Source of the DNA: Isoetes taiwanensis | Lineage: Eukaryota; Streptophyta; Lycopodiopsida; Isoetales; Isoetaceae | NCBI GenBank assembly: GCA_021234155.1 | Contig: JAJEKV010000002.1 | Location: forward strand, 1,208,164-1,272,163 | DNA: 64,000 nucleotides | Direction of reading: 5' to 3' | In this document: positions 1 through 64,000 of the stretch, one piece after another | Layout: every line of letters starts with the position of its first letter | Position numbering within the stretch: the first letter of the stretch is position 1 | The notes under the pieces: generated by a model | The model's database searches: none | Told to the model about the DNA's origin: nothing | What the model saw: only the letters and a program-made list of their open reading frames with translations | Made by a program: the position numbers and the translations under genes

Positions 1-1080
1 TCCATCCGCCCCTCCCCGTGCACTTTGCGTGGTGAGTCGAATCATGCTATGACATCACTATAGCCTTCCGGAGACGCAGACTCAAGGTACCACCTTCAAG
101 TCTACTCCAGGTTACATCTCCCCGGTCCGATGAGGCAGCCCGGGAAGTGTCCCCTTCGGATCGCAGTGCCGGTTCCATGTGTGAGCTAGAGAATACGTGC
201 GCATCATCGACCCTGGGATCCGCACCCAACCTACTCCCCCTAACTTTATCATCAAAGTGCGGAGATGCCCATACGGGTCACACCTCCGCACCCGTGGGAG
301 TGTCGAGACCCATACCCGCCCCTGGCGGACTCCTGCTCGGGCATGGCTCACCTGTAGGAGTCTCGAGCCTTTTATGTTCGTGCAAGACCCCACCCCCACT
401 TCACCTAAAAGTCCCTTCTCTCGGTGTTTGAGCAATTCCATAGCACCCACGGCTCAGTGGTCTCTTGTGCACAGGCCGCAGTACTGGGTACTAGGGAAAC
501 TACTAGGAGCATACTAAGAGCATAAGGCACGGAGGTCTCTACCCCCCTTTAATCCCTGTTTTATGGAAGGCTAACAGAGATACTACCCTAGATTCATCCA
601 TCCATACATAACAAAGCATAATCCATAATTGAAACATAATCCTAAGTATCAGAGAAGGGTTAATCCTAGACAAAGACAACCAGAGAAGACTGACTGAGGC
701 GCTAGCCCTAGAGATGTCAAGCTAGTCTATCCACTAACCCGAATTTCTGCTAGATCCATTATCATGTGGCATCTCCATCTTCAATCAACCTGGGCGCCCA
801 ACAGCTCCTCTCCTTGGAATCAATTTGGGGCAAATTGGGACTGGGATCCAATTTGATGCCCCAAGTTAGCATTCTCCCACTGGTCAATCGAATTTGGCCA
901 GGTGGCACCTTCCTAATTAATCAAATATACCCTAACTTAATTAACTTAATTGAGTTAATTAGATAATGCTTCCTTAATTATAGGTAATTAACCTTTAATG
1001 ACCACTTTATTAATTTAGCATAGCTAAATTAATCCCTTTTAGGTCAACCCCATAGGTTAACATACCCCATGGTGGCGTAT
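1..1080. other. Gene-free stretch
   Basis: No convincing gene seen. Bases 1-540 are moderately GC-rich; short overlapping reading frames occur on both strands and none resembles a family I know. From about 900 to 1045 the sequence becomes a run of TTAATT-type words (for example around 915-1000), a composition often seen in LTR-retrotransposon ends, but I found no matching partner or primer-binding site. Confidence 0.4.
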
Positions 1081-1145
1081 TCATACTGCGTGACGTGTCA
1101 GTATATTTGTACGTATACCGTATAAATATGGAATGTCACACTTTC

Positions 1146-1560
1146 TTTGTAATGACCCTTCTGTGAAACAGGCCTTAGTGCCTTTGAAATGTAATGGTTG
1201 TGCCGACCCTATAACACAGGTCTTAGTGCCTTTTATAATATATGATGGCCTTGTGCCTTTCTGAAGTATTCTGGTATTATTTTCTGTTTTAATCAATTGG
1301 TTTTGTAATACCTTTTTATTATGATTTCAGTTTAATCCAGGCCATGTGCCTTTTGTTTAATCCAGGCCTTAGTGCCTTTAATTGTAATGGCCTTGTGCCG
1401 ACTGTAATCCAGGCCTTGTGCCTTCTGTAATCCAAGCCTTAGTGCCTTCTTTAATGTGGATGATGGTCTTGTGCCTTTCTGTAAATTTGTGGTTTTGTTA
1501 TACCTTGTGCCTTGTGTAAATTTGTGCCTTGTGTCTTTTTCTAATTCTGTTTTACCTTGG
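1146..1560. repeat. Degenerate minisatellite, GGCCTTGTGCCTT-type units
   Basis: About a dozen imperfect copies of a short unit with core AGGCCTTAGTGCCTTT or GGCCTTGTGCC, separated by variable T-rich spacers such as TGTAATCC. Spacing is about 20-40 bp. The array lies just downstream of the minus-strand transposase remnant that ends near 1701, so it may be part of that element's terminal region, but I could not find the element's ends. Confidence 0.7.
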
Positions 1561-1700
1561 AATTCATTCAACATTCGAGTACAAAATTGCATGGCTGAAG
1601 CATCAAAATGAGAATGCAAAATCTGAAACTTCTTTATATTCATAAAAGTACCTATCTGATTACCCTTTACACAATTGCTCTTTCCACTATTCCAACAACG

Positions 1701-3557
1701 TTAGGAAGCCTCTCTAGAATATCTTGTTCTTCTTTGGCACTTAGAGTGTAAACCACTCCCCTTAACAAAGCGTGCTTTGCTTGAACCAACCCCGACTTTG
1801 TTCTTTGCAACTTGAGTGACATAAACAATTGCTTTATTTCCTCTACAAAACTTGTAGCTGGATTTACAATTCACCAACTTCTCATAGTATGTCCCTTCTA
1901 TGACCTCATCCCCTTTCACAAACTTCTGCCCTTGCATATCTACAAAGTCTTCTAACACCAAGTACTTAGCTTTGGTACATAGAATAAGGTAGAATTTCAC
2001 ATTTTCATGATTGTTATTTGGAGCCACCACTGCAAAGACATCACCTATAGATACTTGCATGCTACATAAGTCAGCGCTACCAATATATGCTTCTTCTCCT
2101 TCATCATGTACTTCTTCTTCTTCAATAATAGCTTTGATGGGCTGTACCACAACTAATTCAAACATCTTAGTATATGATACATTGGGGCAAGATTCCCAAT
2201 TCAAATCTAAACAATATGTGCAAAAGCAAGAGAGGTTTCTGACCTGTAAATGTGTCATGTGATTTGAACACCCATGGAAACAATGAAGGTTTCTAGATCC
2301 TTCAATGGGGACGTTAACTTCCCAATCGATTTTTCTGTCCACTTGTCCTGTTTCAACATCCCAAAAGTTCTACTTACAGTTTAAATCTTCTTTTTATATG
2401 TTGTGGGTGTTTTGTTGACATGTCTTTGCTTTAGCCATTCCACCACCTCGTGTGCATTGGTCATCTTGCCGCCCTTCAACCGTGCTTGCTCTCTCAAAGC
2501 CCTCTTTATTAATGCTCCTCGCACCATCATGTTCTCCTTCCCATGGCGAGCACCAAAAGTTCCACATCATGTCTAATCCTGTTAAAGATTTGAATCTAGC
2601 ATCAAAGTAAAATGATTTTTCACCTTTGAATTGTGAGGCTGCACCATCTGAGAAGACATAATGCTTCTTCAAAGTGATTTCCTTCTCTTGCATCCAATGA
2701 TTGTGTAAGAGAAAGCAATGCTGCACAAACAAAGAATCATGTTTTCTGTCATCAGATATATAAAAATGTTCTTCCTTGATCATTTCTTGTGTCTCAGGAT
2801 CCCTTCTATATGTGAGGTGCACAAGAATAGTGATCTGCTCATTATGCCAATGCTTGGACTGGACTTCGTTCTGCTCCTTGAAAGAGTAATTCTCTGCAAA
2901 GTCAACCACTGATACAATAGTATCATCAGCAAACATGTTCAGTAGTTGTCTAAATATGGCTTGCTACCATTTATACCTGAAATTATGTGTCACAAACTCC
3001 TTTGCTTTAGATCTGAAGGTTTCCATCAAAACATTGGGTGAAGTCTGTAAATATTGATGCTCAATTCTTTTTTTGGGTTTGCCATTTTTATCCTTACCAA
3101 TTTCAATGTAGTCTATGTTCTCGCAAGTGATTTTTGAGGTACTGTCCTTTGTTTCTTCTTTTGGACACCTTTCCATTTTGTCCACACCACATTTGCTGCA
3201 GGTTCCTGACAAGCATGCTTCATTGTGCCACTCCTCACCTTCATGCTTTGGGCAAACCATGCTTCTCCACATGTCACTGTTAGACTGCCAAACATGTCTT
3301 GCTGCATTGCACCCTACTTGGCTTGTCGTGTGGTCACATATCTTGCACTCACAGGTGCAATCTGCACCGTGCACCATGGACTTTTTCGTCATGTTCTTCA
3401 CCCCTTCCCTCAGCATTGACATCCTCTCATGATAGATGCAACAACAGGTATTGAATTCAGATAGCTTTACAACAAAGTAAGGCTTTAATTTCTTGAAGGC
3501 TTTCTGCTTAATTTGAACATCTGGATTGTCTTGCTTGAAACTAGTGAAGAATTCTGT
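1701..3557 (-). pseudogene. DDE-type transposase remnant, catalytic and C-terminal part
   Basis: Three consecutive minus-strand reading blocks (3557-2964, 2963-2394, 2342-1701) form one protein. The first has Cys/His-rich segments (CECKICDHTT, CPKHEGEEWHNEAC, CSKCG) after a stretch of the form 'F..LKPYFVVKLSEFNTCCCIYHERM'. The second carries DFAENY, then DDRKHDSLFVQH, then FSDGAASQFK, then W-F-CSPWEGEHDGA. The third has RNLHCF and a Cys-rich SCFCTYC...SCPN block. The same order of motifs is known to me from uncharacterised transposon-like proteins of animals and some plants; the D of DFAENY, the D of SDGAASQ and the acidic residue of GEHDGA are good DDE candidates. I cannot name the superfamily. 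An in-frame TAG at 2964-2966 separates blocks one and two, and further breaks lie between 2342 and 2394, so it is a pseudogene. A splice acceptor-like CAG lies at 3558-3560. Confidence 0.65.
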
Positions 3558-4103
3558 CTGGAGAATAAGAATAGAAAACTACTTAGTAAATGCTACTAGA
3601 AAAAACAACTGCTAATGAATAGCAACTTAGAACTAATTACTGATTCCATTAGCATTACAACATAACCCTTAGCAAACCAAACCACTAACCAGTGCTAGGA
3701 CATTGAGATGGAAGTATTGCTAATCTGTAGTGGTAGGTGGTGCTTCACTAACTACAGATTAAGTTTAGTGCTAACATTGACAAAATTACTAACAGTGGAA
3801 CAACATTAACGAAATTAGTAATATTAGCACTGTCATTTACAAAATCACTAACAGTGGCACTAACATCAACACAATTACTAAACGTGGCACCAACATTATA
3901 AAGGTGAGAAACCTTAGCACTATATCAAAAAATGATCCATTATCAACCATCAATAGCACTAAGACTTGCTACCACGAGAAGAACGTGCAGAGTAATTCCA
4001 TTAGCAGATTATATTAGAATCAATACTTCAAAACTTATAAAAAATATTAGTATTAGTAAACGTGAAAAAGACTTAGTAAAAAACTGATCTACAGATAGTA
4101 TAC
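3558..4103 (-). other. Probable intron of the transposase remnant, with a 30-bp minisatellite
   Basis: On the minus strand a GTATAC donor (4098-4103) and a TTCTCCAG acceptor (3558-3565) bracket this AT-rich non-coding block, which lies between the N-terminal and catalytic reading blocks. It contains four diverged tandem copies of a unit of about 30 bp near 3773-3895 (pattern AACATTGACAAAATTACTAAC AGTGGCAC, written here in two parts). Confidence 0.5.
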
Positions 4104-4790
4104 CTAGCTCACATCAAGGTAATGTGTTGGATGCTTAGGATGTTTTCCTCTACCAGATCTGACGTCCTTGAAGTTAGGCGAAACACTGGTGTAGTTTGTT
4201 CAATAATCCACAACTTTTCAATCACTTATTGGCTCAGGGAATCCTTTCTCTTCTTCCTTCCCCCAAGAGCCCACAATGCGTTTTTATTACTAATTGCAAC
4301 ACGGTGCTTCTTAGCTCTGGAACAATTCCTTGGATGAATTTCTAAAGCCTTGGCAGCTAATCTTTTGCTGCCATGCCTGACCTTCCCAAGTGCCATGACT
4401 AATGCTGCTCTTTTTGCTGCTAATTTGTCATTGGACTCCACTCCTTTCACATGCTGTATGGTTTCTTGGATGCTACCGACAATTTCACTGTGAACAATCT
4501 TTTCCTTATCAGACATTGCAACCTGCATAACTTTGTTGTTCTCCACTAGATGCCATACTTCTTTCTTCTAGTCTGTAGACATCGAACCTCTCAAATCCAA
4601 AAACGTTTTCGTGATTAAGGAGGCTGCATGTTGCAATTGCTTTTTTGAGTGCTCAATACTCCAATCTAAGTTTTCATTTGACAATTGTTGCCTCATCTTG
4701 CTTGCTCTTTGCCGTTGCTCGCCATTTCCGCCTCCTGTCTTCGTCATTAGTCATTGGATCACAAGAAGCCTGAACAAAAAATGGATGGAA
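4104..4790 (-). pseudogene. N-terminal part of the same transposase
   Basis: Minus-strand reading blocks run from about 4790 to 4104. They are basic and helical (an acidic/basic stretch DEDRRRKWRATAKSKQ in one frame, then NLDWSIEHSKKQLQHAASLITK in another), followed by 4546-4226 (KIVHSEIVGSIQETIQHVKG ... KRAALVMALGKVRHGSKRLAAKAL). The end reads SVSPNFKDV ... HPTHYLDVS in a shifted frame. The 'SPN.KDV...HPTHYLD' signature just before the Cys-rich part is typical of this transposase type, so this is the upstream exon. At least two frameshifts and a TAG at the exon end show decay. Confidence 0.5.
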
Positions 4791-4961
4791 AGAAAGAAAC
4801 GAGATCTCTCTCCCTCGAGAAGGGGGAAATCAACCACCCCCCGATATTCTCGTTAATTTTGAATTTTCCTTTTTCCATAATACTAAAAAATAGTGCTAAT
4901 TTGGGTGGACAAAAGGACACTAAAAATGAGACACCGTAACATGCGAGGACCCAGTATATAA

Positions 4962-5742
4962 TCATACTCCTTGTGCCACCTTGAGGCGTTTAATGGCCTC
5001 ATCACAATCAACATGTTCTGAAACACCGGGGTGATCATCAACAGATATCAAGTTATCATGCCATCGAATAGAACGAAAAGGGATAGCCTCGTGAGATGAC
5101 ATAACCGACTTCTTCCTCACGCCTTCTTCCAATTGACTGTTGCCATGACTTTTAGCGATCAAGATTAGATTAGGACCATCAGCCATAACAACCCGTAAAC
5201 ATGAGAAGCGTAAGCAAATGCGGGGAGTGGTAGGAACTATAGCTTGAGTTGGATTTGGTGCTAAGGGCGACACCATTGGAACTATGCGTCAGAGCATCTT
5301 TATAGCCGAGGAATGCAAGACAACCGGGCAAAGGTTGATCATGAATAGATGAAGAAATAAACTTGAGGAGCTTGAACCCGAGAAGAATGTTGAACAGATG
5401 CCCGAGATGCACGAGCACCTCGGCGAAAGCTAGCAAAGGCCTCCTTATCGTAGAAACAAACGGGCTAATTCGACCATTCAGAAGCTTAAGATCCAACTTC
5501 TTATACCAAGGCCGCTCTTCACAACTACACAATCGACAAAGGCGAGTCCACGGGCATAGAAACACACAAATCCTTGGACCATTCATGATGGAGTGTGAGA
5601 TATGAACCCCAAGTCCTGTTGCAATTGCAACTAGAAATTGATGAGCCATTAGATCAGGAGGAAGATTAGATAACGAGAACCAGCAGGGCATCTTTAATGC
5701 ACGAACCGTATCTAGTATAAAGCCGAGAGTATCTTCGCACAT
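4962..5742 (-). pseudogene. LINE ORF1 / DUF4283-like remnant
   Basis: The minus-strand frame 5742-5179 contains MPCWFSLSNLPPDLMAHQFL, then IATGLGVHISHSIMNGPRICVFL. This matches the pattern 'W..L.NLP..L......IA..LG..L........R.CV' of the DUF4283 domain in plant L1 ORF1/gag-like proteins. Downstream the expected zinc-knuckle region is only recognisable across frames, so the copy is frameshifted. The 4962-5276 frame overlaps its C-terminal part and may be its continuation after a shift. No partner reverse transcriptase lies next to it. Confidence 0.45.
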
Positions 5743-6299
5743 TATATATTCCCCACCAAGTGGATCAATCCTCTTGATACCAAAGAGTCACCGCATCACT
5801 ACTTTCAAACATAATGAGAACAAAGTTTTTGCCAACTTGATGGATTTGGAAAGGAGGAAAGGCGTCGCCGCCTGCTCGCCGAGACAACCAAACACGGAAC
5901 CGTGAAAAAATCTAAATAGCCATCAGTAAAAAACCCAAGAACTGCACAAGAAGATAGGTTCTCAGCACATTTAATATGAAACAAGATTGCGTATTAAACG
6001 GGAGCAAATCATTGAAACGAGAGCAAAAGGAATATTCCTCAAAGATTCCCTTTTTTTTTACAAAAAAAGGGGTAAAACGAGGTTAAAACAAAAAGATGCA
6101 TGAAATTCTATTTTGACCCCCCCCCCCCAAATGACTAATTTTTTTTTTTTTGCAAAAAGAATTGACTTTTTAAAGTGTCACTTTTCTTTAGCAAATAGAA
6201 TGTTCTTCAAGTATGTTTAAAGAGAGAAACTCTAATTTCGTAGGGATAAAATATTTAACAAAAATTGAAGTAAGTCTCAGAATCCAAACTGTAGTATTC
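5743..6299. other. Gene-free stretch with homopolymers
   Basis: Nothing coding recognised. It contains a C run at about 6117-6128, T runs near 6050 and 6139, and the near-repeated words TTAAACGGGAGCAAATCATT and TTGAAACGAGAGCAAAAGG (5994-6030). Confidence 0.5.
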
Positions 6300-8640
6300 T
6301 CAAAATTTGAAGATAGAATCTTCATATTCACATGCAAAATTTACGCTCTTTTCTAAGACTCGGTTATGTGCAAAGTGTGAGGAGGATGAGAGAGGGATCC
6401 AGGCGTCTTCATATTCATTTATGCCATCGTCATCACCTTCACTTCTTTCACTTGTCATCCGAGGAAGTGCTTGAGTTATCTTCCTCATCACTATCAACGC
6501 AGACGGTGAAGCATTGTCACCCACCTTCTTCATCATCTTCTTCGTAATTACAAGCTTTTTTAAGCAAATTGATAGTCTTAGGCGTAGACGATTGTCAGAT
6601 TTCAATTTAAAAATCATAGCACAAAATAGTCACGCCATTAAGGTTATTTCGTCCCTACAACCCACCTTCTTGGACTTTCTCCTTTCCTTGGCTTCTCATT
6701 TCTAACTCATATCTACCTTCAAAAGCATTTTCTCGAAGGTGTTGCAAGCCAATGAATCTTGAGTTTAGTGACTCGGCCTTCCTCCTTGATCAGGTCAAGC
6801 ACTTTTACTATCCAGCGGTCCGCCCGGTTCCTTTGTCATCCTCCTCGGTCCTAAGAGCAATTAGCATACCTTTGGTAATTTCTGTGATATTACCTTGAGG
6901 CTCATTCATAGTCTTTGGTCCGAGGGTATGACTCGGTCCTCCTGGCCCTTCTACTCTCTGCAAATGTAGCCTTTGCTTGGACTCCTCACGCTTTGGGGGT
7001 TGATGGAAGGTGTTAGGCCATTGAAATGGTTCTTGCAACTGTCTTAGAGCTATATTTTGTACAACAATTTTACGCTCGAGAAAGAAATTACTCCACCACA
7101 TCCGATCTTCTTCTAAGAAGTACTTAAAGCCTCGAGGAAATTCCATTTTCAATGGCTTTTAAGGATGACTCACGGTGCACTTTTTTCCTTGGACTCCTTA
7201 GGATTTTTGAGAGGAAGTTGTTCAAAGCTCTATGAAGGAAGATCCGAATATATTTACAGGCGTAATCCCTCCGGTGGACTCCAACCTTAGTTGTGGTATA
7301 CTTCTTCCCTGTAAGAAGCTTTGGCCATCCTTCAAGTAGAACTTGATATGATGATCCAAAGGTGAGATCATTCAACTTGTTCACCCTTTGTTCTCTGTTT
7401 GAACGTTGAGAGAAAACAAACTCTCTAAAATCAGCGATCTCTTTAAGAAGATCGACCCTTCGGAGTAGGAGTGTAAGAATCTTCAATAATTTGAACTAAA
7501 GAAGGAAGACGGAAAGCCTTCTTCCTTTCTAAGGCGCATGAAAATCTCTTTGAACATTTGGTCAATCTTGATCATGAGTGTGGCCTACAAGTAAGAAACC
7601 GAGCTTCACTTTTCTAAAGATCCCTAGCTCCACTAACATGGCACAGTACGCAAAGAGTGTTTGATTCTTGTTCTCCCTTGTAGTATTGTCAAGTTGCAGA
7701 TAAAGCACTGGTGGTAATTGCTCTTGCTCGCACAGGACCTTGTTAAGAATTGTAATTGTGAGGTTCGTCACCATGCAAGTTTGGATACGTCCAAAAAATA
7801 CTTTGCACTTTAGACTTCCTTTTGAAGACCATAGCTCCTACAAGGTGGACCTTAACAAAACATTCCTCCGCACATCCTTAGGAATGTTCAAGAAATGTGG
7901 TAGAGTTGTTTTTTGTCCATTCCATCAATCACAAATACATGTATTGCAGTGGGCGTTCAAGAGCTTTTTTCTATGCTTGGCAAGCTTTCTTCTCTCTGTT
8001 GCTTGTTGTTCCACGATGTCCGGCAAGGTTCTCGCTGCACAATATCGTAGAAGAAATCAGTCAAAACATTTTCTCTCAAACAAGTGAGATTGGAGAACAT
8101 GAGCTTTACTTCTTTCGACCTCTGTCTTTGCAGTTTCTCGTTGACTCTTTAATTCTGCACACCTCGAGCAAACAGACATTCTATGTTTTCTAGGAATTTT
8201 CACAAGACCGAATTCACTTTTCCACAGTCTGGTGAAGTGTGAGTAAGAGATGTGTCAAGTCGAGTGCAAGTCTCTTTGTACTCATTAAAAACATCTTTTT
8301 GGTGATGTTATCGCTAAATGATACATGTTGTCATTAGGTAGCTTCTCACATGTTTCTCTAAAATATTTCTCCATCCATGACACAGCAGCAAGGGCATGCA
8401 TGGTTACAACTCTTCTTGGCCCACAATGATCATCGATTGCTGGATTTTTGTCCAGTCTTTTGTGTATTCTAGACATTCTGGTGGACCCTAAACGGTGGAC
8501 AACCATAAAGCATTCGGCAAACTGCTTGACGGTTAATGTAGTGCAAAAGAAGGTGTTATGCGGTCTGGTCTTACATGATAAGCTAAGTAGGCATTCAGTG
8601 CGCCAATGTCATGGAATCAGAAGTTGTCTCTAACCGCTTT
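6300..8640 (-). pseudogene. DUF7869-type transposase remnant
   Basis: Reading 5' to 3' on the minus strand: 8560-8285 encodes KQFAECFMVVHRLGSTRMSR ... AVSWMEKYFRETCEKLPN; 7774-7562 encodes LPPVLYLQLDNTTRENKN followed by LGFLLVGHTHDQD; 7558-7124 and 7152-6808 cover the downstream part. The block 'LQLDN..RENKN...FL.VGHTHDDID' is the signature of DUF7869 proteins, which occur as transposase-like genes in plants and animals. The reading frame breaks directly after VGHTHDQD: the next frame continues IDQMFKEIFMRLRK. There are several further breaks. The acidic, Ser-rich frame 6617-6300 probably is the tail. The copy cannot make an intact protein. Confidence 0.65.
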
Positions 8641-8711
8641 CGTAATTTAGCCATATTAAATCTGTTGATGCAACCCAGCATTTAGTTCTCAAAAGTCTCC
8701 TCATTTTGTGT

Positions 8712-9096
8712 TCATCCATAAGATTTCTTCTTCTTCAGGAGCACCGCCCTCAAACCAAAATCCACCTTGAATTTCTTTGAAGATTGGCTTGAGAACATGT
8801 AATCTCTTTGTTCCTCGTTGGTGTCTTCATCTTCTGATGAAACTTCTACTCTGGGGGTGACTTCCTCTGTCCTGAGTGGTGTGTGTTTGTAGAAAAGCAG
8901 ACCACGTGAAGTTGTTCCCGGAATAGGGCGGGGTGCAAGTGTTAAAAAAGGATGGTGATGGCCCATAAGAGGTTGTGGCATCAATTTGTTCTTGACCATC
9001 TTGAAAAGGAGTTCTTGCAACATCTCCTTTAGAAGCGGACTGGAATTCTGCAAATCCATGTGTCACAAAATCGTTGTTGTGTGAAGAGGAGTGCAT
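8712..9096 (-). pseudogene. Possible N-terminal region of the DUF7869 element
   Basis: Two overlapping minus-strand frames (9096-8827 and 9059-8712) lie just upstream of the DUF7869 remnant in the same orientation. They are low-complexity, Pro/Ser/Thr-rich, and the second ends in an acidic stretch VEVSSEDEDTNEEQ before a basic tail. Such a disordered N-terminus is common in these proteins, but no domain is recognised; assignment rests on position and strand. Confidence 0.3.
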
Positions 9097-9189
9097 CTTT
9101 GAGCGTCGTCCTCATTTGTAGTGAAGTCCCCGTGAGAGAAATTGTAGTGAATCTCACAGTCTTCGTGTTTTTCTGTGTTCCTTGTGTTT

Positions 9190-9664
9190 TTACCTAAGAG
9201 GCGAAACTACAAAAGGGGGAGTAGCTTGTTCTTGAGCACCCTTTGTTGTGGAGCTTCTGTGGGGTCCCGGATGGAACAAAGGGTGGTGGCAACCCTCGCC
9301 CGAACTGGTGGTGATTCTTTGGAAGGAGATGCGGTGTCTTTCTCTGAGGACTTGGTGGCAGTTGGAAGGGTGGTGGAAGTCTGTTATGTCTTTGGACTCG
9401 GTGTGTCTTGAAAGCAACAAACGATGAAGCAGAGGTAGAGTCTGGAGAATGACGGTCTTCACTAGAAATGACGTTGTTCCCCAAGCGTGTCCTCCGGAAC
9501 CGACGAAGCTTGAGGACAACAAAAGGTGGTGGAAGCTTGTTCAAGCGGTTGCTCATCTTGACAACTGCAAAATAGTAAAGAGATTTTGAGAAACTTTCAG
9601 AATGAGCTTTTCTTATTCCCATACATAATAATAAGTACAAGTAGAAGTTCCAAAGACTAATCAA
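9190..9664 (-). other. Pro-rich open frames, unassigned
   Basis: Overlapping minus-strand frames (9664-9194, 9522-9190) contain the repeated words LPPPFV and RLPPPFQLPPSP. The underlying DNA has recurring ACAAAAGGTGGTGG-like words (9518-9531, 9281-9293), so the frames may simply reflect a short repeat. I would not call a gene here. Confidence 0.25.
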
Positions 9665-9931
9665 GTGAAAGTCAAAATAAAAGCTGGCTTAATAATCAAG
9701 AGTAGGGATAGTAAAAGTCGAACGCATTCCTCACATAGAAAAAAGAAGCGAAAATGATACCTTTAAACGGAAATTTGGCCTTTTTTCGCGAAATTCCAAA
9801 TCACGAGCTCAAGTCGCCAGCGCCAGCGCCTTCGAATTATAATATTCAGAGACTGTATTCCGATTTACATAGAGAGAACATGGACAGGTCAGTAAGAATG
9901 TACAACGTACAATCATTTGTATGTCTGTTTC

Positions 9932-10145
9932 TTATTCCCGAATACACTTTTGCTTTCACTTTCGGCTTAAAGTGTATTCCGAATACACTTTGGCCGGTCG
10001 GGCGAAAGTGTATTCCGAATACACTCGCCATACACTCTCGTATGATAGTGTATTCCTCTTTAATACTTCACTTTCGAAAGGCCAAAGTGTATTCGAATAC
10101 ACTCTCTCGCCGAAGTGAAGGCGATAGTGTATTCCGGAATACACT
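9932..10145. repeat. Array of phased palindromes (array 1, upstream of ParB-MTase copy A)
   Basis: Perfect or near-perfect palindromes with core GTGTATTC-n-GAATACAC at 9932-9947 (partial), 9970-9990 (10-bp arms, 1-nt spacer), 10007-10025, 10047-10070 (decayed), 10086-10103 and 10126-10145 (AGTGTATTCCGGAATACACT, 20 bp). Centres are about 36-42 bp apart. Spacers differ in sequence yet most are self-complementary as well (for example ACTCTCTCGCC against GGCGATAGT at 10099-10129, ACTTTGGCC against GGGCGAAAGT at 9986-10010). The array ends about 340 bp before the first recognisable coding block of copy A. Confidence 0.85.
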
Positions 10146-10480
10146 TTCGTGTTTTTAGGTTTTAAGAGGTTACTTTTCCATGCGATTTTTAGTTAATCTA
10201 GGCGTTTTTGCTGCATTTAAAGCTTGTTTAGACCAGTTTTTTTGTCAAGATTGCAGTGCTTTTTTGGCATTTTTGTCCTCTTTTGCTCTCTTTTTCCCTT
10301 TTTGCAAGACATTTTGTATTCTGGAATAGTTTTTGGCTACTGTTTTCTCTAACAAGGTCGTGTTTACAAACAATTTGCACAGACAAGACAACAGCAAGAA
10401 ACAACAGAAAAGGCCCCTTAAAGTCGTACAAAACCGCACCTGAGAGAAGGCTTGAGGAGTCACCGCCTACTATCTACGAA
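10146..10480. other. Spacer between palindrome array 1 and copy A coding region
   Basis: T-rich, no gene recognised. It is where a promoter or 5' UTR of copy A would sit. Short frames on both strands (10228-10492) are Lys/Phe-rich with no family resemblance. Confidence 0.4.
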
Positions 10481-11097
10481 AAACTTCCGTGACTCAATGG
10501 TTCTTTACAAGGGTACTTGAAAAAGTAAAGCACTCGACTTTTCTACATATGGTTCGGAGCCCCTCGAACCAAAAGGTGCGATGACAGAATTTGTGCCGCA
10601 TGGGCACCATCCGAAGAAAACGATGAGGTAGGGGGGAGTCCTGGTGGAGGGGAGACTTTCTTTTCGCACATCCCAAGGCTTTATTCATGTTGATGAATCA
10701 TACCTTAGAGTGGTGAAAGTAAATCCACATCCTCTTTACAAAGTATGTTTCTCACTACGAACAAGAAGTCGCCTGTTTTATCATTAACTACGCTCGAATA
10801 ACGAAGCGGGACTTCCCCAAAGCCGAAGTCGAACAAGGGGAAGATAACCCGGATAGCCCGGCGGTGGCATCACCATCCGGGAGTCCATCGAAGTCCGAAG
10901 AAAGGCCACGGTCACCACCACCAAAGCGGCAAAGGCAAACCGCTTGCGCTAAAGAGCCTAAAAAAACAAACGGCTTTGATTGCAAAAGAAGATGCTCCTG
11001 AGGCACAAAAGAAGAAGAAGGGGAAAGGCAAAGCACCTGGTGTTGCTATCAAAGAAAAAAAAGTTGATAAAACATCTGAAAAAATGGAGGAGATAAA

Positions 11098-11721
11098 CCT
11101 GCACAAGTTTGTGCAAGGTGTTATTTATTTGCCGATCCACTTGTATGAAGCTTACCAAAAAATGAAGTCGGGTGAAAAGGCCACCAGGGTTACATAAAAT
11201 TCTACGCCGATCAAATTGAGGAACACGAAGACGTAATAAGGAGCAATCCAAATGCTCATGTGGCCCCAATGGTTGTCCTTGTTGACGGGGGAGCGGTGCA
11301 AAACCCCCCGAACTATGACCAAAACGCAGAGACCTACACTCACTACGTCTTGGGAGGCAATCACAGCTTCAAGGCAAGAAGGCAACTTTACAAAGAGAAG
11401 AAGAACCCGAGGTACCTCTCCGTCCTCTGCGCTGTCTACTGTGGTCTTACCGATGAAGAAGCGAAAATCGTTGCCAACACCCACAATGCTGACAACGAAT
11501 ATAAACTAAAGATGAGCTTCGTCGACAAGATCCGGTTCATGCACAGGGAGTACGTAATTTTCAAGGAAAAGTACGGTGAGGACCTGAAGAAGCCAGCGTT
11601 TTCCTTGGAGCTTAAGGAGGCGTGTGCCATTGAATGCTGCCTAAAATATGACGAGGCCAATAAAAGGCAGTCTCTTATTGGCCACGATAACTGGTTTCAA
11701 TTAGCTTTTAGAGATGGCAAG
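11098..11721 (+). other. ParB-like domain of copy A
   Basis: Frame one gives HKFVQGVIYLPIHLYEAYQK up to a frameshift near 11196; the next frame gives YIKFYADQIEEHEDVIRSNP, and the long open frame 11260-11721 gives MVVLVDGG, YVLGGNHSFKARRQLYKEK, LCAVYCGLTDEEAKIVANTH, NADNEYKLKMSFVDKIRFMH and NWFQLAFRDGK. The sequence 'V.VPI.......I......PMVV.VDG ... GGNH...AR ... V.C.LTDEEA...A..HN' follows the ParB/Srx-fold pattern, with GNH in the place of the conserved G-R/H-R-A region. The frame ends at a donor AAG|GTAAGC (GT at 11722-11723). Confidence 0.7.
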
Positions 11722-11784
11722 GTAAGCACAAAACGTATTCCAGAATAACAAATCAACTATCTCACGTGAAATCTTTTTGAACAG
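11722..11784 (+). other. Intron 1 of copy A, containing a palindrome
   Basis: GTAAGC donor and TTTTTGAACAG acceptor, 63 bp. Splicing joins ...RDGK to IWELQDEIFSMFERGELKSK in frame, and copy B has the equivalent of both sides. The intron contains a half-degenerate palindrome CGTATTCCAGAATAAC (11734-11749). Confidence 0.6.
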
Positions 11785-12014
11785 ATTTGGGAACTCCAGG
11801 ACGAGATATTTTCAATGTTCGAACGAGGGGAGTTAAAGAGCAAGGGCAAGGAGACAGCCAAGAAAAAATCATCTGACGTGCCCAAAAAAGAAATGACCAT
11901 TACCGTCTGGCGAGAAATGCAGGGCTTCTCCGACACAGAGATTCTGGAGAGGCTTCTCCAAAAAGTTGTTGACAAGGAGTTTAGCCTAGAAGAAATGTCA
12001 AAGGAATTGCACAA

Positions 12015-12430
12015 GTAAGATCTCTGCCACAAACTTTACTCTTTAGACGTTAGAGTCCCAAAAACATCGGGGTAGATAGTGTATTCCAGAATACACATAC
12101 CTTTCTTCACATGGGCACCCGTGGTATTCGAATACACAATGCTTTTCTAGAGACAAGCAATGTGTATTCCCAAACACATTGCCCATGTAAAGGAAACCAT
12201 GTGTATTCGAATACACATGTCCTCTTCTAAAAAAGTATTGTGTATTCACACATTGCTTTCTTCGGAGAAGCAACGTGTATTCCCGATACACAATGCATTT
12301 TGTTTAGAGGTAACATCACCAGTTAACCAGTTTGTATTCCAGAATACATTTAGCTTGACTTTTATTTGTTTTTCTTCTTCTTTGCCTTGTTTCTTACTTT
12401 TTAACTCATTGTTTCCTTAACGTCTTGCAG
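12015..12430 (+). other. Intron 2 of copy A, with palindrome array 2
   Basis: Donor AA|GTAAGA and acceptor GTCTTGCAG|CC bracket 416 bp; splicing gives ...KELHNQKNVI, matched by SQKNVI in copy B. Inside are palindromes at 12079-12096, 12121-12137, 12157-12182, 12198-12219 (22 bp perfect, CATGTGTATTCGAATACACATG in two 11-nt halves), 12237-12256 (partial), 12270-12296 and 12333-12348, mostly spaced 36-42 bp. Spacers between them such as GCTTTTCTAGAGACAAGC (12141-12158) are also self-complementary. Confidence 0.65.
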
Positions 12431-12642
12431 CCAAAAGAACGTCATAACATGTCAAACATGTTTGATGGAGCAAAATAAACGTAGAGACATGGGAAAGGTG
12501 CAAGAAACTCTACCCCAGAAGCCACTCGACGAAATTTAATTGTGCAATATGCACCAAATTTTGAGGGTCGGTAAGTACTCTCAACATTCCTCGCCTTTGC
12601 ACACACGATCTCCTTACGGTTGTTGTCATGTTTTTCCTCGAG

Positions 12643-13075
12643 CAAAAAAGAAAAACAAAGACCTTCCCGAGGGCTTCATGCATTTGGTTAGAACAAAGAC
12701 GGGAAGAGGTCGTTAATTTGTAAGAACTGTTGAGTTAGAACCATCCCACTACGAGAGATTCTCGCATGTTTGACCAAAACAATAATATTCAATCATTCAT
12801 GGTGATTGCACGAACCTAGTCCGGAACGGTTAAATACGAGGACTTCACTTTGGTTATTGGCGATCTTCCCTACGGGTTTAAGCTTAAAGACAGCAGATAT
12901 GATGACCAGCCCTTCAAATTTTCGAGTTTAATGCTTTTATTGATGGAATCAAAGCGGATCACAACGGCTAAACATTGGCGTTTAGTTACTTTCCATTCGA
13001 AATGCGATGCGGCTTGGTAGAATCGCTTTCAAAACCACTTTGGTTCTCCAGTTCAGGCGATATGAAAACCTTAAA
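12643..13075 (+). other. Methyltransferase motif IV exon of copy A
   Basis: Bases 12643-13075 encode KKNKDLPEGFMHLV, then (after a stop) FDQNN, EDFTLVIGDLPYGFKLKDSR, YDDQPFKF, ITTAKH and NRFQNHFGSPVQA in partly shifted frames. DLPYG is the form of the DPPY catalytic motif (motif IV) frequent in phage adenine-type methyltransferases. Copy B gives FTLVIVDIPYGFKSKDSC, FDDQPSKHQ, ITTAKH and KNHFGSPEQA at the same relative positions. The exon is followed by a GTAAGT donor at about 13078. A GTAAGTACTC donor at 12571 and a weak acceptor near 12642 flank the preceding intron. Confidence 0.65.
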
Positions 13076-13207
13076 AGGTAAGTCTTATTCGAGAATCGCT
13101 TTTTTTCTCTTTGATTACGTAATGTATTCCCTAATAGTATTTCCCGGCGGTTTTCGAAGTGTGTTCTTGTTTTTGCTAAGTAAACATCACTTTAAATGTT
13201 TTACTAG

Positions 13208-13610
13208 GTACAAAAAACGAACATCAACTACCATGGTGGAGGACCAAGGTTGCTTAGCAAGGTAGAGTACCTTCATGTAGCTTATTGGAGTTTTGATGGG
13301 AAGAGGACCATGGAACACTTCAACACCGCCGCCTTGTCAAAACTTCTCAAACGCCCTTGAGTTTCCAGCAGCGTTACGAAATTGTGGGACCCAACCGCAC
13401 AAGGCGCGGATTGTGAATCACTACCGAAAACCACAAAGCTCATCAACCATCTTCTGGACATGTTCCCGGCGTCCGGAGATTGGTGTGCTTGATGCTTTCT
13501 CCTCGGGTTCTCGGTACTACTATCGCATGTGCACTTAAGAAGGGCCGCAACGTGGCCGTGGATATTGATAAGGATGCCGTTAATTTTGTGAAGATGAGAC
13601 CGGTCGCCTT
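13208..13610 (+). other. Methyltransferase motif I region of copy A
   Basis: After an AG at 13206-13207 the sequence reads VQKTNINYHGGGPRLLSKVE and YLHVAYWSFDGKRTMEHF, then in a shifted frame LINHLLDMFPASGDW, then across two small frame changes VLDAF, GTTIACALKKG and RNVAVDIDKDAVNFVK. A hydrophobic strand, VLDAFS-GSGTT-like glycine loop and DID acidic residue are the AdoMet-binding motif I/II of N4/N6 methyltransferases. The glycine loop is broken by indels. There is no counterpart in copy B, which is truncated earlier. Confidence 0.6.
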
Positions 13611-14192
13611 TTACCTTTTTACCGGATGAACATCAAGAGCTAGGGGCCAAGTCTTCATCCGATTATGCTAAACTAACGCCCTCGTGAGATACAAACCATT
13701 CTCCAAAATACCACTAGACGATGAGGCAACCTTTGCGAGCTTAAAGAAGTAGCTTTAGCTACCATTCCAGAGGACAAGGAGGATAAAAACTCAAGTCTCC
13801 AAAGAAAGGAGCGTATAGAACGTGGCGGACGAGATGGCGAGAGAGCAAAAAAAGAATGAGGAGGACTATGATGTAGATCTTTGACTACTGCATATTAAAA
13901 TTATCATTATTTATTACAATGAATCTTCAATATTGATGTACAACAATTTATTAAAAACATAGTACTTTTTTTTCCTTTCTATTCTGGTGCTTGTTTTTTG
14001 TAATGCTTTCAGTCTCTTCAAGTCTATGCCTAAATTTCGCTATTTTTATGATTTCTGTTTCATAAGTACAAAGTTTTCGTCTAATGATGGGCCAAAATGG
14101 CATGAAAAAAAATGCGAACCTCTAGAAATTCTCAACAACTATCAAAAAAGGCTTATTTTAGAAACTTGGTGTTTTTTTAAAGGGAATCTTTG

Positions 14193-14220
14193 AAACGGGA
14201 GTGATGCAACACTCCCGTTT
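14193..14220. repeat. Perfect hairpin after copy A
   Basis: An 11-bp perfect inverted repeat, AAACGGGAGTG / CACTCCCGTTT, with a 6-nt loop (ATGCAA). It lies about 310 bp downstream of the end of copy A and about 30 bp after a poly-T stretch. It could be a processing or termination structure or the end of a mobile unit. Confidence 0.6.
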
Positions 14221-14320
14221 AATTTGCAATCGTGTTATGAGCTTGATGGTCCACCTCAACCACAGGAATACCAGAAGCTTGAACCACATTCTGACAATCA
14301 GACTGGTAAAATATGTCATC

Positions 14321-14503
14321 TTAAGGCAATTGTTGTTGCAGTTGAATCTGTCGAGCTTTTAATGTGTCCAAGATTGCCGACAACTCATCCTTACTTCCTT
14401 CAGACAATACCTGTAAAGCAGCTGCTACCCTTGCCTTTCTAGATGCACTGGATATATCCTTACAAAGCCAATCGCTAAATCTTTGATATGAAACTTTTGT
14501 AAC
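14321..14503 (-). pseudogene. Short open frame, unrecognised protein fragment
   Basis: Stop-to-stop minus-strand frame reading VTKVSYQRFSDWLCKDISSA then RKARVAAALQVLSEGSKDEL then SAILDTLKARQIQLQQQLP. It has a strongly helical, coiled-coil-like composition and looks like real protein rather than random sequence, but I recognise no family. It has no ATG and is probably a fragment. Confidence 0.3.
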
Positions 14504-15039
14504 CTAATCGATGATTTCCAAGCACTATTATTTGCCCGAGGTCGAGGAACTACATTAGGACTGAATCGTATTCTTGTGGATGCAAGTTCCCATTAACTGC
14601 TCCCTTACTCGCAATTTCCTTTGCAAGGGAGGAAAATCCCTTTCTTCAAGAACCACTTTGGAGTAGCCAAAGATCGAAGGCAAAAGAACTTTCAACCTAA
14701 TTATTTACCTCTTTTTGTGCAAAGAATCGGGGATCAATGTATCACCAAATTGGTGATAGACTCACGCCGTTTTGTCGCTACAGTGGAACATGTTTATCCA
14801 TATGCTACTGTGTTGGGTAACATTGAGCAAGGCAGTGATCATTAACATGTTTATTTGTAAGTGCCTACTGTGCTACTCGGAAGATTGCAGACTGAAACTT
14901 TTCAGCAGCGAATTTCATAACATGAGTTCGAAGTCCATATTTCCTGTCTACATAGATATTCAGCTTCTAGCTTTAGATGTAACAATAAGTGCTCGAGGTA
15001 GATCTAATAAATAAGATAATCATGCATGTTGCTGCTGCT

Positions 15040-15190
15040 ACTCAGAAATTGGATATTGCTATGATTCAGATTCTAGAGAAGTTAAGGATCAACATGCAGT
15101 GCCGTGGGCTTAGCTTAAGCATGAGTAGTTGCCTAGTTTTGAAGGCTATGGGAGCTTCACTAAAGATTGCATGAGGACAGAGTAACCTAA
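15040..15190 (+). pseudogene. Possible copia gag zinc-knuckle remnant
   Basis: One frame contains SFEGYGSFTKDCMRTE, resembling the second half of a CCHC knuckle ('C.E.G.FGHF.KDC.RT') of copia gag proteins with the cysteines partly lost. Flanking sequence is too degenerate to confirm. Confidence 0.2.
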
Positions 15191-16810
15191 AGTAGATTTA
15201 TTGCATGTACTATCACGACACGCATACTGATACTGCTACCCAAGAACTGTATATAGATTTGTTACATGATCATTTGCCTTAAGACTCCTTGTCCATGTGC
15301 TAATCTACCTTATAGAGGTTAAGCCCAAGTTGGTTCTGCAAGTCAGACTGCATAATGCTGCAAATTATGTGCATGATAATGCTAGTAGTTACAGCAAAAA
15401 GCTTGATCCACATCAGCTTTAATGCTTGTTTTTTAATGTTGGTGCAGGTAGGATCTTTTGCTCATTGTTACATATTCTTTAAAAAGTGGAAGCTGGATAA
15501 ATAGCACGGATACATATTAAAGGATTGCAAAAAAAACTGAAGAGTGCACTTGGGAGATACAATGAACTACTCAATCTACACTAGTTTGACGTAAATAGTA
15601 TTAATTAGTGGATATTTTGGTAGTGACTGGGTGTATTTGTATAAATGACTGATATAATTTGGAATATTAATAAGGAAGAATTCACATTGGAACACACTTA
15701 GCATTGGATATTTGGAATGTTTAATTTCTTTTTGGCCAATCGTTAATGATGAATAAAGTAACATAAGGTTAGTATACCTGACTAAACTTAGAGCTACTTA
15801 TTGTATCTTCCTTGCAAAGGTATAACGAGATAAAAGTCTGAAGACAGTTTTTTTTTTTTATGCTGAAGCATGTTCCATCTCCCCTAAGCTTGGAAAAGTT
15901 TTGAAAGCTGAGCATGGTGGATATTTAATACACAAATACGTTTCTTGAAATACTTGGGGCAATGGTATGACTATTGCCTTAAGAGGAATGCACAAGTAAG
16001 AATGGTGGTGGGACTTGGGCTGGCACAAAATATAATAGCTAGCAAATGTATTGACCACAGTTAGTTACAAAGGTAAAGTTGACAGCTTGCATCTAAACCT
16101 TACCTTAGGTTTCCCAAAATGCCGAGACCTAATAAAATGCATGAGGTTTTCCCAAAAATGCCCTAGTCGGCAGCGGATAGCTTGGATTTATAAGATCCGG
16201 CCCTATTTCTGTTACGTTTCCGCACTGCACTATTGATGAGGATTCATGCTATATTTTAGCACTCAGATGGATGGATGCCCAAGCTCGAATGCGGGGATGC
16301 TAGGCCTAAAGCATCATCAAAGCAGTTAACCTCCGGTTGAAGCAAACAACATGATTAAAAAATTCACCAGAACAAACGATGCCAAGGCACCGCTTCATTA
16401 TTCGGGGTGTGTCCACGAATCAAAATGGAGCAAAAATCGAAATGATGGTGCTATTGGTTTCAATCCAAACGCAACAGGTTTTTATGCAATGCATTGAGTT
16501 TGCTTTCTAGGCTCAATAGTTTAAGAAGAAGTCCGAAAAGTAAGTATTTGTAGTCTAAAAAATGGCACATTCTACTTAAGCTTATACACTAGATTAAATA
16601 AAAGTCAGAAGCTATGCGTACCTTAACTTTTATCGAAATACTATGTTTCGTAGTAGCATATATTCTAGTACTTGGTTATATAGCTATACAATGGCGTAAG
16701 CCTTGTTAAAATAGTTTGAGGGATTGGGCAAGTTAAAGCTCGATTTCTTATGAACCGTGAATGTTGTAGGCATAAATTTCCAACTTCATATCCTTCTTTG
16801 CTTAAATTAA
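15191..16810. other. Gene-free stretch
   Basis: AT-rich sequence with only short unconvincing frames and a T run at 15849-15859. Nothing further supported. Confidence 0.4.
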
Positions 16811-16814
16811 CGAG

Positions 16815-16940
16815 AGGGCAAAAGGCACAATGGGTGATCGCTGATAAACCGAGAGTCCTAATGTACCTTTTGCCCTTGCATCTTTACCGGGTTTACCGCT
16901 AATGTTTGCATGGTTGGTCGCAGTACCGACTCTCTTCTCA
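16815..16940. repeat. Dispersed repeat, copy 1 (partner at 19045)
   Basis: The block with GATCGCTGATAAACCGAGAG, then TACCTTTTGCCCTTGCATCT, then ATGGTTGGTCGCAGTACCG has a diverged partner at about 19045-19200 (GATCGGTTATAAACCAAGAG ... GTATCTTTTGGCCCTTCAATC ... ATGATTGGCCGCAGGTACTG in the same order). The two copies share orientation and spacing. Confidence 0.65.
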
Positions 16941-17009
16941 TTGTAGCTTATGCTTTCAAAACGTTTTTTTCGGGCTTGAAGGAATATGGAGTATTTGAAG
17001 ATAAACAAG

Positions 17010-18130
17010 CCGTAGATTTGCTACTTGAAATCTTGGTGTAACTCCTGAATAGCTCTTAAAATGTTTTAAGTGCAATCCTAATGATCGTGAGTTGTACTCT
17101 ACAAAAATAATAGTAAGCTATCTACAAGTTAGGCGTAAGCTTTATGAGATTGTAGACAAGGTCGCATGATGGTTGATATCCATATATGTAGCATGAATTA
17201 ATTGTAAACGTCATTTTTAAACATTATGAACATGGCTGTTTTTAACATTATGAACATGGCTGTGGATTCAAAATAAAAAAGGCAGATTGCATACAGTTTA
17301 AACTTTGTGTAATAAGTACTTTGTTACACTCTAATATAATGACTTCAATGTCTAAAGGCTTATTGTGTACTAAAATGGCTTATCTGGCAATGGCTTTAAT
17401 ATTCCAGGGATTTCAAATGTAGCATGCTTCAAAGACAAATACTGTGAGAAAGTTTATGGCATATACTGACTGATGTTTCTTTGATGTGGATGGGACATGG
17501 GGTACCATGCTAGAAAGGCTCATTCTAGTAATGGGAGGATAATACTGCCAAGGGATTGACCGAGGCAGATGTCTGGTCTAGTTTTAACTAGTTCAGGCCG
17601 GTTTTTTTTTTTAATTATGTAAAGACCAAGTTCTGCACTAGGTGGAAAAGATTATTATAAGTAACATTTAAAAGCCAAGGTGACCATAGGTTAACCTCAG
17701 TGAAGTTGTAAGCATAAAAATGAAAATGAAGATAAAAGATAGCTTTAACACCTTATAAATATTTGAAATAGGTCTTTACTATACGCTATATTCTAATTGA
17801 AGGAAGGAATAATAGTTACAAGGGCTGAACATTATAAACATATTTATTTCAGATTCCCAATACCGTTGAAATAAAAGGGCAGTATAATTTTAAATGGCAT
17901 CATATTACTTGTATCGTATTTTTGAGGGAGTATACATGAGATAATAGATGTATACATGTATGGGCTAAGCCTTTACCTAACATAGTAGCAAAGCTGCACA
18001 TAATCAAAGAGCAGTTAAGAGAAATCCGGCGTCACCTAATTCAAGCTATGGATTGGGACGTCTGGCAGGTATTCTTGTAACCACATGCTGGAAACCTGAC
18101 TGTACAACTGCTCTGGCACGCATAACTTTC
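17010..18130. other. Gene-free stretch
   Basis: AT-rich with no gene seen. A short tandem duplication 'ATTATGAACATGGCTGTTTTTAACATTATGAACATGGCTG' in effect (two copies of ATTATGAACATGGCTG near 17223-17262). Confidence 0.4.
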
Positions 18131-18132
18131 CT

Positions 18133-18137
18133 GAAGC
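18133..18137. repeat. Target-site duplication of the TRIM, left copy
   Basis: GAAGC, repeated exactly at 18472-18476 on the other side of the element; 5 bp is the usual length for LTR-type integrases. Confidence 0.85.
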
Positions 18138-18471
18138 TGATATGGTCTATGGGGTATGGGATAAAGCCTGGAAAGGTTGGGGGCCCATTGGATAACGATT
18201 TCCTTGAAGGATCTGCCCTTTTGGTGTGTTGGTTATCACTAGAGGTGCTAATGCGTAACATTTGGTATCAGAGCCAAGGTTCAATTCCTCGTGGCAACAT
18301 CGGTGTGTTCCACATGCTTGAGGGCAAGCATCTCGAGGAGGGGAGGAATGGATATGGTCTATGGGGTATGGGATAAAGCCTGGAAAGGTTGGGGCCCATT
18401 GGATAATGATTTCCTTGAAGGACCCGCCCTTTTAGTGTGTTGGTTATCACTAGAGGTGCTAGTGCGTAACA
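18138..18471 (+). mobile_element. Complete TRIM retrotransposon
   Basis: Two 123-bp long terminal repeats (18138-18260 and 18349-18471) start TG and end CA. Directly after the first is a primer-binding site TGGTATCAGAGC (18263-18274), complementary to the initiator-Met tRNA 3' end. Directly before the second is a polypurine tract GAGGAGGGGAGGAA (18335-18348). The 5-bp target-site duplication GAAGC flanks both ends (18133-18137 and 18472-18476). With a total of 334 bp and no coding capacity this fits the TRIM class. The LTRs differ by only a few bases, so insertion is fairly recent compared with the second copy at 49847. Confidence 0.93.
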
Positions 18472-19044
18472 GAAGCAAGGCATAAGGTATGAAAAATCGT
18501 CCTATGAGGATTCTGATTTAGGAACTTGTAGGTCAAAACCTAAATCTGTGCAAGAATATCTAGCTTCAGAATAAGATGTTCGGCGCATGGCAAAGCAGGT
18601 GCATGAATTACTGGAGGAATATTACTAAAACCATAAGATCTCTACTTGTTATGGAGGGAGAATTTGATTCAGACGACCGCCCTTGTGGCTCCAGTTCAGA
18701 GGAAGAAAACCTTGAGGAAAAGTCGAGTTTCTTGCCTGTTTATCTTTGTTTGATAACATTCAGTTATCCAATAGTATGGGGGACCAGAAAAAAGATCTTA
18801 ACCTTAAGAGGGAGGCAAATCATACTAAAGGAACGTTTGCCTGAGACACAGCAAGCTGAAGACTACACTTCAGATCAAGACAAAATTCTGGTACATTAGG
18901 TCTTAAATAGACAAAAAACAATGATGTGTTGATTAAGTGAGCACACAATTACATATACAGCAAGTTTGAGAACATGATATGCAGCCAACACTTACATTTA
19001 TGTATAATAAATTACAGATCTATTGTCTTGTACTAACAGGGAAG

Positions 19045-19200
19045 AAGGATACAAGGGTTGATCGGTTATAAACCAAGAGGCTCCATTGTATCTTTTGGCC
19101 CTTCAATCTTTACCATTTTGTATCTTTTGGCCCTTCAATCTTTACCATTTTTATGCTAAAGTTTTGATGATTGGCCGCAGGTACTGGACCTCTCCTGCCC
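19045..19200. repeat. Dispersed repeat, copy 2, with internal duplication
   Basis: Partner of 16815-16940. It carries an exact internal tandem duplication: TTGTATCTTTTGGCCCTTC followed by AATCTTTACCATTTT occurs twice (about 19087-19119 and 19120-19152). Confidence 0.65.
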
Positions 19201-19239
19201 CTTGTCTTTTTTCTTGCTTTATGAACTCATTCAATTGTT

Positions 19240-19335
19240 TTAGGATATGGTCTATGGTTTTAAGAATGTTATTTTTACATTCATATCAAATCCCCCTGGA
19301 ACCCCCTGTTATTGTGCTACATATTCCAAGTTAGA
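19240..19335. repeat. Dispersed repeat with CCCCCTGGAACCCCCTG core
   Basis: The block ATGGTCTATGG ... CATATCAAATCCCCCTGGAA ... CCCCCTGTTATTGTGCTACA has a close partner at 49215-49302 and a shorter one at 48860-48895 (TGGAACCCCCTATTATTGTG). The start resembles the TRIM LTR word GATATGGTCTATGG, so it may be a related element or solo LTR. Confidence 0.6.
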
Positions 19336-19857
19336 AAGACGGTGGCATCACCTGAAAAGGGGACCTCGTATTTAGGATGAGAGCATCATATAGCTTCAGA
19401 GAGCGTTATAGTAGCTTCTCGCTAAAGGTAATACAATCCTCAAATTTACTTGATAACCGGTTCTCTACATGGCTGGAAATCCCTACAACCAATATGGAAG
19501 TACTTACATAAGATTATTTATGAGCGTTGTCTATGCTTGAAGCATTTAAGGACTTCTTGATTGGTTCTCTTTCTACAGACATTTAACCAGCCCTGCAAAA
19601 TAAAAACCGGCTAACCAAGACTCCTCGTGCACCTTTTCCAGTTTCCTTTTTACATTTTGGTATAAAATAGAAGCTCATAAACATTTTTGGAGGGAAGTCA
19701 AAGGGGTTCACAAATGCCAGCCATAAATAGCATGGATAAAGGCTCTCAAAGTATGAGCAATATGCCATGCTTCAAGACATGGATAGAGCTACCCAAGGAA
19801 TCAGGTAAATCTTGATATGATATTTATGTACAATAGGCTTTAAAGGTCAGCAGCCCT

Positions 19858-21435
19858 TTATGAAACTACATCATTTACCTTTTCAAAAACGAATATTGAG
19901 CCCCTAGATCCCCTTCCCAACCGTATCCGTTCATCTAAATAAGTTACAGAGATTTTCACTTTGCTGGTACTTCCATACTGAAACTTCATGGATCCTATCT
20001 TTAATGTAGGAGGCTTGAAAGTGACTTCGATCCATCTTTCATCCAAGGCCTTGAAGTTACCTAAAAAGTATAATGACAGAACTGGCTTAATAAATTCACA
20101 AGCATTCAAATTGACATGCACGTTACTGCTGATTAATTGTCTTCCAGTTTATATAGAAGTACAAGCAGATCAAGAATTGACAGACAACTACTTCTATTGA
20201 GGTTGAATCGAGATGTAAATACCTTCTAGAGTAACTTCTGCATTTAAAATACCAAGTGCTGTAAATGCTAGCTTGTTGCCAACTTTATCTGGTGCTCTGA
20301 TTGTTTGCACCATCTCCGTTGTTTCAAAAAACAGTCTTCCAACCGCACTGCGGTAGTTACCTCCAGGAGACGTTGGATTTGAGCAGTACTTCACATCCCA
20401 TGCTAAAAACAAAATTCAAATTATACTTGAGCAGATCACAAGTAAGAAATATGCATAAGATTCTTACCACCAAATATCAATGGACTTTCTAGAGGATTGC
20501 AAATATTAGGAACCCTTTCAAGCTCGAAAATAGTATCAGCTACTGCCACTTGCTGGTCTTTGCTGAGGGCAACTCCCCTGTTTGTTCCCTCCACCTGCAT
20601 ATGATATAGCAACATGCTTTGTAAAATGGGAATAACCCTGTTCTAAGAATCAGATGCGTAGCTTTTTATAGCCTTCTTATGTTGTGTTTTCACACTCAAG
20701 AGACGTTAACAGAATACAGTATCGACAACCCGCCATAACTGCACATGACTACAGATAATCAGGCTGCTACTTGTGCTATTTCAATTCATTTTAAGTTTGC
20801 ACAAGAGCGATTCATATCAGATTGATATTCAGCACGCATAACCTAGTACAGTCTTAATGCATGGTGACTTTAAAAATTCCTCACACTCTGAACAGGCTGC
20901 ATTTTAGCCATCATTGGCACAAAAAGCAGGACATTATGTGGCTAGCCTTGATTGAGATTATAGACTTCCACATGCATTGAAAAATGAGAGTTAAGAATCT
21001 CAAATCTGAAATTTTACCTAGTCCAAGACGATTAATAGACAACTTTTTTTAACCAAGGTAGTAGTTGATAAGTTACACTTTGAAGATAATTGGTAGCAGG
21101 TTATTTTTAGTGTGGAAAACACTGTTGGTTTTCTGATGCAAAATACCGTAGCGTCAAGCTTTAGATCAGTATTTTAAGAGTATAATAAACGACTAGAATT
21201 TACTTACAAGTGATAGAAGTTTATTGGCTAGGGCCGCAGGTTCAGAGCTCGGGCGTTGTGCCTCGGCAGCTACCTGCGCTGTCGCATTGAGCAATCTAAT
21301 TGGACCGCGGCATTTTTTAAGACCAACCCACAAATTACAACCTAACTGGAACTGCCTTGGGGATGAGCAACAAACTGGCTTTGGAAACGATAAGGGTATC
21401 CGCCCACAAGGAGCAGCAACTACGACGGTAGCCAT
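19858..21435 (-). CDS. FBN6: Plastid fibrillin (PAP/fibrillin family, FBN6/PAP6-like)
   Basis: Four exons, 21435-21208, 20594-20468, 20402-20223 and 20060-19858, joined by three GT-AG introns, encode 245 residues without a break. I chose ATG 21433-21435 because it opens a Ser/Ala/Arg-rich, acid-poor N-terminus (MATVVVAAPCGRIPLSFPKP) like a plastid transit peptide. The mature part shows the PAP_fibrillin pattern: ANKLLSLVEGTNRGVALSKD, ELERVPNICNPLESP, then WDVKYCSNP, VQTIRAPDKVGNKLAFTALG, WIEVTFKPPTLKIGSMKFQY and the C-terminal signature TYLDERIRLGRGSRGSIFVF. The wording of the central and C-terminal blocks is closest in my memory to Arabidopsis FBN6 (At5g19940); the subgroup is less sure than the family. 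Fibrillins are plastid lipid-associated, lipocalin-like proteins of thylakoids, envelope or plastoglobules. Introns are 64, 161 bp and 613 bp by these boundaries. Confidence 0.88.
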
Positions 21436-21632
21436 GGCTATCGAGATCACATTAGCCCGAAATAAATTAGATTGTGCATGTTTAGTGTTCATCCTAAATT
21501 GGGCTGATGTGTTAGGACACGTGGATATTGCCACCAATTTTTATGATCACAACACCTCCATATGGTTAACTAGCAAAAAGCGCAACAAGAGAATTGGATG
21601 CAATTTTTGCAGCTGGTTATGTCATTTTGTAT

Positions 21633-21749
21633 GGGTTCATGGTATTTGGGATGCCATTCTGGCATGTACCGGTGGGGTCCCGCGACCGGCGTTAGCCGGG
21701 AGCGGGTCACCGGTACATGCCGAATGGCGCACTCAAATACCGCGAACCC
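21633..21749. repeat. Foldback (MITE-like) element upstream of the fibrillin gene
   Basis: 42-bp inverted arms: left 21633-21674 (GGGTTCATGGTATTTGGGAT ... GGCATGTACCGGTG) and right 21708-21749 (CACCGGTACATGCC ... GAACCC), about 85% complementary, around a GC-rich loop that is itself partly palindromic (CCGCGACCGGCG, CCGGGAGCGG). Beyond the right arm, 21750-21780 (ACAATATGGTATTTGGGGAG) recurs inverted at 22388-22414 (CCCAAATACCATATTGT), so the element may be larger or nested. It starts about 200 bp upstream of the fibrillin ATG. Confidence 0.7.
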
Positions 21750-21999
21750 ACAATATGGTATTTGGGGAGCGATTTTTCTCTCCCTCTCCTTGGCGGCCGC
21801 CGATTTCAAGCTCGGTTAGCGATGGCGCAAGCAAGATCAGCAAGAATCAGATTTTTGAGCTCCACCACGGGCGACGGCATAGATGCCGCCATCGGCTATG
21901 GTCGCCCTCAGCTTTGTTAAAACTCGATCTAGAAGCTATGGCCGCCTCAAGCTCCTGCAAAGCTTAGGTGTAGAAGCTATGGCCATTTGAAGCTCCGCT

Positions 22000-22795
22000 G
22001 TTCTCAAGCTCGAGTAAAGCTCGTCAAGCTCCATTTTATGGATTTATGTAAAGCCCGCTTTATGGATTTTCGCTCGGGTCTCGCGGCGGAAGCTCGCTTT
22101 CTCAAGCTCATGCCCGTAGTGTTCCGATTGCAAGCCATACAAGCCTTCCTTTACTTTCTTTCTCGACGTGCCCATGCAAGCTAAGGCACGTGAAGATATG
22201 ATCAGAATCGGACCGCTCTACACGTAAACAAAAAGATTACGTAAACAACGCAAGAAACAGAAAGCAAGAAACAAAAGATTACGAAAATGTGGGTTTACCT
22301 ATTAAAATCGAGATGCGAATGGTAGACCCAACTACCATTCTGCAATGGAATCCTCTGCCACATGGCAGCACGAAATTAACCCGAAGCAAAAAATCGTGAC
22401 CCAAATACCATATTGTCGAGGAAAACATGTATATTAGTAAAGAAATATTTAAGGTAGGCATCTGTATATTAAAGGATGAATTAAAATCATTAAAACTAAT
22501 ATGTTAGGTATTAAATAAAGTATGCATTTGTAGTAAGCAAACTGAATGGATTTGGGACACAAGGCACAAGAGATAGGCACAACACAATATACCATCTAAA
22601 TTGAGTAAAATAGTTTTAAACAAAGCAACTCCTATGAGATCCTAAATTGAATGATGTTTTGAATGGCCAATAAACTTGCCTCTTACATTAAATTCAGCAA
22701 AGCCACATTTAGCATTACATTCATCAAGCCACACATGATTTGGCCATGATTATTCGAGAAAGAAAAGAGATGTGAAGACATGGAATTCAAAATAG
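22000..22795. other. Gene-free stretch
   Basis: The first 150 bp hold recurring AAGCTC words (AGCTCG, CTCAAGCTC) also abundant at 21900-22000. The rest is AT-rich. No gene seen. Confidence 0.4.
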
Positions 22796-22799
22796 ATAG

Positions 22800-22905
22800 A
22801 TAGTTTTTTTTACGTCATGCCACATTGGCAGCGTCCACGAGGACATATGACAGACCTCCAGAGACTTGAACACAAGATCTCTTAATTGCTAATCAATCAA
22901 AATAA
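22800..22905 (-). repeat. SINE-like or LINE 3'-end-like segment
   Basis: On the minus strand a B-box-like GTGTTCAAGTCTC (22865-22880 region) is followed by CATATGTCCTCGTGGACGCT and ends ACGTAAAAAAAACTATC. The 'GTGGACG...AAAAAAACTATC' ending resembles the tails of the LINE copies at 26160-26200 and 63070-63120, as expected when a SINE borrows a LINE 3' end. Confidence 0.4.
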
Positions 22906-23599
22906 CAAGCGATGCATGATAAACATATCATACCCCTTTTTTTTTTATCAAACCCTAGGTCTTAGGAGCCCTTTGCTTCAAATTGCAAGAAATTTGGCGT
23001 TGAATTGGAGATTTGCTTTGATCAACACTTTTCTACGATGCCCCAAATAAATGCAAAAAGAATCATCAAAGACCATGACCTTACAAAAGCTGGCTGTTGG
23101 TCGGAATCAGAAGCTTGCAGAAGCTCCATCCATGTGCACTGGATGGATTTGGACGACTCTAGATTTGCACTCCCATATGATTCTGTAGCCATTTTTGGCA
23201 CAATTCTTGAATCCTAAGATTTTGGAGTTTCCACTCAGCATTTGGAAAACTTAAGCTATACTACGAAAAGCAAATTTAGAGAAAGAAAATGTGCTCATTA
23301 CCGTCCATTTCCTTAGATCAACATCCTTTGGTTTAGGTAAGTCCACATCAATTTTTTGAACACTTGGTTGGTTATCTTCTTCAAACATCTTATGAAACTC
23401 AAAAGTCAAGCTTTTAAGTATCATCATCGCAAAAGGTAACAAACAAAAGCACCACATGATTGTTTTATGCTCCATAATAATCATCAAAGAAGACAATTGC
23501 TTTGGTCAAGTGATCCACATAATTTATAAGGGAATGTATGAATACTGGGCAATCTCCTTCAGACCACTTACCACTTTACTTGAAGTTGGCTTGGCAGGT

Positions 23600-26210
23600 T
23601 GTGCGAACCCCCGGTGCAACAACTCCTCACATGCCTCAGCTGTGATTGGATTATGAACATGCAGGGGCTTATGCCCAGATGCTTATAGATGACCTGGCAG
23701 AAATTTTGCAATATCCTACACTAGAGCAAATGCATGCAGATCGGCCGACCGATGTGCTTAGGATCATGCGTGAGAGGTGCTTTGGGATAAGCCGCCGCGA
23801 CGGACCTCCGTGAACACAACCTTCCCATCGTAATCAATGGTTTGATGCAGAGTGCAAGGAACACAAACGCCGGGTTCGCCAAGTCACGACCCCCGCTTAC
23901 TTCCACATGCAGTCAGACAGTACCGCAAGAAAGCCAGGTACATTGCAGCATCAAAGGGAAATGTTTTACCCCTGAACGTCATCCCAGGACCTTCTTGGCG
24001 AAGGGTTCTTAGAAAACCAGTACAGCCCACGGAATATCACTCCCGAAAGCAAAGGGAGACAATACTTTGCAATAGCCTATACACTTCGTGGTGCACATGC
24101 AAAGATTACCCTGCAAGAAGGCCCGCTGAAATCACATCTTCGACGCGGAACAAGGCTTGCGCCGCCTTGCCAATGGGAAAGCCCCACTTGGATGGCATGC
24201 AAAAGTAATTGCTTAAGTGGGGAGGGTCATTCCATAATACCGAAGTTAGTCGATCACTTTGTTCAACAAGGCATTACAGAAGGTTTCCCAACAAAAGGGA
24301 CCAATAGCGTAGTTGTTCCCATATATAAGGCCTTGACCCACAATCGCCTCCCACTATCGAACAATCATGGTCGGGTTTGCAAAATTGCTTGCCGATTCTC
24401 GGCAAACGCAGCTTGACGGTCGGGCGTAGGGCGTTAGAGGTGCGGCCCTCACCCGTGCAGATTCGTGACTCGCACTCAACCATTGACCACATCTTCACGC
24501 TAAGTAACTTTGATTGAAGACCAGAACCGCCGATCTATATTGTTGCTTTGTGGATTTTGGGCGGGCGCTTGACACCGCGGCTCGAAAACTATATGGGCAA
24601 GACCGCAACAAAACCGGGGTTCTCAGATTGCAGAATGCAAAGCAGTACAAGTATACCCAAAGATGCTCGGCCGGTTGCAAGGCATAAGCCAACCATTTGA
24701 TAGCAAGATTTGGTTCGGGCTGTGATGCCCCTCTCCCAACATTGTTTGGGCCACATTGATCAATTGGAGAGCTGGCTTGCCGATAATGGGGGCCATGGAG
24801 CTCACCTTCTATCGATCATCATACGCTTAATATATACGATGATGTGGACCTCCTAGTTTACATACACACCAGACATGCAACGACATCTCATGCCCCGACA
24901 CATTCCGCTGCCGAATCGATATGCGCTGGCTAACCCGCCAAGACTAAAGTGGTTTTCATATTATCTTCACGTCACCGGTGGGTCCCTCCTTCGCTATCGA
25001 GGCCAAAATGTGGAAGTTGCATCCACATACAAATATTTGGGAGTGGAGTTTCCTACTATGCACCGACACATCCATACCTGGCCACAGAGACTCAGGGCCG
25101 GAAGGCACTATATGCAATGCAAAAACAATAGTCATAGAGCCGAGTTGTATGATTGGGCCCATCACCACTGCTCAAGGTCTTAGTGAGCCCGCCCTTTTAT
25201 ATGGGGTGGAAGTATGGGGGCCCAAGAGTATCACTTGCTACTTGAATGACTTGGAGCAGTCCGTAAAAGCCTTCTTAGTACGAAAGCACTAGGGGTGAAG
25301 TCCACAGTCCCATATCAAATTCTCTACCGCAGAGACAGATTCTTGCCTCTTCAGAGGGCGCCCTTGATCGCCACATTGTTCATTTTCAGAAGGTGGTCAA
25401 TATGGACGATGCTCGCCTCCCCAAACTAGCTTATATCATGGTAATGGAGCCGCAACGCCAAGGCCCGCCGAGGGAAAAGAGAGCTCAATGGTTGGCTAGA
25501 TGGAATGTGCAGAGCATGTGTGCATACATGTGCAAACGTAGGCATCGCCATAGCTTGAGGCAATATCTTGATGATTGCTTCCTCGGCAAGCTTTGGGATG
25601 CTAATGCCCTTGAACAGTCAAGACAAAGACACTACCAAAGACCACATAAATCCCACATTGGAACGAGGCCCGCAATGCTACCTCCGCGTGCCCACACTAC
25701 TTAAAAGGCGCAGACTCATTGCCTCCATTCGCACAAAGGGCACATCATCTTCAATTGAGACAAAGTGATGGATTGGTGAGCCACGCCAGATGAAAAGCTC
25801 ACACGCCGCCAAATGGGAGTCATTGAGGATGAATCTCATACCCTTCAAAGTTGCCCAAAGACCTATGATCAAATTCGACACACATATGTTGAGTTGGTCG
25901 CCCGCCACCGCTACATGTGACATTGAGCACGATCCGTCATCGAAGTGCCGGGATCATATCTTCGAGGTTATGGACATGCGAGATCAGCTATGTCCTCGCA
26001 CACACACTTGACATGTATATAAACATTGATGTATACTTGTACAGTTTTGATGCAGATTCTTATTATCGCCACGTTTTTTCCTCAAAACCCTCCGGGCGGG
26101 GTTTTTAACCCGGCAAGAATAAGTTTGTTACAGCCCTTATGGGTCCCATAGGCCGATTGGCCTCAGTGGACGATAAAAAATCATTCTCAATCTCATTCTC
26201 TTCCAACTTG
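23600..26210 (+). pseudogene. Broken non-LTR retrotransposon (LINE) ORF2
   Basis: Reading across frames: NQWFDAECKEHKRRVRQV (about 23840, linker after the endonuclease); LRRLANGKAP and SIIPKLVDHFVQQGITEGFP (about 24150-24290), NSVVVPIYKALTHNRLPLSN (start of the reverse transcriptase); DSHSTIDHIFTL (24460); HIDQLESWLADNGG (24755-24800); a degraded YADD box read as IYDDVDLLVY (24833-24862); RGQNVEVASTYKYLGVEFP (25000-25055); LYGVEVWGP and DLEQSVKAFLVRK (25195-25290); and a basic C-terminus WLARWNVQSMCAYMCKRRHR (25490-25550). The order is that of a LINE reverse transcriptase. Stops and frameshifts are frequent, so it is dead. The endonuclease part is not recognisable. Confidence 0.75.
26070..26205 (+). 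repeat. 3' UTR and tail of the LINE
   Basis: A hairpin (CAAAACCCTCCGGGCGGGGTTTTT region, 26081-26107, quoted here only as AAAACCC / GGGGTTTT) is followed by TATGGGTCCCATAGGCCGAT, CAGTGGACGATAAAAAATC and a short ATTCTC-type tail. The same order (AAACCC/GGGTTT hairpin, ATGGGTCCCATGACC, CCGTGGACGTTAAAAAAAC, ATTCT repeat) is seen at 62985-63120. Confidence 0.65.
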
Positions 26211-28795
26211 CAGCAACAACTCGGCACTGTAAGGTAGAATGTTCCAAAATTAATGTAAGAGAATTTTTACAATTCAAAAGTTAAAACATGGGAAGATAGG
26301 GGCAATTCTTGTTTTGATGTTTATAGGATCATGGACCTCAGCCCAGACAAGTATTTTCCAAGAATTGGCCATAGCATGAATGTTGGCAAAGGGATTGTTA
26401 ATATACCTTGGAGCTATGCTTCTTTTTATGCAAGTCGACCTTTCAAGATTCCAAGGATTGAAAAGTGGGCACTGCATGATACATTAGTCTCTTACAAGTT
26501 ACAACTTGTAACAACAATTTGTTTATATAAGCCCATCATGCACAAGTTTGACAGATGAACCTAAGGCATCAGATCACATGAAATCCGATAACCAATTGAT
26601 ATCTTCTCACTAGATAAGTGCAGATACATGATAAGATTGAAGCATCAAGCTGCACGCAATATCTGGCTTCCTTCATGCCGAGGTCTGTAAAGGACAACTC
26701 AAAAGCACACATACACAAAAGGTTGGGCCTTCACTTATACTTGATGGCAGTGTACCTGACTTCATCCAATTGTAGACAGACTTTTCATTGCCTGGGCCTG
26801 TACAACAATCTCACAGTCAACTTTTGTGCAAACTATATTTGGTCCAAACATATTGCTTAAGTGAAATGGAAATCACTTCGTGATTACCCAGCTAAACAAC
26901 TTATATTGGTAGCATCATTCCACCTGAATGCCATGTGCCCGTCAATGGCGTTGCTATGACCTATAACATCAATTATATATTCTATAGAAGATTCTTTATA
27001 AACGTGCGACACTGGAACTCCTCTCTCGATATTTCAGCTTCTCTTCTAAATTCTGCAATAGATATAGTTAAATTCTAATTTTCCAGCTTCCTGAGGCACA
27101 TTATTTGTGTGCAATAAAAATAGCCAGTGAAGAAGCCAAGTATAGATCTTAGAGGACATGTTCCATTTTCCATATATTTCTTGAGCAATTCTCCTTATAG
27201 CAACAAGTGCAATGAACACATTGAAAGAATGCACGATTTAGCTGCAAGATGACAACTTCCATCCTAAATCATTTTGCAATGTCCAATGAAAAAAACCCAT
27301 AGACTAAACACTAGTTAAATTATTGGGTTGATAATAAGGCTCCATGAAATATTAGATATTGTTAAATGGCACCTAAATATTTAAAAAAATATATATATCA
27401 TAAGATACATTCCCATGGTATTGCACATTTTGATTTAAGAAAAAATGTTAATTTTGGAAATAAAAATGATAAGAACGACAAATAGAGGCTGAAGACTTAC
27501 TACAAGGCCAGTCACATGTGCTCCATCCAGGTAGTGTAGCTATGCAGGTAGCAACATCCTATAAGAAGCCCAATGCAGGACTCACTTCACCTATGAAAAA
27601 CAATGAGGAGCATAAAGTTATCCATAAGAGCAATGGCAGTTCTAGAAGTCAAGCAATGGCTGAAAAAAGGCAACTGGATGAAAGGACTATAAAGGATAGA
27701 GGAGTTGCATAGATTTTGGAAAATGATGACATGCCAAAGTTTAGGAGATGTATTTATGCAGCTTTGACCATGGATGGATTAAATTGATTGAAAGTGAAGA
27801 TAGAAAGCAGCAAGTACTAAATGGCACCAAAAACATCTCTCAATTTTCGTCCCAAAGACGGAAAAACGATCAAAATGGGCAAGGATTCTGGCAGTTTCTC
27901 CATTATAGGAACTTACATTAAACAAAAAAAAAACTTACCCAAAACCTTGGAATCGTTACTCTGATGGTGGAAAATGGTACACATTCTGATGAAAAGATGA
28001 CTCGCATGGGGAACTCAAAATGTATTCACAGGAAGCCCTAGCACGAAAACAGGTATTCTTACACAAGGTGATCCCAACCTCTAATGCTATATGTCCATAG
28101 CAATGAGGTCGTTCGGATGGCCGAGGAAATAAAGAAGCAATGAATATGTTTGATGGATAAGAAAATAAAAAACTGGGTTGCACCTTCATTGGGAATCAAG
28201 AGATATTAAAAAAAAAGGCTTGGAGTTGGTTTCTGATTCAACCCTTGGAGTCGGCTCAAAAGGCACCTGCAAGAAAATGAGATAGGAAAAAAAGAAAATG
28301 CTTCGTCCAAAATGGACAGGCAAAAAAAGGCAATTCCATTGGCAATAAGACATGTTCAAGAAAAAGGCTTGGAGTTGGTCCCTCTTCTTTCTTTCCTTCA
28401 AGGTATTCTTGAGGCAGGAAGATACAAACAGAAATAAGAGGTAAGCAGAGAATCGCACATAAATAATACTTGAGCAGGACGACGAGCATCCGGGATTATG
28501 ACCAGTGCTTAACATTTCCAACAGGCATGGGCTAGCTTATTTTTCTCAACCGTCCCCTTATTTAGATCAAAATCTAATGGCCGGATGTGTGTCCATGTCA
28601 AATTCTAAGATATGTGGACAGGCTAGGCTTTCAGATAATGTGAGACTCAAGGTTGGGTTGTTGGGATAAAAATAGAGTAGACTAGATTTTCAATATACGC
28701 AGAGACCAATAGGCCATATGACCTATATGATACATTAATACAACACAAAACATCATCAAACATATAAAAAATGGTACAAAGCTTGGGCAAAAGCC
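26210..28795. other. Gene-free stretch
   Basis: AT-rich. Short frames on both strands (for example 26331-26558, 27518-27712 plus, 28521-28186 minus) show no family features. The word AAAAAGGCTTGGAGTTGGT is repeated at about 28212 and 28361. Nothing else supported. Confidence 0.4.
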
Positions 28796-28799
28796 CAGA

Positions 28800-29403
28800 T
28801 CAAACTATGGCTTGGCTTGAAGGCCGGATAACCAAATCAAACTTTAGATTATATAACAGAGGTCCATCCTTGCCATTCTTGAGCAAAATCAAAGACCTGT
28901 GAATGACCTTTCGTGCAATTTCTCTGGAGAAGACGACAACAGGTGCATCTCCCTCACGGTGTGTCAGAATCGAGAAATTTTTGGTGCATTGCGAAGCTGA
29001 CTTACTGATCTTTCCATCGGCATCACAATCAGCTATGCCAGATTCTAGTGCTTCCATTTCGGCCTCCATGGCAAACCCTGGTGCATTCTCTTCTTGTGCT
29101 TTACCTTCTGAGTTAAGCTCTGCTGTTTTAAAAATTTCTAACTTTGCCTCATCTGGAGTGTCTTTTGCTTCTACTATATCCTCAATTGCCTCCCAGTTTC
29201 TAGCTAATTCTCGGCTTAATCCTTTGATTCTTGGCGGTGTGTCTTCTGGTACAATTTTTGATTTGCAGCAATTTCCTCCTCTTCCTTTATCTCTATCAAT
29301 CTTTGCTTTTCCCAATCCCCCCTTGTATCCTGGTTCTAGCATCTCCACTGTTGTAGCTCCAATGGATGCTAGTTCTTCTGCGGCGACAAGTACCTCTCCT
29401 CAT
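28800..29403 (-). CDS. Unrecognised open reading frame, hydrophilic
   Basis: The minus-strand frame is open from 29402 to 28800 (about 200 codons); the first ATG in frame is at 29346-29348, giving 182 residues. It reads VLVAAEELASIGATTVEMLE before the ATG, then Lys/Arg/Gly-rich sequence, an acidic helical middle (LARNWEAIEDIVEAKDTPDE; MEAEMEALESGIADCDAD) and an Arg-rich end VVVFSREIARKVIHRSLILL. The composition is that of a soluble protein and the minus frame looks more natural than the overlapping plus frame (28903-29406), which is Ser/Pro-rich. No domain recognised; a retroelement gag/ORF1 fragment is possible. The frame being open upstream of the ATG suggests it may be truncated at its 5' end. 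Confidence 0.35.
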
Positions 29404-29464
29404 TAGAGGTTTGTTGGGATCAGCTAAGGGGCCTCCAAATCGTTCTCAAATTTGATGCCGAACC

Positions 29465-29918
29465 TAATTTCAAACCTGTAAGCTTGTAAAAAAAGTGTCC
29501 TACCCTTCCCCCCCTCCCCCCTCCCAGACCTGGTAAATCTAATTATGGCAGATTGTTGGATAGATTAGGCATGTAATTATAATCATTATAAAGATTGTAG
29601 TATTTCAGCTCACATCCAATGTCAGGTTCGTGCGACTAGCTTCAAGCAGGATTTGCCAAAAAAACTTCAAATCGCGAACCAAACTTTGAGGAGCTAAATT
29701 CCAAACCCAGAACCTTGTAAAAAGTGCCCTACCCTTCCTCCCCTCCCCCCTCCCAGACCTGGTAAACCTAATTATGGCAGGTTGTTGGGTAGGTTAGGCA
29801 TGTAATCATTATAAAGATTGTAGTATTTCAGCTCCACGTCTAATGTCAGGTTCGTGCGACTAGCTTCAAGCAGGATTTGCCAAAGAAACTTCAAATCGCG
29901 AACCAAACTTTGGGGGGC
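29465..29918. repeat. Tandem duplication of about 225 bp
   Basis: Copy 1 (about 29465-29690) and copy 2 (about 29695-29918) align nearly throughout: CTACCCTTCC, CCTCCCAGACCTGGTAAA, TAATTATGGCAG, AAAGATTGTAGTATTTCAGC, ATGTCAGGTTCGTGCGACTA, CTTCAAATCGCGAACCAAAC. Copy 1 has an extra TAATTA-type insertion near 29575. It ends about 130 bp upstream of the start codon of the gene at 30050, so it lies in that gene's promoter or 5' leader. Confidence 0.85.
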
Positions 29919-30049
29919 GGCGTTCAGATTTGATTTGATCCGATTCCTTTTCAAAATACGAGGGTAGAGCTCTGTTTTCCCTCTGATTTTGGCAAAGAAT
30001 CCCATCAATTTCGTCGCCGAAACTGTCGGCAGTAGAATCTTGGGGAACC

Positions 30050-30614
30050 ATGACAGAGGTAAGATGCTTCGTGCAAATGGAGAAGATTTTGCATTTTCTC
30101 TCACCATTGTTCTATTTTACAGAGCAAGGTTAGACAATTCCGAGTGGAAGTGCCTAAGAATTGCTTGCCTTACAAGAATAGGCTCAATTGGAAGGAGGAC
30201 GTTGATGAGGATACTCTACATAGTTCAGGAGCAATGAACATTGATATTTGGGTGCATGCAGAATTGTATCCTGCTGATTCTATTACCAAAAGAAGGCCTG
30301 ATATGCATTCAGCATCAAGGCCTATTCATTTTGCTTGTAAAGGCCAGGAAGGCTTACTTGGATACTATAACAATCTGATTTCTGATAATGCTAATCAACA
30401 TGTGCAAGCAATGTACCATCAGTTGTTTGGAGTTCATTGTAAAGAGTTAAATGATTGTAATTATCTTTATCACCGTAATAGTTACTTGTCCACAAGAAGT
30501 AAGCGTGTAGAAGAATTAGAGGCTTCAAATCAGAAAGTGCTTATAGAGGTGCATGAACTAAAGCATGGATTGAAGAGAGTTTCAGAAGATAATAATAATC
30601 TCAAAAGAGATTGA
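30050..30614 (+). CDS. Unrecognised two-exon gene with C-terminal coiled coil
   Basis: Exon 1 is just ATGACAGAG (30050-30058). A 64-bp GT-AG intron (30059-30122, GTAAGATG ... TTTTACAG) joins it to exon 2 (30123-30614), giving 166 residues: MTE-SKVRQFRVEVPKNCLPYK, then NRLNWKEDVDEDTLHSSGAM, NIDIWVHAELYPADSITKRR, PIHFACKGQEGLLGYYNNLI and HVQAMYHQLFGVHCKELNDC, ending in a heptad-like coiled coil from about residue 130 (RVEELEASNQKVLIEVHELK). The clean splice, good ATG context and uninterrupted frame argue for a real gene. I know no matching family. It is convergent with the decayed ParB-methyltransferase copy B, whose last recognisable exon ends about 20 bp beyond its stop. The tandem duplication 29465-29918 lies immediately upstream. 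Confidence 0.5.
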
Positions 30615-30710
30615 AGAGATTGACTTCTAATAATGATTAACAATTCTCCCTTGTGCACTTGGATCCTACAGCTTCTGCAATTAAGATACAGAAGAAGCAG
30701 GAAAGGCCAG

Positions 30711-30726
30711 TGTATTCCAGAATACA
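30711..30726. repeat. Palindrome in copy B, downstream intron position
   Basis: TGTATTCCAGAATACA, 16 bp, 7-bp arms around CA, in what would be the intron after the GSPEQA exon on the minus strand (GTTATG ... TTGCAG). Confidence 0.75.
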
Positions 30727-31400
30727 TGATAAGAAGAACATAACTGCCTGTTCTGGAGAACCAAAATGGTTTTTGCAGCTCGCTTCGACAAGTCCAGCCT
30801 GCATGATGGAATGAAACACTATAAGTCTCTAGTGTTTAGCTGTTGTTATTTGCTTCATACCTACTACAAAATCCAAAAACTCTTGATGCTTGGAGGGTTG
30901 ATCATCAAAGCAGCTGTCCTTACTCTTAAATCCATAGGGAATATCTACAATGACCAGGGTAAAGTCTTGTGGTTTGATAGTCCCAGTTAGATGAGTGCAA
31001 TCTCCTTGAATAATAGTGTACAAATTATTTTGGTCAAACAATGTGAATTGCTTGTACTCAAAGTTGCTCTGTACTAATAAATCATCTATCAACAAGTGCT
31101 TTCTCTTCTTTTTCTATTATGACAAGGTGCAAGAAACCCTCTGGTAGGTCTTTGTTTTTCTTTTTAATTTGAAAGAATATCATTCAGGTTATTAATCATC
31201 TAAAGTGACTAGCTAAGAAGAAGAAAATTGCATAACTAGCCCTCAAAATTTGGAGCATATTGTATGTGCGCTCATCAGAAGTTGCAATCGGATACAACTC
31301 CTTACATCTTTCCCAAGTTTCAACATTCAACTGCTCCATCCGCGAGGTTTGACACTGAATAACATTCTTTTGGCTGCAAATAAAAAAGAAAGCTAAATCA

Positions 31401-31416
31401 CGTATTCCAGAATACA
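31401..31416. repeat. Palindrome in copy B, intron
   Basis: CGTATTCCAGAATACA between the SKELHK and SQKNVI exons, the same intron that carries array 2 in copy A. Confidence 0.75.
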
Positions 31417-31758
31417 TTCCGGAAGGAAACAAAACGAAAAGACTCGCTTGTGCAACTCTTTGGACATTTCCTCAAAAGTAAATTCCTTGTCCACCACCTG
31501 TTGTAGCAACCTCTCCTAAATATCGAAGTCTGTGAAGCCCTGAAGTTCCCTCCAAGTTGTAATAGTCATCTCCTTCTTAGGAACATCAGAAACTTTCCCT
31601 TTATCCGAGACTTTGCCTTTCGATTTTAATTCACCACGTTCAAACATATTGAAAATCTCGTTTTGGATATCCCATATTTGCAACAAGAGTAGTGATTAAG
31701 ATGCCGAGACATATTATAGCAGGCAACGAAATGCAATACAGAGAGCTTAAGTTGAGAA

Positions 31759-31776
31759 GTGTATTCTAGAATACAC
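31759..31776. repeat. Palindrome in copy B, intron
   Basis: GTGTATTCTAGAATACAC, a perfect 18-bp palindrome between the FREG and QIWDIQ exons, where copy A also has one (11734-11749). A decayed relative TATTCCAGAAT lies at 31873-31883. Confidence 0.8.
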
Positions 31777-33242
31777 AAATAAGGACACAAAAGAACTCGA
31801 TCTACTGAAAGCTAGCCAACCAAAAAGAAAAACTACTAACAGCTATACACAGTCTATTCAAAACTACAATCCTATTCCAGAATGCTTTAGAAGACGATGC
31901 TTTACGTATCCTGCCTTCTCGAAACGCTAGCTGGAACCAATTCTCATGTCCCACTAGTGATGTTCTCTTGCTTGTTTTATTATACTTCAAACAACATTCG
32001 ATGGTGCATTATTGCTCTTTCAGTTCCAACCACAATTGAGACTTTTTGAGGTCATCCCCATACTTCTCCTTGAATAAAAAATATTCTCTGTGCATGAAGC
32101 AGATTTTGTCCACAAAACTCATCTTCAGTTTATATTCATTATCAGCATTGTAAGTGTTTGCAAATATTTTGCCTCGTCGTCTTCCAATCCACAATACGCA
32201 GCACAAAGCACATTCAAATACTTAATGTTCTATTTTTTCTTGTACAGCTACCTTCTTGCTTTGAAATTGTGGTTTCCACCAAGCACATAATGAGTGTAAC
32301 TACCAGCATATTCCTTATCATACGACTATGGGTCATTACACTGCTCTCTGTCAAGTAGCACAACTATTGGTGTTACATGAGCCAGTGGATTGCTTCTGAT
32401 TCTGTCCTTCAAGTTGCACAGATGGTAATCGCTTCCATTCTTTTGCTTGATTTATCAAGCCTCTTATCCTTGATAGCAACGCCAGGAGCCTTGCTCTTAC
32501 CTATTTTCTTTTCGACTGTTGTTCTTGTGCACTCTGACCACCAATCTCCAAAATTTTTCTTTTCGGTGGACCCTTCTTTTTTGGTTCTTTTGTTTCTATT
32601 TTCCCCACCGGTCATTTTCCACCTTGCCTAGAAGGACCTTCTGACTCGTCTGATCCAGATTTTGAAGTACCTTCAAAGTCTTATTCCCTCCTGATTAACA
32701 TGTGGTAGGGGCTGCTCAATGTCTTCTTCTTTCTCTGATGAACTCACGTCCAACATTTCCGTCTTAGCCTTCTGGACTCTATCAATAATTGCAGAAAGAC
32801 AGTCCTTGTTAATGTAGTGTGTAAAGTACCTATACAAGCTTTCTGGCTGCACCTTAACCAACTTAAAGAACTTTTTTTCCACCACAATGTAACCTTGAGA
32901 TGTCTTGAAGCTCAACCTCCAAGCTTCTCCAGCTTGTGACGCCACCTCATTAACCTCTCCTACAGTCTCCGTGCATTGAATATCGCTAGGAAGAACCTTC
33001 ATTCCACCTAACTTATGGCAGACGTATAGGAAAGTGATTGTGGTGTACTTTTGATCTATGCCCCTAGTCACGTACCACTACGTCTTAAGACACTCAAAGC
33101 TCTCCGGCTCATTGCCTTCATGTCCTTTCTACTATGAGGTTGCTTTTTTATCTTAAGAGTCTTCATGCCACTTGCCTTCTACTTGTCTTGGCTGCAAAGG
33201 AAAAAGAAGAATCTTTAGTTTAACAACATCATAAAGTGCAAA

Positions 33243-33582
33243 ACATATTCTGGAATAATTCTGAGATTAAAAAAAAGTTATGAAATCTAGACAACGCTCA
33301 AACATGTTGCATCAATGATGCTTATCTGCACCAGGAGAGATATATTTGTGAAAAGAACCAGAAAAAAGGCTTCTAGGTAGAAAAAAATGACATTTGAGCA
33401 ACAAAAAACGAAGACAAATAACGCAAAATGCTAGATAAAAGTTACTATTATAGAATACACTTTTAGCTTGAAAGGATAGAAAATGTGTATTCTGGAATAC
33501 ATTTTTGTCTTTGAAAACAAGCAATATATATTCTGGAATACAACCATGCTTTCGAGAAAACCAAATAGATATTCCAGAATAT
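33243..33582. repeat. Phased palindrome array upstream of copy B
   Basis: Palindromes at 33243-33260 (decayed), 33445-33460 (half-decayed), 33486-33501 (TGTATTCTGGAATACA), 33527-33542 (TATATTCTGGAATACA) and 33569-33582 (ATATTCCAGAATAT). The last four have centres about 41 bp apart. The array lies 370-510 bp upstream of copy B's first clean coding block, the same side as array 1 in copy A. Confidence 0.8.
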
Positions 33583-33599
33583 GATCTTGGTTTCAATTT

Positions 33600-36015
33600 G
33601 GACCGTACTCTGTATTTTCTTGACTAAAAGAAAGTCGAGGTTGACAAAAAACTGAGAGTTTGGATTTGGGGCTGAGGTATCAGAGTCGAAATCAACCTGA
33701 AATCCATCCGCTGTCGAGGTCGAATTCGAGATTCTGCACTACAAAGAGAAGTCAAGGTTGAGTGTGGGTCGAGGTCGAGGTCTAAAGAAGGCAGAATCAC
33801 GGACTTGGTCGTGCAAGAACAGGATTCGAGCCTTAGAAGATGGAGAGGAGAACAAGATAAAATGCCAAGTTAGATATGACACTCATCATAAAGAAACCTT
33901 TCATGCCACCTTAAGAAACATAATAAAAATATGGCCAACGATCAAAAGAATGTCTAAGACCGCATCATGTAATTCGCTCCTCCTTCGCCACCGAGACTAA
34001 AGAATCACAAAAATCAAATTTGTTTTTAGAAGATCCATGGACTATGCCCCAATGCTTGTATATGCCTTGAAAAATACTTTAATCCATCAAAAATGCCTCA
34101 TAGAGCTATACGCTACAAGTCTGGCAAAATATACATGTCGTGATGCAAAATCCCCTGATTAAAAATAATCATTGCCTGGCAATTAAATATATGTATAAGA
34201 ATCATGAGGAATTTGGAGGGCTAAAGAATAACATGCCCCAAATCACACCAGTCTATAGCAAAATCAACGGTTAATAGTTCGATATCGCTTTCCTCCTAAC
34301 TCCTGAATTGCTTTTAATGAGAGAAGAAATGTGAAGCAAGTGTCTCAAACTCTAAAGAAATGTTAGAAAGTCAAGAACAACCAAAAATTAATTTTTAGCA
34401 AGGAATAACTTTTTTATTACATTAGGTATTGAAAACAAAATAAAAACACAATAAAAACAAAACAAAAAGTTCCAATTTTTTTTTCTCTGGATATAAGACA
34501 TGGTTACGATAATATCATCTCTTCAATATCTTCATAAAAGCTTACTGCACTATAATAATGCAGGACAAAGGACATGACTAGAATGACCAGTTTGGCAGAG
34601 AGTATGATTAATGCTGTACAAATCATGTTTTAATCAACTAGTGGGTGTAAAACCCTACCTAATCTGCCCGAAAATTTGCTGTTTTGACCCAAAAAGCTTA
34701 ACCAAACATGAGCATATTATATACCGAAGAGAGCTTTTCAACGCAATAAAAAGTACTCAAAATGGAGTCTGGATTCAAAAGTTATGATAAAAACTATATT
34801 ACCATCAAATCTGCATGGCACATACTTTGCAAAAAGGTATCCGAATTGAAAAGTACAAAACGTAGGTACTATCTTGATAATCTGCATAAGCTTTCGAACA
34901 AGCCCGCAGAAACAATTGGCATTCTCTCTCTAGTGCATCTCTTCTTTATCTATTTTTAATGACTTAGATATTACATACAACATTTTGGTAAGAAAAAACC
35001 TCTTATAAAAAACTTATTTTTGAACCTTTTTTTTCCAATCAAAAATTTGTAAAAAGCATTTGCAAACATAATGCTTTATCTTGCCCAAGCCCTTAAATAT
35101 ATCTGATCTGCGTCCGGATGGCTAACAAGTAACAACCCTCAAGAACTCACAATTTCGCTGCTAACAAAACCAATGGGTAAAAATGCTATGTCATCCCTTT
35201 TGAAACATGAGGAAATGAAAACAAAATAGTATTAGGTAATGGCAATAAGAGAAGAAATGTTAAGCAGATTTCCTAGAATTCTAGAGAAGGTTCGAAAGCT
35301 TAGGCACAACATGAAATAATTGGAACTAAGAAATAAGTGGTGATCCAAAGGTCCATAATCTGGACTAACCATTAAAAGCCATGGGGGCAATGGGGGATGA
35401 TGTCCAACATTTAAGCCGTAACGAACAAAAAATGACATATTACCTTGAAAAGAACCCAAACGAGTATCCATCCCTAAAAGGGAGATGCACCATCGATGGG
35501 TTAATAAAATCCCATTGGTGCAAAAAAAGAGATGCTAGCCTAAAGAAGGGGCAAGGAATTAGCTGGTTCAGAAGCGAGCTGGCCCTGACTGATATTTAGG
35601 AAACGCCATGGCCTTAAAAATAAAAAATATGGCCCTAGCAAAGGGGATCTGCCCGGATTTTGCGTGCTGCTATGCATGCGAATTGATCCGACTAGCAGTC
35701 AGATTCCCCAGGGGGATTATGCTCTCGCATACCTCAGCGCAGAACCAGGATCGAAGGTCCTGCATGTCGTCACCTGATCTCCTGCCTGCTTTCCGGCATG
35801 GCCTGAAAAATCAATAGAAAAAAGGAGGAGGATGCTAGATTCGTAGAGCGTGAATCATAATTCCAAGTTGTTCGCCAGGTATGCTTCCATAACATTTTTT
35901 TTTTGCTGCTCAACGCGATCCTCAGATCAGTCGATGGTGAATGGAGTTGGAACGCTGGTTCTTTGGAGGAGCAGCATTTAATAGACCGCAAAGATCTGTA
36001 TGGATTAATCCCAAA
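33600..36015. other. Gene-free stretch
   Basis: No gene seen. Bases 33700-33790 repeat GTCGAGGTCGA-type words. Bases 34390-34563 form a dispersed repeat shared with 61640-61985 (shared words include AACAAAAA...TTCCAATTTT and CAATATCTTCATAAAAGCTT). Confidence 0.4.
34390..34563. repeat. Dispersed repeat, copy 1 (partner 61800-61985)
   Basis: ACAAAACAAAAAGTTCCAAT, GATAATATCATCTC and CAATATCTTCATAAAAGCTT ACTGCACTA occur in the same order as AACAAAAAATTTCAATTTTA, CATAACATCATCTC and CAATATCTTCATAAAAGCTT ACTGCACTA at 61810-61975. The last 29 bp are identical. Confidence 0.65.
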
Positions 36016-36018
36016 ATT

Positions 36019-38715
36019 TCATTTGCTCTTCCCTTTGCTTTTGAAAATGGTAATCTTGAGTGTTTTCCCAGCATACAACCCCCTGCATATGTGATTTTTT
36101 GTTTTCTTGTCAGCTGATTCTATTAACCCTTGTTTTATCATGAATTCAACATTTTTCACATTTGTATGTTCGAGTCTTTCATACCATATTGCTATGTTTG
36201 GAACTATGGTCATTAGCACTTCCAATGGACCGAGAATTTATTCCAAAGAGGTTACCAACTCTTCTTCCCAAAAACTTCAGTTCATTCCCATCAAAGATCT
36301 TACAATGAGTTCTTTCAAATACAACCTTTACTCCCATATCAGCTAGTTGGGATATAGAAATCAAATTTCTACCAAGCTGGGAACACATAACACATTCTGC
36401 AAATTTACTATTATACCATTCAAGTCAAATAGTTCCAGAATTCCAATATCTTCAATTTTTTGCAAGTCACCATTCCCTACTTGATGTGTCCACCTTGACT
36501 TCCCTTCTTTTCGTTCAGGATTTTTGAGTTGCATGCAATGGATTTTTCCGCTCCACTATCTAAAATCAGAAGATCATTATCAACAAATCTGTCACGAGTA
36601 GCAATAAAGGCTTTATGCTTTCTTACCTCATCCCCCTCACCTTCAGTGTCTTCTTCAAGTAGAACTTCTCTGCTACATTTGCCTCTGAACTTGTATTGTT
36701 TCTGAATCTTCTCCTTCCTCTTCCCCTTGCTGTTGAATTTCCCCTAGCTTCCTTCTCTCTTCCCCTTGAAGACATTTTAAGAGAAGAACAGTTTGATGCA
36801 AAGTGTCCTGCCACAGTTGTAACAATTAATCTCTTTGGTCATTGAAGGGTTATCAATTTTCAAATGTTCATACTGGTTGCAGTTATAACAAGAGCCAAGT
36901 TTACTCTTTTTCCTATTTTCTTCCTTGTCTTTTCCTTTTGCAAATAGGACTTGAGTAGCTTCATCATCTTCCATCACCCTATTATGTTCTATCTCTGTTT
37001 TTAACATTCTTTCAGCCTCCATTCTTGTTTTGGCTATAGTCCTTATGAATATGGCTATATTGCCAAGACTGGTTACTGCTCTTGAAATTGCCAAGACCTG
37101 TTGTTGTTGTGTATAAAGAACTCCTGCACCCTTCAGATCAGCAACAATGTTGTCAAATGTTTGGAAAAACTCATTGATATTATCCTTATCATGAAACTTT
37201 AACCTCCTAAATTCATTTTCCAGCACATCTATCTGAGAGGATACGTCGCTATGATCCTCGCATAGCTGCAGTATGCCCGCTCTGTCTTTCGGACGTTGAG
37301 ACTCTTGAGCATTGTCTCTTTGATTGTTCTGAGGTTCAACCAGCGTGGTCCTGGCTACAAGGTTTGTTTAACAGTACATTGGACTGCCGATGCATCCTCT
37401 TGGCGTCCTATCCCAACGCATGGCCTCCCGCTAAACAAAGGGCATTCCATTTTGGTTCTGGTTGGCTCCTATGGTCGATATGGGAGCGTCGCAGACACCA
37501 CATCTTTCAGGGCATTAATTCATCTCCACGCGGTATTATTACAGTGGCCCAGAAAAAGATATTGACAGCCTATGAGTGTTCCTCCCCTGAATCAGAAATG
37601 ATGGAACACATCTGGATTCAGTATCTTCGAATTGATTCTTATCGTTAGTCTCTTATTCTGGAGTAAGTCCCGGGGGGTTCACCTAGATTATGGGGTATGA
37701 AACATGTGAGTGCACCAAATGGGTTTTTTTATTGCCTCTCTGGTACCGTATACATAAGAAAAATATAACTTTTTTATAGTTTGAATGTCATACGGATACC
37801 AGAGGGAGTGTGGTGGCGCCAGTGTTTGATTCGTATTCATACTGTAAGAGTCCGTCATTTTTGGTGAGCTTCTACTGTTGGGGAGTCTGTGATAATATGA
37901 ATAATATATATTATATATGTAAAAAATAATAGAGATATCGTATATGTATGGAAGGGATTGTCAAGTAAAAGTGTTTTAGGCAAGTACTTATATGATATGG
38001 GTTGCATTCTTTTACAAATAATGTAGTCGTATACAAAGGATTTTTCATATGGAACTGTCGTATACAATGGGTTTTTTGGCAACCTAAGGAATGCACATGG
38101 CATATATACCTATAATAGAGGTGAATCCCCCGGGGAGTAAGTACATTGTGCTCCAGGCTCGTGCTCCTGTGGCATCTTTTTATGCTTACACAGTTAGATG
38201 ATACATGTAAATTTTGTACTTTTTCTCTAATTAATAAACTTTTTGGCTTTTGTCCTTCAAAAAAAGAAAAAAAAAAAAAATCTACCTGGGTGGATGTTTT
38301 TTCTTCATAAGTAAGAAGCATGTAATTCCACATTTGGCTAGGATTCATACCTCTTAGTTTTAAAATTATGCTTGAGCTCACCTTGCTCATAATGATCCAT
38401 TGTGCTTCTCTCATCTTTGCACTATCTGCATATATCAGACCTCTTAACGGGTATGCACTCTTAGAGTTTCTTCATTTGAAGATCCACTTCCTTCTTCTGC
38501 AACAGCTATACCTCTGCTTGCAGTATTCCTTACATTGTTGTTCAGCTCATTTGGTTCTATCAAATCCCACAAGCCCTCTACTTGTTGCAGTGCTTGACCT
38601 TCTCCTTCCATACTTGAAATCCTAATCTCCCTTAAACACATCAATTGCATTTAATAGTCCTGCACCAAATCTGCTTGCCATCTTATCTCAACCTAGCTCT
38701 GATACCAATGTCAGA
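36019..38715 (-). pseudogene. Ty1/copia retrotransposon fragment (gag, protease, start of integrase)
   Basis: On the minus strand a primer-binding site TGGTATCAGAGC (initiator-Met tRNA type, about 38698-38709) is followed by ATGGCAAGCAGATTTGGTGC (gag start). Gag continues as MREAQWIIMSKVSSSIILKL, RGMNPSQMWNY (38414-38300) and, after an inserted L1 piece, LENEFRRLKFHDKDNINEFF (37226 on), two zinc knuckles (SCYNCNQYEHLK; INCYNCG ... AGHFASNC, frameshifted), a protease motif LLILDSGAEKSIA (about 36570), and the pre-integrase part NLISISQLADMGVKVVFE, GNLFGIN, IWYERLEHTNVKNVEFMIK. It ends at about 36019 without reverse transcriptase or a 3' LTR. Several frame breaks; dead. Confidence 0.8.
37236..38279 (+). 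mobile_element. 5'-truncated L1-type LINE inserted in copia gag
   Basis: The plus strand from about 37270 encodes a LINE C-terminus: ETLEHCLFDCSEVQPAWSWL, QGLF, NAWPPAKQRAFHFGSGWLLW, SIWERRRHHIFQG, then a 3' UTR and a poly(A) tail (38261-38280). The pattern 'E...H.LF.C......W ... W.IW..RR..IFQ' is the zf-RVT region of plant L1 elements. Flanking copies ATCTATCTG (37227-37235) and ATCTACCTG (38280-38288) are the target-site duplication with one mismatch, and the copia gag reading resumes exactly across it. Confidence 0.8.
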
Positions 38716-39540
38716 AATTACAAGGTAAGTGAGATAATTTTTCTTCAAGAACAAATTTATCCCAACAACATCACAGGTGTAATAAGTTCAATGACAATGC
38801 TTTTACAAATTTAAGCATTTAAATCCAACAACTCCTTCAAGTATCTTGTATTATCTACAACAATGAGATAATATAGATTTGAAATTCAAAGTAATAAGCA
38901 TTACTAACCATTGGACTTATAATAATCTATTACTGTACATTTGAGACTTCACACAATATTATAGCATCGAAGAATTTCGATTCAAATCATGAAATACTCA
39001 ACCAACCTTATTTCAAAATGACACATTCTCCATGTGTGTCAATCAAACTGTCCTGCTACTTGATTTATCTTAGTAGTCCGGCGGTGATGCCAGACCGCTT
39101 GCAAGTTTCCAAAGCTGCATTGATCTTCATGCCATTCTTGTATTGGACCGAGCTAATTTGAATCTAAATATGGTCCAAATATTTCGATACACCCTGAATA
39201 TTCCTTTGAATTAAAATCAATGGTTAACCATTGATTATAAACGTTTCATATACTTAGGTAATGTCTTGACCTAAATATAAGTGTAACATCTAACTTCTAT
39301 TCTCCAATATTTGAACTTTAATTCTTGTCTCTGTACCTTCATTTGAGTGTTAACATCTTAGTGATCATTTTCTTCTACAATACCTTCTTCGGATGTTAAC
39401 TGATAAATTGTGATATGAACCTTAACAATGACCTGTGATTCCACTTCTTGCATGCACTCATAGTAGCTTGCTGTAGTTTGCAAGCTCCTGTGGCAAAGCC
39501 CCTGTTAAATCAGTAGTTCCTCTTATAGAAAGAAACTGGA
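38716..39540. other. Gene-free stretch, probably copia LTR
   Basis: Immediately beyond the copia primer-binding site the sequence TGTCAGAAATTACAAGG begins (plus strand), which would be the inner LTR boundary. The other LTR end could not be fixed. Nothing coding. Confidence 0.4.
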
Positions 39541-40060
39541 GGATTTTCAGCATTCCAATAGGATTTGTTCCGAGTGAGAAAGGGGTTGTTGCCAAGCCAG
39601 AGCTTCAGGAGAGAAGAGCAATTCCCTAGACATGGAGGAATAGTAATGTCTCACAATTTTAGCACCTCTAGATTCTGTAGACGCCCTAAGTCCTGCGGCA
39701 TACTTTCTGTACTGCTGTTAGCTCTTAAAGCCAACTGCTGTAGCAATTCAAGCTTTCCTAACTCAGCTGGAATTATCCCTGTTAGCATATTAAAGGCCAC
39801 ATCAAGAATAGATAGGTGGATGGATGGATGGATGGATGGATAGATGGATGGATGGATGGATGGATAGATAGATAGAAATGGAGGAGCAATTGACTAGAGA
39901 ATTAGGAATTCCGCCTGATAACTGATTATTTCCAAGCTTTAATTCCATCAGAGAAGATAACTTGTCTAGAGAGCTCGGAATAGATCCAGTAAGGTTATTG
40001 AGTGCCAAATTAAGAATTTTCAGATTCTTCGGATTTTCCAGTTCCATGGGCAAGTGATCT
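39540..40060 (-). pseudogene. Leucine-rich repeat (LRR receptor-type) fragment
   Basis: The minus strand encodes consecutive plant-type LRRs: LENPKNLKILNLALNNLTGS, IPSSLDKLSSLMELKLGNNQ, LSGGIPNSLVNCSS; then, after an interrupting microsatellite, ILDVAFNMLTGIIPAELGKL, ELLQQLALRANS, MPQDLGRLQNLEVLKL, a stop, and LGNCSSLLKLWLGNNP. The 24-residue 'L..L.L..N.L.G.IP..L..L..' pattern is that of receptor-like kinases or receptor-like proteins. No kinase lies nearby on the same strand. A plus-strand hydrophobic frame at 40290-40350 (VVAAVVVGSLLALVI) could be an inverted piece of a transmembrane segment, but this is weak. Confidence 0.7.
39816..39875. repeat. (GGAT)n / (GATA)n microsatellite inside the LRR fragment
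   Basis: About 12 GGAT units with GATA units at both ends. It sits within an LRR codon run and replaces or splits one repeat: the LRR frame is open on both sides. Confidence 0.9.
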
Positions 40061-40445
40061 TTACGTTGTTCTGTTTTGCCTACCCTCTCTTTCAGACTTT
40101 TTGGGGGGTTTGTCTTTTGTGCCCTATGTTCCGACTATGGCAATTCCATATTAGCTGGTGGAATTTTCCAGACTGATCATAGCCTTGCTTCTCAAAGCTA
40201 GATCTAGAAAGGAGCACAGTGGTTGAAAGCTTAAAAAATGGTAGAAGCTGACATTAAATTTGGCATAGCTTCTTTGAAACAACTCTCTCATTTACCAAGA
40301 AATTGGTTGTCGCAGCTGTGGTCGTTGGTTCTTTGCTTGCCCTAGTAATTGAGCATTTTGTTGGCCTCATCAAAAGGGTTTCTTCACTCTGCTACAATCT
40401 GATAAAGGCAAAAAACAGAATGAAGATGAGATGTCTCATGATCGA

Positions 40446-40446
<1 letters not shown>

Positions 40447-40482
<36 letters not shown>
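40447..40482. repeat. Poly(A) tract
   Basis: About 36 uninterrupted A. It may mark the 3' end of a plus-strand retroposed sequence, but nothing upstream is recognisable as a retroposon. Confidence 0.8.
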
Positions 40483-40483
<1 letters not shown>

Positions 40484-40489
40484 AAGGAA

Positions 40490-41560
40490 ATGTTTGGGAG
40501 ACATATTGAAATATTGGCTTGGAAGAATTGGATGGAATGCTGGAGAGATTATGGAGATGAGAATGGCGGAATGGGGGACGAAAGCAAATTTGCCATAAAG
40601 CTTACAGGTTGAATCTATTAAATTTAACACGTGTTCCATACAAACCTAAACATGATGTCAGCATTTTTTAATTCAGACTGTAGTCCTCTCTAGAAGCCCT
40701 TCTAGGTATCGAGCCCAGATTGAGTCTTAAGGCAAAAAAAATAGCTTCAAACAAATATTAGAATCAAGCAAAAACGGAAACTGCATTATATATGTTGTGA
40801 AAAGGGATTTCAAAATATAATAGGTCTCTAGAAATTAATATATTAAATTTGTTAGGAATTAAAATTGCTATTGTTATAGTGCATGGAATTATTCATAACA
40901 TTCACAAGGCTCGACATTAAACAAAAAAACCCAACATGAAACGACCAAACAAAAAACAAGAAACACACTATGGAGCCTCCAAAAGGCAACCTCTAGTGCC
41001 CAGCACCTTATTGTTGACAAGTCAAAATATTTTGAAGATACTCACAATGGCCAAAGCATATTCGGCATGGTATCTTGCATGTGGTATTGGAAGGTTGTTA
41101 GAGGAGGTGCTAAAATCCGAGGAAGAAATATTTAGGACAATACGTTCGATAAGAAATATCTTTTTTGAGAAAAAATAACCGTCGCCTAGGTTAGATCAGA
41201 AGATGCTCCACAAAGGTGTATGGATCGTCGCCTATGGTTAGATCAGAAGCTGCTCCACAAAGGTAAATCAGGATTTTCTTACCTCATATTTATCGTAATT
41301 CTATGCCAACGTTAAGATCATATTCAAGATCATAGTTCCCGGCCTCACAGAATAATGACGTCCTGGCATTTGAGACGTGATTTACAATGCCATGCCATCC
41401 ATTTCCATTTCGAATTCTCACTTTAGTATGGGCTTGCTCTGTAATTTGTGCAAATTGGTGCTTAGATGTGGTGTCATCAATTCTAGCTGCAAAGGCATGT
41501 GCAATGCATTCTTTAGTAAAAACCTCTGCATGACATGATTAAAAGTTTTATCTGATGAAC
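40490..41560. other. Gene-free stretch
   Basis: AT-rich. A short duplication GTATGGATCGTCGCCTATGG / CCGTCGCCTAGG with 'TTAGATCAGAAG.TGCTCCACAAAGGT' in two copies near 41192-41260. No gene supported. Confidence 0.4.
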
Positions 41561-41562
41561 AG

Positions 41563-41642
41563 GGCCTGAGTGATAATTTCTCTGGTGCTAGCCTTTATAT
41601 GGCAATTATACAGTTTATGGATTTTAATTCGTCAACACAAAG
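41563..41642 (+). other. Candidate exon
   Basis: CTGATGAACAG acceptor and CAAAG|GTATGC donor flank an 80-nt block open as GLSDNFSGASLYMAIIQFMD FNSSTQ. One of four possible plus-strand exons between 41.5 and 44 kb; no family recognised. Confidence 0.25.
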
Positions 41643-42713
41643 GTATGCCAGTATGTATGTCTCTTAAGTTGCTGCCTGCCTTCACTCGTCAAATAAGAAG
41701 GAACGATTTGAACTCAGCATATCGCTATGAATTTTTTACATTAATTATTGGAATTTGAAGGGCCAAAACGTTCCCCTTTCCTTTGATGTTGTGCACTGAC
41801 ACATTGTATAATATAGTGCCTCAGCTCTAGTGAGAATTTGGGGGGACTATTAGGACAACAGTGGTGGTCAGTGCACATTTTTATCTACATATCTTGCTGC
41901 TGCTGTTTTGCGCAACCAAAACTTCTATATGACAATGCAGTATTCTGTATCTCTAATGTGGCTACGCATAGCTCCTTCAGGTTCTTCAGCCTGCCATTTC
42001 CTTCCTAGGTTTACCTTACTCAAATAGTATCAGCTCACAAACTGATAAAGAGCATATGTGTGCTGGCACGAGATCAAATCTTGGTTCGTTTTTGGAGTTA
42101 TGACGCTGCATATTGCTGTTTCAGCCTTCTATCTTTTCTTGGATTTTAGGGTCTGTGCTTATACTCAGTATAATAGGGTACCTCTGCATAGCCTAGACAG
42201 AGTGTTATAGTTTGGCACATCCCCAATCCCAGGCAATTGCATCAGAATACATTTGTCATATTTAGGGCTGTGCATATGCTCAGTATAATAGGATACCTCT
42301 GTACAGGGATCCTCTAAATTATTGACTAAGCTTCCCAAGGAGTACGGATGCAATAGAATTGACAATTCCGTTTTTGGAACAGTTAACTATCCATTTGGCA
42401 TTACGGAATTTGTATATTTGAAGTTACTTTCTTGGTTTAGGCTTAGTGTGATTTAGCTAAACGATGTTGAAAGCTAGTTGCTCATGTCCTTTCAAGAAAG
42501 TCCTGTCGCTTCCAATTTCAGAAAGCATGAGTTCTGTGGAGGGCCCTCAGCCTGCCGTAACCTGCTGCAGGCTTGTCCGCTAACTTTCTTCGTATTTTAT
42601 TTGGTACTATCTAATTCTTTCTCATTGTAACTTCCATTTTTAAGATACTTGTTTGAGGATCTCTCATTATGCTTATGGATGATATCGCATTACGTATATG
42701 TAGGTTTTTGCAG

Positions 42714-42791
42714 GCAGCTCAATTGGGTGGAAAGATTGTCTCTTAGGGGTCTCTGTTTTGGTACAAATGGAAACCTTGATGGAGTTCTGCG
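42714..42791 (+). other. Candidate exon, LRR-like wording
   Basis: TTTTTGCAG acceptor and CTGCG|GTAACT donor flank QLNWVERLSLRGLCFGTNGN LDGVLR, which reads like an LRR segment. Unconfirmed. Confidence 0.3.
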
Positions 42792-43731
42792 GTAACTGCC
42801 TTCTTGTTTATTTACAGGTTATAAATTTCCATAAACTCTATTTCACTTTGTATCAAAGGCATGACTGTATGAAGAATCATAATATCTTAGATAACTCATG
42901 AAACAAGCAAACAACTGTTAGGACTGCTAAGGACATCCACATCCGCATGAATTTCTGGTTCTTAGGACAAGGTTTGCTAATGCACCATATTGTGCTCAAA
43001 TTGTTTAAGCATGAATGCAAGGGAAGGAGGCACAAAGAAGGAGGACCCTAAGTGAGGTTATGTATGTCCTTTAGAACTTGGTAGGAAGTAAAGGATTATG
43101 GATGGCACAGAGGAATACTATTCCATCAGGGGTCCAGAGGGGCCTTAGGTCCTATGCTTGGAGGCAATTGAACTTGACTAACTAATTGGGTATTTATGAA
43201 CATCTCAAGCAGAAGCTACTTAAAATATTTCCATAGAATTTTAGTTCAATTGCTGGTTCGGCCCTGCACCCTTTTGTATTGCAAACTCTTGTATTTTCCC
43301 ATCATTACAGAAACTGGTCATTGAAACCAATACATGATTTAAAATCAGATTCTAGTAAGAAATACAACCACAGCTTCTACGAATTCTGGTTTTAAATAAC
43401 CATGGTATATTATGAAAGCAACAAAAATTGAGGGCCCAGTACAGTTGCATACAGTCCCAGATATGGTAAATTGCTTGCACACACTGTTTACTACGATCAA
43501 TGGTACAGATTTATGCAAATGAGAATGAGATGCTGGTTTCTAGTGGGCAGAGAGGATAAGCTGCCACGCAATAATACAGAAACGGTCGAGTGAAAGGGCC
43601 TCTTGGCCATACAGTCCAACAATACAATGAGAACATCAATGCTTTGTGAGGGAGATGTCTAAAGATTATTTACATTTAACTTTTAGCTTGTCTCATTTGG
43701 AGTTATGACAGTGCATATTGCTTCTTTGCAG

Positions 43732-43784
43732 AACTTGAGCCTGCAGCGGCCTGCTATTTCTGAAAGCTTACGAAAACTTAAAGA
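43732..43784 (+). other. Candidate exon
   Basis: CTTTGCAG acceptor and AAAGA|GTAAGA donor flank NLSLQRPAISESLRKLKE. The upstream 30 bp (GGAGTTATGACAGTGCATAT TGCT) recur at 42094-42123, so this region contains internal duplications. Confidence 0.25.
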
Positions 43785-43891
43785 GTAAGAAATAAGAATT
43801 CATTGATGTAGGGGTTTAATTGCGAAGGTTATCATTATTTTGATTCTATGTTACAAGATTGTCTCTTTAGACCACGAGCAGATCATTGCAG

Positions 43892-43935
43892 GTGCATGCT
43901 TTCACTTTTAGGCAGAGCAAGGCAAATAGATCAAG
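43892..43935 (+). other. Candidate exon
   Basis: ATTGCAG acceptor and CAAG|GTGAG donor flank a 44-nt block (CMLSLLGRARQIDQ in one frame). Weak. Confidence 0.2.
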
Positions 43936-44419
43936 GTGAGGATTTTTTTAATAAAATACCAATAGAGCCTGATTTGTTGAGTTGCGCTGAATTCTAGGGA
44001 TGTTCTGAGTGCTGCGAGAAATATGCACCTTAGATCATATGTTTTAGTTGCATTCTGGGCAGATGGGAAACAATTCTCATGCATTAGTTGGAGTTCTATG
44101 ATAAACCAATGGGAAAGGATACAGTCGATGAATGATCCTCTTCAGGAAGGCAAGATGCTTGCTGCTTATGGAAGTCAGGCTTGTTTTAAGTAAATTAAGA
44201 TCATGAATGATATTAGGCTGTGCCATTGGTTTAATAGCTAGTTTCCAGCTCAAGGAATATCCAAAAAAGAGATTGCATACTCTGTGTTTCTCTGACTGCC
44301 AACCATGGCAAATAAGAACCTCCTTCCTTTCTAGAGTTCCTAGTCAAGTATTCTGTTTGATCTTTCATAACCTGGGTATTACAGTTTAATATATAGATTT
44401 TGGGGTGTCAAATCATTTC

Positions 44420-44584
44420 ATGAAATCATTACTTCAAGTTAAGTTGGATAAATTTGAACGAGAAACTTGGCATGAAGATGCAGAAGGACGTCCTGGAGAA
44501 TTGGATTTTGTGCTTTGCTTTCTCTCTTCTAGCAAGAATGCTTGCTCCATAGATCATCCCAACAGAAGGAATTGCAGCCTGTAA
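44420..44584 (+). other. Small open reading frame
   Basis: ATG-initiated 54-codon frame, MKSLLQVKLDKFERETWHED ... ELDFVLCFLSSSKNACSIDH, ending TAA. It lies downstream of the four candidate exons in the same orientation and could be a last exon. No family recognised. Confidence 0.25.
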
Positions 44585-45183
44585 TTTACAGGTATATGCT
44601 ATATGCTGACATTTGAGGAGACAGAGTGTAGGTCTTTCTTAGTTTTGCAAGGAAAACCGTCTCATGAAAGGCAATGCTCTCATCATACATGGCATGGCAA
44701 ATAAGCAGTAGTGTTGTAACTGTTCTTTTGCATAACACAAATCGTCTGCACAAAATGCCTAAACATTCTTTTTTCATAGGCAAGTTTACATCTTCCCTGT
44801 TCAACTTTTCCTCGTTTTAAAGCGTTGCTCCAATTGAAACGCAGGGAAGTCTATACCTTCTCTGTCTACTTTTGTTTTAATCGTTGTTGATTTCCTTTTA
44901 TCAAACTTTCTACTGCCCATCTGCAAGAATCTTGTTGGAGACTTTAATGCTTAGGTCGATCTAGAACTTGAAAATTCTATTTTACACAAACTAAACTCTT
45001 TCTTTTGAAGGGAAATTTATCAACTTTCCAGAATGAGGAAAAAATATGTAAAATATGTCTTCTGGGGCCTGAGGTTCAATTCTCCAATCTCTTTTTTTTG
45101 CGCCTTATTGCAGTTGTTGAATGTAACAAGTCAAGAACAGTTTACATAATGAATCTTTCTCACTTCTTCAGAGTAAATTTAAT

Positions 45184-45358
45184 GTTTATGTACTACGTAA
45201 TGCACGGCCGGAAGAGATTCCGGCATATAATTTTTGAGGCGGCGCCAGCAGAGGCGTGGGCCGACGGCCGACGAAACGGAGCGCGCCGCCGAGCTGGCGG
45301 CAGCGAAAATTATGGCGAATCTCTTCCTACCGTCTGACTGGACGTAAACAATGGTTTG
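45184..45358. repeat. Foldback element with GC-rich centre
   Basis: The left arm GGAAGAGATTCCGGCATATA ATTTTTG (45208-45236) pairs with the right arm CGAAAATTATGGCGAATCTC TTCC (45305-45329). The arms may extend outward to TGTTTATGTAC (left) and GTAAACA (right). The centre is very GC-rich (GGCGGCGCC, GAGCGCGCCGCC), unlike the AT-rich surroundings. Confidence 0.65.
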
Positions 45359-46018
45359 CCTTAAATTACGTTCCAAACGCCGCCATAGTCGATGCTTAGG
45401 AGTTTCGCCAGAGCTTGGAGATAAGTAGTTTGTGGGATTCAAGAGCTCACGGCAAAGCGGCCAGGCTTTCACGGAGCTCATGATCTTTTGCACGGAGAAA
45501 GAAGCAGCTTAAATCTATGCTCTAGATTAAAAAGAAAAGATGAAGCTTTCGTGAAGCAGATGAAGCTCTGCTTGCTTTGCAGTTGAAGCAGATGAAGCTC
45601 TCTTTGCGTGAAGGATGAAGCTCTCATTGTTTGAAGCTCATTTAGCGGTGGAAGCATCCTTCTTTTTTTAGGTAAAGCTCATTCGCGAAGGAGCGATGAA
45701 GCTCATTGCGGTGAAGTAGATGAAGCTCTGCTTGCTTATGAAGATGAAGCTTCCGCAAGAACAGAAGCTTGCTTGCTCTGCTTGCTTGCGATGCTTGCTT
45801 GCGATAAACTTGCTTGCGATGCTTGCTTGGAAGATGAACTTGCTCTGCTTGCTTGCGATGCTAGAACAGAAGCAATGGCGGCAGAATGGTGTATGGCCAA
45901 GATAGGGTTTGAACATCTGTTTTTGCCAACAGCGGCGCCGCTCCATAAAATGCGGAGGTAATTACGCCTGATAAAACAAGCCATAATTTCCAGTAATTTA
46001 AGGCAACCATTGTTTACG
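45344..46018. repeat. Terminal-inverted-repeat structure, about 675 bp
   Basis: GTAAACAATGGTTTGCCTTA AATTAC (45344-45369) and its inverse GTAATTTAAGGCAACCATTG TTTAC (45994-46018) differ by one base. Between them lies a minisatellite (45535-45860) of TGAAGCTC- and CTTGCTTGCGATG-type words. I found no clear target-site duplication. Confidence 0.65.
45535..45860. repeat. Minisatellite of GATGAAGCTC / CTTGCTTGCGATG words
   Basis: Recurring GATGAAGCTCTGCTTGC, then ACTTGCTTGCGATGCTTGCT words at irregular spacing. Open frames through it on both strands (Ala/Cys/Leu or Ala/Ser/Gln-rich) are repeat artefacts. Confidence 0.75.
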
Positions 46019-46024
46019 GAATCA

Positions 46025-47480
46025 TATCTTTTCTCATATGCACTTTCAAATGCGAAATATAATCATTTCAGACTTAAGCTTTTCATATTTGCTGGTGGTA
46101 CTCAATTTTAGATCGTAGAACTCTTTCATTTCATCATGGAATTAGAGGTCTTCTACCTTTGGGACTGTATACCTTCTATGTGGTGTAAGAGAATCATCTT
46201 ATCCAGGATCTCCATTACATTGGTTACAAGTGGGATGTAAGGACAATCCATATTTTGATATGCCATCATATTAGAACATCGTCTACTTGTTGGTTATTCA
46301 TCTGGTACATCTCACTTCAACTTATATCTAAGATACCATATTGAACTATAGAGAACGAATAAAAGTACTATGTCAACCCACCAGCTAAACCTGACTCGAA
46401 AGCGGGAGACCTTCGTTATTCGCCCCTCATAGAGAAACGAAAACAAAACAACAAAAAATGCCAAAAAACAATGCAAGGACATAGCAGAAAAGGGCAGGGG
46501 CAAAAAGACATTGGGGCAAGAACAGGGGCAAAAAGTCAATCCGACTGATTCCCATTTTTTTTGGGTTGTTGGGGTAAATAACGGCTACCCTTTGAAAGCT
46601 CTAGCATTGCAACATTCTCAACAATCACCCAACAAAGTGTGACTGGAGACAATTGTTGCAAACAATGCTCTATCATGATCACTACCATCTATCATAACAT
46701 AAGCATGTTCTATTAACATTCTTCTTGGTGGAGAAGCTCATGTGTATCATGATGAAGAGTTACAATTGATACCATCTGTAGGTTGTAGTGGATAGATTAT
46801 GTTCTCTTGCAGTATTGGCCTTAGTTGGTCTTGTTCAATAAGATATACTCGTATGTTCTTCTCTGGAGCAAATGCAACATGTATCCTTGACAAAGAAAAA
46901 AAAGGGGGGCAAGTTGCAAGAATTCTATGAGTAGACTAGTAGACTAGAACTAGCTTCAAGGAGGAAAGTGCAAGTTGTGGGGATTCTCTAAATGGACTAG
47001 GTAGGCTTGCATTAGCTTCAAAAGTTCAATACTTATATGTATGAGCATTGGAGCTAAAGTTTGTATCATGGCAACATCTAACATCTAAGCACATTTAGCC
47101 TGGATGCTTTATTTGAAAATGTCTCTTATTCCTTGCAGCACATAAAAAGAGGGATGTTCCATAAGATATAGAGAGAACAAAAAAACATGGGATTATATGA
47201 TTGGACTGGGTAGTGCACTAACTGTATCAACATTGGACATGACAACTTCTAAAATCGCCTAGTGAAACACAATCGTCCTATAAAAGCATATTTGTAACTG
47301 CCTCCTAGTAGATGAAAAGGGAATGGACCATAATATGCTTATCTCTTATTCCTCCAAAGTGGTCTACAATATCCTAAATAGAAGAGGGAAATTGTTCTTT
47401 GCGAATTGACTTGCAATAGACATTTCTCAATGGCTAGCAAATCAATGACCTAGAATTCCTCATCGAAACATGTGCCTAGA
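46025..47480. other. Gene-free stretch
   Basis: No gene seen. The minus-strand frame 46539-46312 is hydrophobic but has no family signature. Confidence 0.4.
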
Positions 47481-47489
47481 GCAAAATCC

Positions 47490-47565
47490 CTTCGGGGCAT
47501 GGTTTAGTGGTAGGACCTTAAACTGCCACACTCGAGGTCACGGGTTCAAACCTGGACAATATCAG
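47490..47565 (+). repeat. tRNA-derived SINE head
   Basis: A-box-like TGGTTTAGTGG (47500-47510) and B-box-like GGTTCAAACC (47543-47552), about 32 bp apart, as in RNA polymerase III promoters. It does not fold as a whole tRNA by eye, so a SINE is likelier than a tRNA gene. A tandem repeat follows directly. Confidence 0.55.
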
Positions 47566-47599
47566 TTTAGTAATGGAAACCTTAAAAATCCATTGCCCG

Positions 47600-47980
47600 A
47601 GGTCCTGTAGTAGAGGCTTTGAACCTGCCATTTGCAGCTCTTAGAATATCGCATCTAGGTTGTGAGGTTGGTCTTGTAGTAGAGGCTTTGAATATCGCAT
47701 CTAGGTAGTGAGGTTGGTCTTGTAGTAGAGGCTTTGAACCTGCCATTTGTGCTCGATAATCACATGCAAAGCAGCTCTTAGAATATCGCATCTAGGTAGT
47801 GAGTTGACTTCCAACCTGCCATTTGTGCTCGATAATCACATGCAAAGCAGCTCTTAGAATATCGCATCTAGGTAGTGAGGTTGGTCTTGTAGTAGAGGCT
47901 TTGAACCTGCCATTTGTGCTCGATAATCACATGCAAAGCAGCTCTTAGAATATCGCATCTAGGTAGTGAGTTGACTTCCA
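47600..47980. repeat. Complex tandem repeat, about 75-130 bp units
   Basis: Blocks CTTGTAGTAGAGGCTTTGAA, CCTGCCATTTGTGCTCGATA ATCACATGCAAAGCAGCTC and TTAGAATATCGCATCTAGGT AGTGAG are repeated three to five times, with some units lacking a block, giving a higher-order array. Confidence 0.85.
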
Positions 47981-48243
47981 TGTGATATGTAGAATAAAGT
48001 GATATAGAATGTACTCACGATGTGATGATGAGAATGACGTCCTTCAATATAAAAGAAGTAAGGAAGCTTAACTAGCCTACCTACTGGTAGTTAAAAATGC
48101 ACGTCAAATTTGTTGATGAGATACTTTTGTAGTTTATCTATGCAAAAGACCACTAGATGAATAAGAAATTTGGTTTGGTCTTAGATATCAAAAATTGCAT
48201 ATAGCTTGGAACTTCAGATGTGCAAGGACAGTAAATTGCTCTG

Positions 48244-48787
48244 ATAATAGTTATGATGAACTTGTTTCGGATCGAGTGTATCTAGATAGTTTTCAATGTT
48301 TATATGTGTGTTTATTTTGTGTCATGTAGATGCCATATTGGTCTGAAGAATATTATTTTATGTGCATGTGAATGTTTGTCTTGCTAGTTAAACCAATTCC
48401 ATGTGGTTATATATGTCTGAAGTTAGCTCATTGGTATTTCACTTGTGATTATGTAATTGCGGCCCCATAATGGCTTAACAATTTGCTTGCTTGGTGCTTG
48501 TTGGCACATGTCCCAATAATAGTTATGATGAACTTGTTTTGGATTGAGTGTATCTAGATAGTTTTCAATGTTTATATGTGTGTTTATTTTGTGTCATGTA
48601 GATGCCATATTGATCTGAACAATATTATTTTATGTGCATGTGAATGTCTAGATTGTGTTTGTCTTGCTAGTTAAACCAATTCCATGTGGTTGTATATGTC
48701 TGAAGTTAGCTCATTGGTATTTCACTTGTGATTATGTAATTGCGGCCCCATAATGGCTTAACAATTTGCTTGCTTGGTGCTTGTTTT
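48244..48787. repeat. Tandem duplication of about 270 bp, nearly identical
   Basis: Copy 1 starts ATAATAGTTATGATGAACTT at 48244, copy 2 at 48516. Both run through TCTAGATAGTTTTCAATGTT, CATGTAGATGCCATATTG, CAATTCCATGTGGTT and CCCCATAATGGCTTAACAAT. The second copy has a small insertion (CTAGATTGTG near 48647). High identity implies a recent event. Confidence 0.9.
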
Positions 48788-49214
48788 ACAATTGTATCAA
48801 TCACCCTAGCATGTTAGTCAAGCTAGATGGATGCATATGAGTCTCTAGCTGGGTGCCTGGAACCCCCTATTATTGTGCTAAATACTCTAAACGAGATGTG
48901 CACTGGACTACGTCGGTCATTGGATCCATCTATTCTATGGCCCAGATCATATGTTGGGGTCTCTTGGTGCCTCTCGTTTTGAATATGGTCAATTATGATT
49001 GAGGGCGCCTATGATTTTGAAATATGAAATACATGTCCGCCTAAGGTTTTAAAAAATATACAATACGAAGCCGCAAACCTCTGCCAAAATAACTCAATAT
49101 TCTAATAAGAATGCTTTAACCAATGTAAAGGCAACCAACAAGCTAACTTGCTCATTTTTCCTATTAAAACTACGTTCCCCCTTTTTTTTTAATAACAACC
49201 TATTCTTTTTTTAG

Positions 49215-49302
49215 GGGTATGGTCTATGGTCTCAGGAATAGTGATTTATGCATCCATATCAAATCCCCCTGGAACCCCCTGCTATTGTGCTACATATTCC
49301 TA
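49215..49302. repeat. Dispersed repeat with CCCCCTGGAACCCCCTG core, copy 2
   Basis: Matches 19240-19335: GGTATGGTCTATGG, CATATCAAATCCCCCTGGAA, CCCCCTGCTATTGTGCTACA in the same order. Confidence 0.6.
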
Positions 49303-49846
49303 TCTATTCTTGTTTGCAATCACAACTAGTTTACTATCAAATCCAACCATGTACAAGCCCCTTTCATTATATATCCTTTATAATTCTGAAAATTAGAGCA
49401 AGTCTTTGCACTAGTAAATTTAAAGCATCTTTACCTGGAACCCTCTATATTGAACAAAAGTAAATTCTGTATTGAACCAAAGGCATCTTCTATTTGTTTT
49501 TCAAGCTATTACCCTTCTTGAGTCTTACAAGCTATTACCCTTTTTGAGTTTTAATTGAATCATATATCTTGTATCAAACAAATATGTATCTTCTGGACAT
49601 GAAATCTTGATTCTTAACATTGCCTCATTTCTTTCATGTTCTTGACATAAAAAAAATCTCCCACTATGTCGGTAAACTACTTTATAGAAGACTTATTTTA
49701 GAATATCTCCAAAAGACATACAAAAGCACTCTCTTATGGAGGTGTCCGTGGCGTTGTAATAAAAAGAAATAAAAAAGCTGGGTATAAGACATAATGAACA
49801 TAGATGAGACAAAGTGCAAAATTATCTTGTTAAAATAATGACAAAT

Positions 49847-50159
49847 TGATATGGTCTATGGAGTATGGAATAAATTCTTTGAAAAGTTTGGGCCCACTGG
49901 ATAACGGATTCCATGAAGGGTCTTGGTGTTGGTATTCACTAGAAGCGGTAATGCTTAACAATTTGATATCAAAGCCAAGGTTCAATTCTTCGTGGCAACA
50001 TTGTATGTGTTCCACATACTTGAGGGCAAAGGGAGGAATTGATACGGTCTATGGGATATGCGATAAATAGGAAAGGTTGGGCCCCATTGGGTAACAATTT
50101 CTATGAAGGATCCGCCCTTTTGGTGTGTTGGTTATGATTAGAAGTGTTAATGCCTAACA
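49847..50159 (+). mobile_element. Second TRIM copy, older
   Basis: Same family as 18138-18471: LTRs about 49847-49960 and 50040-50159 (TGATATGG / TGATACGG starts, TAACA ends), a decayed primer-binding site TTTGATATCAAAGCC (49962-49976) and polypurine tract AAAGGGAGGAA. LTRs are more diverged from each other and no clear target-site duplication remains. It ends 344 bp before the start codon of the Mpv17-like gene. Confidence 0.8.
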
Positions 50160-50503
50160 ATTAAGCCAATATTATTATCCTATTTCGACTTCTAAAGAAA
50201 GTAACCTAAACTAAATTCTATCAACTTTAGAGACCAAAAGGCATATGAAATTAGAGGAATAAATCCAAAGCAAAGGGAACACTTAGTTTATTAGTTCTAT
50301 AGATTTGATGGACTTTGATTTTTATTAGACATGTAATTTCTTTTACGTCAACTTTATGCATACAATAACTACATAATCCAAATAGGATTCCCATTTCTTC
50401 CTAAGTAAATGTCTTGTAATTGTGTTTTTAATTAGTTATGCTTGCTCGTGATATTCTCAACAACCTTGGTGATTCCACTTGAAATTCCACAAAAGAAAGA
50501 AGA

Positions 50504-51850
50504 ATGTTGGGAAGGCGCCTTATCTCTCCTCTATTTCGAGTGTCAGTTTCAAGTAGACATGCCTTCACTTCCACATCCACTACTAGAAGTTCATCTACAA
50601 TTTACAACCCTTGTTCATATACAAGGATGCTAGTTCGGCAAAATGTAGGAAATGGATTTAACAACAAACCTTTCTCACTTGGGAATAGAGCATTTTCGAA
50701 AAAAAAATGTGTTGAGCAAATTCCACCAAAGAAACAAGGTGGATTTGTATTGTGGTATTTGGACATGCTAGAGAAAAAGCCAATGCTTACGAAAGCAATG
50801 ACTGCTTGTGCAATTTACACTGCTGCAGATCTCATGTCTCAGGTGATGCTCTTCACTTTCTAGGCTAATAATTGAACTCCTTAAAAACAGTAAAAGTAAA
50901 TAAGATTTGATACTCAAAATCACATCCTTCCCTAAGTTCCTTGACAATTATGTTGCTAAACTCATGGTAGTATATTAATAGTAGGATTAGTCCAACCAAT
51001 TAAATACCTTCAATGACATAGATTGATTTCTAACAACTTTTGATGTAGGCCTTGACAGTGTATACCTCAAAGGAATCTAACCATAGCTGGGATGCTTATA
51101 GAACAATTCGAATGTCAGCAGTAGGCTTTTTCATGTCTGGGCCAACATTGCATTTATGGTTCAACTTTTTGTCTCGTCTTCTACCAAGCAAGGATATAAA
51201 AACCATATTAATAAAGATGGTTATGGGGCAAACCCTTTATGGACCATCATTCATGATTACATTTTTCTCATTGAATGCGTTTGCCCAAGGTACTTTTTCC
51301 ATAAAAACAATGTTATAAAAAGGTCCATAAATCTAACTCATATGAAGCTCAACAGTAAGTTGTTATTTAATTAGCAAATAAGAAGCATAAATCTAGAGTA
51401 AAAAAATCTATAAATGTTTGTATCATTTGAAGTAGTTATTGTTGAAAACTTTTGTCAAAATCACTGCAACGTCTATTTTTCATTCTATCTTATATTAGGA
51501 TCCTTTCGTGAATGAGGAATTTGTGAATTTTAAAATACAGGCGAAAGTGGCACAGAAATTATTGCGAGATTGAAACGTGATATTCCTCCAACAATGGCTT
51601 CTAATCTCATGTATTGGCCAATATGTGATTTTATCACTTTTCGCTTTGTGCCCGTCCAACTTCAGGTTTGTTGTTTTTCCATGTCAACAATGCGAACAAT
51701 GTCGTGAATAACGGTTGAAAGTGTTGCTTCTGGTAATAGTAGTAAATGATAATAGATTTTTATATGCAGCCCCTAGTGAGCAACTCTTTCTCGTTCGTGT
51801 GGACTATCTACTTAACTTATATGGCTGGCTTGAAAAAGACTGAAAGCTAG
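50504..51850 (+). CDS. Mpv17/PMP22-family membrane protein
   Basis: Four exons, 50504-50842, 51049-51289, 51541-51665 and 51770-51850, with GT-AG introns and conserved frame, encode 261 residues. Residues 1-80 are Ser/Arg/Thr-rich (MLGRRLISPLFRVSVSSRHA) like a mitochondrial or plastid targeting sequence. The rest shows the family pattern: WYLDMLEKKPMLTKAMTACA, IYTAADLMSQ, RTIRMSAVGFFMSGPTLHLW, KMVMGQTLYGPSFMITFFSL, IARLKRDIPPTMASNLMYWP, ICDFITFRFVPVQLQPLVSN and the C-terminal WTIYLTYMAGLKK. Four hydrophobic segments can be traced. Animal Mpv17 is an inner mitochondrial membrane protein; plant members are found in peroxisomes, mitochondria or plastids and their exact role is poorly known. The N-terminal extension favours an organelle with cleavable targeting. 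No breaks; the gene looks functional. Confidence 0.92.
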
Positions 51851-52069
51851 AGTTTTCTACAAATTCAAGTCGAAGTTAAACTTGTTGGCAACTTTATTAA
51901 GTTTTTGTGAGATAAATACTGCGAAGATTTTGCTCAATAGTGAGCAACATGAAATTTATACATGTACATATAATATTTAGCACATAAATTTCAATCTCAC
52001 ACCGTATTATAGATAGTTTTTGATTAATTTTCCTCCAAATAAACATGCTCTAATTTCTATCCATTTCAA

Positions 52070-52620
52070 TATAGAATAGAATAGAATAGACATTATTGTC
52101 CCTTGTGCCCTGAGGCCACTGGACTTATGTAGCATGGGCGAGTTCCCTAAAGGGTGCTACTAGCACATCACGCTGGTTTATTGTAGCCTTTTCTGAAGGC
52201 TTTTCTTGGTTTCTTCTAGTACCGGCACCCCGTTTATATTTTGGCTTCGTGGCCATGCGAGAATGGTTCGCTATTAACAGCTTTGAGCTGTACACATTGT
52301 GGATTCCATTGTCCCACCTTTAATAGTGGGTCAAATTATGAACCCTCAGCTTCTGATGCATTAGAACTCTTATGTGGAAATAGAACACCAGCCGGCGGGT
52401 TGTACCCGCTCTATCCTGGTGGTCGGTCGGAGGTTTCTCACTGTCCCGACACTTAGCTCATTTCCTTTTCTACAATTATTGTGCATAGTCTTGGTGCCAA
52501 ATAGTGGTGCCCAGCGGCAATAAAGTCGCACTGACCTGGGCTATATTAGTGACGCCGATTACTATCAAGATTAAAAAACCCCGCCCCGAAGGGTTTTCGA
52601 GGAAAAACCTTATTAGTAAT
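52070..52620 (-). repeat. LINE 3'-end-like remnants
   Basis: On the minus strand 52608-52570 contains CTCGAAAACCC / GGGCGGGGTTTT, the same hairpin as in the LINE 3' ends at 26081 and 62985. At 52070-52130 (minus) the word CCAGTGGCCTCAGGGCACAA is followed by a TCTATTCTATTCTATTCTAT tail, the same pentamer as at 63090-63117. Whether both belong to one element is unclear. The plus-strand frame 52241-52456 between them is not convincing. Confidence 0.45.
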
Positions 52621-52662
52621 GGGCTCATTAATGCACAGTATCATTATTAGATCCTTTTTCGT

Positions 52663-52790
52663 CATTCTGGATTTTGGATTTTCCCCGCTGCCACATCCTT
52701 TTTCCATCGTGTGGATTTTGGATTCCCCGCTGCCATTCATCCTTTTTCCATCATTCTGGATTTTGGATTTTCCATCTGCTGCTCTTCCAA
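52663..52790. repeat. Three tandem units of about 43 bp
   Basis: GGATTTTGGATTTTCCCCGC, TGCCACATCCTTTTTCCATC recurs as three imperfect copies. Open frames on both strands through it are repeat artefacts. Confidence 0.75.
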
Positions 52791-52859
52791 AATCTGCCAT
52801 AGCTATCATTTTTTTCTCCTTCTTTGTTGTTGCTTTGAAGAGCTTCCTGCAAAAAGCCT

Positions 52860-54380
52860 AAGATCGTTGCAGAAGTCGATGAATGCCTTTGTGGATTTTC
52901 ATACTAACTGTCTAAATGTCCAATTCGTCCATAACACAGATGAGCACTATCGTTAGGCTGCAAAAAACCTAAACTAAACTGGTTATAACTGATTAGAGCT
53001 CCATTCCGGAGCTATGAATATGTAGTGATTACTGGCAACATAACATCAAGCATCCAAAGGTCCGTGTTTAAAACCATTCTAACTATACTATGTTAGCACA
53101 ATCTACCAGCTGCAAACATAGCAACCTCTGATAAGGCTAAATCCAGTTTTCTCTCATAAATCCAGTTTTCTATCATGATAATACATCTTTTATAAGAACA
53201 AAAATGTTACCTTTCATATCAGATTGTTCAACTACAATTTATCAGGGATACCAAGTAGCACAACTTCACAAAATTAGTACAAGAAAGCCTAAGTTAATTG
53301 ACTTGCTAAAAAAATCTGTCCTGTTCTAGTTAGAATCACAGCCATATCTTATAATTTCATCCTATTAATTATGCCCTTTTTAATTCAAGTAGTTTTACGA
53401 TGCAAAAGCCCAATCTTAGAAATACTAGCTTTCATTTTAAGTCAAATCAAACCTGGTTTGATAGTGTAGCTATTATGAGAACTTTCTATCTGAGCACCAC
53501 TGTCCAAACAATTCTGCTGCCCTGGTATGCATGGCCTTTACATGCTTAAAAGCAACATTTATATCTAATTTTTTAAGCAGATAACATATGTATCCTAAAT
53601 TTAACATATTTCTAGCACTTTACCACATTTCTCCTTAATTTCTGTTACCACAGCACATCACAGCAGGTTTTTGCATCTTACACATGGTGACCGGTAATTA
53701 CATCTGCAGAGATAAAACACATAAAATTATATTCATTGTTGATCAGATCAAACCTGGTTAGTTGGCGCCATTGTGATATGATTATCTTCTTACTCCAGAT
53801 TTACTTGATTTCCCTTATCAATTTTGTTATCAACTGCTAGTTATCAACTGTTGGTTTGGATATTTCCCATACAATTCGTGTTGTGCAAGGTTGCACACTT
53901 CCTGAATAAATGTCAGCTGTTTGGCCACCATAGTCAGTATTCTGCTCAGGAGCATTAGTGTTGAATGATCGATTTCTAGAAATTATAGCGTTTTCCATCT
54001 GATGCTATCTGCTGTGCTCTTTTGGCCAGGGTTTCCTTGTTAAATCCCCCACCAATTTTTCGTGACCTAACAGTGCATTCGGCTGCAAGGACCTCTGTTT
54101 TATCAGAATCACAAGACCTGTTTCTAAATACCTTCTTGCCAGATGCATCCAATCGCCAAGACTGCAGGGAATGTGGAGCCGTCGATCCTTAGTTAGATGC
54201 ATGAACTTTTCTTTTAGGGTTATCTCACGAAGCTCCTAGTTTCGACACTGCCATGTCGGAAACTGAAAGGTCATAAGAGGAATGTCTGATAGGGCTTTCG
54301 CCAAGAGGATTAAGGGCGGCAACATCGCCAAGATCCGTGCACAAAGGACATAAGAACTCTAAGTCTGAAGGCATCATGGT
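52860..54380. other. Gene-free stretch
   Basis: AT-rich, no gene seen. AATCCAGTTTTCTCTCATAA / AATCCAGTTTTCTATCATGA is a short duplication near 53142-53180. Confidence 0.4.
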
Positions 54381-54569
54381 AGGCATGGCCACATGTAACG
54401 TTTTTTTTACCCCCTCCCGTAGAGTCTCCGTATACCATTTTTATACGAGAGAGGAGGGGGCCTCTAATTCTTAACCAGTTTTGTTAACGGATTGTTAAGA
54501 ACCTGTTAACAGCATCTACGAATTGCTTGAACAGAGAGAGTCTTCGGAGAACGGAGAGAACGGAGCAGC

Positions 54570-56449
54570 ATGAAGAAATCGGCTCTTTCTGCATTCAGAC
54601 AGGTCGGCCCACCTGTTGTCACTGAAGAACAGGTTAATCTCCTTGAAATTTTATTTTCCCCTTGCAAAATCTACTTATTTCAAATGCACACATAATGAGG
54701 GTTTGAACATGTGTTGGATCACCAGGGTCACGATTTCGGATTCTCAGAGGTAAGTTATTACTTTTATCCATGAATGGAACATTCTTGAATTACATGTGCT
54801 AAATTTTGGTTTTTTCAACTGTAAACAGGGGTTTCAGACTTATGAGCATGCAGTGGAGTGGCAAGAAAGGAGAGATCTCGGATATTCAGAGGTACACCAT
54901 CTTATCTACTCCAGCAATGTAAATATTTCAAATCTAGTAATGCAAATGTTGGGTTTGTCTGGTATGTGGTTCAAATCCACCTTTATAAATGGCATGGCTG
55001 AATTGTAGCAGTCGAGTTTTGACTTATATGAAGAGGACAAAATTATATGAATTGTAGCAGTCTAGTTTGGACTTATATGTTGATCTATCAAAAAGCAATC
55101 AGTGGTATCCAGATTATCACTATCTGAGATGTTTCCTTTATCAGATTTTTAGTTGAAGTGTTCCATATGAATTGCATGCACAAAAAGCTAAGATCTAATC
55201 ATGAATACTAACTTTGAAGGATTTGCAAATCGGTATTGATCACCGAGGGCAGCCTAGTGAAGGTTTTACATCACCAAAGGCACAAAGACATTGGAATATG
55301 GACAAAGAGACTGCGCTTGTGAAGCTATACAGTAATTTCTTTCTCATGAATGATAGAAATTTGTTGTCTTCAAAGCAATGGCTGCAGATTGCTAATGATT
55401 TGCAAAGAGCATATGGATTGGATTTGAGTGTCAAGCAGCTAAGAGCAAAAGTAGAAAAGCTGAAAGCGAAATATAAAAAAGTGAGAGAGCAAGTCTCTCA
55501 AACAGGAGCAGCCGCAAACAATTGGCCCCTTTATGAGCTTTTAGACGCCATTTTCTCCAAGAGCCCAAAACACATTGGTGTACCTTGTGGTGTTGACGAT
55601 GGCATTACTCAAATGCCAATGCATGATCTTGAAGAAGAGGATGCACATGATGACTATGAGGAGAATCAAGATGTGCAAAGACAAAGGACTTTTGTTGGCG
55701 ATGATGGGGCTGCCACTACTGCACCAAGCTCACGGCGTTATAGAAGACAAAGAGAAAGGCCTTTCATTGTAAATGATGAGGCTGCCACTGCTGCAGCAGC
55801 ACCAAGTTCATATCACGTGGATAATGACACTCAAATGGATAATGACATTGAGGTTCCAAACAGTCCACGGGAAGAGGCGGGCAGGGAGTAAAAGAGAAAA
55901 AGAATTCGAGAAAAAGGAAATTCAAGACAACGGAAGCGGACATGGCGGAAGCTTTGAAAGGCATGGTAGAGGCGGAGAACATGAGATTTGAGAAGGTATT
56001 ATGATTTTTATTATAAGTTGAATTTCAATTTGTAACTATCTAACAACTAATCTAGAAAATGATGCATGAGCAAACTCTCGAGCTTCAAAGAATGGAGTTT
56101 GCTCATAAAATAGAACCTCAAAGGCAAGAAAATCAGACGAGGATGTCTGAAATGCTTTCAGCTATGATGCAACAGCAAAATGCATTCAACACGCAACTAA
56201 TTTCTACTTTGATGCATCAAAGTACGTTTATTTGATTATCCCACTCTGCTATAAGAAAAGCTAATTTGTTTGTTCTTTAATAGGTCCAAGACAATCTTGA
56301 AGCACCAAGCATGCAGCACGCAATGTGAGGAAGAAGATCATACTAAGTGTAATTACGAGTTGAAGGACCTAGCAATGAAAGGCCAAAGTCTGCAACATGA
56401 GCAAGCAAACTTTTTTAGTTGGATCTCCAGTACAGACAATAAGCTGTAA
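54570..56449 (+). pseudogene. Harbinger Myb/SANT-like DNA-binding protein, one frameshift
   Basis: Six exons fit GT-AG introns: 54570-54632 (MKKSALSAFRQVGPPVVTEE), 54726-54749 (GHDFGFSE), 54829-54891 (GFQTYEHAVEWQERRDLGYS), 55220-55995, 56056-56221 and 56284-56449. Exon 4 carries the Myb/SANT-like trihelix domain: WNMDKETALVKLYSNFFLMN, SSKQWLQIANDLQRAYGLDL, VKQLRAKVEKLKAKYKKVRE, NNWPLYELLDAIF. An acidic linker with GDDGAATTAPSS and NDEAATAAAAPSS repeats follows. The frame then ends at a TAA at 55891, but a shift of one base recovers KRKFKTTEADMAEALKGMVE AENMRFEK and the coiled coil MMHEQTLELQRMEFAHKIEP in exon 5. In PIF/Harbinger this protein binds the element ends and brings in the transposase. 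Confidence 0.75.
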
Positions 56450-57479
56450 CTCATAAATGTACCATACATTTATAAGCTGTAATGCAAAAACAGATAGAAC
56501 CATACATTATAAGCTGAATGCACTTGGGTTAGGTTTAGTAGCCAATGCTTTGGATGGAGTTATAATTTGGGTCTATAATATCTGTGTAAGTGCATAGATG
56601 AGAAGATCAGTCTGCTGGATTGTGTGTATATATTTCCTTCAAAGCTGATCGAGGTTCTTGGATTTGCCTTGGAGCTGCATATGAACTGAGGATTACGGGG
56701 TGTGATCACTTCTGCTAGCGATTTATAATTTACAGATAGAAGAGTGCAGAGAAGCTCTATTGGATCGCATGGATCTGCCAAAAATCAACAGTAAAAAGTG
56801 TGGCGAGATCGGATGCTGAATAACAGGCTGCTGCATGTACTAAACGGTACTCTTTAAGCTTATAATCCGTGGTCCCCTTAGTCTCTTCTATGCTACAGGT
56901 AGTCAGATTTGATCACCTCTTGTAATCCGAGATGGAGCTTTAGAGTACTTATATTTGGTAAGGAAAAAAGCACAGGATCACTAGTCTGTAGTAACTAGTA
57001 TTTCTTAGATCTGCAAACCTGTGTTTCATTGATTTGCTTGGTGAATCTTGGAGATATAGATTTGGTTGGATCCGTTTCCATCAATTTTGTTTTCCTGTTA
57101 AATTGTTGTTTGGAATGTTTTCATCTGATCCTCTAACTGAATCCATTTACTGCCCATTTGTTCTTTTCTTTTCTTGTAGCGTAGTAATAAGCCTTCATTA
57201 CCTAGTCCTATAGTTGCCCCTGCCTTTTGTTTAGAAAATACCTTTGGAGAAAAGTTAGAGATGGTGACATCACATCACGTCATGTCCAGACCAAGGGTAT
57301 ATGTTTTGCTTCTTAAATGTTTGCCAGCCTTTCATTTCTTACATTTTGAAGGACGACTTTTAGAATGCAAGATCTTGGCCCTCATTTTTGTCCCAAGTGC
57401 TACCTACTCGTACATGTCATGGATCTATAGATAGATAGATACATCCAACTAGACATGTGACCACACACCACACTACATT

Positions 57480-57640
57480 GCTCAGTTGGGCCCTGCCCTC
57501 AACCACCTTACATTGCGTCTGTTAGGGTTTGACCCCCAACAATACCGAGTGCGATTCTGGGCGGTCTCGAACTCGAGACCACATTGCTAAGGAACTAGTG
57601 TGTTACCACTAGACCAAACGCCCAGACACTAGGTGCTTTC
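57480..57640 (-). repeat. tRNA-derived SINE inside the Harbinger element
   Basis: On the minus strand TGGTCTAGTGGTAAC (57616-57602) is an A box and GAGTTCGAGACC (57574-57563) a B box about 30 bp later. It is inserted in non-coding sequence between the two Harbinger genes. The words CAACAACAGATAGAACCATA on its right (57685) and CAAAAACAGATAGAACCATA at 56488 are a duplicated flank about 1.2 kb apart. Confidence 0.65.
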
Positions 57641-57879
57641 ATTTCTATATTTCTAACATTACAGCTTATAAATGAGCAGAATGCAACAACAGATAGAACC
57701 ATACATTATGAGAAGTATGCTGATATAGAAGATGCAATATGATACTAATCTAGTATGGACAATATGATATTGCAGTAAGTAAAGATTCTAGTGTACTGAA
57801 ATATTTCCTTTTGGTAAGTATACCAAATAATATTCTGTAATTATTTGGTAAGTATACATATTGATTTGCAATATGCGTA

Positions 57880-58105
57880 TGCATTCAACATTTATAAACT
57901 ATTGTAAACCTATGCCAACCTATGCGTATGCTCAACCTATTGTAAACTATGCGTATTGTAAACCTATGCGTATTGTAAATTATAAGTATGTAAACCTAAA
58001 CGTATTGTAAACTATGCGTATGTAAACCTATGCGTATGTGCTTATTTTAAATGTTCGATTTCATTCCTTTGCCCAACTGCTTATTTTAAATGTTCGATTT
58101 CATTT
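57880..58105. repeat. Minisatellite, CTATGCGTATTGTAAA-type, and adjacent duplication
   Basis: About nine imperfect copies of CTATGCGTATTGTAAAC up to 58036, then TGCTTATTTTAAATGTTCGA TTTCATT twice (58039 and 58077). Confidence 0.8.
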
Positions 58106-58349
58106 TTTTTTGGCATTTGAATACATGAGCAAATCGTGTGGGATAAGCACTAACTCCAAAGCTCATATTGAGTGCCCTTCCCTTGCCTGACTCATTGGAT
58201 GGTAAAACTCCTATATTATTCAATTCAATCTATCTATGCAATTCTATTTTATTTTATTCTATAATACTCCTTGAAAACACGTTCACAGCAATCCTTGTTG
58301 TCAAGTTTAGAATCCTTGTTGTTGCCAAAATTCAGGATCAATAGAATAT

Positions 58350-58960
58350 ACAGCAAAGGAATTATCTACACATAGAAAACATAGCAAAGGAATTATCTAC
58401 ACATAGAAGGCAGCAAGCTTGGCTGCAACTTCTGCAACTGTTGTTGTACATCAAATTTCTTTGTTTCATCAACTGCAAACAGTCCCACATGGCTTGGGAT
58501 GCCAGCAATGGACCAACAATTGGCACCCGATGTGATCGATATGTCTCAATCACTGGCACATTCTCAATGTGGCCATTAGATGTTGGCCTTTCTCTCACCA
58601 CTTGAATATGCTGCACAAGTTGAGGACTGCCATTAACTGGCACTACAAACCTCAATATCAGCATAATGTGACTGGCACTACTTACCTCAATATCAGTTGA
58701 GGACTGCCATTATGTAACTGTACTACAAAATCTCCTGTAGCAGCAGATCCAATAGCAGTAAATCAAAAAAATCAAAAATCAATTGTAAATCAAAAAAATC
58801 TCCTGTATCAGCAGATCCAGTATCTATATTGTTGAGCATATGTGCTTCTGGTAGTATAATGAAACAGAGGCATGTGGAGCATTGCAAATCAAAACCAATC
58901 TCCTGTAGCACAAAAACAGATTCCATAAGCAATTGAGCTGCTATATGATCCCTGAAAAAG
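58350..58960. other. Repeat-rich stretch upstream of nothing recognised
   Basis: Short direct repeats: AGCAAAGGAATTATCTACAC ATAGAA twice (58353, 58383), ACCTCAATATCAG with GAGGACTGCCATTA twice (58625-58712), AAATCAAAAAAATC several times (58757-58800). The minus-strand frame 58664-58362 has no family features. Confidence 0.5.
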
Positions 58961-59035
58961 TATAGTATATGCTAGTAAAATAAAGTAGCAGCAGAACATT
59001 AATAAATGTAAAACATCATACCTTGTCAAGTATTG

Positions 59036-60385
59036 TCATTCGGAGATTCTTTCTGCCATCCACTTTTGAAATATAGCACTTCGAATCACCTGCCCCTCTC
59101 TTGTAAGTTTTCTATCATCCCATTCAAACATATGAGGTGGCACATCTTCCAACGGTCTTGGGTCATTCAAAGGCAATCCAAGCTTCATCATTCGACAAAA
59201 GTTGTGAAGCGCACAACAAGCAATTATGATCCTACTTGTCTTCTCTATTTTCTGGCATCTTAAATTGTCCAAGATCTGAAATTTTCCCTTCAAGATTCCA
59301 AATGCATTTTCAATCACAACTCGGCCTTGCTTTATATGCCTATCAAACTCAGTCATAAGAGCATTTGTGGGCTTATTGAAAATTTTTACACAAAAATCAC
59401 GGGATGAATATGCTCTATCACCAAGCACATAAGGCCTTATATCAATTTCTCTCACACTCCTATTATGTTCTTGGAAGTTATCACATGGTAGCTTTAGTAT
59501 CGGCAAGTTGCACTCAATCTTATACTTGAGTTTCCTGTACAATGATGATTTTGTAAACTGTGTAGAGTCATGGACACCTCCCGGAAACAAGCAGCATATG
59601 TCCATAAACATCTTGTTGGCATCTCACATGCCCTGTAGTAATAAAGAGCTAAATTGTTTCATGTTCCTGTAGGCAGTAGTGTCATACATTTTTCCTGGCC
59701 TGTATTTCAATCTTATGTAAGATCCATCCACAGCTCCGCAACAATTAGGAAGACCACACAATTCCTCAAACTCATCAATCACTCTTTGCAACTCTTCCCC
59801 TCTAGGAATTTGAATAAACACTCTCAAAAGCTTGCTGCTGTTAGACAAAATCTCACATATGATATCCGTGTATTTCTCAATCGTGGATTTTCCAACTTGG
59901 AACAAGTCTCTCATCCTTCTAGGACTCATGCCATCCCCCAATCTATACAAAACAATCTTCAAAGCTGTCCTAACACTTAATGGTTCTCTCACCTTTCTAT
60001 TAGGAACAATCAAGTAAGGGAAGATCAAGTCAACAAGCCTCTCAAATGAAGCATAATCCATCCGGTAGAACTCAAGCCACTTGCTGTCACGGATAATTGA
60101 ATTAAATTGCCAAGAACGCGTTTCAATTACCTCATTGAATGTTGATTGCCGAGGAAAGACCCAAAAATCCCTTCTTGCATCTTCCAAACTTCCTAAAAGC
60201 CAATGCGAAAGAAAAACTGATGCCAAAGCCATGGATCCCATTTCTTCTTTCATTTTACTGATCTCTTGAGTTTGTAGCTCCATCGTATTCACCATCAAAT
60301 TGAAAAAAGTGAAGAAAAACATCACATTGTTTAGAAGAATAGCCACAATTACATCAGCCACCATGCTAAAGTACGATCGAACCAT
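59036..60385 (-). pseudogene. PIF/Harbinger transposase with a single stop codon
   Basis: One minus-strand frame from ATG 60385 to 59036 (about 449 codons) with one in-frame TGA at 59624-59626. The first part has RDSKWLEFYRMDYASFERLV, LSVRTALKIVLYRLGDGMSP, the helix-turn-helix-like RRMRDLFQVGKSTIEKYTDI, and GLPNCCGAVDGSYIRLKYRP. The second has KMFMDICCLFPGGVHDSTQF, RPYVLGDRAYS and GRVVIENAFGILKGKFQIL. The acidic triad is the D of AVDGS, the D of LGDRAY and the E of IENAFG, all present. In other Harbinger proteins the position of the stop is usually Cys in the LQG-CDAN segment, so a Cys codon probably became TGA. Apart from this the protein looks whole, implying recent loss. The first 35 residues are hydrophobic and the true start may be internal. 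Confidence 0.85.
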
Positions 60386-60389
60386 AATC

Positions 60390-61490
60390 CTGCAACAACA
60401 AACATGAATGTATTAATAGGGCAACAACAAACTTGAATGTATTAATAGGGCAAAAACTTGAATTATGTAGCTTTTGAAAAAAGAAATTAGGCAATTTTAC
60501 TGTTACCTTGAATAAATCTCCATGTCTAAGTCTCTAATCTCTAAATCCTGGATTTTTTTAGCAAAAGCTAGACTCATATATTTAAGCCTGAGCATCCGCA
60601 GATTGTATTGTGTTATATTCTATGTCCATCAACGAACTCTGTATCAGAAAAATTGTGTATGCAGCATACATGGGAGACTTTTACTTTATGGCCCCCCAAT
60701 CCCGGAACACTACATCATGCGCCAGATGAATACCACGTAAACAGTGGAAGAAGACAAAAAAAAAACTGTTCTTGATTCTACAACAAAACCACCAACAAAG
60801 CAATCAACCATGTTGCGACAAAGAATTCATGGTGCAAAGGATTCATGTCGCGACAAAAAACTTGTTCGCAGTCAGTCACCTTCAAGGGACGGGGGGCGCA
60901 AAGTAAAAATAGTCGCGATACATACCGTAGCATCAGAAAAACGAACTCTGTAACTATATCAACGAACTCTGTCTCTGTTCTCATAGGTGCATGACACTGG
61001 ATTTTTTATCAGAAAATCAGGTGGATGCATTCTGGCTAGCTGCTACTGGTTTGAATAAGTACCGATTTGTGCATATGCTTTTTGGAATAAGAGATTAGAC
61101 AATTTTGCTGTTAGCCTATATCTCTAAATTTCCATCTCTAAAACTTTGAATCGTAAAGCTCTACAGCCGTTCTCTAAATCTACATGTCTAAAGCTAACCA
61201 ACAATGGCAGTTAATCAATGGTAGATAATCCTGCAAACTCGAACCTTGGAATTCGATTCTTTAGACGAATTTTTCATTGCGGCATTTGATTCGGCTCGAT
61301 TCATTCCGGTATTCCATTGCTCCAACATTAAGCGTTTAGGTTTCTGTAAAGCTTCTATTACTTCGTTCGACCTTAACAGGTTCTTTAACTGGATGTTAAC
61401 GATTCTGTTAAGAAAGGGGGACAAAAATGGGGTACTCGAAATTAAAGTGGGGGGCCTCCACCCCCATTATATCCTTAAAAATTGGAAAAC
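60390..61490. other. Non-coding right part of the Harbinger element
   Basis: Promoter side of the transposase (which runs to the left). A duplicated word AACAACAAAC.TGAATGTATTAATAGGGCAA lies at 60394-60455. No further gene supported. Confidence 0.5.
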
Positions 61491-61639
61491 AGGGGGACGG
61501 GGTACAAAAAAGGCATCATGTGGCCGTGCCTAGTATCCTACTCTCAATTGCCCCATCCTTGCATCCCCTGTGGAGAGCCGAGGATGGCAAAATAAATCGA
61601 ATTTGCAGAATTGGTGTTTTTTTTTTCCAAATATTATAC

Positions 61640-61985
61640 TTTTTTTGTTTTTGTTTTGATGTGTTGTAGGAGATGCCGTTTTCTTTGTTTTGGTGTGTTA
61701 TGGGAGATGTTGTTTTTTTGGTAACATCAAAATATAGCACAAGTATTTTGAAATTTTTGAAATAGCACAAATATAACATTAAATATAGCACAAATTCCAT
61801 AACACACTAAAACAAAAAATTTCAATTTTATTTTTTTCTTATACAAAAAACGGCCAATAAAGCGTGGCCACCATAACATCATCTCCCAAAGTAAGGAATG
61901 GAGGAGGCCTAAAAAATAAAATGTCCAATCTACCTGTCTTAGTTTCAATATCTTCATAAAAGCTTACTGCACTACAGTGATCTTT
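61640..61985. repeat. Dispersed repeat, copy 2 (partner 34390-34563)
   Basis: See 34390-34563. Inside are inverted pieces: GTGTTATGGGAGATG (61697-61711), with CATCTCCCAAAG and CATAACACACTAAAAC on the other side (61797-61895), suggesting a decayed foldback. Confidence 0.5.
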
Positions 61986-62498
61986 CCCATATAGTTTGCA
62001 ATGCTGCCTTTTACAGATTGTCTGGTTTGTTCATCCACGGCTAAGCTCTAGAAGTAGCCAAGCCTCTTCCCTTCATCTTCTCTTTCATGTTCTGCTGCAT
62101 GAATCCAAAAGCGACCCTAAATTATGCCATGCATTACATTTGGTAAGACATATAAAATTAATTTATGGCTAATTCAACATAGTTTGCTGGTGAACCATCA
62201 AAATTTATGTTCCAAAGTCAAGCACAAGCTCATGAGTTCAGGAAATACATCATCCCCTGCAACAGTTTGCTTGGGTCAGGCAATCTGCCCAGCCCATCTA
62301 GGCATCCTCCGACATGCAAGCTGTTGTTCAAAAAAATCTCTTAGCTGCCTTCATGTTTGTGCGTTTCGAAATATTAAGGCCTTAAAAAGATAAACCAAAA
62401 AAGTTCTTAAAAAGTTTGTTAGGTTTAAAAATAACAAGCCCTTAAGAAGATAAACCAATAAAATAATATAAGTCCTTAGGCGTCGCATAACGTCAACC

Positions 62499-62650
62499 AT
62501 GTCCTCATTGCTTTTGTCGGATGGTTCGGTGCTAACAGAGCCAATTGAACTCAAGCAATATCTGCATAACCACTTTCAGACTTTCTTTGCTGAGAAACAT
62601 CTTCCCTTTCAATCAGAAATGCGAGATGCTATTTTGTCTAGGATTTCCCC
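62499..62650 (+). pseudogene. LINE A, linker before the reverse transcriptase (left half)
   Basis: LLSDGSVLTEPIELKQYLHN HFQTFFAEKHLPFQ matches the linker between endonuclease and reverse transcriptase in LINE ORF2 ('DG..LT.P..L...L..HF..FF'). It ends abruptly at about 62650; its continuation is at 63118. Confidence 0.6.
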
Positions 62651-62654
62651 CATC

Positions 62655-63117
62655 AATTCGCACGGGGTCCCACAGGCTACGGATTGAGACAGGTAGATGG
62701 GAGCGGCCGCAATTGCCGCGAGAAGCGAGACTATGTACCTGTTGCCAGTTACAGGTTATTGAAGATGAAAGCCATACTCTTCTGAGTTGCCCTGCTTTTG
62801 AGATAGTCCGGAATCATTTTTCGACCTTAGCATTCCATTCCACGCTTCCATAACTTCTCAGCACACCATCTGTGCATGACTTGGCATTATATATACTTGA
62901 GGTTCTAGATAAACGTCTGCAATTACTGAGCCCTCAGTAGTCATTATCTAAGCTTGTCTAGTATCATCATTACTGCAAAGGTTTTTCCCTTGAAACCCTT
63001 TCGAGGCAGGGGGTTTTTAATCCTAGTAGTAATGATTGTACTAGCCCATTGTATGGGTCCCATGACCTATTGGTCTCCGTGGACGTTAAAAAAACTATTC
63101 TATTCTATTCTATTCTA
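62655..63117 (+). mobile_element. LINE B: C-terminus, 3' UTR hairpin and ATTCT tail, inserted in LINE A
   Basis: In a shifted frame: SHRLRIETGRWERPQLPREA, RLCTCCQLQVIEDESHTLLS, CPAFEIVRNHF, the zinc-binding C-terminus of a LINE ('LRIETGR ... R.C..C....EDE.H.L..CP'). Then a 3' UTR with a hairpin TTGAAACCC / GGGGGTTTTT (62990-63018), TGGGTCCCATGACCTATTGG, CGTGGACGTTAAAAAAAC and five ATTCT units (63092-63117). It is 5'-truncated, the normal result of target-primed reverse transcription. Confidence 0.7.
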
Positions 63118-63262
63118 TTCTCTGACGAGCAGCGCGTGTCAATTGAGGCGGCTATGACAGCTGCTGATTTAGGTTCGGCAGTCTTTGAACTGAAAAGAGG
63201 CAAATGCCCAAGTTTGGATGGTTTGCCAATTGAGTTCTTCTAGGAGTATTGGGAAATGGCTG
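63118..63262 (+). pseudogene. LINE A, start of the reverse transcriptase (right half)
   Basis: SDEQRVSIEAAMTAADLGSA VFELKRGKCPSLDGLPIEFF then a stop and EYWEMAG. The pattern 'L..A.TA..L..A...L..GK.P..DGLP.EF...FW' opens the LINE reverse transcriptase, and this is where the linker at 62499-62650 should continue. The rest is missing. Confidence 0.7.
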
Positions 63263-64000
63263 GAGCCAGATGCGTATGATGCTTTCTGTGGCTTTCGGCG
63301 GTCCACTACTTTGGATAGAATTCTTTATTCTTATCTTTATCATTACATATTCACAACTGGCCACAACATCATGCAGGTATGTTCTCTATAGAATTAGTCA
63401 GTAGGTAGGTAGTAGTTACAAAGATATTGCAACATACAAACAAAAATACCACCACCCCTTGATCCCCATATGGACCACATCCCTTCATTTCTTATTGGAG
63501 CTTTGCCCTAAGCGTACCTTACTGCTAGTTTTTTTAAGGTTAAAAATTCAATTAAATATAAATACAAGTACAACTGATGCTAGATGGTAGAACATCATCT
63601 AAAAGTCCACAATGAATCATGAGGGGATAACAAAAAAGTAGAACTATGGTAGCGATCGCACATTTCTTGTGCAAGATTATCTTCGAGCAACTAATTTGTT
63701 TTGAAAGCTTCCCTCTGAGCGACTTTAGCAAGCTAGACATGTAGATAAATTGATCCTGCTGGGGTTCACTTGTACTTAAGTTGCTTTTTTTTAGGTGAAA
63801 CATGTCCTAGGTCCCATTGTTACATGTGAAGAATCCGCACTATCACTCATATATAATTTAGTTTCATTCTTTGTTTGAAGCTATTTATTTGGTGTTATTT
63901 TGTTTGAAGCATTCTGGTAGTGACATTCTGTGGAGAAAATGGCCTCTATGTGTGGACATTCTGTGCCTAGGCCCAAGCCCAAGCCTTGCTTTCTCAAGCT
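63263..64000. other. Gene-free stretch
   Basis: No gene supported. Repeated TTTGTTTGAAGC words occur at 63873 and 63900. Confidence 0.4.

Follow-up and report, generated by a model that had tools for sequence, protein, structure and literature searches.

Sola1 transposons duplicate 4 bp of their target site. An adenine-methyltransferase-like domain is known from one group of retrotransposons, DIRS elements with a Dam-like domain, but these are retroelements and, unlike the element described here, have no ParB part. A gene coding for a ParB-methyltransferase fusion has been described in a brown-algal Sola1 transposon, with green and red algal cases cited, and the accessible part of that report suggests that the target of such a protein, for binding and modification alike, is the transposon that encodes it (PMC12477816). 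The VANC21 protein binds a motif that recurs in the noncoding DNA of its own element, VANDAL21, and undoes the silencing of that element, according to the excerpted text of the study (PMC5735166). Among bacterial proteins, Noc has nucleation sites of 16 bp and forms a sliding clamp (PMC8429893), and VirB, a relative of ParB, counters silencing by H-NS (PMC10676424), both as given in the available sections of these papers.

ParB, Noc and VirB have a predicted fold in common with the ParB-like part of the Isoetes taiwanensis protein described here; however, they are bacterial and lack a methyltransferase, whereas the Isoetes protein lacks the canonical CTP motifs. The 16-bp sites of Noc are palindromic, and VANC is neither a ParB nor a methyltransferase. 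As in VANDAL21, the Isoetes element encodes a protein and repeats a short motif in its own introns and intergenic parts, but VANC21 induces loss of DNA methylation and its motif, YAGTATTAY, is not palindromic, in the excerpted text (PMC5735166). In Sola1-1_Ec32 of Ectocarpus the ParB-methyltransferase gene lies on the opposite strand, as in the Isoetes element. While that brown-algal element has 21.5 kb, the Isoetes element, in a lycophyte, has 8.3 kb, hundreds of ends in the genome and fern relatives, and it contains a candidate target palindrome, whereas the accessible part of the report mentions no target site for Sola1-1_Ec32 (PMC12477816). An earlier note on this DNA, made from its letters alone, was not aware of any description of such a gene family in plants; for the kind as such this is outdated by the brown-algal Sola1 element and the green and red algal cases, as far as the report can be followed in part (PMC12477816). 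The kind of element is known from algae, and what is added here is a land-plant host and a candidate target palindrome. A vascular-plant family of ParB-methyltransferase transposons with lineage-specific palindrome arrays was not found in the literature searched.

Structure and copy number of the Isoetes transposon

The window is a stretch of 64,000 bp (contig C1018:1208164-1272163) in a genome of 1,658,258,908 bp and 1110 contigs, which was searched for further copies. Boundaries were obtained from sixteen 10-kb regions and four upstream extensions, which align far past the ParB-methyltransferase gene. The alignment revealed sharp ends, delimiting a DNA transposon of 8,257 bp at 5980-14236 (copy A). 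It is bounded by 25-bp terminal inverted repeats at 5980-6004 and 14212-14236, which pair at 22/25 positions, and these are flanked by identical 4-bp target site duplications, ATGA, at 5976-5979 and 14237-14240. Three further copies, F12, F15 and F16, have left ends like that of copy A and duplications identical on both sides (TGTT, AATA and TCAA, respectively), so that 4-bp duplications were found in 4/4 Isoetes elements having both ends; a fifth copy, F13, was excluded from this comparison because its left end is broken. Terminal inverted repeats together with flanking target site duplications place the element among the class II TIR transposons. Its right end was recovered at 819 places in the genome (up to two mismatches), and the reversed control gave none.

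Two divergent genes occupy the element, and they are linked in 15/16 Isoetes copies. On the minus strand, at 6300-9690 (outer limits approximate), lies the remnant of a DUF7869 gene in six pieces (6811-7158, 7127-7495, 7565-7837, 8288-8608, 8715-9062 and 9197-9688). Less broken copies match PF25273 (DUF7869) in the profile search with E 7.4e-53 and 179 bits, and the protein has aspartates in three spaced motifs, VIDGMD, LQLDN and GHTHDQID. Judged by its context, it is most likely the transposase. Between lineages A and B this region is 83-95% identical despite an agreement of only 49-55% at third codon positions of the ParB core, which suggests an exchange of modules between the two lineages. 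The divergent promoter region contains six palindromes of the form TATTC-N0-2-GAATA (9932-10329).

The second gene, on the plus strand at 10.5-13.9 kb, encodes a fusion of a ParB-like protein with an N4/N6 DNA methyltransferase and is disrupted by frameshifts and stops in copy A. Exon 1 (10600-11721, start approximate) covers a frameshifted N-terminal beta domain and the ParB-like N-domain, as assigned from the fold of the homologue P0074. Intron 1 (11722-11784) contains a palindrome at 11736-11747. Exon 2 (11785-12014) would complete the ParB-like DNA-binding part; in the model of the homologue, residues 337-495 were compared with the Spo0J-parS and Noc-NBS structures. It is followed by intron 2 (12015-12430), with palindromes at 12082, 12125, 12204 and 12335 (up to one mismatch) and looser ones at 12164 and 12277. 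Exon 3 (12431-12571) is a frameshifted linker that reads NVETWERCKELYP in less broken copies, and the stop-broken exon 4 (12640-13078, start approximate) carries motif IV, GDLPYGF, in the ORF 12820-13020, and NHFGSP from about 13033. A further intron (13079-13207), with palindrome-like sites at 13086 and 13125, precedes exon 5 (13208-13880), in which a broken, frameshifted motif I lies around 13480-13580 (VLDAFSGSGTT in less broken copies). The first two introns have GT..AG splice sites by inspection, in line with the earlier proposal that the gene has introns. The ParB-like peptides VLGGNHSFKARR and LTDEEAKIVANTHNADNEY, both inside the plus-strand ORF 11176-11748, and the methyltransferase motifs occur in the order the earlier note gave when it proposed the fusion. 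An older, decayed copy with the same exon order (copy B) is found on the minus strand at 30550-33077, with loose palindromes at 30712-33582.

A first look at the genome with the ParB-like ORF returned 3133 candidates. All 150 that were scored have E <= 2e-88 and are 76-100% identical, exceeding chance, and many have open frames of 450-587 aa; open ParB-like frames and less broken copies exist, while copy A itself is broken. The earlier reading as a multi-copy plant gene family holds in so far as the gene is in a plant and present in many copies, but a host gene family it is not: with inverted ends, 4-bp duplications and a divergent DUF7869 neighbour, the ParB-methyltransferase gene is an accessory gene of a high-copy DNA transposon, of which copy A is one decayed member.

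The ParB-methyltransferase protein

Profile searches, with pieces of copy A and less broken copies among the queries, gave no match to ParBc (PF02195) at E <= 1, a check that the earlier note had proposed, and only a weak match to the NCBIfam ParB model TIGR03764 (E 0.0014; cut-off 143.75 bits). We therefore use the label "ParB-like". A predicted structure of the fern homologue gave 165 Foldseek matches; the 10 at the top were all ParB, Noc or PadC chains, 7 of them with E <= 0.001. By this model, the protein has the ParB N-domain fold. Canonical ParB CTP motifs are of the GERR/ENxxR type. At these positions the protein reads GGNHSFKARR and HNADNEY, which presumably stand in their place.

The enzymatic part was better matched by profiles. 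While the concatenated pieces of copy A stay below the N6_N4_Mtase (PF01555) cut-off of 26.7 bits (E 1.5e-4, 22.2 bits), joined exons 4-5 of one less broken copy (L022) reached 66.2 bits and single ORFs of two others (L015, L024) 63.4 and 62.9 bits. An arrangement with motif IV ahead of motif I defines class beta, and this order, also claimed before, was seen in 9/9 copies showing both motifs among the 16 examined. Hence the protein is a predicted methyltransferase of the N6_N4_Mtase family, class beta. It has the catalytic domain in common with CcrM-like and phage enzymes (phrog_67, E 4.1e-19); however, its 44.2 bits against the CcrM-like NF050803 are far below the NCBIfam equivalog cut-off of 830, and its gene, unlike theirs, has eukaryotic introns. 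Judging from the families involved, the prokaryotic origin proposed in the earlier note is plausible.

In the ParB core (209 aa, 15 copies) the lineages are 85-97% identical in amino acids, but no more than 40-63% of the third codon positions are shared between the same lineages. Synonymous sites are saturated in 73/105 pairs, and the median dN/dS over 29 other pairs with dS > 0.05 is 0.062. The low dN/dS together with the saturated synonymous sites argues that selection has kept the ParB-methyltransferase protein for a long time.

Palindromes in Isoetes and Azolla-bin elements

The 18-bp palindrome GTGTATTCNNGAATACAC has 4,650 exact sites in the Isoetes genome, and its reversed control has none. 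Across 16 copies we counted 269 sites with up to one mismatch, 131 in introns of the methyltransferase gene and 110 between genes. The methyltransferase exons (40.9 kb in the 16 copies) contain none and the exons of the putative transposase (30.3 kb) three; seven sites lie outside the element, all in L025, and 18 are classed as other (L014 and L018). Motif repeats are thus concentrated in noncoding parts of their own element, as for VANC. The terminal repeats of copy A contain no palindrome. When six palindrome clusters at the head of the genome-wide list were sampled by tblastn, element genes were found in three, while the other three gave no element protein and only 216-417 nt of element-like DNA.

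The centre of the palindrome is CG in 91, CA in 55 and TG in 50 sites (196/220 together), resembling the decay of methylated CpG, and many copies are therefore probably silenced. Spacings of 41-43 bp make up 93/148 unique spacings below 130 bp. The period scan is flat (R 0.69 at 10.5 bp, 0.70 at 10.7 and 0.55 at 13.0) and shows no preference for the helical repeat. This spacing can therefore not count as helical phasing; tandem duplication of a unit may alone explain it.

A scan of prokaryote genomes identified related genes on eight contigs, all from a single MAG of an uncultured Trichormus sp. Trichormus is the genus of the Azolla symbiont. All eight Azolla-bin contigs carry the ParB-methyltransferase gene and 5/8 also the divergent DUF7869 gene, those without the pair being cut or rearranged; the proteins are 28-45% identical to those of Isoetes. 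Ends were sought in two of the eight loci, L037 and L044. Both have inverted ends beginning AACAC; a 4-bp duplication (TGTT/TGTT) flanks L037 and none was found at L044. An intron-like gap splits motif I, with LFSGTG before the intron in L037, L040, L041 and L044 and LFSGTC in L039. Because of this gap we read the elements as eukaryotic, and they probably come from the fern.

Their promoter-region palindrome is a different one, TCGATGCNNNGCATCGA or a GATAC variant, present in 6/8 loci; L040 and L043 contain no palindrome of the TCGATGCNNNGCATCGA type. Its placement is similar, with 38/39 palindromes upstream or between genes and one loose match in coding sequence, and 28/33 spacings are 31, 41-43 or 50-54 bp. 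Exact TCGATGCNNNGCATCGA sites number 28 in the bin, 25 on the element contigs and three on two others (control, 0), whereas none of the 36 exact sites of the Isoetes core in the bin falls on the element contigs. With one mismatch, the Isoetes core gave five matches in 3/8 loci. Consequently, protein and palindrome differ together between the lineages, and the placement of the palindrome persists.

Proposed function and significance

We favour, with moderate confidence, a transposon with a divergent DUF7869 gene and a ParB-methyltransferase whose ParB part recognises the palindromes of its element, places the methyltransferase there and counters silencing. The protein, composed of an N-terminal beta domain, a ParB N-domain, a ParB-like, putatively DNA-binding part and a methyltransferase, would serve self-recognition and self-modification. 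Its ParB part would bind the element-specific palindrome, GTGTATTCNNGAATACAC in Isoetes and TCGATGCNNNGCATCGA in the Azolla bin, which is repeated in the promoter common to both genes and, in Isoetes, within introns of the ParB-methyltransferase gene as well; once bound, it would set the methyltransferase onto the element. A 6mA or 4mC mark, or mere occupancy by ParB, would then most likely keep the promoter open against host silencing. The analysis establishes how the element is built, how many copies there are, which domains it encodes, how well they are conserved, and where the palindromes lie and how they differ between the lineages; binding, methylation and anti-silencing are inferred. 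The non-canonical CTP motifs, a partial covariation of the outer arms, the CpG-type decay at the centre and the unmatched ParBc profile count against this explanation, as do the 41-43 bp spacing, perhaps a product of duplication, the 3/6 clusters without element protein and the one-mismatch Isoetes core in 3/8 Azolla-bin loci. A more far-reaching version, in which vascular-plant transposons have a co-evolving ParB/parS-like system of self-recognition, with lineage palindromes arrayed in the promoter and in Isoetes also in introns, ParB loading and spreading, and a bacterial-type methyltransferase that writes a private 6mA/4mC mark against 5mC silencing, seems possible but doubtful.

The protein might instead act on transposition and not against silencing: it could tell new copies from old by a mark, permit excision or shield the ends from the transposase. 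Bacterial IS10 and Tn5 are under the control of adenine methylation, and the linkage of the two genes, in 15/16 Isoetes copies and 5/8 Azolla-bin contigs, would fit such a role; yet the palindromes sit in promoter and introns and are missing from the terminal repeats of copy A, and we consider this unlikely. We give still less weight to the idea that the palindromes are hairpins, either DNA cruciforms or intronic RNA stem-loops used in splicing, replication or transposition, and not ParB sites. Inverted repeats with a centre of 2-3 nt, 131/269 of them intronic in Isoetes, would suit hairpins, and pairing of the outer arms exceeds expectation at several positions (Isoetes +7, 0.47 vs 0.29, and +8, 0.44 vs 0.28; Azolla-bin +5, 0.77 vs 0.51; relatedness uncontrolled), but no excess is seen at Isoetes +1, +2, +5 and +10 to +12, the inner core keeps one sequence, beyond what pairing alone would ask for, 110/269 Isoetes and 38/39 Azolla-bin palindromes lie outside introns, between or upstream of genes, and the palindrome sequence differs between lineages, as does ParB. 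That the palindromes serve host transcription factors, for instance as heat-shock elements (TTCnnGAA) making the transposon stress-responsive, is very improbable, since, despite the TTCNNGAA within the Isoetes core and the heat-responsive precedent ONSEN, a third heat-shock unit occurs at 0/236 noncoding TTCNNGAA sites (14 copies, flanks not preselected), TA flanks 196/236 of them on both sides and 36/236 on neither, and TCGATGCNNNGCATCGA lacks a heat-shock element.

For annotation, the self-modifying transposon that we favour advises caution: what looks like a "ParB" or methyltransferase gene of a plant, or a fern-like contig binned with cyanobacteria, can be the cargo of a transposon. The role of 6mA or 4mC in plant nuclear DNA is disputed, and an element that is present in many copies, whose methyltransferase gene is conserved and which contains a candidate target site, offers both a place and a sequence in which to seek these marks. 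Two lineages with two palindromes make a direct swap test of specificity possible. If true, this would be a second transposon design, beside VANC, for evading silencing in plants, built from a bacterial partition protein.

ParB core and linked transposase region

Across lineages A to E, the groups into which the Isoetes copies of the element (L011-L026) fall by their ParB core, this part of the ParB-like protein is almost identical, while third codon positions are mostly randomised. In contrast, lineages A and B share 83-95% identity in the linked transposase region. To account for this discrepancy, either modules were exchanged or selection favoured differences at synonymous positions.

Other repeats and mobile sequences in the window

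Outside the element (5980-14236), a transposase-like coding stretch was found at 1332-3578 (-), containing DFAENYSFKEQNEVQSKHWHNEQ and a Cys/His-rich part. A Pfam scan of two of its ORFs (2394-2963 and 2964-3578) returned no matches. A DDE_Tnp_4 match at 59036-59623 (-; E 4.8e-19) and a Myb/SANT-like gene at 55205-55891 (+; E 7.1e-13) perhaps form a PIF/Harbinger-type pair. Retroelement fragments at 36777-37367 (-) and 37211-37648 (+) gave copia-type gag, zinc-knuckle and zf-RVT matches, every one under the curated cut-off. Tandem duplications lie at 29490-29912, 47640-47879 and 48244-48785, with unit sizes of 229, 46, 76 and 283 bp.

Eukaryotic-looking transposons in a cyanobacterial bin

The MAG of uncultured Trichormus sp. 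ERR2144891_bin.1, a cyanobacterial reference bin, includes at least eight contigs (L037-L044) with eukaryotic-looking transposons. These contigs are probably fern host DNA, and their presence concerns any user who takes the bin as a species genome.
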